From IMG/VR virus record IMGVR_UViG_3300044638_005617, positions 1 to 30,905 of that record: a stretch of DNA of 30,905 nucleotides. One strand, 5' to 3'. The DNA comes from a virus. The translations under genes and the position numbers were made by a program. Shown here in pieces: positions 1 through 30,905 of the stretch (positions are counted from its first letter, which is position 1; the number at the start of each line of letters is the position of its first letter). The notes below the pieces were generated by a model. It made no database searches, was not told the origin of the DNA, and saw only the letters and a list, made by a program, of their open reading frames with translations.

Positions 1-2
1 TG

Positions 3-887
3 TCTTATGAGGATCAGTTTAGTTTATTGACATATACCATTCGTAAATATAATCCAACTATTAAAATATATGCAGTGACACCGTCTCGCTATTCTATAGG
101 GGAAAAAACACATAAACACATTGAAAAATATAATATAAAACATATTAACTGCCCAGAACTTCATAACGAAGTAAAAGATTGTAAAGAAAACATATTTATT
201 GATATTATAAAACCAAAATCTCTTTTATTTGCTAAAAAATATGTTACAGAAGATTTTATATTATATTTAGATAATGATGCAGTTTGTTTTGGAGATTTAT
301 ATTCAATACTTGAAAAATATACTTCATCATATTTTTGTCCTAGCAGTCAAAATGTTTTAAGCACAGCTAATAAAAATTCTATCAATTTAGAAGCGAAATA
401 CCGAAATGAAGCGAAAAAATTTTATAGCTTAATTGACAACACTGATTGGTTTAATTATTTTCCTTCGGGATGGTTTATATTACATAATACACAATCAAAT
501 TTTTGGCAACACTGGTTAGATACTATATTGATGTTAACTAATAAAATTAATGGTTGTATTGTTTCTAAATTGAAAGATGATTATATTTACATGACAATGC
601 TAAATCTTGTGTTAGAAGCCAGTTTGTATAAATTAACAACAAAATATAAATTTGAGTTTGTTAACACAAATATTGCACATTTATGTTATTTTAATAAAGA
701 AGATATTTTAAACCCTCAATATCCTTTAATATATAATTATGGAGGATTTAATCAATACGCATATCACATTTCTCATATTGAGTATATAAATAAATTTCTA
801 CTTGATAATAATATTAATATTAATCATACGTCTCGTGGGCCATTAGATGACGAATCTGGACAAATGTTAAGAATAGATTACAAATGA
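3..887 (+). CDS. Glycosyltransferase-like protein, 5' end outside the window
   Basis: The frame is open from the first complete codon at position 3, so the gene begins upstream. The TTG at 27 is an internal leucine codon, not a real start. About 294 residues are visible. A DND triad follows a hydrophobic strand (LYLDND, bases 264-281), the usual layout of the metal/nucleotide-sugar site of GT-A glycosyltransferases. A later GWFILHN segment fits that fold. The likely role is sugar transfer from a nucleotide sugar in the phage cytoplasmic glycan pathway; donor and acceptor are unknown. The stop overlaps the next start by ATGA, so translation is probably coupled. The gene is very AT-rich even for this window. 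The family assignment rests on motif and context only. Confidence 0.55.
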   Translation, partial: SYEDQFSLLTYTIRKYNPTIKIYAVTPSRYSIGEKTHKHIEKYNIKHINCPELHNEVKDCKENIFIDIIKPKSLLFAKKYVTEDFILYLDNDAVCFGDLYSILEKYTSSYFCPSSQNVLSTANKNSINLEAKYRNEAKKFYSLIDNTDWFNYFPSGWFILHNTQSNFWQHWLDTILMLTNKINGCIVSKLKDDYIYMTMLNLVLEASLYKLTTKYKFEFVNTNIAHLCYFNKEDILNPQYPLIYNYGGFNQYAYHISHIEYINKFLLDNNININHTSRGPLDDESGQMLRIDYK

Positions 888-1807
888 AAAAAATAGTACT
901 TCAAATAGCTCTAACTAACGTATGCCCACTGAATTGTTCATATTGCTGTATGAATTTTTCTTCAGAAGAAGACAATAAAAGATATAAAAATAATATATTA
1001 TTAGATAGAATAGTAAATTTAATAAACTATCTAATAGATAGAGGTTATTACGTAGAATTTGGAAGCGGATGGGGAGAACCTCTTTTAATTTTCAACCAGA
1101 TTAAATATATTTTTGATCATATTGAAAGACGCGATAATATAAATTTTGAATTATTATCTTCATTTGCGTTTGATTCAAAAAATAATTATAAATCAGTATT
1201 TACTCAACTTGATAAATATCAAGATTTATTTGAATATTATAAAATACCATATAGTGTTCGTTGGTCAATACATACCGAATATTTAAGTACTAATGAACAA
1301 ATACATTCTCATTATCAATTATTGAATTCTAAAATTAATAGTAAATTTATACCAATGATTATGATGAATACTAAGAAAAACATTTGGCAATTCAAATTTT
1401 TAAAAAATAAAATTAATAATTTAGAATATCATTTAATTTTAGATAATGAAGGCAATTGTCCGCTATTAGCCGATTTAACAGATTTAGAGTTAAATATTTT
1501 AAAAAGTATGCCATATTTTGTCAGAGGAGCACACATTGTGGATAGAATCCGAAATAAAAATTTTAGCTTTACTGGTACTCTATGTCATTTAGATAATTTA
1601 ATAGCGATTATGCCTTCTGGAAGAGTTGTTAAATGTATCAATGATATATATCAGTTTCCACAAAAAAACTTTCGCGATAGTAATGTAAAATTGTTAACTG
1701 AAGTATCAAATGAATATGTTGAAAATTTAGGCATTTCTAATTCTTTGTGTAAACATAAAGAATGTAATATTTGTGCAACCGATCCAGTTGATGTATATGA
1801 CACATAA
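884..1807 (+). CDS. Radical SAM protein with C-terminal cysteine cluster (SPASM/twitch-like)
   Basis: The N-terminus carries the radical SAM signature CxxxCxxC (C14, C18, C21), which binds the 4Fe-4S cluster that cleaves S-adenosylmethionine. About 45 residues later comes GWGEPLL, the 'GGE'-type motif that contacts the SAM amino group. The C-terminal 80 residues hold further cysteines (GTLC, VVKC, then CKHKECNIC), which looks like a SPASM or twitch auxiliary-cluster domain. The length of 307 residues is normal for the family. The ATG overlaps the preceding stop (ATGA), and the 3' end overlaps the transketolase-like gene. The context suggests radical chemistry on a sugar or sugar nucleotide, such as epimerisation or dehydration, but peptide modification cannot be excluded. 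The substrate is unknown. Local GC is very low, one counted 60-base line being about 15%. Confidence 0.85.
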   Translation: MKKIVLQIALTNVCPLNCSYCCMNFSSEEDNKRYKNNILLDRIVNLINYLIDRGYYVEFGSGWGEPLLIFNQIKYIFDHIERRDNINFELLSSFAFDSKNNYKSVFTQLDKYQDLFEYYKIPYSVRWSIHTEYLSTNEQIHSHYQLLNSKINSKFIPMIMMNTKKNIWQFKFLKNKINNLEYHLILDNEGNCPLLADLTDLELNILKSMPYFVRGAHIVDRIRNKNFSFTGTLCHLDNLIAIMPSGRVVKCINDIYQFPQKNFRDSNVKLLTEVSNEYVENLGISNSLCKHKECNICATDPVDVYDT

Positions 1808-2474
1808 ACTAATTGATTTTTCTAAAGTCAACGGTATATCTCATATACCGTCAGCATTATCTATGCTTGACTATATTAATATATTATTCTCTGAGAAATA
1901 TATAATTCCATTTAAAGATAAAATTATATTGGGAAAACCATTTGGGTCTCAGGCTTATTATTTAGTATGGAAGGAGTGTGAATATTTAAAAGATATTGAA
2001 AATCTTTCTATAGGAGTTAAACATATTGAAATTCCATTTGTTGATTTCAGTGAAGAAACTATGGGCAATGCATTAGGAGTAGCATCTGGAATTGCCATTG
2101 CAGAATCTGACACAATAGTGTATGTTAATCTAAGTGATGCATCACTTCAAATGGGTTCAACTCTTGAAGCAATTGCATATATAGGTGCAAATCAATTGAA
2201 GAATATTGTAGTTACAGTTGACTATAATCAAATGCAAGTAACAGGAAAAACTGATGATATAATTTGCATAAAACCAATTATAAATCTGTTTAGAGACTAT
2301 GATTGGCAAGTTATTGAAGTAGATGGTCACGATAAAAATAAATTACGGTTAGCATTTGATAGTATTCATACAAGAAATAAACCAACTGTTTATTTTTGTC
2401 ACACTATAAAAGGAAAGGGAGTAGATTACATGGAATCTGATCCAGTATCTTGGCATTATAAATTATTAGTATGA
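1797..2474 (+). CDS. Transketolase-like enzyme, thiamine-diphosphate-binding (N-terminal) subunit
   Basis: This is the first half of a split transketolase. The stretch SDASLQMGSTLEA (from about residue 113) followed by VDYNQMQVTG (about residue 141) matches the ThDP/Mg-binding motif usually written GDG...N. The metal-binding aspartate and asparagine are kept, but the two glycines are replaced by Ser and Ala. HTIKGKG near the C-terminus is a typical transketolase element. The length from this ATG is 225 residues, shorter than the roughly 270-330 of stand-alone subunits. A GTG at 1773 and an ATG at 1791 are in frame; 1797 is chosen for the short overlap with the upstream gene. It should pair with the product of the next gene, which supplies the pyrimidine-binding domain and catalytic glutamate. 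Transfer of a two-carbon unit to a sugar is the expected reaction; the substrate is not evident. Confidence 0.85.
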   Translation: MTHKLIDFSKVNGISHIPSALSMLDYINILFSEKYIIPFKDKIILGKPFGSQAYYLVWKECEYLKDIENLSIGVKHIEIPFVDFSEETMGNALGVASGIAIAESDTIVYVNLSDASLQMGSTLEAIAYIGANQLKNIVVTVDYNQMQVTGKTDDIICIKPIINLFRDYDWQVIEVDGHDKNKLRLAFDSIHTRNKPTVYFCHTIKGKGVDYMESDPVSWHYKLLV

Positions 2475-2950
2475 GAAGAGCCTTAGATATTTTTTTAAGT
2501 CGTTATAACAATCCCGATCTGTATTTTTTACATGCTGATATGTGGAGTTTTCCTCGATTTAAAGCCAAATATCCACAACGGTGTCTTAACATTGGTGTTC
2601 AAGAAACGAATATGATTAATATTGCTGGAGGACTTGCAAGCCAAGGTAAAATTGTAATCGTCTATGGAGTTGCAGGATTTGTTTATCAACGGGCTTATGA
2701 ACAGTTGAAATTTAGTGTAACTCACTTTGGTAAGAGTGTTATATTGGTAAATGCTGGAGCTAATGGATGTTATAACAAGTGTGGAATAGGTCATATTCCT
2801 GACGATGATTATGCTCTTATGGATGCATTAAGCATAAATAAATATGAACCGCAAACATGTCAGCAGTTTATACGTACATTAAAGCAGTGTATACGAAATA
2901 AGCAAACGAATTTTATACGTTTGGGTTGGGACAATTGTGTATGGAAATAA
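2471..2950 (+). CDS. Transketolase-like enzyme, pyrimidine-binding subunit lacking the C-terminal domain
   Basis: The 159-residue protein matches the Pyr domain of transketolase/DXS enzymes. NIGVQETNM contains the conserved glutamate (E45) that activates the thiamine aminopyrimidine, and GFVYQRAYEQLK is the expected downstream helix. It ends where a normal second subunit would continue with a roughly 130-residue C-terminal domain, so that domain is absent. The ATG overlaps the previous stop by four bases, consistent with coupled synthesis of a heteromeric enzyme whose active site lies between the two chains. The C-terminal domain is not catalytic in classical transketolases, so activity is plausible. 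The gene's last ten bases overlap the next SDR gene. Confidence 0.85.
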   Translation: MRRALDIFLSRYNNPDLYFLHADMWSFPRFKAKYPQRCLNIGVQETNMINIAGGLASQGKIVIVYGVAGFVYQRAYEQLKFSVTHFGKSVILVNAGANGCYNKCGIGHIPDDDYALMDALSINKYEPQTCQQFIRTLKQCIRNKQTNFIRLGWDNCVWK

Positions 2951-3519
2951 ATTTAGTAACGGGATCACACGGTTTTTTATGCGGTCATTTATGCAAATAT
3001 TTGCCCAACGCTTTAGACTATGGAAACGTATTGCACTACTATAACATTGATTATATTGGTGCAGTGTACCATTTTGCTGGGCCAAGTGATGACTACGATT
3101 TTAAAGATGCTGACAAAACGCTAGATACTATAGTAAACGGTACTCATAACATGTTACGAGTAGCAAAACGAAATCATGCAAAGTTTATATTTGCAAGTAC
3201 AGTTGGAGTAGAAAATCCTAATAATGTCTATTGCTATAGCAAACTGTTAATGGAACAATATATAATCGATAACTATGACGATTATATTATATTGCGAATT
3301 CCACGAGTCTACGATAAGAGTCGTAAAAAAGGACTTATGAAAAAGTTACATTTGGGTCACGTCTCAAAAAATGATATGTCTAACGTAATAGAATATATAA
3401 CTTTAACATCATTTTTGGAACAGACTATAACTGCATTAAATCATAAAAACATTATATATAATTATAATAATATTCAATCTGACACTATAAAAGAAATACA
3501 TGAAAAATATAAAGGATAA
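2941..3519 (+). CDS. Short NAD-dependent epimerase/dehydratase-like (extended SDR) protein
   Basis: The N-terminus VTGSHGFLCG is the dinucleotide-binding TGxxGFxG loop of extended SDR sugar-nucleotide enzymes. FASTVGV supplies the catalytic Ser/Thr strand, and Y97xxxK101 (YCYSK) is the catalytic pair. The annotated start is the ATG at 2941; the frame extends to a TTG at 2926, but the ATG places the Rossmann strand at the expected distance. With 192 residues it is well short of the usual 300 or so, and most of the C-terminal substrate domain is missing. It may accept an unusual small substrate, act as a reductase, or work as part of a complex. It sits directly after the split transketolase genes, so the product of that enzyme is a candidate substrate. 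Confidence 0.75.
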   Translation: MEINLVTGSHGFLCGHLCKYLPNALDYGNVLHYYNIDYIGAVYHFAGPSDDYDFKDADKTLDTIVNGTHNMLRVAKRNHAKFIFASTVGVENPNNVYCYSKLLMEQYIIDNYDDYIILRIPRVYDKSRKKGLMKKLHLGHVSKNDMSNVIEYITLTSFLEQTITALNHKNIIYNYNNIQSDTIKEIHEKYKG

Positions 3520-4348
3520 TTTTCATAATTATACAAATAAAGAATATCATCATACCAATGAATATGACACGTTGATAAAAAATGAATTAAAAATAGATAG
3601 TTGGGTATTTTTATCTAGATATATTGTTTTTGAACCGCATACTAAACGTAAATTTATAATTAAAAAATATATTTTTGACAAAACAAGATGGACACTTAAT
3701 GCAAATCTTCAAAATACTTCACTAAATAAAAATCATCAAGAATTAGATAAAATATATTCGTTTGAGTATGAAAATTTTAAAAACAAATATAACGAAGACA
3801 TATATCCATATATTTTCAATGAAATAACATATCATAAAATATTAGATTGCTTTAAATATTGTTGCAATCATGATTTTCTACCAAACATTTTGTCTGAAAC
3901 TGATAATTTTTTAGAAGTAGAATATTTTGATTCATCAGAATGGAGACCAACTACTCCTCGCGAAAGATCGACAGATAGATATTTCACTGTTTTAGATAGT
4001 TATTATTCATATATAAAAGATTTAGAGTTATGTATAACAATCGATTGTCATAATTATAACGTAATGGTTAACAGAAAAACTGGAAAATTTAAAAATATAG
4101 ATATAGAAGATTTATGGCCTCCGAATCATTTTATACCTAATATTTGTTGGTATCATATTGATAAGCATGAAGAATTTTCTGCATACTATATATTAAGAAC
4201 TGATTATAGTGGATCACATAAAATGTTTAATCATACACTAGAATATTATAGCGATTTGCTAAAAGTTATTAATACTGATAGAATATATATTCACGAAAAA
4301 CCTATATACTGTACTGACGATTATAAAAATTTACCACATAAGATATGA
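3500..4348 (+). CDS. Kinase-fold-like protein of unknown substrate
   Basis: No family is recognised with confidence. The 282-residue protein has a pattern in its second half resembling protein-kinase/aminoglycoside-phosphotransferase active sites: a catalytic-loop-like TIDCHNYNVMV (D182 and N187, spaced as DxxxxN) followed about 14 residues later by IDIED (D201/D204), which would match the metal-binding aspartate. A lysine-bearing strand, KFIIKKYIF (residues 51-59), could be the ATP-binding lysine strand. If correct, it would phosphorylate a sugar or another small molecule in the surrounding glycan pathway. The ATG overlaps the preceding gene by 20 bases and its stop overlaps the next start (ATGA). 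Base composition is markedly AT-rich compared with the following genes. Confidence 0.4.
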   Translation: MKNIKDNFHNYTNKEYHHTNEYDTLIKNELKIDSWVFLSRYIVFEPHTKRKFIIKKYIFDKTRWTLNANLQNTSLNKNHQELDKIYSFEYENFKNKYNEDIYPYIFNEITYHKILDCFKYCCNHDFLPNILSETDNFLEVEYFDSSEWRPTTPRERSTDRYFTVLDSYYSYIKDLELCITIDCHNYNVMVNRKTGKFKNIDIEDLWPPNHFIPNICWYHIDKHEEFSAYYILRTDYSGSHKMFNHTLEYYSDLLKVINTDRIYIHEKPIYCTDDYKNLPHKI

Positions 4349-5199
4349 AAATATTGATTACTGGGGGTGATGGATTTATTGGCCGCGCTTGCGTAGAAAC
4401 CTGGTCAAACATTCATGATATTACTTCTTTAGACAAAAAATCTGGAGTAGATCTTTGCTCTGATTCGTACACATTAGAATGGTCGATAGCAAACTGTGAT
4501 GTCGTGTATCATGCAGCAAGTCCTGTAGGTATTGATCTTATTGATCAGCATCGTGATTCTTTTTTAAATGATATGATAAAGATGAATCTTAAAGTATTTA
4601 ATTTGGTTAAAAAATATAATAAAAAAATTGTATTTTTTAGTAGTTCAGAAGTTTATAAAGATTGTGATGGAGCATCAGAAAATGATAATTTAACAATAGG
4701 TTCTCCTAATATTCCTAGATGGGGCTATGCTAGCGGTAAATTAACTTCTGAATTTTTGTGTAAAAGCTTATGTCCACAATCCATAATTATACGGCCATTT
4801 AATATTTGTGGAGCGTATGATCGTAAAGGAGTGTTATTTTCCTTTATGAATAGTATTCGTAGTGGGTCTGATATTTGTATTCATGGAAATGGAAATCAAG
4901 TTCGATCGTTTTGTGATATTCGTGATCTTGTTGCATTTTTGGATATACTAAATAGTCATGAATTTAACGGAGAAATATATAATGTTGGAAATAGTGAAAA
5001 TTCTATTTCAGTAAATGAACTTGCTAAACTGTGCATAGGCATTTCTAATTCATCAGTAAAAATAAATCATGCTCAGTATTCTGATTGTTTTTCTGATAAA
5101 CATCGTGATATTATATATCGAAAACCAAACTGTGCTAAAATGTATGATTTGTATAGACCGCAATACAATCTTATAGATATAATAAAAAGTATGCTATGA
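4345..5199 (+). CDS. NAD-dependent sugar-nucleotide epimerase/dehydratase (extended SDR)
   Basis: This is a full-length extended SDR of 284 residues. GGDGFIG (residues 7-13) is the NAD-binding loop, DVVYHAAS is the cofactor-binding strand, SSSEVY (about 99-104) carries the catalytic serine, and Y128xxxK132 (YASGK) is the catalytic Tyr-Lys pair. IIRPFNICG and RSFCDIRD are typical of UDP-glucose 4-epimerase/dTDP-glucose dehydratase relatives, which act on nucleotide-linked sugars in the cytoplasm. Which sugar is used cannot be told. The gene overlaps both neighbours by ATGA and precedes a LmbE-type deacetylase, a pairing that fits N-acetylated sugar nucleotides. Confidence 0.85.
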   Translation: MKILITGGDGFIGRACVETWSNIHDITSLDKKSGVDLCSDSYTLEWSIANCDVVYHAASPVGIDLIDQHRDSFLNDMIKMNLKVFNLVKKYNKKIVFFSSSEVYKDCDGASENDNLTIGSPNIPRWGYASGKLTSEFLCKSLCPQSIIIRPFNICGAYDRKGVLFSFMNSIRSGSDICIHGNGNQVRSFCDIRDLVAFLDILNSHEFNGEIYNVGNSENSISVNELAKLCIGISNSSVKINHAQYSDCFSDKHRDIIYRKPNCAKMYDLYRPQYNLIDIIKSML

Positions 5200-5843
5200 A
5201 AAATATTGTTGTAATTGGAGCTCACTTAGATGATGCAGAATTTGGTATGGGAGGTACCATTGCTAAACTATCCAACGACTATAAGATAACTCTTTGCGTT
5301 TTCTGTAAAGGAAATCGTCCAGGTTCAGAGTTTGTTCAATCTTCTCGTGAAGATGCAATAAGAAATAATATAACAGATCTAAATATATCTGAGTATATTC
5401 AGTTAGACTATTCTGATATATCTCTTGACACAATTCCATTTATTGAAATTTCTTCGCGTATAACTAAACTTGTAGATAAAATTTCTCCATACACAGTATT
5501 TACACACTACTCACAGGACATTCATACCGATCATAAGATAATATCAAATGCTACACGAGTAGCATGTCGTCCAAGAGAATCATGTAGTGTGCATGAACTA
5601 TATGAATATTCAATACCGGGAAGTACTGAATGGTCGTTTACTGATACAAAATTTAATACATTTTTTGATATTTCTAACTATACCCATATAAAATACGAAT
5701 GTATATCACGCTATAAAACTGAAGTAAAAACCGAGATTGACCCGTTAAATTTAGAATATGTAAAACACAGAGATCTTTATTATGGTGGATTGTTTGGATA
5801 TAGAGCAGCTGAACCGTTTATAAACATTTTTTCAAAGCGATGA
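5196..5843 (+). CDS. LmbE/PIG-L family deacetylase
   Basis: The N-terminal motif AHLDDAEFGMGG (H10, D12, D13) and the later HTDH (H110, D112, H113) are the two zinc-site motifs of the PIG-L/LmbE metal-dependent N-acetylglucosamine deacetylase family. The length, 215 residues, is normal. Members remove N-acetyl groups from GlcNAc-containing lipids, glycosides or sugar intermediates. Here the likely role is deacetylation of an amino sugar made by the adjacent SDR enzyme. It has no signal peptide and should be cytoplasmic. The start is fixed by the ATGA overlap with the upstream stop, and the same overlap links it to the next gene. Confidence 0.88.
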   Translation: MKNIVVIGAHLDDAEFGMGGTIAKLSNDYKITLCVFCKGNRPGSEFVQSSREDAIRNNITDLNISEYIQLDYSDISLDTIPFIEISSRITKLVDKISPYTVFTHYSQDIHTDHKIISNATRVACRPRESCSVHELYEYSIPGSTEWSFTDTKFNTFFDISNYTHIKYECISRYKTEVKTEIDPLNLEYVKHRDLYYGGLFGYRAAEPFINIFSKR

Positions 5844-6562
5844 AAAAGCAAAAAATTATTATTGCTGGATATGGAGAAATAGGTCAAGCAATACACCAAT
5901 TTTATAATCAGCATGATTATGAATTGAGTATAGTCGATATTGACGTATCACTATCTCAATGTCATTGCGACATCTTGCATATATGTTTTCCGTATTCTGA
6001 TAATTTTGTCGTTGAAGTTGAAAAATATATTTCATTATTTTCTCCTCATCTCGTTATAATACACAGCACAATATATCCTGGAACATCAGAAAATATAAAG
6101 TTTAATAATTTAGTATACTCACCAATTGTTGGTGTACATCCGCATCTGCATGAGTGCATAAAGATATTTAAAAAATTCGTTGCTGGAAAAACTAAGCAGT
6201 CGATCATTGAGGCGTGCAATCATTTCTCTGAACTTGGAATTGCATCTACCACATTTAAATGTTGCAAATCGCTTGAAACTGCAAAGACTCTGTGTACACT
6301 CTATTATGGTATGTGCATAGCTTTTCATGATGAAGTACATGACTTATGTAAAAAAGAATCTATCGACTATTCAGAAGTTATGACTCTTTGGAATTCTGAA
6401 TATAATTCTGGCTATAAAAAAATTGGAAAAGATAATGTGGTACGACCAGTGCTGTCTCCGGCTCATGGAAAAATTGGAGGACATTGTGTTATACCAAATG
6501 CCGAAATGATCGCTTCATATTTTAACAGTCCAATAATAGACTATGTTTTGAGATTAAAATGA
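5840..6562 (+). CDS. Shortened UDP-glucose/GDP-mannose-6-dehydrogenase-like protein
   Basis: The N-terminus has a Rossmann GYGEIG loop (G10xG12xxG15). The segment SLETAKTLCTLYYGM followed by AFHDEV resembles the central helix of UDP-sugar 6-dehydrogenases, and GKIGGHCVIP contains the family's catalytic cysteine (C216) in its GGHC context. The usual enzymes are about 400-450 residues with a C-terminal UDP-binding Rossmann domain; this protein stops at 240, just after the catalytic loop. Either a non-UDP substrate is oxidised, or the partner domain is supplied elsewhere, or the activity has diverged. It could make a uronic acid or another oxidised sugar for the glycan. It is embedded in the operon with ATGA overlaps on both sides. 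Confidence 0.72.
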   Translation: MKKQKIIIAGYGEIGQAIHQFYNQHDYELSIVDIDVSLSQCHCDILHICFPYSDNFVVEVEKYISLFSPHLVIIHSTIYPGTSENIKFNNLVYSPIVGVHPHLHECIKIFKKFVAGKTKQSIIEACNHFSELGIASTTFKCCKSLETAKTLCTLYYGMCIAFHDEVHDLCKKESIDYSEVMTLWNSEYNSGYKKIGKDNVVRPVLSPAHGKIGGHCVIPNAEMIASYFNSPIIDYVLRLK

Positions 6563-7089
6563 AACCGACTCTAATGATACATGAATTTCAAGAAAAGTAT
6601 CTTGATCTTCCGTTAGAAAAATATACACTTACGTTTGACGATGGGTTGTATAGTCAATATGCATTCGTCGACGAGTTGTTGAGAATAAACACAGAAAAGA
6701 TATTTTTTATTAGCAGCGATATAGTCTGTCCTGAAGATCAGACTCAAGACACATCATTCATTTGTTGTAGAGATGCTCATGACAAAGCATTCACTGGAGA
6801 CTATAGCAACTATATGAAGTGGTCACAAATAACGCATCTTGATGGTTTAAATCGCTGTAGAATAGGATGTCACGGTCATAAACATATTCATAATATAGTT
6901 TCTGATCCTTTAATGATGCTTAAAGACAACCGAAGAATGATACACTCGTTTAGATGCCATTTGGGATATGTTCCAGATAGTTTTTGCTTTCCGTATAATA
7001 TAGAGTCTGGTATGTATAAAACTATACTACAAAAGTATGGATTTGAACATTTTTATGGCGATGAGAGAATAGATATAGATGAGTTATGA
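6559..7089 (+). CDS. NodB-type polysaccharide deacetylase-like protein (CE4)
   Basis: TFDDG (residues 25-29) is NodB motif 1, with the catalytic base and metal-binding aspartate. GCHGHKH (H105 and H109, an HxxxH spacing) matches the metal-binding histidines of motif 2. CFPYN (about residues 147-151) is close to the motif 3 'RxPY' position. At 176 residues it is a minimal CE4 domain. There is no signal peptide, so a cytoplasmic substrate such as a sugar intermediate or lipid-linked glycan is more likely than cell-wall polymer. It is the second predicted deacetylase in the operon. ATGA overlaps join it to both neighbours. Confidence 0.8.
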   Translation: MKPTLMIHEFQEKYLDLPLEKYTLTFDDGLYSQYAFVDELLRINTEKIFFISSDIVCPEDQTQDTSFICCRDAHDKAFTGDYSNYMKWSQITHLDGLNRCRIGCHGHKHIHNIVSDPLMMLKDNRRMIHSFRCHLGYVPDSFCFPYNIESGMYKTILQKYGFEHFYGDERIDIDEL

Positions 7090-7718
7090 ATATCGATGCG
7101 ATTACAGTCTCAATTGACTATAGTGACTATTTGGAACAGATAGTCAGCAATAAAGATAAATTTACACGATGGCTAATCGTTACACACTGGAGTGATAAAA
7201 AGACTATAGATTTATGTAAAAAATATAGTTTAGACTATATGCTTAGCGAGGAAATTTATGCAGATGGAGCATGTTTTGCTAAAAGTCGAGCAATAAATGA
7301 AGCTATACGACATCTAAATCCACATGATTGGTTGTGCGTGCTTGACAGTGATTCTCTGCTTCCAGATGACTTTAAATCAGTAATCAAAACCGATGTAAAT
7401 GATAAAGAAGCAATATATGGTTGCGTACGCTACACTCGCGATGGTGTTAGAAAGATAGAAAATTTTGACGGAGCATACAACTATCCGGCTGGTTTTTTTC
7501 AGCTATGGCACACATCTAAATTTAATGACTATTATGCGGGTGACATGACAAATACTGAAGGAGATCTACAGCATAAAAATAGATTTGAAAAATCACAACT
7601 GTTGCCATTAAAACTAATCGATATGCAAAAAGAGACTGGTTTTAAGGAAAACTGGTATGGGCGGGGACCAATTGGCAAAACTCGCCATAGGTTGTATGCA
7701 AATAATCAATCTATATAA
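7086..7718 (+). CDS. GT-A glycosyltransferase-like protein
   Basis: A DSD triad (D87-S-D89) sits after the hydrophobic strand WLCVL, the metal-binding position of GT-A glycosyltransferases, and the segment FAKSRAINEAI before it is typical of GT2-like folds. The protein is 210 residues with no membrane segment. It is the last gene of the overlapping glycan block, and its stop codon lies inside the late promoter for the giant fibre gene. Acting late in the glycan pathway, possibly on the fibre proteins encoded next, is an inference from position. The acceptor is unknown. Confidence 0.65.
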   Translation: MNIDAITVSIDYSDYLEQIVSNKDKFTRWLIVTHWSDKKTIDLCKKYSLDYMLSEEIYADGACFAKSRAINEAIRHLNPHDWLCVLDSDSLLPDDFKSVIKTDVNDKEAIYGCVRYTRDGVRKIENFDGAYNYPAGFFQLWHTSKFNDYYAGDMTNTEGDLQHKNRFEKSQLLPLKLIDMQKETGFKENWYGRGPIGKTRHRLYANNQSI

Positions 7719-7721
7719 ATA
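7714..7721 (+). promoter_or_regulatory. T4-type late promoter element for the fibre gene
   Basis: An exact TATAAATA lies 6 bases before the fibre ATG at 7728 and overlaps the stop codon of the upstream glycosyltransferase-like gene. In T4 this element at about -10 is read by polymerase carrying the late sigma factor gp55. The start of transcription would fall at or just before the ATG. Confidence 0.75.
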
Positions 7722-7727
7722 TAGAAT

Positions 7728-10700
7728 ATGGCAACATATTCAGATATTTTTATAGATCAGGGGAGCACATTTTCATCTGTTATAGATGTGCCAGATACAA
7801 ACGGATTGCCGTTTAATTTGTCTAGCTATACAGCTCGTGGACAAATACGCAAAACATATACATCAAAAAATGTAGTTACTTTTACAACATCTATCGACCT
7901 TCCACTTGAAGGAAAGGTTAATATTTCATTAACTGCAGGGCAAACACGAGCCATGAAAGCTGGTCGTTATCTGTATGATATTGAGATATTTAATAGCACT
8001 GGTCATATATTTAGAATTCGCGAAGGACAGGTAGAAATTTCTCCAGGAATATCTGAAGATAACGGGGGTATAGAATTAATACCAGATCCACCAACAATAT
8101 ATGAAATTATTGATGAACGAATAGACGCTCGTACTATAGTAACTGATAAATTATTGACATTGTCAGCGTTTGAAGAAACAAATTTTTATGCTAATAGCAA
8201 ATTAAATCAAAATTTAGCTTTAAAAGCACCTTTAGATTCTCCAGTATTTACTGGAATTCCAATTGCCCCAACTGCTAGCTTTAATACAAATAATCAACAG
8301 ATAGCAACTACGCAATTTGTTCGTACTGCGATTAATAATCTAATAGACGGCGCACCTAATGTGTTAGATACATTAAATGAATTGGCTGATGCGATTGGAA
8401 ATGATGCAAATTTTTCTACGACAATTATAAATGGTCTTTCAGGAAAAGCACCGTTAAATTCTCCAAGTTTCACTGGAACGGTAAGTGGTATCACAAAGGC
8501 AATGGTCGGTCTTGGAGATGTAGACAATACAAGTGACTTAGACAAACCCGTTTCAACCGCAACTCAAACAGCGTTGAACGCTAAGGTTGATAAAGTAAGC
8601 GGTCAAGGGCTGTCTGACGAAAACTACACACTAATTGAAAAAAATAAACTAGCTGGAATACAAAATGGAGCAACATCAAATTCTACTGATGCGTATCTAC
8701 TCAGTCGCGCAAATCATACTGGCAGTCAATCATACACAACTATAACAGGATTAGGAACACTTGCGACTCAAAGCGGAACCTTTAGTGGCTCTTCAAGTGG
8801 TACAAATACTGGTGATCAGACTATTACTCTGGGTGGAGATGCTACTGGTAGTGGGACAGCACTGTTAAATGTGACATTGGCTTCAACAGGGGTATTTGCT
8901 GGCGAATATAACAGCAGCGCAACAAGTGTTACACCATTTACGGTTGACATTAAAGGACGCATTACTGCAGTTGATACTCCAATCACTATTACTCCAAGTT
9001 GGAATTCAGTAACAGACAAACCAACTACAGTATCTGGTTATAGCATCACTGATGCGGTAGATTTGACTAGTGCACAAACTATATCAGGTGTTAAAGATTT
9101 TACAAGCAGTCCCACAGTTCCGCTTATACCAACTGCATCTGGACACGCTGCATCAAAAGCATATGTTGACACCCTTTCTGAAGGTCTACACGTACACGCT
9201 GCCGTGCATGCGCTGCTTAAGACTCCACTTGCAACCACAATTGGTGGTGGAGTTACTATAACCTATAGTAATGGCACAAATGGAGTAGGAGCAAAATTAA
9301 CGGCGTCTGCACCAGTGACATGGACAACCGTTTTTAATGACTCTGACATTGCAAATGACAGTCGAGTAATAATTGCAGGCCAAAGCACGAGTGCACATAA
9401 TGGTATATATGTTGTAAGTTCTAGTACAGAATTAATTCGTGCAGATGATTTTAATACACCAACTGAAATGGCAGGAGGTGATTTTGTTTTTGTCACTCAT
9501 GGAACATACGCCGACACTGGTTGGGTGCTTTCTGAGCCAGTGACTGAGGTTGGGGCAACTGCAGTAATATTCACACAATTTTCTGGTGCAGGTGCCTATG
9601 AAGCTGGAGCAGGACTCTCTCGCGATGGCACAACATTTTCAGTTGTAGCAGGCACAGGTATTGCAGTTGATGGAAGTGTAAGTTTGTCAACAGTAGGCTC
9701 TCCTGGCACATATCGATCAGTGACTGTTGACTCTTATGGTCGAATCACGTCTGGAACCAATCCAACTACGCTGTCTGGTTATGGAATTACAGATGCCGCG
9801 ACTTCAACTAATTTAAGCAATCATATCAGCGATGCTACAGTTCACCTAACAAGCACACAAAACACGTTGCTTGATGGCATCACTGTGACATCTGAAAAGG
9901 TTAACTATCTGTCTGACGTCACATCAAATATTCAGGGTCAATTAAATGTTAAACAACCGCTTGACTCTGACCTAACAGCAATTGCAGCATTGACTGGGAC
10001 TAGTGGACTCCTAAGAAAAACTGGGACTGACACCTGGACTCTTGATACAAACATAGATACAATAACGACCAGCACTGCTACAAACCTTACTGGTTTTATT
10101 TCTGGCAATGGAACCAACATTAGTGGCGCGACAACTGCTAGTTCAAGCGGAGGATCTGGCACATTAGTTATACGTGACACTGATGGGTCATTTAGCACAA
10201 CCTCATCTAATTCGGATGCATCTATTATTGGGGTTAATACAGGAAACGGAGGTGGTTTATCTGGACTTTCTCAGAGTGGAGCAGGTGGTGTATCTATAAC
10301 TATTGATGGAAATTATCACCATAAATTTGGAATTTTTAGTTCTGAATCAGGAGCGCCAGCAAGAGCTGCAATAGAAAGACTGCGTGGTTGGTTTGTATGG
10401 TTCCGTAGTGTAGGTGAAACATTTTTTACTGGTCGCCTAAAGACTGCTGATATTACGGCTAACCGTGAGTGGACCCTACCAAACGCATCAGGAACCCTGA
10501 CTCTTGATTCCCATACCCACTCTGATGCAACTACAAGTGTCTCTGGATTTTTATCAGCAAATGATAAAATTAAACTTGATGGCATTGCATCAGGCGCAGA
10601 GGTAAATGTTAACCCTGATTGGAATGCTACAGGTGGTGATGCCCAAATTTTAAACAAACCAACAACACTTTCAGGTTATGGCATTACTGATGCCGCGACT

Positions 10701-13436
10701 TCAACTGCACTAAGCAATCATATTAGCGATGCTACAGTTCATCTAACAAGTACGCAAAACACATTGCTTGATGGCATCACAGTGACATCTGAAAAGGTTA
10801 ACTATCTGTCTGACGTCACATCAAATATACAGAGTCAACTGAATAACAAAGCTAACCTCGAAAGTCCAAATTTCTCTGGAACAGTAGGTGGTATCACAAA
10901 GAGTATGGTTGGACTGGGCAATGTAGACAATACGAGTGACCTCAATAAACCAATATCTACTGCAACTGCGACTGCATTAAACAATAGAGTTGATTTAAGT
11001 GAATCACAAACTATAACTGGAACAAAAACAATAAATGCTCCAATAACGGTTAATAATAAATTCGTTACTATTCGTGGAACACCAACAGAATCACAATATG
11101 GGTTAAATATTATAAATAATGGCAACTTTGACCCAGGCACTCCATTGGTAGTTGATGGTAGAGCGCGGGTTGTTCATGGTATGACATTTGCCGCAGGTAT
11201 ACCAAACTTTACAAATGGCAGTGATCATACTCACGTTCAGTGGACAACGCAAAATCGTCAAAGTTGGCAAATGATTCAAAATGGCGGAGCAAGTAATACT
11301 AATGCAAATACTTTTACGTTGACTACTGTAATGACTACTGCGTCTTTACAATTTTTTAATGAGTCAAATATACACAGCATCGACACACGAGAAGTTGTGG
11401 TGACAAACAATGTATTTCCATTTCTTGCGACTGGTTTAAAAATAAATTATAACGCTAATGCAACTGGATTAAATGTTGGTGATTTTATTCAAATAACTAT
11501 GAATCCAGCTCCTCCTGGTGTAGTAGCAAATACCTACAACGGGATCGTCACTGCTGGTCCTACAACAGTAACGATCGATGGGGAATCTAAAATTCAATAT
11601 ACCTTTTCGTTAGAAGGATTTAATAGCGTAAATTGGACTCCAAGTTTAGCAAGTTTTTCAACTACATTTGTTAATCCAGTAAGTGGTTTTAATAATATTA
11701 GAGTTTCATTTGCACCAACAGAATTAACCGGAACACGAGTGTCATTGACTGGAGCATGGTCTGGTATAGGCAGATATGTTAAAGTTGAAATGACAGGACA
11801 TAATGCATTTGAGGGACTACCATTAGTATTTACTGTTGCTGGAAGCACTAAAATTGGATTAGTAGTTGGAAGTTATAATGCATTTGTTAAAAAAGTCATT
11901 GATGCCAATACGTTTATAATTTCTGTTGGAAATGCTATTAGCGGGTTTAATACTACTAGTGGAACTTATGCGGGAGCCACTGGTTGGACATTATATAGAG
12001 GATCTACTGATGCAATTCACCAATATACTCCATCAACATCACATTTTATTTTCCATCGTTTTCCAACTTCTAATACGACCCCTACAACAACTGGTGGTAG
12101 TAAAGCAATATCTTTAGGAAATTGCGCAGAAGTTGAAGGAAACTTTTCATATTCTTTTGGTCATAAGGCAGGAGTGTTTGCTGATCATTCTATGGCACTT
12201 GGCGGAGAAGATAGTTTTATTAATGCTAATTATAGCACTACAGTTGGAGGTCAAGGACTTGTTTCATCTGGTGTATATCAAACAATTATTGGCAAATATA
12301 ATACGATTGATACATCAAACACAAAACCATTTATTGTTGGTTGGGGATCGAGCGACTCTAGTCGATCGAACCTTTTAGAGTTATCAAATACGACTCTTAC
12401 GCTAAACACTGCAATAAATGCAAGTGGTTCAGCAACTGCTTCATCATTCATAAGATCTGGCGGCACAAGTGCACAATTTTTAAAGGCTGATGGAACTACA
12501 CAACAATTAATTACTGGCAAGACGCTCTATGTAGATGCAGTTACTGGAACAGATATACGCGGACCAAATAGTGATTATAGTCTTTCATCTCCATTCGCAA
12601 CTATAGGCGAAGCGGTGGCTGCTTCTGAAGATGGTGATCTTGTTTATGTTCGCGCTGGATCTTATACAATATCTTCACCAATTTCATTAAACGGCAAGGG
12701 TAATATATATTTTGAAACAGCGGCATCAATTACAATTGCTGGCAATACAGTTGCGTTTTCTCTTACTGCAAATGAAACTAAAACGGTTAATGGATTTGCT
12801 CAATTCGCGTTAAGTAATACAGCAGGCATACTAACACAATCAAATGGAGTTTTAGTTTTAGAATATCAGAGTATTATGAGCGCCTCAACAGACACTCTAT
12901 TTAGAGTATCTGGAGGCTCATTAAGTACAAGTTTTGCGGGTATTGTAGCACCTACAACAGACGGATTTGTGTTGACCGGAAATGGAACACTGGTAATTCG
13001 CCGTTCCCACACCGCGTCATGCAAACAATTTTTAAACTGCAATACTAGTGGAGCTGTTACTATGGACATATGGACTGTCGTAGGAGCTTCCTCAGATGCG
13101 ACTATTCGCATTGTTAATCATGATGGATTTTCGTATCGTGGAGTCAACTTAAACAACAACTCATCTAGTCCATGCATTGTTTTTGCATACACCGGTGGAA
13201 CTAATGCTCCAGTCTTACGAAACTTAAGATTAACAACAAGCGGAACTGGTATTTCTATTGATACCGCTACTGCAACAAGAAATATATTCTTAGATCAAAT
13301 TAAAATAAATGCCACCAACAGTCTATCAGCTACCGCACCTACAACTGTTTATTCTACCACAACATACAGCACTGTCGCGCCTGATGCTAACGTAACAGTT
13401 GATGGTCAATATAATATAATGTCTAACCTTTTCTAA
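7728..13436 (+). CDS. Giant modular tail-fibre / adhesin protein
   Basis: This 1902-residue protein is low in cysteine and rich in Ser, Thr, Gly and Asn, as expected for a trimeric fibre. Residues 1-110 form a beta-rich N-terminal domain (RYLYDIEIF, FRIREGQVEI), probably for virion attachment. From about 165 there are phage-fibre repeats of the type PLxSPxFTG, and SGITKAMVGLGDVDNTSD recurs near 1050. Residues 480-640 match a widespread fibre module (GIYVVSSS, GGDFVFV, GWVLSEP, AGAGLSRDG). A module with SGYGITDA...HISDATVHLTSTQ occurs twice. Residues 1455-1525 show YadA-head-like beta-roll repeats (YSFGHKAGV, HSMALGG, STTVGGQG). From about 1590, a right-handed beta-helix begins (TLYVDAVTGTD, DLVYVRAGSYTI). 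It should bind the host surface. No chaperone or intramolecular autoprotease domain was recognised. Confidence 0.85.
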   Translation: MATYSDIFIDQGSTFSSVIDVPDTNGLPFNLSSYTARGQIRKTYTSKNVVTFTTSIDLPLEGKVNISLTAGQTRAMKAGRYLYDIEIFNSTGHIFRIREGQVEISPGISEDNGGIELIPDPPTIYEIIDERIDARTIVTDKLLTLSAFEETNFYANSKLNQNLALKAPLDSPVFTGIPIAPTASFNTNNQQIATTQFVRTAINNLIDGAPNVLDTLNELADAIGNDANFSTTIINGLSGKAPLNSPSFTGTVSGITKAMVGLGDVDNTSDLDKPVSTATQTALNAKVDKVSGQGLSDENYTLIEKNKLAGIQNGATSNSTDAYLLSRANHTGSQSYTTITGLGTLATQSGTFSGSSSGTNTGDQTITLGGDATGSGTALLNVTLASTGVFAGEYNSSATSVTPFTVDIKGRITAVDTPITITPSWNSVTDKPTTVSGYSITDAVDLTSAQTISGVKDFTSSPTVPLIPTASGHAASKAYVDTLSEGLHVHAAVHALLKTPLATTIGGGVTITYSNGTNGVGAKLTASAPVTWTTVFNDSDIANDSRVIIAGQSTSAHNGIYVVSSSTELIRADDFNTPTEMAGGDFVFVTHGTYADTGWVLSEPVTEVGATAVIFTQFSGAGAYEAGAGLSRDGTTFSVVAGTGIAVDGSVSLSTVGSPGTYRSVTVDSYGRITSGTNPTTLSGYGITDAATSTNLSNHISDATVHLTSTQNTLLDGITVTSEKVNYLSDVTSNIQGQLNVKQPLDSDLTAIAALTGTSGLLRKTGTDTWTLDTNIDTITTSTATNLTGFISGNGTNISGATTASSSGGSGTLVIRDTDGSFSTTSSNSDASIIGVNTGNGGGLSGLSQSGAGGVSITIDGNYHHKFGIFSSESGAPARAAIERLRGWFVWFRSVGETFFTGRLKTADITANREWTLPNASGTLTLDSHTHSDATTSVSGFLSANDKIKLDGIASGAEVNVNPDWNATGGDAQILNKPTTLSGYGITDAATSTALSNHISDATVHLTSTQNTLLDGITVTSEKVNYLSDVTSNIQSQLNNKANLESPNFSGTVGGITKSMVGLGNVDNTSDLNKPISTATATALNNRVDLSESQTITGTKTINAPITVNNKFVTIRGTPTESQYGLNIINNGNFDPGTPLVVDGRARVVHGMTFAAGIPNFTNGSDHTHVQWTTQNRQSWQMIQNGGASNTNANTFTLTTVMTTASLQFFNESNIHSIDTREVVVTNNVFPFLATGLKINYNANATGLNVGDFIQITMNPAPPGVVANTYNGIVTAGPTTVTIDGESKIQYTFSLEGFNSVNWTPSLASFSTTFVNPVSGFNNIRVSFAPTELTGTRVSLTGAWSGIGRYVKVEMTGHNAFEGLPLVFTVAGSTKIGLVVGSYNAFVKKVIDANTFIISVGNAISGFNTTSGTYAGATGWTLYRGSTDAIHQYTPSTSHFIFHRFPTSNTTPTTTGGSKAISLGNCAEVEGNFSYSFGHKAGVFADHSMALGGEDSFINANYSTTVGGQGLVSSGVYQTIIGKYNTIDTSNTKPFIVGWGSSDSSRSNLLELSNTTLTLNTAINASGSATASSFIRSGGTSAQFLKADGTTQQLITGKTLYVDAVTGTDIRGPNSDYSLSSPFATIGEAVAASEDGDLVYVRAGSYTISSPISLNGKGNIYFETAASITIAGNTVAFSLTANETKTVNGFAQFALSNTAGILTQSNGVLVLEYQSIMSASTDTLFRVSGGSLSTSFAGIVAPTTDGFVLTGNGTLVIRRSHTASCKQFLNCNTSGAVTMDIWTVVGASSDATIRIVNHDGFSYRGVNLNNNSSSPCIVFAYTGGTNAPVLRNLRLTTSGTGISIDTATATRNIFLDQIKINATNSLSATAPTTVYSTTTYSTVAPDANVTVDGQYNIMSNLF
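9774..9947 (+). repeat. Intragenic repeat copy 1 in the fibre gene
   Basis: This 174-base unit recurs at 10671-10844 with only scattered, mostly third-position differences. It encodes SGYGITDA ... ISDATVHLT ... VTSEKVNYLSDV, a fibre module of 58 residues. The close match at DNA level implies recent duplication or gene conversion. Confidence 0.9.
10671..10844 (+). repeat. Intragenic repeat copy 2 in the fibre gene
   Basis: This is the second copy of the 174-base unit at 9774-9947. In copy 1 it precedes an unrelated segment; here it is followed by the AMVGLG-type module also seen near 8460-8580. The fibre was therefore assembled by shuffling modules. Copies in direct orientation can recombine to delete or swap the 0.9 kb between them. 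Confidence 0.9.
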
Positions 13437-13440
13437 AACT

Positions 13441-13818
13441 ATGGCAACAGGACCACTAACAATAAATAACAATACAACGATAACTGGTGACTTAACAGTT
13501 TCTGGAACTATTATTACAACATTTGATTCGACTATAACTGGAAGTGGTAAAACTTTTACTAATACTGATTCTGGTAAAACATTTCAGGTCTCTGGAACAA
13601 ATACATTAGTTCTTCCTACCTATGCATCAGCAAAAACTGGATGGTCTATTGGTATTGTAAATGTAGGAGGAAACACTCTTACTGTTAATATTGCTGGAGG
13701 ATCTGGAAATACAATTAATGATGTTACAACATTTAACAATACAGTAAAATATTCTTCAGTTAATATCTATAAATCTGATATATCTGGTAAATTTATTGCA
13801 ATAGGTGTCTTGTATTAG
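13441..13818 (+). CDS. Small fibre-like structural protein
   Basis: This 125-residue protein begins with TINNNTTITGDLTVSGTI, a repeat style common at the start of phage fibre and baseplate-spike accessory proteins, and continues with beta-rich, Ser/Thr/Gly/Asn-rich sequence. It has no cysteines and no charged catalytic pattern. It starts four bases after the giant fibre stop and ends just before the trypsin-like gene, so all three are probably co-transcribed from the promoter at 7714. A role as a short fibre, cap or adaptor on the large fibre is likely; the exact family is not recognised. Confidence 0.65.
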   Translation: MATGPLTINNNTTITGDLTVSGTIITTFDSTITGSGKTFTNTDSGKTFQVSGTNTLVLPTYASAKTGWSIGIVNVGGNTLTVNIAGGSGNTINDVTTFNNTVKYSSVNIYKSDISGKFIAIGVLY

Positions 13819-13820
13819 TC

Positions 13821-15365
13821 ATGAATATACGAAATATTAATCTTGCAGCAGCATCGAGCAATATTATTAATCCTGCATTTGGCGCGATGCGTTCTAAGAC
13901 CGATGCAGAAATGCTTTCTATGTTAGGAACAAAGCCAGGCGGTGCAGCTAACATGGAATTATGGTCTGCTAGAAACTCAACAGCTAATCCTCCAACATAC
14001 ACTCGAAACCCAAATTTATGGTGTAATGAACTTGTGTCTCAACTTACTGCTGCCGTAGCTTATAAAGATGATGTAACTGGTGGTAAACAAAGCTATGGCG
14101 GCATATTAATAAGCCCACGACACGTTCTTTATTGTGAACACTCAAAGCCTCATGCAAGAAACACATGGTTCGTAAATTATAATAGTACTAAAGAATGTAA
14201 CTTACACTTTGTTCTTGCAAATGGTAGTGTAGTAGAAGCAGTTCAAATTGCGCAAACTACAGTTAGGCCTACTCGCGATAGGCCTGGAGCATACACCCCG
14301 ACTGACTATCCGACTGATACCATTTACAGTCAAACATTCGCTGGTGGTACTAATCCAATTGTTGGCACAACTTCAACTGTTGGTGGGATAGTTCAACACC
14401 CAGAAAGATTCAACGGTCTCAATAGCACTTGGACTGGAGCCAACATCATTAATTTAGATGGGAATAGCACTAGCAATTCTGGTGCCATTTCCTTGCCATT
14501 CACTCCGCAGAGTGGCTATATCTATGATCTCACAGCGAACATAAACGTGACTGCTGGCAATAATTCTTGGTTTGGAGTGGGATTTCTTGAGGACAACAGT
14601 GCCTATGGGTTTTATGCAAATAAACCTGCAGCACTTCGTAGAAGCACTGGCTGGGAGATCTATCCACAAAATACTGCGGTTTCAGTGACGAGTAATGAGG
14701 TGACTGTTCGATTGGATACCTCTATACCACAGTGGAGGATATCTATATTTCAAGGAGGTGTTCAAATTGGCAGCACCTATACCTATACGACGAATCCCAA
14801 AATCAACTATGTTGGGTTTGTATCCGAAGGGACAGCAGTGGCTAGCGTCAGCGTTTTCAAGTTGACAGTTACGACATCTGCCCAAGATTTGTGTGTAGCA
14901 GTACTTGATAGAGACGTTCAGGCGCTTGGTGTACATGTTATGCCAATACCAAAATTAACATTGCAAGACTTGGGTTACATCTCAACTCCTGCTATCTCGC
15001 ATATTCATGTCACACAAGGATACGAAAGAACTACTTCTTCAATCCCACCAACACCACGTTCTGATTATCCACAATATCATAATTCAATGGTTGCAGTAGG
15101 ACACGGCAGCATGTCGATGCCACCATTAAATTCGACATTAACAACTATTGATTATGCAGTATGGGACGGAGACAGTGGCACGCCGTCAATGATGCTATTA
15201 AACGGAAAATTATATTTACACAGACTTATAGGAGCATCAAATATTCCCAATAACATTGGTCATATTAACGCAATGATTGCAGTCGCTGAAGACGATGCTA
15301 TATCTCGTGGAAGGTTAGCAGCACGTACTGGAATAACAGTTCCACTAGTGCCGGTTGTAATTTAA
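13821..15365 (+). CDS. Trypsin-like serine-protease-fold structural protein with an inserted lectin-like domain
   Basis: The 514-residue protein shows the chymotrypsin/trypsin layout. SYGGILISPRHVLYCEHS (91-108) resembles the 'GGxLISPRxVLTAAHC' strand and gives catalytic H107. DLCVAVLDRDV (from D356) resembles the 'DIALL' strand with the catalytic aspartate. WDGDSGTP (448-455) is the GDSGGP motif with S452. LYLHRLIG follows where trypsins have 'LvGivS'. The His-to-Asp distance is about 249 residues instead of about 45, because residues 155-353 hold a beta-sandwich-like insert (YIYDLTANINV, GVGFLED, WRISIF, YVGFVSEG) resembling LamG/concanavalin-type lectin folds. The roughly 50 N-terminal residues resemble a virion-attachment or fibre-linking segment. 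It lies in the fibre operon. It could cut a host surface protein, process a fibre, or use the fold only for binding. Confidence 0.72.
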   Translation: MNIRNINLAAASSNIINPAFGAMRSKTDAEMLSMLGTKPGGAANMELWSARNSTANPPTYTRNPNLWCNELVSQLTAAVAYKDDVTGGKQSYGGILISPRHVLYCEHSKPHARNTWFVNYNSTKECNLHFVLANGSVVEAVQIAQTTVRPTRDRPGAYTPTDYPTDTIYSQTFAGGTNPIVGTTSTVGGIVQHPERFNGLNSTWTGANIINLDGNSTSNSGAISLPFTPQSGYIYDLTANINVTAGNNSWFGVGFLEDNSAYGFYANKPAALRRSTGWEIYPQNTAVSVTSNEVTVRLDTSIPQWRISIFQGGVQIGSTYTYTTNPKINYVGFVSEGTAVASVSVFKLTVTTSAQDLCVAVLDRDVQALGVHVMPIPKLTLQDLGYISTPAISHIHVTQGYERTTSSIPPTPRSDYPQYHNSMVAVGHGSMSMPPLNSTLTTIDYAVWDGDSGTPSMMLLNGKLYLHRLIGASNIPNNIGHINAMIAVAEDDAISRGRLAARTGITVPLVPVVI

Positions 15366-15374
15366 ATAAATATC

Positions 15375-15393
15375 ATTAGTAGTATAGACTAAT
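15375..15393. terminator. Possible hairpin between convergent genes
   Basis: ATTAGT (15375-15380) and ACTAAT (15388-15393) can pair around a 7-base loop, followed on the + strand by a T-rich run (AATTTT at 15400-15405). It lies between the + strand trypsin-like gene and the convergent - strand small gene. The stem is short and AT-rich, so support is weak. Confidence 0.25.
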
Positions 15394-15575
15394 TATTCTA
15401 ATTTTACCTCTTTAAACTCTTCTTTTGAAAGATGTAAACGCGCAGAGTTTGCTTTAAAAAACACCTTGTCACCTTCTGTTTTATAGACAACAATATAGTC
15501 GACAATTCCGACATTCATGCTGCGGAGTAGATCCTTAAATTCACTTTTAATATAGACTTTTTCATTTAATTTCAT
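15393..15575 (-). CDS. Small basic hypothetical protein on the opposite strand
   Basis: This 60-residue protein (MKLNEKVYIK ... FKEVKLE) is not assigned to a family. It is lysine/glutamate-rich with a short beta-like core (GIVDYIVVYK, KVFFKAN). It fills the only sizeable gap in the + strand genes, and a late-promoter-like AATAAATA lies 7 bases before its ATG on the same strand, the same spacing seen at several + strand late genes. These points favour a real gene over a shadow frame. It is the only - strand gene recognised in the window. Confidence 0.6.
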   Translation of the reverse strand: MKLNEKVYIKSEFKDLLRSMNVGIVDYIVVYKTEGDKVFFKANSARLHLSKEEFKEVKLE

Positions 15576-15582
15576 ATAGATA

Positions 15583-15590
15583 TATTTATT
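15583..15590 (-). promoter_or_regulatory. Late-promoter-like element on the - strand
   Basis: Read on the - strand the sequence is AATAAATA, one base from TATAAATA and compatible with the NATAAATA late motif reported for T4-like cyanophages. Seven bases (TATCTAT) separate it from the ATG of the 60-residue gene. Confidence 0.5.
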
Positions 15591-15607
15591 GTGTACAGCT
15601 ACACAAT
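15588..15607. repeat. 8-bp perfect inverted repeat between divergent genes
   Basis: ATTGTGTA and TACACAAT flank the 4-base loop CAGC. The element overlaps the upstream edge of the - strand promoter and lies 22 bases before the ATG of the UDP-galactopyranose mutase gene. It could be an operator or an RNA hairpin in the mutase leader; an 8-bp stem may also be chance. Confidence 0.4.
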
Positions 15608-15628
15608 CTTAAGATAAAGTGATCTAAT

Positions 15629-16627
15629 ATGAAAAAAAATGCTAAAATAGTTGGTTGTGGGTTGTCTGGAATTACTGCTGCAGTACTCCTAAAGGAAAAA
15701 GGATACTCCGTAGAGATTTATGAAACGCGTCCTCATATTGGCGGAAATTGTTATGATGGATATATTTGTAATACGCTTGTGCATCATTATGGTCCTCATA
15801 TCTTTCATACTGATGATGAAGAGGTATTTGAGTTTCTCAGTCGATACACTGAATGGACTCCATTTGCATTAAAACCACAAGGAGACAGTCATCTTGGACG
15901 CATAAGTTTACCATACAGCAAAAAGACAATACGTGAGATTGGTCGTGAGCTGTCACAAGAAGAGATCGTTGAATATATCTTTAGAGAATATAGCGAAAAA
16001 CAATGGGGCGTGCCATTCGACGAGATTCCAAGTACAATTACAAATCGTATTCCAAAGACTGCAGACTGTGAAGACCCAACATGGTTTGAAGGCCAAAAAT
16101 ATCAATGCATTCCAAAGCATGGATATACTGCAATGTTTGAGCGCATGCTAGAAGGAGTCACAGTTCATCTTAATTGCGTTGAAGACCAATGGGTGGCTGA
16201 ACGTCAAGAAGATGACCTAATTGTCTATACTGGCAAGATTGACTCTTATTTCAACTCTATATTTGGGAGACTGCCGTATCGTTCGCTAGAATTTAAACAT
16301 ACTGTGCTGTGTGAAAAACAGGACACCTTTATAGTCAATCAAAATAATAGTATTTTTCCATATACGCGTAAGTATGATCATAGTTATTTTAATCCAGATC
16401 ATGTTGGTCCAACTGTAGTTACTACTGAACATCCAAAAGAGTGTGGTGAAGGAGACGTTCCATTCTATCCAATTCCATGGGGAGAAGGTCAGGAAAAATA
16501 TAGAGACTATGAAGCGCTCGCTAAGCAGGAAAGGGGCGTAATTTTTATAGGACGACTTGCAACTTATAAATATCTAGACATGTGGATGGCAATTAAACAT
16601 GTTATGTTAAAGTTGAGAGATTTATGA
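15629..16627 (+). CDS. glf: UDP-galactopyranose mutase
   Basis: This flavoprotein interconverts UDP-galactopyranose and UDP-galactofuranose, the donor for galactofuranose-containing surface glycans. The N-terminal FAD-binding GCGLSG loop (residues 9-14), YETRPHIGGNCYD, HHYGPHIFHT, the SEKQWG segment, YPIPWGEG and the C-terminal FIGRLATYKYLDM are all typical of bacterial Glf. The length of 332 residues is slightly under the usual 360-390. It is separated from the main glycan block by the fibre genes and followed, with an ATGA overlap, by two glycosyltransferase-like genes that may use the UDP-Galf. No exact late-promoter element lies directly upstream. Confidence 0.93.
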   Translation: MKKNAKIVGCGLSGITAAVLLKEKGYSVEIYETRPHIGGNCYDGYICNTLVHHYGPHIFHTDDEEVFEFLSRYTEWTPFALKPQGDSHLGRISLPYSKKTIREIGRELSQEEIVEYIFREYSEKQWGVPFDEIPSTITNRIPKTADCEDPTWFEGQKYQCIPKHGYTAMFERMLEGVTVHLNCVEDQWVAERQEDDLIVYTGKIDSYFNSIFGRLPYRSLEFKHTVLCEKQDTFIVNQNNSIFPYTRKYDHSYFNPDHVGPTVVTTEHPKECGEGDVPFYPIPWGEGQEKYRDYEALAKQERGVIFIGRLATYKYLDMWMAIKHVMLKLRDL

Positions 16628-17352
16628 AGATAGCATTTTGTATAAGAGGACATATACGTGATGGTCTAATTGATTCAGGACTAAATAATTTTTTAACACA
16701 ATTAAAAAATAATGGTCATACGATTGACCTCTTTTTGCATACCTGGTCAGAGTCTGAAGCAAAAACCTCTTATAAAAATTTAGATACTAGATACATATAT
16801 TCTGTTTCGAATGAATTAGTTGGTTTTTATTTTAAAGATCATGAGATAAAATATATCTCTATCGATGATGATAGTCAAATAGAACTAATTGGCAACACTA
16901 TTGGCAATGTATGCTTAAGTAGTTGTCCGCTAATTGCTTGGAAACGAATGTGGTATGGTAAATGGAAATTAATTAAACATATATATGATAATTATCATGA
17001 TGATTATGATATAGTGGTATCAACACGCTATGATATGTTTACTAATAAACTATGCATAACCTCGCCACAACGATTAAATCGAATCTTATTAGGCAAAGAT
17101 TTAATAAATTTTCGATATCCTAAATTTAATACTAACATTGTAGGAGTCGATAATTTTTATTGTGGTATATTAAATAACATGGCAAAATTAACATATGACT
17201 TTACTCATAATCTAGATGAAATTATGAATAGATATCATGAGACTAGATTTCAAGAGGAGATGGTATATAGATATGCAATAGATAATAATCTAACTAACGT
17301 AAAATATGAAGATAGCATTTTGTATACGGGGTCATATACGCACGGGATTTAA
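16624..17352 (+). CDS. Putative glycosyltransferase-like protein, tandem copy 1
   Basis: This 242-residue protein starts MKIAFCIRGHIRD and contains DLFLHTW, CPLIAWKRMW, STRYDMF and VDNFYCG. These hallmarks occur in a family of putative glycosyltransferases in capsule clusters and marine phages (N-terminal 'IxGxxR', 'HTW', and 'RxD' as an equivalent of DxD). It is paralogous along its length to the next gene. Its last 15 residues are encoded by bases that also encode the start of copy 2 in another frame, so this tail has no counterpart in copy 2. It overlaps glf by ATGA, which suggests it may use UDP-galactofuranose. Donor and acceptor are not shown by sequence. Confidence 0.65.
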   Translation: MKIAFCIRGHIRDGLIDSGLNNFLTQLKNNGHTIDLFLHTWSESEAKTSYKNLDTRYIYSVSNELVGFYFKDHEIKYISIDDDSQIELIGNTIGNVCLSSCPLIAWKRMWYGKWKLIKHIYDNYHDDYDIVVSTRYDMFTNKLCITSPQRLNRILLGKDLINFRYPKFNTNIVGVDNFYCGILNNMAKLTYDFTHNLDEIMNRYHETRFQEEMVYRYAIDNNLTNVKYEDSILYTGSYTHGI

Positions 17353-17980
17353 TGATAGTCAACTAAAAGACTATATTAAAAAATTATCTACTATACATGA
17401 GGTAGATATATTTCTACATACTTGGAAAGAATCAGAAGCTAAAAGTTCATATCGCAAATTAGATCATACTAGTGTGTTTAAGGTGACTCCTAATATTTTA
17501 AAAGAATATTTTGGGGATCTGCCAATTAAAAATATTATAGTTGATAATGATTCTAAACTAGAATTGCATGGAAATCTAGAAGGAACTATGCCAAACAGCA
17601 AATGCCCAATGATTGCATGGAAGCGTATGTGGGCAGGACAATTTAAGATGATTACATACCTGTATGACAATCATCGCAATGACTATGACCGTGTTGTAAA
17701 CACGCGATATGACTTTTTTACTCATAAGTTGTGTTATACTCCAATTAAAAATCTTTTAAAGATGACAGCAGAACAATCTGCATTAACTATAAAATATCCG
17801 CAATACTATCGACATTTACTAGGAGCCGATAATTATTATGTCGGCAAACTAGATACACTCTATGACCTGATAGGTGATTTTCATTATAAATTAGACGATA
17901 TTTTAGAAAAATGTCCAATTAGACAATATCAAGAAGAACTTTTATATAAATACGCGAAATACAAAGGATTAGTCGCATAA
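17306..17980 (+). CDS. Putative glycosyltransferase-like protein, tandem copy 2
   Basis: The 224-residue paralogue of the preceding gene shares MKIAFCIRGHIR, DIFLHTWKESEAK, CPMIAWKRMW, NTRYDFF and ADNYYVG. Its ATG lies inside copy 1, and the first 47 bases overlap copy 1 in a different frame. The first 21 bases of both copies are identical, which marks a tandem duplication. Spacing of all motifs is intact, so neither copy looks broken. Two related transferases in a row could add successive residues or different sugars to the same glycan. Confidence 0.65.
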   Translation: MKIAFCIRGHIRTGFNDSQLKDYIKKLSTIHEVDIFLHTWKESEAKSSYRKLDHTSVFKVTPNILKEYFGDLPIKNIIVDNDSKLELHGNLEGTMPNSKCPMIAWKRMWAGQFKMITYLYDNHRNDYDRVVNTRYDFFTHKLCYTPIKNLLKMTAEQSALTIKYPQYYRHLLGADNYYVGKLDTLYDLIGDFHYKLDDILEKCPIRQYQEELLYKYAKYKGLVA

Positions 17981-17992
17981 ATTTTCATTTTT

Positions 17993-18000
17993 TATAAATA
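17993..18000 (+). promoter_or_regulatory. T4-type late promoter upstream of the probable holin gene
   Basis: An exact TATAAATA is followed by AGACTAT, a combination repeated at 18537. The 63-base leader to the ATG at 18064 is unusual here because most late promoters in the window sit within 5-8 bases of the start codon. An 8-bp inverted repeat (17998-18005 with 18049-18056) spans the leader. Confidence 0.7.
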
Positions 18001-18063
18001 AGACTATAGCCACAGTTTGAAGTTTATACCATGCTTCACAATTTAAACAGTCTTATATTTTAA

Positions 18064-18384
18064 ATGGAACCAGAAAAATCGATGCTAAGGGAATTCATCA
18101 ATGGAGGATGGATTATTCCACTTATTGGCGCAGCAGGCATGCTTGCCCGTCTTATGACGGCAACAAAGCAATACACAATAATAGAACAACTTAAAAATAT
18201 ATTGTCTGCTGCAATTGCATCATCTATCGCATGGTTTATACTGGAGCAGACTGATATATCAAGTTTTTATAAGGCAATTACCTATGGCATCATAGGTGTC
18301 GTATCTCCAGAAATTATTAATGGAATTATTAAACTGGCAAAGCAGTTTGAGCGCTCACCAGAAAAATTTGTTAAAAAGCCATGA
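18064..18384 (+). CDS. Small membrane protein, probable holin
   Basis: This 106-residue protein has three hydrophobic segments (about residues 14-32, 44-61 and 69-88) and a lysine-rich C-terminus (ERSPEKFVKKP), the usual design of class I holins, which permeabilise the inner membrane at the end of infection. The first segment follows a charged N-terminus of about 10 residues. It has its own late promoter and is followed by a second tiny membrane protein. No endolysin gene is in the window. Assignment is by size, topology and late expression; a structural or unrelated membrane role is possible. Confidence 0.6.
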   Translation: MEPEKSMLREFINGGWIIPLIGAAGMLARLMTATKQYTIIEQLKNILSAAIASSIAWFILEQTDISSFYKAITYGIIGVVSPEIINGIIKLAKQFERSPEKFVKKP

Positions 18385-18536
18385 AAACTGCAATATGGTT
18401 AGCACTAGCACTTATTGCTATTATACAAATAATATCATTTAATGCTGTCGTTAATCCAAATGAAGTCATTTCTCACTATGTTGTATTGATTGCGCTTGGT
18501 CTTTCATTATACACCGGAATCTCTATAAGAGAATAA
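18381..18536 (+). CDS. 51-residue two-helix membrane protein, possible holin partner
   Basis: The ATG overlaps the stop of the probable holin (ATGA) and the frame runs 51 codons to TAA. The product begins MKTAIWLALALIAIIQII and has a second hydrophobic stretch, VVLIALGLSLYTGI, ending in a short charged tail, ISIRE. Two helices with both ends probably on one side would fit an antiholin or a class II holin. The stop is immediately followed by the next late promoter. Coupling, composition and perfect packing between promoter and upstream stop argue that the gene is real. Confidence 0.6.
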   Translation: MKTAIWLALALIAIIQIISFNAVVNPNEVISHYVVLIALGLSLYTGISIRE

Positions 18537-18544
18537 TATAAATA
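18537..18544 (+). promoter_or_regulatory. T4-type late promoter, five bases before a start codon
   Basis: An exact TATAAATA is followed by AGACT and then the ATG at 18550. The 15-base string spanning promoter and start (TATAAATAAGACTAT) also occurs at 17993. With T4 geometry, transcription would begin at the A of the ATG. Confidence 0.75.
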
Positions 18545-18549
18545 AGACT

Positions 18550-18834
18550 ATGAGTACTAACGTTTACGAAAAAGGTTTAATACACCAAAACACATCTGCT
18601 GTTGCATATGAAGCATTAACTTTTACTGGTGGTTATTATACACCAACAGTTGGCAAAGTATTTGCTGGATTATATATTGCGCCTGGTACTGCTAATGGAA
18701 CCATTGAAATTGAAGGAGTAAATGGCCAGACACGTGTACTTACATTGAGTCCAGGAGTATGGCCTCTTGGTGGTCAGCGTATAGTCCAAAGCGGAACCGC
18801 TATATCTGCAGCTGCTGTAACAGTCTTATTCTAA
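18550..18834 (+). CDS. Small beta-rich structural protein
   Basis: No family is recognised. The 94-residue protein is alternately hydrophobic and polar with many Gly, Thr and Val residues (VFAGLYIAP, GTIEIEGVNG, TRVLTLSPGVWPLGG, AAAVTVLF), suggesting a small beta-sandwich such as a decoration, neck or fibre-collar protein. It has no cysteine, no membrane helix and no catalytic pattern. It is expressed from its own late promoter and sits four bases before the beta-propeller gene, so the two are probably made together and may act together on the virion. Confidence 0.55.
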   Translation: MSTNVYEKGLIHQNTSAVAYEALTFTGGYYTPTVGKVFAGLYIAPGTANGTIEIEGVNGQTRVLTLSPGVWPLGGQRIVQSGTAISAAAVTVLF

Positions 18835-18838
18835 TTTT

Positions 18839-20446
18839 ATGTTTCAAGGAGTTAGATTTGGTCTTGGACTGGATTTGGCATACAAATATGTCAATGCCCT
18901 TCTTGGCGGTGACGACCCAGCAAATGCTGCTGAACCAGACGCTACAGCATATCTATTGATGGATGGTCCGTTGTATAATACATTTGGAGATCCTAGTTCT
19001 TTTTTTATTGGCGGGGCAAGTTGGAGAAAGTTAGCCCCAGCTGGAATTTCTAATGGAAAACAATCTTATACATATGGTGATGAACGTGTAAGTTGGGATG
19101 GATATCGATGGTCGTATGTCAACATACCCAATTTACTTAGCCCATGGGCTCAATTAGGGGCAGACATTGATGGTGAAGCAGCAGGTGACCAAAGCGGTTA
19201 TAGTGTAAGCATGAATGCCGCAGGTGATCGTTTTGCTGTAAGTGGACCATCTAATGATGGTGCCGGTATTGATAGCGGTCATGTGCGAGTTTATCAATTG
19301 ATTGACAATACATGGACTCAATTAGGAGCAGATATTGATGGCGAATTTGCCAATGATGGCAATAGTGGTTCTGGTATAAGCATGAATGCTTCTGGTGATC
19401 GTGTTGCAATAGGAGCAACTGGCAATGACGGCAATGGAAATCTCAGCGGTCATACACGCGTTTATCAACTAATTGGTAATGTTTGGACTCAATTGGGAGC
19501 AGACATTAATGGTGAAGCCTCAGGCGACCAAAGTGGTTATAGTGTAAGCATGAATGCCGCAGGTGATCGTGTTGCAATAGGAGCACTATTTAATGATGGT
19601 GCCAGTATTATTGATAGCGGTCATGTGCGAGTTTATCAATTGATTGACAATACATGGACTCAATTGGGAGCAGATATTGATGGAGAAGCAGCTGAAGATA
19701 GAACTGGTTATAGTGTAAGCATGAATGCCGCAGGTGATCGCGTTGCAATAGGTGCTATTTTAGCTGATCTTAGTGCTGTTAATAGAGGTTATGTTAAAAT
19801 TTATCAATTAATTAACAACGGCTGGACTCAAATGGCTAACCCCATTTATGGAGAAGCAGCTGAAGATAGAAATGGTTATAGTGTAAGCATGAATGCCGCA
19901 GGTGATCGCGTTGCAATGGGTGCAATATTCAACGATGGAAACGGTTCAAATAGCGGTCATGTACGAATCTTTAGATGGAATGGTTCTGCATGGACTCAGT
20001 TAGGTGCAAACATTAATGGCGAAGCCTTAAGTGACCAAAGTGGATGGAGTGTAAGCATGAATGCAGTAGGAGATAGAATTGCTATTGGCGCAATCATTAA
20101 TAATTCAACCAGAGGTCATGTACGAGTTTATCAATTGATTAATAATGCATGGACTCGGTTAGGTGTAGACATTGATGGAGAAGCCTCAGGTGACCAAAGC
20201 GGTTATAGTGTAAGCATGAACGCAGCCGGAGATCGTGTTGTAATAGGAGCGCGGCTCAATGACGGAACGACGAACAACGCCGGTGATAATAGAGGTCATG
20301 TGCGTATCTATAGAGACACCTCAATTTTTGCCACTTCTTCTGCTGACGTTGGACGACCATGGCTAGCAACATGGACTAACGGATTCTCTGCTGCAAAAGT
20401 TACTCCTACCTACACAAAGTCAACAAATTATCCTACTATTCCTTGA
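18839..20446 (+). CDS. Seven-repeat beta-propeller virion protein in the wac position
   Basis: The 535-residue protein has a unique N-terminal part of about 100 residues with a DPSSFFIGGASWRKL segment, probably for attachment. Then come exactly seven repeats of 53-58 residues, starting at W103, W159, W216, W273, W329, W385 and W438. The consensus is WTQLGADIDGEA, then GDQSGYSVSMNAAGDRVAIGA, a variable loop, then GHVRVYQL. This is an FG-GAP/integrin-like blade pattern, and seven blades give a closed propeller. A C-terminal segment of about 40 residues follows. The loops between AIGA and GHVR vary most and are the likely ligand contact. In T4 the fibritin whisker gene wac sits directly upstream of gene 13, so this may be a functional replacement. 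Host-receptor or glycan binding is inferred. Confidence 0.75.
   Translation: MFQGVRFGLGLDLAYKYVNALLGGDDPANAAEPDATAYLLMDGPLYNTFGDPSSFFIGGASWRKLAPAGISNGKQSYTYGDERVSWDGYRWSYVNIPNLLSPWAQLGADIDGEAAGDQSGYSVSMNAAGDRFAVSGPSNDGAGIDSGHVRVYQLIDNTWTQLGADIDGEFANDGNSGSGISMNASGDRVAIGATGNDGNGNLSGHTRVYQLIGNVWTQLGADINGEASGDQSGYSVSMNAAGDRVAIGALFNDGASIIDSGHVRVYQLIDNTWTQLGADIDGEAAEDRTGYSVSMNAAGDRVAIGAILADLSAVNRGYVKIYQLINNGWTQMANPIYGEAAEDRNGYSVSMNAAGDRVAMGAIFNDGNGSNSGHVRIFRWNGSAWTQLGANINGEALSDQSGWSVSMNAVGDRIAIGAIINNSTRGHVRVYQLINNAWTRLGVDIDGEASGDQSGYSVSMNAAGDRVVIGARLNDGTTNNAGDNRGHVRIYRDTSIFATSSADVGRPWLATWTNGFSAAKVTPTYTKSTNYPTIP
19145..20323 (+). repeat. Seven tandem DNA repeats encoding propeller blades
   Basis: The units are 159-174 bases long, in frame, and share long near-identical blocks; the stretch encoding SVSMNAAGDRVAIG recurs almost unchanged at DNA level. 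The variable loop within each unit differs in both length and sequence. Such repeats can gain, lose or exchange blades by recombination. Confidence 0.9.
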
Positions 20447-20470
20447 TACAAATTAGTATTATAAACATCT

Positions 20471-20478
20471 TATAAATA
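20471..20478 (+). promoter_or_regulatory. T4-type late promoter for the neck/terminase operon
   Basis: An exact TATAAATA lies seven bases before the gp13 ATG at 20486. No further copy occurs until 25061, so genes 13 to 17 are probably one transcript. Confidence 0.78.
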
Positions 20479-20485
20479 ATACATT

Positions 20486-21232
20486 ATGGCAAAACCAGCA
20501 TCACGTCAAGAATTAGCAGACTATTGCCTTCGTGCACTCGGTGCTCCAGTACTTGAAATTAACATTGACGAAGATCAAATAGAAGATCGTATTGATGAAG
20601 CCATTCAGTTTTATCAAGAATATCATAGCGACGCGGTAGTTCGCACATTCATTAAACACCAAGTTACTGAAGCAGACTATACAAACAACTATATTACACT
20701 TCCAGATCAACTTATTAGTGTGCTTAGAGTCCTAAACCTAGCAACTGGCGATGCCGCTGATATGTTTAGTGTTAAGTATCAGTTGTTTTTAAATGACTTT
20801 TATGGTCTTCGTAATCCAGAGTCACTTGTAAACTATGAGATGACAAAGCAGTATATGAATGCTATTGAGCTTGTGCTTACTGGTAATTCGCAACAAATTA
20901 CGTTTACTCGTCATATGAATCGCTTGAGCATTCAAGACGACTGGAAAACACTCGTAAAGGTTGGTCAATACATCATTATTGAAGGCTATCAAACAATCGA
21001 TCCAAATACCTATACTGACGTCTATAATGACATGTTGCTTAAAAAGTATCTTACAGCATTGATGAAGCGTCAATGGGGAATCAACTTATTAAAATTCGAA
21101 GGCATGCAGCTGCCAGGTGGAGTGACTATAAATGGTCGTGCTATCTACGAAGACGCTCTCAATGATATTGAAAAGATTGAAACAGATTTTGATAGTAAAT
21201 ATCAAATGCCGCCGGACTTTTTCATGGGTTAA
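20486..21232 (+). CDS. gp13: Neck protein gp13
   Basis: The N-terminus MAKPASRQELADYCLRALG, followed by PVLEINIDEDQIEDRIDEAIQ and FYQEYH, is highly characteristic of T4-like gp13 of marine phages. The protein joins the portal end of filled heads, with gp14, so that the tail can attach. The length of 248 residues is shorter than T4's 309. The C-terminus (ALNDIEKIE ... PPDFFMG) is also typical of the marine form. It is the first gene of the 13-17 operon and has a late promoter only seven bases upstream. The position directly before gp14 agrees with T4 order. Confidence 0.92.
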   Translation: MAKPASRQELADYCLRALGAPVLEINIDEDQIEDRIDEAIQFYQEYHSDAVVRTFIKHQVTEADYTNNYITLPDQLISVLRVLNLATGDAADMFSVKYQLFLNDFYGLRNPESLVNYEMTKQYMNAIELVLTGNSQQITFTRHMNRLSIQDDWKTLVKVGQYIIIEGYQTIDPNTYTDVYNDMLLKKYLTALMKRQWGINLLKFEGMQLPGGVTINGRAIYEDALNDIEKIETDFDSKYQMPPDFFMG

Positions 21233-21251
21233 ATCAACATAGTTTATTATT

Positions 21252-22178
21252 ATGCCTCGCAGTGTATATTTTAGTCAAACCTATAGATCTGAGCAAAATC
21301 TCCTTGAAGATTTGCTTATTGAGTCTATGCAAATTATGGGGCATGATGTCTATTATATACCTCGTAAGATTGTAAAGCATGACTTTATCTTAAATGAAGA
21401 TGTAATTTCTAGCTTTGATAAATCATTTTCACTTGAAATGTATGTTGAAAGTGTCGATGGCTTTGAAGGAGATGGTGATCTTATGACCAAGTTTGGTCTT
21501 GAAATACGAGACCAAATTACACTCGTATGCAGTCGTAAACGTTGGAATGCACTTATAGGACGTCATGGTTATACCTATGATAGTGTTCGCCCTCGCGAAG
21601 GAGACTTAATATACGTACCACTTACTGGTGGGCTATTTGAGATTAAATTTGTTGAAGACAAAAATCCGTTTTTCCAACTTGGAGGTAGTGGTCGTAGTAA
21701 AGGCAATAATCCAACATTTAAACTTGTTTGCGAATTGTTTGAATATAGTGGTCAAGAAATTGACACTGGTGTTGCCGCAATTGATAATATTCAAGTTGCA
21801 CATAGTCAAAGTTATCGTTCATATGTCGAATTTGATGATGAACTACACACTCTTGGAGAAACGTTAACAATAACACTTCCATCCGGAGTCACAGGTGAAA
21901 CAGAAGCACTTCGATATACACGCACAGATGATGGCATAATACTCAGTGTCGGCACATTAACATTTGATGATGGCGAGTTTCATTCACTAACAGTTGGCAC
22001 AACATTTACCGGTCAAACTTCTGGCACAACTTCAACAATAACTTCACTAATTGGATTAATGTCAGGCGATGAAGAGTTATTTGAAAACGATGCACTAACT
22101 CAAAACAGTTCATTTGATATACAAGGGAATAATTTTATTGACTTTAGTGAAAGCAACCCATTTGGAGACCCTATCTAA
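21252..22178 (+). CDS. gp14: Neck protein gp14
   Basis: This is the partner of gp13 in the head-tail connector. The N-terminal half (YFSQTYRSEQNLLEDLLIESMQ is the region at 7-28; then YYIPRK, DVISSF, EIRDQITLVCSRKRW, PREGDLIYVPL, LFEIKFVED) is the conserved gp14 pattern. At 308 residues it exceeds T4 gp14 (256). The extra part, about residues 195-265, is a Thr/Gly-rich beta segment (TLPSGVTGE, FTGQTSGTTSTI) that looks like an inserted domain. It follows gp13 by 19 bases without its own late promoter. Confidence 0.9.
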   Translation: MPRSVYFSQTYRSEQNLLEDLLIESMQIMGHDVYYIPRKIVKHDFILNEDVISSFDKSFSLEMYVESVDGFEGDGDLMTKFGLEIRDQITLVCSRKRWNALIGRHGYTYDSVRPREGDLIYVPLTGGLFEIKFVEDKNPFFQLGGSGRSKGNNPTFKLVCELFEYSGQEIDTGVAAIDNIQVAHSQSYRSYVEFDDELHTLGETLTITLPSGVTGETEALRYTRTDDGIILSVGTLTFDDGEFHSLTVGTTFTGQTSGTTSTITSLIGLMSGDEELFENDALTQNSSFDIQGNNFIDFSESNPFGDPI

Positions 22179-22183
22179 TCGTT

Positions 22184-22996
22184 ATGTTAAGCAACTCATA
22201 TTATTATAATGCAAATCTTAAAAAGGTTGTGGCTGTGTTTGGCACACTTTTTAATAATATTTCTATTGCAAAAAAGGTTAATGGCAAGATGACTGGTGTG
22301 CAGCGTGTGCCAATTTCATACGGACCTCGGCAAAAGTTTTTAACCCGGCTTGCAAATCAAAACAATGAAGCAAATGGTGACGTTGCAATACAATTGCCTC
22401 GTATGAGTTTTGAAATTACTTCAATTTCATATGACACTACAAGCAAATTAAATCGTCTTAATAGTACGTTGTATCCAATTACTGGTACAGAAAATAGTAA
22501 AACGAAAATATATCAGGCTACTCCTTATCGTATAGGCATGCAATTGAATATATTTGCTCATCATCAAGATGACGCGCTTCAAATTTTTGAACAGATTGTT
22601 CCGTACTTTACACCAGAATATAGCGTTGCGATAAAAGATCTTGAAGGTCCTGGATCAGTTACCGATGTTCCTTTTATACTAACTGGCACTACCCTTCAAG
22701 ATGACTATGAAGGAGACTTTCAAAACAGTCGTCGTACTATAATTTACACACTCGATTTTGACATCAAATTTAAGTTTATTGGTGTGCAAGGCGGACTGGC
22801 TAAAATTATTAAACTTGTTGATGTTGATCTGTATGACACACCAATAACATCAAAAAATATTTCTATTGATGGAGTTCTTCCAGCTAACGGTGTTCTTCCA
22901 ATTGATGGAGTTAGAACAGAACTCGGTGATCCAGAAAATGATACTCCAGAAGACTATACTGTAATTACTACATATGGTTTTAGTGATGATCCTTGA
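22184..22996 (+). CDS. gp15: Tail sheath stabiliser and completion protein gp15
   Basis: In T4, gp15 forms the hexameric terminator on the finished tail and contacts the neck. Here YYYNANLKKVVAVFGTLFNNI, VPISYGPRQKFLTRL, ISYDTTSKLNRL and FAHHQDDALQIFEQIVPYF are the characteristic gp15 blocks, and the length (270 residues) equals that of T4 (272). It starts five bases after gp14. The last 40 residues contain a short duplicated phrase, DGVLPANGVLPIDGVR, absent from the core fold. Confidence 0.92.
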   Translation: MLSNSYYYNANLKKVVAVFGTLFNNISIAKKVNGKMTGVQRVPISYGPRQKFLTRLANQNNEANGDVAIQLPRMSFEITSISYDTTSKLNRLNSTLYPITGTENSKTKIYQATPYRIGMQLNIFAHHQDDALQIFEQIVPYFTPEYSVAIKDLEGPGSVTDVPFILTGTTLQDDYEGDFQNSRRTIIYTLDFDIKFKFIGVQGGLAKIIKLVDVDLYDTPITSKNISIDGVLPANGVLPIDGVRTELGDPENDTPEDYTVITTYGFSDDP

Positions 22997-22998
22997 CT

Positions 22999-23451
22999 AT
23001 GAAAAAAGACAAAAATACAATATTGGCATCATTAGAAAAAAATATTGTGCCAGTACAGCATGAGGTTGCGCTTTCATCCGGGGCTCCAGTTGGTCCATCG
23101 AATGATGAGATAATACTTGATGCTGAAGAGGATTATAAGTTTGCTCGTGAACGCATAAAAAAACTTATTGACACAAGTGATGAGGCAATAAGTACGATGC
23201 ATGCCCTTGCTTCTGATGCTGAGCATCCTCGTGCGTTTGAAGTACTTGCCGGAATGATAAAGACTGCTGCAGACATAAATGGTCAACTACTATCTTTGCA
23301 AAAAGAACGTAAAAAGATTGTTCAAGAAGTGGTTCCAAAGGGCAAAGAGTCCTCAAGTGGATCTACTACAAACAATGCAATTTTTGTTGGAACCACGACT
23401 GAACTTCAAAAGTTATTAAAAGGCTCACATGATGAAACACTTGATGTATAA
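22999..23451 (+). CDS. gp16: Terminase small subunit gp16
   Basis: The protein has 150 residues, close to T4 gp16 (164), with the expected charged, coiled-coil-forming centre (YKFARERIKKLIDT, AFEVLAGMIKTAADINGQLLSLQKERKKI) and a flexible tail. gp16 rings recognise DNA for packaging and regulate gp17. The ATG at 22999 is used; an in-frame TTG at 22993 would overlap gp15 but is a poor start. The gene sits between gp15 and gp17 exactly as in T4, and its TAA shares a base with the gp17 ATG (TAATG), giving coupled translation of the two subunits. Confidence 0.9.
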   Translation: MKKDKNTILASLEKNIVPVQHEVALSSGAPVGPSNDEIILDAEEDYKFARERIKKLIDTSDEAISTMHALASDAEHPRAFEVLAGMIKTAADINGQLLSLQKERKKIVQEVVPKGKESSSGSTTNNAIFVGTTTELQKLLKGSHDETLDV

Positions 23452-25049
23452 TGACTACTCCAGACTCATATAACGGCAATCCATATATAAAGAGAGATGG
23501 AGTACAGCAGCATTTTACTGCTCATGAAATAAGCGAGTATAAAAAATGTATGGCAAGTGTCTCATATTTTGCCGAGCACTATGTAAAGGTAATTAATCTT
23601 GACCGCGGGCTTGTAAACTTTAAGTTGCGTGGCTATCAAGAGCAGATGGTAGAACATTTTTCTGATAACCGGTTTTGTATTGTATTAGCATGTCGTCAAA
23701 GTGGTAAGTCTGTGACTAGCGTTGCATGGCTATTGCACTATGCGATATTTCATGCAGATAAAAAGATTGGAATTTTGGCAAATAAGGGAGCTACGGCTCG
23801 AGAGATGCTGTCTCGAATAACATTGATGCTAGAAAATTTACCATTTTTCTTACAACCAGGGTGTAAAATCCTAAATAAAGGAAACATAAAATTTAGTAAC
23901 AACTCTGAAATTATTGCTGCGGCTACAAGCGGATCGAGTATTCGCGGTCTAAGTATGAATGTTATTTTTCTTGATGAGTTTGCATTTGTGCATAATGCAA
24001 ATGAATTTTATACAAGTACCTATCCAGTTATTTCATCCGGTAAGGACACAAAGGTTATAATTACAAGCACGCCTAATGGAATAGGCAATATGTTTTATAA
24101 ACTGTGGGAAGGTGCAATACAAGGAGCGAATGAATTTAAACCGTTTACAATTAAGTGGAATGATGTGCCTGGACGCGACGAAGAATGGAAACGTCAGACC
24201 ATAGCAAATAGCAGTGAACTTCAATTTCGTCAAGAATTTGAAGTCAACTTTATTGGCAGCTCGCAAACATTGATTAACTCTGAGGTGTTGTTGGGTCTAC
24301 AGGCTAGGACTCCGTTAAAGACTCAATATGGTATTCAGTATTATGTTGAACCCGTTGAAGGGCATGACTATATTATAACTGTAGACGTCAGTAAAGGACG
24401 AGGACAAGATTACAGTACATTTACAGTATTTGATATAACTGGAGAAGGTCAGTCATTTGTTCAAGTTTGCACTTATCGAGATAATTTGATATCTCCGCTT
24501 ATGTTTCCAGAGTTGATAGTTCGTGCTGCAAAAATATATAATGGAGCTCTTGTAATCATTGAAAATAATGACGCTGGTCAGGTAGTGTGTAATTCAGTAT
24601 ATCATGACTACGAATATGACAATACCTTCGTTCAAAGTTCTGTAAAGAGCAGCGGTATCGGAGTTACTATGACAAAACGTGTAAAACGAATTGGATGCAG
24701 CAACCTTAAAGATCTTATAGAAGGTGGAAAATTGCAGATATACGATGCAGATGCGATAAGTGAACTTAGTAGCTTTGAGCCAAAGGGAGAAAGCTATTCT
24801 GCACGTGGCAATACTCATGATGATATGGTCATGAATCTCGTACTTTTTGCATGGTTTGTAAGTACTGATGCATTCGGAGGCATGAGCGCTATAGAGCTAA
24901 AAGACCTCTTGTATAGTGAAAAACTAAAAGAGATGGAAGAAGATGCCTTGCCATTTCCAATATTGACGAATAATAACGCATCTGAAAATAGCAGCGTTCG
25001 ACACTATGAAACGCAACTACGTGATCTTCAAGAGTGGAATATGCTGTAA
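23451..25049 (+). CDS. gp17: Terminase large subunit gp17 (packaging ATPase/nuclease)
   Basis: The ATPase domain has the Walker A CRQSGKS (residues 81-87), Walker B VIFLDEF (D175, E176) and the coupling motif TSTPNG (205-210). The C-terminal RNase-H-fold nuclease has candidate catalytic acids D312 (TVDVSKGRGQDYS), E371 (IIENND) and D457/D458 (THDDMV). gp17 powers DNA translocation into the prohead and cuts the concatemer. At 532 residues it is shorter than T4 (610), mostly at the ends. It is complete, with no sign of an intron or frameshift. Confidence 0.97.
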   Translation: MTTPDSYNGNPYIKRDGVQQHFTAHEISEYKKCMASVSYFAEHYVKVINLDRGLVNFKLRGYQEQMVEHFSDNRFCIVLACRQSGKSVTSVAWLLHYAIFHADKKIGILANKGATAREMLSRITLMLENLPFFLQPGCKILNKGNIKFSNNSEIIAAATSGSSIRGLSMNVIFLDEFAFVHNANEFYTSTYPVISSGKDTKVIITSTPNGIGNMFYKLWEGAIQGANEFKPFTIKWNDVPGRDEEWKRQTIANSSELQFRQEFEVNFIGSSQTLINSEVLLGLQARTPLKTQYGIQYYVEPVEGHDYIITVDVSKGRGQDYSTFTVFDITGEGQSFVQVCTYRDNLISPLMFPELIVRAAKIYNGALVIIENNDAGQVVCNSVYHDYEYDNTFVQSSVKSSGIGVTMTKRVKRIGCSNLKDLIEGGKLQIYDADAISELSSFEPKGESYSARGNTHDDMVMNLVLFAWFVSTDAFGGMSAIELKDLLYSEKLKEMEEDALPFPILTNNNASENSSVRHYETQLRDLQEWNML

Positions 25050-25060
25050 AAGTAGCTTTT

Positions 25061-25068
25061 TATAAATA
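25061..25068 (+). promoter_or_regulatory. T4-type late promoter for the sheath gene
   Basis: An exact TATAAATA stands 12 bases after the gp17 stop and 73 bases before the gp18 ATG. This long leader contains a purine-rich GAAGAAAGG at 25121-25129, a ribosome-binding site about 12 bases from the ATG. It fits strong translation of an abundant structural protein. Confidence 0.78.
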
Positions 25069-25141
25069 CGTTTAGATTGAAATTTTCTTATTATGCAACA
25101 ACTTATAATTAAACACAACTGAAGAAAGGTAAAATAAATAT

Positions 25142-26944
25142 ATGGCATATTTACAAAGCGTAGGGGTGCAAGTCACTGAAACAGACTTGACACCAGTAAC
25201 ACAGCCAACATCAGCCTCTATTGGCTTGTTTGTTGGTCACTTTAATTGGGGTCCAGCTGCTAATATAGTAAATGTTGACTCAGAAACCACATTAGGAAGA
25301 ATATTTGGTGCTCCAAAGAAAACAGCAGATATCAATGCTCCGTCATTCTTAACAGCAGAAAGTTTCCTTAAATACGGAAATTCTTTAAAGGTAGTTAGAG
25401 CAGTAGACGTCGATACAGCGAGAAATTCAAAGGCAATATTTACCTCTGATGTATCAGACTATTCTTCTAGCGAAACTAATCTAACAATTTACACACACGA
25501 AGGTGATTTCGAATTGCGTTCAACTGATCCATCATATGATAATGACGGTGGTTTCTATGCTCGTTATCCTGGAGTTCTTGGCAATTCATTGGCTATTAGC
25601 GTATTTCATGCCGACAATGCTTCCGATGTAGATAACGTAGATGAAATTAGAACCAAATTTACATATTCTCCTACTAATACTATTTGGAATGAACAGCAAG
25701 GAGATAATGGAATACCATTATACGAAAATGACGAAATTCATATTGCAGTATATGATAAAAATGGATTATTTACTGGAGTAAAAGGTACAATTCTTGAACT
25801 ATGGGAAGGTTTATCTTTAAGTAGTGAAGCTCGTACTACAGCAAATGTTTCAAACTATTTTGCAGATATAATTAATCGCAGTTCTGCATATATCTATGCT
25901 GTAAATGAAACCGAAATTTTTAACTTTAATGCAGACACTTTTTCGCTTAAAAAACCATTAGCATCAACACAAACTAAAGATCTAGGTAAATATTCATTTA
26001 TATTGGGCAGTGACGGTTCAACAAATGCGTCTGATCGTATTTCTGATATTGTCAACGTATTGGATCCTAGTGTTAATAGTCCTGTACAATTAAGTGATGT
26101 CGACAATATTGATTTTAACTTGGTATTTGCAGAGGCAGTAGAAGGAGACGCTGATGCACTAGTTAATGTGGCAATATCTGATTTAGTAAATGAACGTAAA
26201 GATTGTATTGGATTCCTATCTGCTCCATTATCTCTTTGGAGAAATTCTAGTGACGATCTCAAAAAGGATGCGTTATTACTTTATAAGGATCAAATTTCAA
26301 ATCCAACTAGCTACGTAGTATTTGATAGTTCACCTGTTTATGTATATAATAAATATGCAGACCGTTTTGAATGGATTCCTACATGTGGTCACATGGCTGG
26401 TCTTTGTGCATATACTGATGAAGTAAATGATCCATGGTTTTCACCAGCTGGTTTAAACAGAGGTCAACTTCGTGGTATCACCAAGATTGCTTATAATCCA
26501 AAACAGATTGATCGTGATGAGTTGTATAACAATAATATCAACCCTATCGTAAACATGCCAGGAAGCGGCATTGTGTTATGGGGAGATAAGACTGGACAAA
26601 AGAAAACATCTGCATTCGATCGCATTAATGTTCGTCGTTTATTTATTGTTCTTCAACGTACATGTAGAGAAGCCGCTAAGTTCCAATTATTTGAACTTAA
26701 CGATGAATTTACACGCAACGCGTTTATTAATATAGTTGAACCGTACTTACGTGATGTTAAAGGTCGTCGTGGTATTACAGAATTTAAAATTGTATGTAAT
26801 GAGAAAAATAATACTCCACAAGTTATTGATAGTAATCAATTTGTGGCTGATATCTACATCAAACCAGCTCGTTCGATTAACTATATAACTCTAAACTTTA
26901 TTGCAACTCGTACTGGTGTTTCATTTACTGAAATTGGAGCATAA
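25142..26944 (+). CDS. gp18: Tail sheath protein gp18
   Basis: This is the contractile sheath subunit. The N-terminus SVGVQVTETDLTPVTQPT followed by SIGLFVGHFNWGPA is the typical sheath start. The C-terminal third, with NPKQIDRDELYNNNINPIV, SAFDRINVRRLF, AFININVEP-like (AFINIVEPYL) and FIATRTGVSF, carries the conserved handshake region. The length is 600 residues against 659 in T4; the middle protruding domain is the variable part. It has its own promoter with a long leader and a good ribosome-binding site, consistent with high copy number (138 in T4). Confidence 0.95.
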   Translation: MAYLQSVGVQVTETDLTPVTQPTSASIGLFVGHFNWGPAANIVNVDSETTLGRIFGAPKKTADINAPSFLTAESFLKYGNSLKVVRAVDVDTARNSKAIFTSDVSDYSSSETNLTIYTHEGDFELRSTDPSYDNDGGFYARYPGVLGNSLAISVFHADNASDVDNVDEIRTKFTYSPTNTIWNEQQGDNGIPLYENDEIHIAVYDKNGLFTGVKGTILELWEGLSLSSEARTTANVSNYFADIINRSSAYIYAVNETEIFNFNADTFSLKKPLASTQTKDLGKYSFILGSDGSTNASDRISDIVNVLDPSVNSPVQLSDVDNIDFNLVFAEAVEGDADALVNVAISDLVNERKDCIGFLSAPLSLWRNSSDDLKKDALLLYKDQISNPTSYVVFDSSPVYVYNKYADRFEWIPTCGHMAGLCAYTDEVNDPWFSPAGLNRGQLRGITKIAYNPKQIDRDELYNNNINPIVNMPGSGIVLWGDKTGQKKTSAFDRINVRRLFIVLQRTCREAAKFQLFELNDEFTRNAFINIVEPYLRDVKGRRGITEFKIVCNEKNNTPQVIDSNQFVADIYIKPARSINYITLNFIATRTGVSFTEIGA

Positions 26945-26951
26945 TAATTCA

Positions 26952-26959
26952 TATAAATA
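26952..26959 (+). promoter_or_regulatory. T4-type late promoter for the tube gene
   Basis: The sequence TATAAATACTA matches the T4 late consensus extension (TATAAATACTATT) in its first 11 positions. It is 20 bases before the gp19 ATG. Confidence 0.78.
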
Positions 26960-26979
26960 CTAATACATAGAAAAATACA

Positions 26980-27525
26980 ATGAGTAATTTAACAAACTTT
27001 AAAAGTAATTTTAGTGGTGGTGGTGCTCGCCCAAATTTATTTCAGGTGACTATCGACTTTCCAAGTGGTGTGTCAGATGGCGCAAATGCTGGTCGTCAGA
27101 CGAATTTCCTCGTAAAAGCTGCTAGTATACCAGCAAGTGTTCTTGGAACTATTGAAGTTCCATATCGTGGTCGTAAATTAAAGGTAGCTGGTGATCGTAC
27201 ATTCGAACCATGGACAATCACCGTAATTAATGATACTGATATGAAAATTCGTAAAGCATTTGAAGAATGGATGAATATAGTTAATCGTCATAGTTCAAAT
27301 ACAAGTAATTTACCACAGGGCGCATTATCATACTTCAAAAATGTTTCAGTTGACCAACTTGGAAGATCAAGTTTGACAAATTCATTAGCAAAATATACAT
27401 TCATCGATGCATATCCAACTAATATTAGTGCAATCGATCTCAACTATGAGACTAATGACACAGTAGAAGAATTTACTGTTGAATTAAATTATCAGTACTG
27501 GATAAGCGGTGCTGTTACGTCCTAA
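26980..27525 (+). CDS. gp19: Tail tube protein gp19
   Basis: This 181-residue protein is the inner tube subunit through which DNA passes. Recognisable parts are ARPNLFQVTIDFP, FLVKAASIPAS, the GTIEVPYRGRKLKVAGDR loop, FEPWTITVINDTD and the C-terminal FTVELNYQYW. It is slightly longer than T4 gp19 (163). It directly follows gp18 as in T4 and has its own late promoter. No RNA-binding or catalytic motifs are expected. Confidence 0.95.
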   Translation: MSNLTNFKSNFSGGGARPNLFQVTIDFPSGVSDGANAGRQTNFLVKAASIPASVLGTIEVPYRGRKLKVAGDRTFEPWTITVINDTDMKIRKAFEEWMNIVNRHSSNTSNLPQGALSYFKNVSVDQLGRSSLTNSLAKYTFIDAYPTNISAIDLNYETNDTVEEFTVELNYQYWISGAVTS

Positions 27526-27541
27526 TTGATATTATTTTTGA

Positions 27542-27549
27542 TATAAATA
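27542..27549 (+). promoter_or_regulatory. T4-type late promoter for the portal gene
   Basis: TATAAATACTAT matches the extended T4 consensus and is followed by the gp20 ATG only seven bases after the octamer. Confidence 0.78.
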
Positions 27550-27556
27550 CTATATT

Positions 27557-29110
27557 ATGAAGCTATTTGGCTATGAAATATCAAAGGTAGTTGATAAGAA
27601 GAATTCTTCGGAAACCTCAACAGTGCCGTCATTCTCAGCCCCGATTGAGAATGACGGCACCTCTATTTTAACTGCTAGCAACGCAGCTGGCTATTATGGA
27701 CAGATACTTGACATTGATGGTGCATCACTGACCAATGAGAAAGATATTATACTAAAATGTCGTAGTGCTGCTACTCAGCCAGAGTGTGATACCGCAATTT
27801 CAGATATCGTTAATGCAGCAGTCGTGTCTGATTCGGATGGTGTTCCAGTAAATCTAGTATTGGATAAACTAGATCAGCCAGACAGCATCAAGAAAAAAAT
27901 ACGTGAAGAGTTTAATGGTATCTTAAAGTTATTGTCATTCAACTATAATGGCTATGATATCTTTCGTCGTTGGTATATTGATGGTAAGTTGTATTATCAT
28001 CTAATGATTGATACTAAAAAGCCAAAAGAAGGCATCAAGGAAATTCGTTCTATTGATCCTCTTAAAATCAAAAAGATTAAAGAGATTACAAACAAGATTG
28101 ACAAAGTCACTGGTGTAAAAACTGCTGAGGTTACTAGTGAATATTTCTTGTATTCTGAAGACTTTTCTAATACCTCTGGAAGCGGTGGCATAAAAATTGA
28201 TCCAAATACAGTCGTCTATGTTCCTTCTGGAATACTTGATGAGAGTGGTAAGATTGCGATATCTTACTTACATAAGAGTGTAAAGCTCGTAAATCAACTT
28301 CGCATGATGGAAGACGCTCTTGTCATCTATCGTATCTCTCGTGCACCTGAACGTCGTATCTTTTATATCGATATTGGTAACTTGCCAAAAGGTAAAGCTG
28401 AGGAGTATGTTCAAGGCATCATGGCAAAATATCGTAACAAACTTATCTATGATGCAAATACTGGTGAGATTCGAGACGATCGTAAGAGCATGAGTATGCT
28501 CGAAGACTTTTGGTTGCCTCGTCGTGAAGGTGGTCGTGGAACAGAAATTACTACACTTCCAGGCGGTGACAATCTTAGTCAAATTGAAGACGTAATCTTT
28601 TTCCAAAAGAAACTCTATCGTTCATTAAACATCCCAGTCAATCGACTCGAAGGAGAGACTGCCTTTAATATGGGACGAGTCAGCGAGATATCACGAGAAG
28701 AGGTAAAATTCCAAAAGTTCATTAATCGTCTTCGTAAAAAGTTTTCAGTGCTCTTTATTGATATATTGCGCATGCAGTTACTCTTGAAAGGCATTATAAC
28801 TCCAGATGATTGGTCAGAGATTAAAGAAAACCTTTCTATTGACTATATTGAAGACAACTTCTTTAGTGAGTTAAAAGACTTTGAAATTATGAAAGAGCGT
28901 GTGTCGATGCTTGATACGGTTTCAAGTCATATCGGCAAATATTACAGCGAAAAATGGGTTCGTAGTAATATTCTCAATCAGTCTGATGATGAAATTGAAA
29001 AGATGGATGAAGAGATTACAGCGGAAAAACCAGCAAAAGAGTCAACAGATGCTGAAACGCCGCCTGAAGGTGAAGCGTCAGACGATCAGTTTGGCGAAGT
29101 TGAAATGTGA
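27557..29110 (+). CDS. gp20: Portal vertex protein gp20
   Basis: This protein forms the dodecameric DNA gate and nucleates prohead assembly. GYYGQILDIDG, RSAATQPECDTAISDIVNAAV, GYDIFRRWYIDGKLYYH, RISRAPERRIFYIDIGNLPKGKAE and NRLEGETAFNMGR are classical gp20 blocks, and the length (517) equals that of T4 (524). The C-terminus is acidic (EEITAEKPAKEST ... DDQFGEVEM), as in other T4-like portals. A perfect 15-bp inverted repeat lies in codons 23-35, with a 12-bp palindrome just before it. Confidence 0.96.
   Translation: MKLFGYEISKVVDKKNSSETSTVPSFSAPIENDGTSILTASNAAGYYGQILDIDGASLTNEKDIILKCRSAATQPECDTAISDIVNAAVVSDSDGVPVNLVLDKLDQPDSIKKKIREEFNGILKLLSFNYNGYDIFRRWYIDGKLYYHLMIDTKKPKEGIKEIRSIDPLKIKKIKEITNKIDKVTGVKTAEVTSEYFLYSEDFSNTSGSGGIKIDPNTVVYVPSGILDESGKIAISYLHKSVKLVNQLRMMEDALVIYRISRAPERRIFYIDIGNLPKGKAEEYVQGIMAKYRNKLIYDANTGEIRDDRKSMSMLEDFWLPRREGGRGTEITTLPGGDNLSQIEDVIFFQKKLYRSLNIPVNRLEGETAFNMGRVSEISREEVKFQKFINRLRKKFSVLFIDILRMQLLLKGIITPDDWSEIKENLSIDYIEDNFFSELKDFEIMKERVSMLDTVSSHIGKYYSEKWVRSNILNQSDDEIEKMDEEITAEKPAKESTDAETPPEGEASDDQFGEVEM
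27598..27609. repeat. 12-bp perfect palindrome in the 5' end of gp20
   Basis: GAAGAATTCTTC is self-complementary and centred on GAATTC. It lies 13 bases before the long inverted repeat at 27623, so the first 105 bases of gp20 have two symmetric elements. A single 12-bp palindrome can arise by chance in 31 kb. Confidence 0.5.
27623..27660. repeat. Perfect 15-bp inverted repeat with 8-base loop inside gp20
   Basis: The arms at 27623-27637 (GTGCCGTCATTCTCA) and 27646-27660 (TGAGAATGACGGCAC) are exact reverse complements around the loop GCCCCGAT. The element is GC-rich in an AT-rich gene and lies in frame, coding V23 to T35 of the portal protein. As RNA it would form a very stable hairpin about 66 bases after the ATG. 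Confidence 0.9.
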
Positions 29111-29115
29111 AAATA

Positions 29116-29123
29116 TATAAATA
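29116..29123 (+). promoter_or_regulatory. T4-type late promoter for the small core-protein gene
   Basis: An exact TATAAATA begins six bases after the gp20 stop and ends eight bases before the ATG at 29132. Confidence 0.75.
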
Positions 29124-29131
29124 GTTAAAGT

Positions 29132-29302
29132 ATGGAAAAAACAAAAGAATTTATTGATAGCATGATGTCTGGTGAAAAAACCACGTCTGATTCGCTATTT
29201 TCAGACTTGATACGTGACAAAGTACGTACAGTGCTAGAAATTAAAAAGGTAGAACTTTCCTCTAGCATCTATAACGATGCAGTAGAGCAAGTTAAAATAT
29301 AA
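29132..29302 (+). CDS. Small prohead core protein (gp67/gp68-like position)
   Basis: This 56-residue protein (starting MEKTKEFIDSMMSG, ending VEQVKI) fits exactly between the promoter at 29116 and that at 29308. In T4 the interval between genes 20 and 21 holds the small core proteins gp67 and gp68, and T4-like marine phages have one short gene here. The pattern FSDLIRDKVRTVLEIKKVELSSSIYND resembles the ending of such core proteins (a helix with an amphipathic KxxELxxSIY motif). It is predicted to be helical and mixed in charge. A role in the internal prohead core or as a gp21 substrate is inferred from position and pattern. Confidence 0.7.
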   Translation: MEKTKEFIDSMMSGEKTTSDSLFSDLIRDKVRTVLEIKKVELSSSIYNDAVEQVKI

Positions 29303-29307
29303 ATTTT

Positions 29308-29315
29308 TATAAATA
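29308..29315 (+). promoter_or_regulatory. T4-type late promoter for the gp21-gp22 pair
   Basis: An exact TATAAATA lies 16 bases before the gp21 ATG. No such element precedes gp22, so protease and scaffold are probably co-transcribed. Confidence 0.75.
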
Positions 29316-29331
29316 AATACATAACAGTCTA

Positions 29332-29976
29332 ATGAAGTTAATTACTGAACATTCAGAAGATTTAAGATATATCTCAGAAGCTGCTGACAATGGTGAAAAG
29401 AAATTCATCATTGACGGTATTTTTATGCAAGCTGAGCAGGTGAATCGTAATCGCCGCATATATCCAAAAACAGTTTTAGAAAAAGCCGTGCGTAAATATG
29501 TCGCGGAATATGTTAATAAAGGACGTGCTGTAGGTGAACTTAATCACCCAGAAGGTCCTACTATTAACCTTGATAAAGTTTCACATCGCATTACCGAACT
29601 GCAATGGAACGGCAATGATGTTGTTGGAAAGGCGCTTATACTTGACACACCAATGGGTAAAATTGTGAAAGGACTTTTAGAAGGTGGTTGTCAACTAGGC
29701 GTCTCTAGTCGTGGTATGGGAACCGTTGCGAGTAAAAACGGCCAAACATTTGTCAATGACGACTTTGTGTTGTCAACAGTTGATATTGTTCAAGACCCAA
29801 GTGCTCCATCTGCTTTTGTAAATGGAATCATGGAAGGTGTTGAATGGATCTGGGACAATGGCTTGTTAAAGGCGCAACAGCTTGAAATGTATGAGACAGA
29901 AATCAAAAAGGCCTCTTCTGCAAAACTTGCCGAAGCACAAACAAAAATCTGGACTGATTTCCTCTCCAAACTCTAA
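29332..29976 (+). CDS. gp21: Prohead core protease gp21
   Basis: This is a 214-residue T4-type maturation protease (212 in T4). It cleaves scaffold and capsid proteins after prohead assembly. FIIDGIFMQAEQVNRNRRIYP is the conserved N-terminal block. GELNHPEG contains the catalytic histidine (H72), and GVSSRGMG supplies the catalytic serine (S125 or S126). DIVQDPSAPSAFV is the third conserved block. The C-terminal helix (AQQLEMYETEIKKASS) resembles the core-binding tail that is removed on self-activation in T4. The scaffold gene follows after 20 bases. Confidence 0.95.
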   Translation: MKLITEHSEDLRYISEAADNGEKKFIIDGIFMQAEQVNRNRRIYPKTVLEKAVRKYVAEYVNKGRAVGELNHPEGPTINLDKVSHRITELQWNGNDVVGKALILDTPMGKIVKGLLEGGCQLGVSSRGMGTVASKNGQTFVNDDFVLSTVDIVQDPSAPSAFVNGIMEGVEWIWDNGLLKAQQLEMYETEIKKASSAKLAEAQTKIWTDFLSKL

Positions 29977-29996
29977 ACAATAGAAAAAAGTAATAT

Positions 29997-30905
29997 ATGG
30001 AAAATACGCAAATTGAAAACACAACTGATGTCATTGAAGACATCAACGAAGAAACATTACTTTCTCTTGACGAAACCTTAGAGCTTGATCAGGAACAAAC
30101 TGAGATTGCAGAAGGCAAGTGTAAAAATAGTAATTGCGGATGTAATTCTGAAACTGAAGATAAGTCTTCAACTGAAATTACTGAAGGCAAATGCAAAAAA
30201 GAGGGAGAAGACATGGAAGGTGAAGAGTCTGATGAAGACGAAAAAGAGGACGAAGAAGAGTGTGAAGACGAAATGAATGAAGCTAAAAAGATGCAAGAAG
30301 CTGAAGTAAGCTCTGACGAAGAGTTTACCGAATATGCTAAAGGTATTCTTAAGGCAGCTCATGGAGACAAGTATGATGAAGCCAAAGCAATGGCAGCAAT
30401 CGAAGGCATCCTTAAAAAGGCTGACGGCGATTATGGTGCTGCTGTTGGCATGATTACAAGCGGACTTGGCGAAGAAGAGATGGAAGACAGCAAAGAAAAA
30501 GAAGTTGAGATGAAAGAAGAAACTGAAGAAGTTATCGAAGAAAACACAATCTCAATTGATACGTCTGACATTACTCGTCTAGTTGAAAGTGAAGAAGGAT
30601 TGACTGAAGAGTTTAAAGAAAAAGCGTCTATCATTTTTGAAACTGCTGTTAAGAGCAAGATCAAAGAAACTGAAGAAACTCTTAAAGAAAGCTATGCAGT
30701 TGCTCTTATTGAAGAAGTAGAAACAATCAAGTCTGAGCTCGTTGAAAAGATTGACAACTATCTTACCTACGCAGTTGAAAGCTGGGTAGAAGACAACAAG
30801 GTTGCAATCGAAGGCGGACTTCGTACACAAATTGCTGAAAACTTTATTCAATCGCTCAAGACAGTATTTGTTGAAAACTATATCGAAGTGCCTGAGTCCA
30901 AACAG
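29997..30905 (+). CDS. gp22: Prohead scaffold (core) protein gp22, 3' end outside the window
   Basis: The ATG at 29997 opens a frame with no stop to the right edge, 303 codons. The first 110 residues are very acidic and unusual in having cysteines (C42, C47, C49, C66, C89) with the phrase EGKC occurring twice. Residues 110-157 (FTEYAKGILKAAHG ... GAAVGMITSGL) form a small helical module. From about 184 the protein is the typical helical gp22 core (DITRLVESEEGLTEEFKEKA, KIDNYLTYAVESWVEDNK, FVENYIEVPES), matching T4-like marine scaffolds. It builds the core inside which the capsid assembles and is degraded by gp21. The position after gp21 and the expected gp23 next agree. Confidence 0.92.
   Translation, partial: MENTQIENTTDVIEDINEETLLSLDETLELDQEQTEIAEGKCKNSNCGCNSETEDKSSTEITEGKCKKEGEDMEGEESDEDEKEDEEECEDEMNEAKKMQEAEVSSDEEFTEYAKGILKAAHGDKYDEAKAMAAIEGILKKADGDYGAAVGMITSGLGEEEMEDSKEKEVEMKEETEEVIEENTISIDTSDITRLVESEEGLTEEFKEKASIIFETAVKSKIKETEETLKESYAVALIEEVETIKSELVEKIDNYLTYAVESWVEDNKVAIEGGLRTQIAENFIQSLKTVFVENYIEVPESKQ

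Follow-up and report, generated by a model that had tools for sequence, protein, structure and literature searches.

Eleven overlapping genes in a T4-like phage fragment are the tail end of a widely shared phage gene set almost absent from sequenced bacteria

The window analysed here, a 30,905-nucleotide stretch of viral DNA (IMG/VR record IMGVR_UViG_3300044638_005617), opens with eleven plus-strand open reading frames that fill positions 3-7718 of a T4-like phage fragment. The T4-like character proposed in an initial annotation is confirmed by a structural block comprising gp13-gp20, a protease and a scaffold at 20486-30905. The overlapping arrangement of the eleven genes also stands, as all ten junctions overlap, seven by a 4-base ATGA and the other three by 10-20 bases. 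The array consists of the following features.

3..887, plus strand: ORF 1, candidate GT-A (GT8-like) glycosyltransferase by fold comparison, 5' end cut by the contig end
884..1807, plus strand: ORF 2, radical SAM (PF04055, 1.1e-7)
1797..2474, plus strand: ORF 3 (TKn), transketolase thiamine-diphosphate chain (PF00456, 5e-16)
2471..2950, plus strand: ORF 4 (TKp), transketolase pyrimidine-binding chain without C-terminal domain
2941..3519, plus strand: ORF 5 (SDRa), short SDR (PF01370, Epimerase, 1.2e-10)
3500..4348, plus strand: ORF 6, no family, sole relative found at L061:6893-7591 (34%)
4345..5199, plus strand: ORF 7 (SDRb), SDR like UDP-xylose synthase, ArnA or 4,6-dehydratase (PF01370, 4e-32)
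5196..5843, plus strand: ORF 8, PIG-L/LmbE de-N-acetylase (PF02585, 1e-18; BshB1, 3.6e-19)
5840..6562, plus strand: ORF 9, UGD-like (Pfam 9e-5, below cut-off; 7kws, 1.7e-6)
6559..7089, plus strand: ORF 10 (pdac), NodB-type polysaccharide deacetylase (phrog_26430, 3.6e-21)
7086..7718, plus strand: ORF 11 (GTb), GT2-like glycosyltransferase (PF00535, 5e-4, below cut-off)
884-887, 2471-2474, 4345-4348, 5196-5199, 5840-5843, 6559-6562 and 7086-7089, plus strand: 4-base ATGA overlaps
3500-3519, plus strand: 20-base overlap of ORF 5 and ORF 6

Because the 79% identical homologue of ORF 3 in the related contig L004 starts likewise, ORF 3 most likely begins at ATG 1797 rather than the listed GTG 1773, giving an 11-base overlap; by the same reasoning (71% identity in L004), ORF 5 most likely begins at ATG 2941 rather than the listed TTG 2926, with a 10-base overlap. 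The description of the products as sugar or glycan enzymes holds for the nine ORFs in which a sugar or radical-SAM family is recognisable. It fails for the supposedly kinase-like ORF 6, for which Pfam, PHROGs and NCBIfam all gave no match and which the profile of a look-alike group (cluster 47) failed to recover.

Since the contig end cuts ORF 1, the array may extend upstream, as it does by some ten genes in relatives, where the full cassette comprises about 20 genes. The eleven genes are not a unit of eleven, as had been supposed; what the window captures is the 3' part of a radical-SAM cassette of greater extent. In relatives this begins with several radical-SAM enzymes, often accompanied by U32-like Fe-S and flavin halogenase-like enzymes, and continues with the split transketolase, two SDRs, PIG-L, sometimes a truncated UGD, the NodB-type deacetylase and glycosyltransferases; sister cassettes also carry ADI/amidinotransferase-like and 2OG-oxygenase genes. 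Only one radical-SAM gene is visible 5' of TKn before the window ends at ORF 1, versus seven in L004, and the median is five within 10 kb across 27 transketolase-anchored contigs. ORF 2 possesses a CxxxCxxC motif plus SPASM/twitch-like C-terminal cysteines, and is 37% identical to a gene (L007:8420-9310) likewise positioned before TKn. Searches of a phage collection with ORF 2, and with a 514-aa ORF, gave no matches, and one radical-SAM group has profile matches that include SkfB, PqqE and viperin-like enzymes. The U32-like family (271-293 aa) has four invariant cysteines and no sequence match in the PDB; the top Foldseek match of its AF2 model (pLDDT 88.8) is a U32 peptidase (E 7.5e-6).

The transketolase pair is unusual in structure. 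By profile, TKn matches the N-chain (6yak, E 2.8e-24) and TKp the C-chain (6yaj, E 3.6e-14) of a split-chain transketolase of solved structure, the Pfam score of TKp for the pyrimidine-binding domain (6e-6) falling just below cut-off. As in that enzyme, the ThDP and pyrimidine chains are separate and the catalytic glutamate (Glu45, invariant in the alignment) is present. Unlike it, the phage pair lacks the canonical GDG, altered to SDA in TKn, and the C-terminal domain, TKp being 159 aa long versus 341 aa in 6yaj. A GH motif of TKn is replaced by PF, and the Mg-binding Asp and Asn are kept. In a phylogenetic tree that included three cellular transketolases, a 100/99 branch separates these from phage TKp. 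SDRa is strictly tied to the pair (transketolase with SDRa, 26; transketolase only, 0). In 39 cassettes that all share SDRb, PIG-L and pdac, 24 have only the transketolase, 12 only a DegT aminotransferase, two both and one neither (Fisher 2.8e-7, with relatedness ignored). This near-exclusion suggests a common keto-sugar intermediate that is either branched or aminated. A parallel exists in the Streptomyces secondary metabolites miharamycin and amipurimycin, in whose sugar pathways two-chain, split-gene transketolases are proposed, though unproven, to branch keto sugars with a hydroxyacetyl unit (PMC12247030); the phage pyrimidine chain, by contrast, has no C-terminal domain. The branched sugar of the initial annotation is a fair hypothesis on this parallel.

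Among the remaining enzymes, SDRb retains YxxxK and matches PRK11908 (1.4e-20) and LegB (1.5e-16) in NCBIfam. The zinc ligands of PIG-L are invariant in the alignment, as are the TFDDG and HxxxH motifs of pdac, whose Pfam score (2.5e-4) is below cut-off and whose homologues occur in 74 viral loci; ORF 8 drew weak matches only from the phage collection. ORF 9 shares with UDP-glucose dehydrogenase the NAD domain, the central domain and the catalytic Cys, in a GGHC motif invariant in five aligned rows, but it ends at 240 aa with no match to UDPG_MGDP_dh_C, and so is without the UDP-binding C-terminal domain. It is 98-99% identical in L004 and L061 and 50-53% in L008 and L063, and had no matches in the phage collection. 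The glycosyltransferase calls for ORFs 1 and 11 are both weak. ORF 1 has no Pfam family match; its family, collected by iterative HMM search, numbers about 23 members in cassette loci, with D90xD92 (DxD) invariant. Its AF2 model (17-row alignment, mean pLDDT 72.8) appears closest to GT8/glycogenin folds (top Foldseek matches GlyE/glycogenin, E 0.006-0.03), weakly so because all Foldseek E-values are above 0.005. GTb is kept next to pdac in L004, L008, L010, L061 and L065.

How widely is this gene set shared? All 27 TKp-anchored contigs contain TKn, 26 contain SDRa, 25 PIG-L, and 23 each SDRb and pdac; they also keep the order TKn-TKp-SDRa-SDRb-PIG-L-pdac seen in the window. Adjacency across tens of contigs is most frequent for SDRb-PIG-L (34), PIG-L-pdac (28) and TKp-SDRa (24), and window genes compared with L004 are under purifying selection (pN/pS 0.05-0.36). 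Co-occurrence, conserved order and selection together bear out the proposal that the genes act as a functional set, and the order comparison it called for shows homologues that are linked rather than scattered. Even in cultured Campylobacter group II phages, where the same families are partly dispersed, they are found together in one genome, and SDRb, PIG-L and pdac remain neighbours. TKp homologues were found in 43 viral loci versus two bacterial contigs, one of which, the 'Marinimicrobia' L059, is most likely viral, because its TKp is identical to that of viral L011 and the layout is shared. A pattern scan of 84,980 bacterial and archaeal genomes found the cassette nearly absent, and with the L059 copy most likely viral, origin as a host-derived island was rejected. 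The one chromosomal copy, in a Bdellovibrionales MAG, has among its neighbours SPASM-type radical-SAM genes, a small Cys-rich protein, and a pilin-like protein that carries an S74 fibre chaperone domain of phage type. Thus the eleven genes are the tail end of a widely shared phage gene set, almost absent from sequenced bacteria.

Downstream of the array, the window combines tail-fibre and glycan genes as in the host recognition cluster (HRC) of T4-like phages:

7714..7721, plus strand: T4 late-promoter motif TATAAATA, just 5' of the fibre start at 7728
7728..13436, plus strand: tail fibre, 1902 aa (phrog_2631, 454, 7032)
15629..16627, plus strand: UDP-galactopyranose mutase (PF03275, 1.9e-53)
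16624..17980, plus strand: tandem paralogues (46% identical, phrog_13607), possibly glycosyltransferase

The gp13/gp14 genes follow at 20486-22178, and the VrlC end would lie beyond the contig start. The mutase, which sits within the fibre region, represents a second glycan locus. In many contigs the cassette borders on gp13-gp20 or on an ORF of fibre size, and in L004 and L061, too, TATAAATA occurs where the cassette ends. The window holds 13 late motifs, all on the plus strand (5.8 expected; 0 of 100 shuffles had as many), none of them in 884-7700. The fibre gene probably has a separate transcription start, and the cassette may be expressed earlier, apart from virion genes. The array had been placed directly before adhesin genes; the fibre at 7728 supports that placement, but the motif at 7714 means that co-transcription is not implied. 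In relatives, motif density (0.10 per kb in cassettes versus 0.15 in flanks) is overall uninformative, and a sigma-70 scan found sites no more numerous than in shuffles.

Several known systems resemble parts of the cassette. The HRC of pelagimyophages and cyanomyophages occupies the same position, the fibre region ahead of gp13/gp14, and also joins fibres to LPS-type genes; radical-SAM gene cassettes are added in two of those genomes, with gene order, partners and function not stated in the accessible portion of that report (PMC7029224). The Campylobacter phages CP220, CPt10 and IBB_35 (PMC2853527, PMC3322345) share TKn, TKp and SDRb-PIG-L-pdac in a row, and 11-12 radical-SAM genes, one of them 49-50% identical; they differ in that the genes are partly dispersed and away from fibres, with an amidinotransferase in an exchangeable module, and no orthologues of SDRa, UGD-like or GTb were found in the stretches checked. 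The Arn pathway for L-Ara4N (Ugd, ArnA dehydrogenase, ArnB, ArnC, ArnD) has analogues in the UGD-like enzyme, the UXS/ArnA-like SDR, the NodB-type deacetylase and the GT2, and in sister cassettes DegT. The cassette UGD lacks the UDP domain, however, transketolase and radical-SAM enzymes are extra, and neither the Arn formyltransferase nor a membrane ArnC/ArnT occurs among the window ORFs. The set had also been called larger and odder than usual for T4-like phages. Size does not distinguish it, as the T4-like marine phages P-SSM2 and S-SSM7 carry large LPS gene clusters (PMC3037559), but its radical-SAM content does: those genomes lack radical SAM, TKn and any PIG-L of the cassette's family, and cassette phages carry 3-12 radical-SAM genes versus 0, 0, 0, 1 and 0 in five cyanophages that include these two.

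The cassette probably encodes some sort of sugar pathway. The preferred reading, given a probability of roughly 0.38 with the fibre target included, is that this phage-specific cassette builds an unusual sugar that is attached to a cytosolic acceptor. The likeliest acceptor would be the receptor-binding fibres of the phage itself, encoded next to the cassette in the host-recognition region. SDRb would convert a nucleotide sugar to a keto sugar, onto whose ketone the C-domain-less split transketolase would place a two-carbon branch, or which DegT would aminate in sister cassettes. SDRa would then reduce or epimerise, the truncated UGD-like enzyme oxidise, and the PIG-L and NodB-type enzymes remove N-acetyl groups. 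The radical-SAM enzymes, and in relatives the U32-like Fe-S and flavin halogenase-like enzymes, may dehydrate, epimerise, oxidise or couple, and GT-A enzymes would transfer the product to the acceptor. This reading draws on the conserved gene order, the retained catalytic residues, the match of both transketolase chains to the split-chain enzyme, the transketolase/DegT alternation, the likeness of SDRb to UXS, ArnA and dehydratases, and the low pN/pS; the fibre-sized ORF or gp13-gp20 next to many cassettes and the S74-domain protein near the Bdellovibrionales copy also speak for it. A cytosolic acceptor fits the rarity of hydrophobic segments, found in 9 of 743 cassette ORFs (start mis-calls probably account for some) and in none of the eleven window proteins, which include no gtrABC-type membrane flippase or Und-P glycosyltransferase. 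Against it stand the fibre's own late motif and the Campylobacter phages, in which the homologues adjoin nucleotide-metabolism genes, not fibres.

For soluble glycosyltransferases, the LPS core or O-units of the host would be equally plausible acceptors. It is a real, if tentative, possibility that the same pathway targets a glycan of the host envelope, in the LPS core, O-chain or capsule, altering the infected-cell surface, for instance to block superinfection or progeny re-adsorption, with fibre and enzymes kept adjacent and so exchanged as one. The region matches the pelagimyophage cluster, for which O-chain modification was proposed (PMC7029224), and the predicted GT8-like fold of ORF 1, the UDP-Galp mutase in the same region and the lack of a late motif within the cassette point the same way; against this, no clear membrane component, be it a flippase, a polymerase or an Und-P transferase, occurs in the cassette.

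Radical-SAM/SPASM enzymes often have peptides as their targets, and the array might instead modify a peptide or protein, or make a small molecule, with the sugar enzymes supplying one moiety. This is unlikely: an unsystematic look at short ORFs showed no precursor-peptide-like gene that recurs among the phage cassettes, and few members are as constant as the deacetylases and SDRs. Nevertheless, it would accommodate the multiplicity of radical-SAM genes in a cassette, the SPASM/twitch-type cysteines of some of them, the SkfB, PqqE and viperin-like matches, the halogenase-like, U32-like, ADI/amidinotransferase-like and 2OG-oxygenase genes of sister cassettes, and the neighbours of the Bdellovibrionales copy. 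Sugar hypermodification of the phage DNA, of the kind known from arabinosyl-hydroxymethylcytosine phages, is very improbable. A UGD-like enzyme, a UXS-like SDR and a glycosyltransferase do resemble a pentose route, and nucleotide genes lie near the Campylobacter homologues, but no cassette glycosyltransferase matched a DNA glycosyltransferase family, and the reading was rejected because PF00303 (thymidylate-synthase family, dCMP hydroxymethylase type) is absent from 15 of 19 cassette and comparison records, CP220 included, several of the 19 being fragments and the window's own genome being incomplete. Host-derived polysaccharide genes serving as filler, a 'stuffer DNA' idea raised for cyanophage LPS genes (PMC3037559), are highly improbable given the purifying selection, and also conflict with the order kept across divergent phages, the near absence from cellular genomes and the separate TKp branch.

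Phage radical-SAM genes were called 'highly unusual' in 2010, with no later explanation found, and a search of the literature on phage radical SAM with transketolase or deacetylase, its scope largely outside subscription papers, found no description of the cassette. These genes can now be viewed as parts of a single conserved cassette whose sugar partners are defined and which occurs in both culturable Campylobacter phages and uncultivated aquatic ones, a pathway testable by knock-outs and virion glycan analysis. Its confirmation would mean that phages harbour sugar chemistry with no known cellular counterpart. A bolder and rather doubtful extension is that of a virus-evolved sugar pathway, essentially absent from cells, that joins a radical-SAM array to a minimal split transketolase, yields a sugar which the host does not make and, in interchangeable branched and aminated variants, decorates the virions of many aquatic T4-like phages, where it lies in the fibre region, and of Campylobacter phages.

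Positions 3-7718 of the window, an IMG/VR record of 30,905 bases, are filled by eleven ORFs, all on one strand, the first of which is truncated at the contig end. When two start codons are corrected using L004, the viral relative that most resembles the window around the transketolase genes, neighbouring ORFs overlap by 4 bases (ATGA) at seven junctions and by 10-20 bases at three. The nearest deposited terminase to that of the window, 60% identical, is from Phage C48C1 (Kyanoviridae). Features at and beyond the 3' end of the array include:

7714-7721, late motif before the fibre gene
7728-13436, tail fibre
20486-30905, T4-like structural series (gp13, gp14, gp15, terminase, sheath, tube, portal, protease, scaffold)

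Between fibre genes, a 514-aa ORF (13821-15362) has a GDSG and a His region resembling trypsin-type serine proteases, a weak Pfam match to DUF316, and no match in the phage-collection search. Two overlapping tandem paralogues, 46% identical (16624-17980), lie immediately 3' of a UDP-galactopyranose mutase, with which they form a second small glycan locus within the fibre region, and directly ahead of gp13 is an FG-GAP-type repeat protein (18839-20446; PF14312, 8.7e-17), a possible receptor-binding propeller.

The initial annotation was correct in linking the eleven genes and in reading them as sugar chemistry; its assignment of one gene as kinase-like found no support, and its extent was too narrow, as relatives have a larger cassette. 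Viral contigs were scanned with the two chains of the split transketolase (TKn, ThDP-binding; TKp, pyrimidine-binding), which recovered 11 and 9 loci, with a TKp profile, which recovered 43, and with a deacetylase profile, which recovered 74. Mapping of about 60 loci revealed a recurring layout, in which radical-SAM genes are interspersed at the 5' side with genes of ~320 and ~220 aa, the latter being GT2, followed by TKn, TKp, SDRa, SDRb, PIG-L, in some a UGD-like gene, pdac (a NodB-type deacetylase), and in some the GT2-like GTb. Radical-SAM proteins constitute seven of the ten genes ahead of TKn in L004. Each of 27 distinct TKp-anchored contigs has TKn; 26 have SDRa, 25 PIG-L, and 23 each SDRb and pdac, and 26 carry three or more radical-SAM genes (the median being 5 in a 10-kb span); the 27 contigs found only via pdac possess PIG-L (19), SDRb (20) and radical SAM (21). 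Per record, cassette phages carry 3-12 radical-SAM genes, C48C1 carries 1, and five cyanophages 0, 0, 0, 1 and 0.

The most informative pattern in the cassette is the alternation of transketolase with a DegT aminotransferase. SDRb, PIG-L and pdac occur together in 39 cassettes, of which 24 contain the transketolase pair without DegT, 12 DegT without the pair, two both and one neither (Fisher 2.8e-7, which overstates the evidence because the contigs are related); SDRa accompanies transketolase, and an amidinotransferase-like gene accompanies DegT. This is most simply read as a keto-sugar intermediate that would be branched by transketolase or else aminated by DegT. Keto-sugar branching has been proposed, without proof, for split-gene transketolases elsewhere (PMC12247030). 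The arginine-deiminase/amidinotransferase-like protein of the DegT-bearing sister cassettes echoes the glycine amidinotransferase of radical-SAM modules in the cultured Campylobacter group II phages CP220 and CPt10. A ~420-aa flavin halogenase-like gene (PF04820, E near 1e-60) goes with the transketolase variant (14 of 26 such cassettes versus 0 of 13 others), being found inside the phage cassettes of L012, L013, L014, L015, L016 and L010 and often sited between TKn and TKp; halogenation is not assured, because the WxWxIP motif is kept in some members only. Four cysteines are invariant in a family of 271-293 aa present at 21 loci, here termed U32-like because its predicted fold best matches a U32 peptidase. 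Several cassettes (L084, L093, L097, L038, L043) also include a ~509-aa radical-SAM gene with a B12-binding domain.

Catalytic residues are invariant in alignments of PIG-L, pdac, TKp and the UGD-like protein, the last of which keeps the GGHC cysteine and lacks the UDP-binding domain. The solved split-chain enzyme of Carboxydothermus is matched by both transketolase chains, but the phage TKp lacks the C-terminal domain, and in TKn GDG is SDA and the GH motif is PF, differences that have probably altered substrate use. Comparison with L004 shows purifying selection on each of the eight genes compared. Identities to the related locus L061 are 95-99% for UGD, PIG-L and pdac and 77% for GTb, and TKp is 86% identical to that of L004, with silent sites heavily diverged; from this unevenness, cassette genes appear to be exchanged between phages.

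Among 84,980 genomes, no more than two contigs were hit by the TKp profile, in a pattern scan that could overlook divergent bacterial copies. One, L059 (8.4 kb, Marinimicrobia MAG), is most likely a viral cassette contig mis-binned into a bacterial genome, because it shares an identical TKp, and the same gene layout and sizes, with viral contig L011. The second contig, L060, is genuine Bdellovibrionales chromosome (MAG) and carries the sole chromosomal copy, with TKn, TKp, PIG-L, pdac, SDRa, SDRb, radical-SAM and U32-like genes, and suf, two-component and transporter genes 3' of the cassette. Nearby are:

3972-5068, Cys-rich small protein by SPASM-type radical-SAM genes
12145-13599, pilin-like protein with a phage-type S74 chaperone domain

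The U32-like family occurs in 2 of 290 genomes of the phylum, L060's own and one weak match. In the TKp tree, a 100/99 branch separates all cassette, Campylobacter phage and L060 sequences from three cellular transketolases; with so few of these, on long branches, the tree shows separation, not origin.

Cassette and fibre adjoin but are probably separate transcription units, because the fibre has its own late motif and a scan of the window found none at 884-7700. An additional motif at 785, 92 bases 5' of ORF 2, could drive ORFs 2-11. Late motifs also occur at cassette ends in L004 and L061, and at many virion genes of the window. Several TATAAATA motifs lie only 6-8 bases 5' of start codons (18537, 20471, 27542 and others), and late mRNAs would be near-leaderless if these are used as in T4. 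No membrane proteins were found in the cassette, which fits a cytosolic acceptor, either phage proteins or host glycan precursors; virion and host envelope are almost equally likely as targets of the predicted sugar, with the virion slightly favoured.

Searches of the phage collection with TKp, pdac and one radical-SAM group gave matches largely or exclusively in Campylobacter group II phages (31-37% identity for TKp and pdac, 49% for radical SAM), and in CP220 SDRb, PIG-L and pdac are consecutive (CPT_0162-0164), with TKp and TKn elsewhere. The 11-12 radical-SAM genes of these phages were termed highly unusual (PMC2853527), and their deacetylases were suggested to degrade host polysaccharide (PMC3322345). 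A pelagimyophage study locates LPS-type genes in the host recognition cluster and devotes a single sentence to radical-SAM cassettes (PMC7029224). The cassette is real, conserved and unusual, partly noticed earlier without explanation; it is a version of the phage glycan island that is specific to phages and rich in radical-SAM genes.

Follow-up and report, generated by a model that had tools for sequence, protein, structure and literature searches.

The gene at positions 13821..15365 (+ strand) of a T4-like phage sequence codes for a 514-aa protein that is predicted to be a clan PA, chymotrypsin-fold (S1-like) protease, and a whole domain related to bacterial surface proteins has been inserted into it just ahead of the catalytic Asp. 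The window analysed here is the entire 30,905-nt stretch of IMG/VR record IMGVR_UViG_3300044638_005617. The chymotrypsin fold is an ancient catalytic fold and a familiar one. Absent from the catalogues are this family of phage proteases and, in one member, the insertion at the active-site rim of a domain from bacterial surface proteins. We lean towards a reading in which the protein is an active protease displayed on the tail of a T4-like phage of Planctomycetota-Verrucomicrobiota (PVC) group bacteria, with the insert acting as a docking or gating module.

Genome context, catalytic triad and predicted fold

The ATG of the protease gene lies two bases past the stop of the preceding reading frame in the window ORF list, and the gene has orthologues in other contigs. 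Immediately upstream, across this 2-bp gap, is the gene of a 125-aa beta-rich protein (13441..13818, +), and the same gene pair is found at loci L002 and L005. The pair is preceded by the gene of a 1902-aa tail-fibre protein (7728..13436, +; PHROG tail fiber, best E 1.4e-33). The locus is further placed by a set of T4-like virion genes (20486..29976, +), whose PHROG matches are the head-tail adaptor, head closure, sheath stabiliser, terminase large subunit, tail sheath, tail tube, portal and head maturation protease. Judged by gene content, the window belongs to a T4-like phage and the protease gene to a virion operon behind the tail-fibre gene, in agreement with the fibre operon of the original prediction. 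We favour the view that the protein is borne on the virion. A 535-aa protein with six matches to FG-GAP (integrin-type propeller) repeats is also encoded within the virion gene set (18839-20446).

The predicted catalytic residues are H107 (codon 14139..14141, +; SPRHVLYCEHS), D356 (14886..14888, +; AQDLCVAVL, directly past the insert) and the nucleophile S452 (15174..15176, +; GDSGTP). Their positions and trypsin-like order, proposed earlier, were verified on the 514-aa translation. Independent alignment to the profile showed an unbroken triad across 45 distinct viral ORFs and 23 matches from bacteria. His and Asp are present in 45/45 and 23/23 of these sequences, and Ser in every alignment that extends that far; four alignments end before it. 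The only invariant columns of a 30-sequence alignment are G94, L96, P99, R100, H101, H107, D356, D451 and S452. This invariance is partly imposed by the search pattern, which holds the His motif; D356 and S452 lie outside the pattern, and H107 likewise is not imposed in the loci found by alignment searches or by the bacterial profile search. As in family S1 (1dlk, thrombin, factor Xa), GDSGxP surrounds the nucleophile and D-[LIV]-x-[VL] starts from the Asp. The residue six before S452 is Ala, at the position of Asp189 in trypsin, so Lys/Arg cleavage is not expected. The S1 enzymes have a Cys42-Cys58 bridge, whereas in the window protein the catalytic His is followed by Ser and Cys occurs only at positions 68, 105, 126 and 358. 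The lack of a Cys beside the His is in keeping with folding in the cytoplasm.

In an AlphaFold2 model computed from the 30-sequence alignment, residues 41-150 and 353-505 form a chymotrypsin double barrel with the His-Asp-Ser order of the S1 proteases. VIA-align, used as a second look at Foldseek's own candidates, superimposed residues 45-489 on chymotrypsin with a Z of 14.6 (180 aligned, 3.2 Å). This alignment covers all three triad positions, and structural identity to the S1 family is just 12-15%. The model supports the trypsin-like fold that had been proposed; of the outcomes named as refuting it, neither a fold lacking the double barrel nor a non-conserved triad was observed. The pLDDT is at least 90 for 146 residues; it is 85-96 across most of residues 21-150, above 90 around residues 361-380 and 451-510, some loops excepted, and below 50 for most of residues 150-352, the insert region. 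Three near-identical sequences gave a pLDDT of 28, and the 30-row alignment gave a modelled protease. The insert remained without depth because its bacterial relatives were misaligned alongside the full protein. A Foldseek search of the PDB gave no match below E 0.001. The best E-value was 0.018 and the weak matches were mostly S1 proteases; we attribute these weak values to the splitting of the domain by the poorly modelled insert. In the viral library, the single Foldseek match below E 0.001 was A0A6J7XEP5 (BFVD; E 5.4e-6), an uncharacterised protein of an uncultured Caudovirales phage. Finally, the profile of the 30 sequences matched factor Xa (E 2.7e-5); in this alignment the phage Asp falls on the catalytic Asp of DIAVLRL, and the phage GDSG on GDSGGP.

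A foreign domain ahead of the catalytic Asp

The gene is divided into an N-terminal part (13821..14305, +; residues 1 to ~162) coding for an N-terminal helix and the first barrel with the catalytic His, the inserted domain (14306..14871, +; ~residues 163-353, junctions uncertain by ~8 bp), and a C-terminal part (14872..15365, +) coding for the second barrel and a C-terminal helix. Six IMG/VR contigs encode a protein that is 91-95% identical over 329 matched residues and lacks the insert. The window DNA is 96.6% identical to L001 up to 14305 and 96.2% identical from 14872, with no match in between. The site reads GATTGGCCAAGCGGAGCGGCACCT in the relatives, where ~21 bp have been replaced in the window by ~566 bp (~14306-14871), in frame. 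The insert ends two residues ahead of D356, at the site of the chymotrypsin 99-loop; no such domain precedes the Asp in the S1 family. The His-Ser spacing is 345 in the window protein and 114-170 in the viral relatives having both motifs. This short spacing and the insert-free relatives identify the window copy as the derived state. The original prediction spoke of an interrupted triad, which is literally true in evolutionary terms but not in functional ones, since frame and triad are kept.

It had also been proposed from base composition that the insert was acquired later. The GC content of ~46% estimated for its core is borne out (45.4% for 14461-14700; 43.8% for the whole insert), but flanks of 35-40% are not. 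The flanks inside the gene are at 40.6 and 41.1%, and it is the neighbouring genes and spacers that are lower (33.2 and 32.2%). The GC3 of the insert is 39.0%, compared with 26% for the rest of the gene. None of 438 equal overlapping windows from the other coding sequence reaches this value (mean 22.9%, sd 5.5), and the insert therefore looks acquired. The six insert-free relatives agree with a later acquisition.

The lectin-like nature suggested for the insert drew no support from sequence matches or from the model, in which the pLDDT of the insert is mostly below 50. No Pfam or NCBIfam match was found for it, and its best PDB profile match, a mannose-specific lectin, is weak (E 0.14). A carbohydrate-binding role is possible. 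The domain resembles PEP-CTERM-anchored proteins. Its relatives were found with the degenerate pattern NPxINYVG, the single viral match of which is considered a chance match. They comprise three near-tandem genes of a Kiritimatiellota genome, together with copies in a Planctomycetales and a Sedimentisphaerales MAG. The insert is homologous to these secreted proteins of unassigned function (L044, L057 and L058) over the whole domain, with 28-36% identity and tblastn E-values of 1e-12 to 1e-16 against the fetched loci. The bacterial proteins from Kiritimatiellota and Planctomycetota begin with a signal peptide and in most cases end with a PEP-CTERM anchor, whereas the phage copy, lodged inside a protease, is the bare domain and carries neither. 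It begins where the mature bacterial domain begins, just past the signal peptide. A profile of the insert matched 12/241 genomes from the phylum of the Kiritimatiellota genome, 2/199 from that of the Planctomycetales genome, and 0/198 and 0/200 from the phyla to which a Flavobacteriaceae and a Thalassotalea genome belong. Having been built from PVC seed sequences, the profile is biased towards PVC matches, and these include the seed genomes G001 and G002 themselves. The three near-tandem PEP-CTERM genes with the insert-type domain span 2502-6133 of L044 and suggest a locally amplified surface-protein family.

The protease family in phages and bacteria

The window protein has no match in PHROG or NCBIfam. 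In Pfam it matches only DUF316 (PF03761, a nematode trypsin-6-like family), below the curated cutoff and over ~46 residues around the catalytic His (E 0.0016 to 0.0063); with DUF316 the sole Pfam match, no S74 domain was matched. The 30 family members gave no PHROG match, and their Pfam matches all stay at sub-threshold level. PF00089 matches three of these 30 (best E 0.0017) but not the window protein, even at E 0.01. No match to the window protein was found in isolate phage and plasmid collections, and the pattern WxGDSGTP refound the close family only. The wider viral family was collected with the degenerate pattern GGxLISPRHxLxxxH, followed by alignment searches. When distant members served as queries, one unannotated record, Caudoviricetes sp. 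MW202510, was matched among 50,697 phage records; a match in Vibrio phage Phriendly (E 8) was treated as chance. The original prediction held that trypsin-like folds are rare among phage virion proteins. This fits the isolate databases, but among environmental phages, and in prophage-like regions, the domain is found repeatedly.

The relatives sit among tail genes of unrelated phages, and fusions to adhesin-type domains are frequent. In L078 the protease gene is flanked by baseplate-wedge and terminase genes; it adjoins tail-fibre or tail-protein genes in L107 and L110, and a tape-measure gene in the bacterial genome of L162. N-terminal fusion partners include fn3 and DUF285 (L107) and PKD (L079); FG-GAP-like repeats (L136) and a dockerin-like stretch (L111) were read by eye. 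The FG-GAP-like stretch of L136 resembles the repeats encoded at 18839-20446 of the window. The dockerin-like stretch (L111, 5019-5250) runs GDADRDGDVDLTDL ... GDFDGDGDVDLADL and has no Pfam match at 0.001.

In the two PVC phyla, the protease profile matched 12/241 and 2/199 genomes at E <1e-20, and in the Flavobacteriaceae and Thalassotalea phyla 0/198 and 0/200. As both the insert and the protease profiles match in two PVC phyla and in neither control phylum, the host of the phage is probably a PVC group bacterium. We know of few cultured phages of this group. Inspected by eye, some of the bacterial protease loci are prophage-like and others have chromosomal PEP-CTERM genes as their neighbours; the family is therefore not restricted to tails. 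Viral and bacterial members are interleaved in the tree, many deep nodes of which are weakly supported, and this interleaving suggests exchange between the two groups. In two loci, the genes directly 3' of the insert-free protease were read by eye. L002 has an LRR-like protein (9001-11058), and L005 has a paralogue of the 125-aa protein and, after it, one that is FG-GAP-like (9215-10820). The differing genes have the look of an exchangeable cassette for tail-tip proteins.

Proposed role and alternative explanations

In the mechanism that we propose, the protease would be made within the tail-fibre/baseplate gene set of a T4-like phage. Displayed on the tail, it would cut a host surface protein and open the way to the receptor, or else allow passage through a protein or exopolysaccharide-protein coat. 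In this phage, a PEP-CTERM-type PVC domain stands in place of seven residues of the loop that leads to the catalytic Asp. In clan PA proteases this 99-loop borders subsites S2-S4, and an insert ending so close to D356 would be expected to project over the cleft on its non-primed side. From there it could dock the enzyme on the surface material bound by its bacterial relatives, or gate the entry of substrates to the cleft. In either case the inserted domain may give the enzyme a new target on the host surface.

Virion depolymerases acting on sugars are well known; to our knowledge, virion proteases directed against host surface protein have hardly been described. The literature searched yielded no description of trypsin-like tail or virion proteases. 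The virion peptidases of jumbo phages surveyed in PMC7824862 are prohead S77, zincins, NlpC/P60 and YHYH enzymes (the word "trypsin" is absent from its main text). As is predicted for the window protease, they are structural or tail-associated phage proteins, proposed for maturation or for breach of the host wall, but their folds are unrelated to it.

The C-terminal position of the protease domain in most fused relatives, the usual place of self-releasing fibre domains, could point to a maturation protease that cuts itself or neighbouring fibre proteins in assembly, in the manner of S74-type intramolecular chaperones, and is not aimed at the host. The small beta-rich protein gene preceding the protease in close relatives would suit this role as well. 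However, S74 domains use a Ser-Lys dyad and not a full His/Asp/Ser triad, and the N-terminal partners of the phage proteases are diverse and adhesin-like. Moreover, the domain also occurs in PVC bacterial proteins by PEP-CTERM genes, away from phage genes, and a surface-type insert by the active site would make little sense in a maturation enzyme. We consider this role unlikely. A protease fold retained as a receptor-binding module, with catalysis weak or lost and the insert as a new receptor-binding surface, seems to us distinctly improbable. Tail proteins are selected to swap binding domains and the insert adjoins an active-site loop. The dN/dS of the N-terminal flank is 0.37-0.39 (0.39 against L001; 0.07-0.39 over all flank comparisons), and substitutions surround the catalytic His (EHSKPHA in one and DHAHPFA in another of the window and its close relatives). 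Against such a scaffold, the triad and GDSG are intact in the window protein, the triad is intact in every fully aligned relative, and the C-terminal flank is under strong constraint (dN/dS of 0.07 in the comparison with L001). At the sequence level, selection has kept the protease, and most of the flank divergence may predate the insertion.

Some bacterial members have N-terminal hydrophobic segments, and a part of these lie beside PEP-CTERM genes, as might be expected of an effector freed at lysis, or by lysogens of related prophages, and targeting an exopolysaccharide-protein matrix or competitors. The phage protein, however, has no evident signal peptide by eye and its gene sits inside the fibre/virion gene set, and we give this possibility little credence. 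Finally, the insert-bearing copy was found in one contig only, and no close match to the insert was returned from other viral contigs or from GTDB, as would be the case had a bacterial fragment been joined into the phage contig by misassembly. A chimera would require two independent joins, both in frame and stop-free, at domain edges (the first at the mature-domain start of the relatives) and with ~21 bp lost at the site. On these grounds an assembly artefact is very unlikely indeed.

The tail-displayed protease that we prefer leads to a broader and doubtful, although possible, proposal. PVC phages might possess a large uncatalogued family of tail-displayed chymotrypsin-fold proteases that cut through a proteinaceous host surface and are retargeted by grafting host surface-protein domains on the active-site rim. 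If so, receptor switching would proceed by capture of a domain into a protease loop and not by fibre-tip exchange. A protease family widespread in PVC phages would suggest the nature of the entry barrier and give a lead for host assignment. The window protein accepted a whole foreign domain beside its catalytic Asp, and the insert-free and insert-bearing proteins, near-identical outside the insert, constitute a natural experiment on targeting.

The window also contains a cluster of sugar and small-molecule genes (884-7089 and 15629-16627). It includes a radical SAM protein, split transketolase halves, two epimerases, a PIG-L deacetylase, UDP-sugar dehydrogenase-like and polysaccharide deacetylase-like proteins, and a UDP-galactopyranose mutase adjoining the protease gene. 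The cluster could serve in fibre decoration or host glycan remodelling. It is followed by a tandem pair of paralogous genes (16624-17980), the first of which has no Pfam match; their products share the start MKIAFCIRGHIR and are possibly glycosyltransferases.
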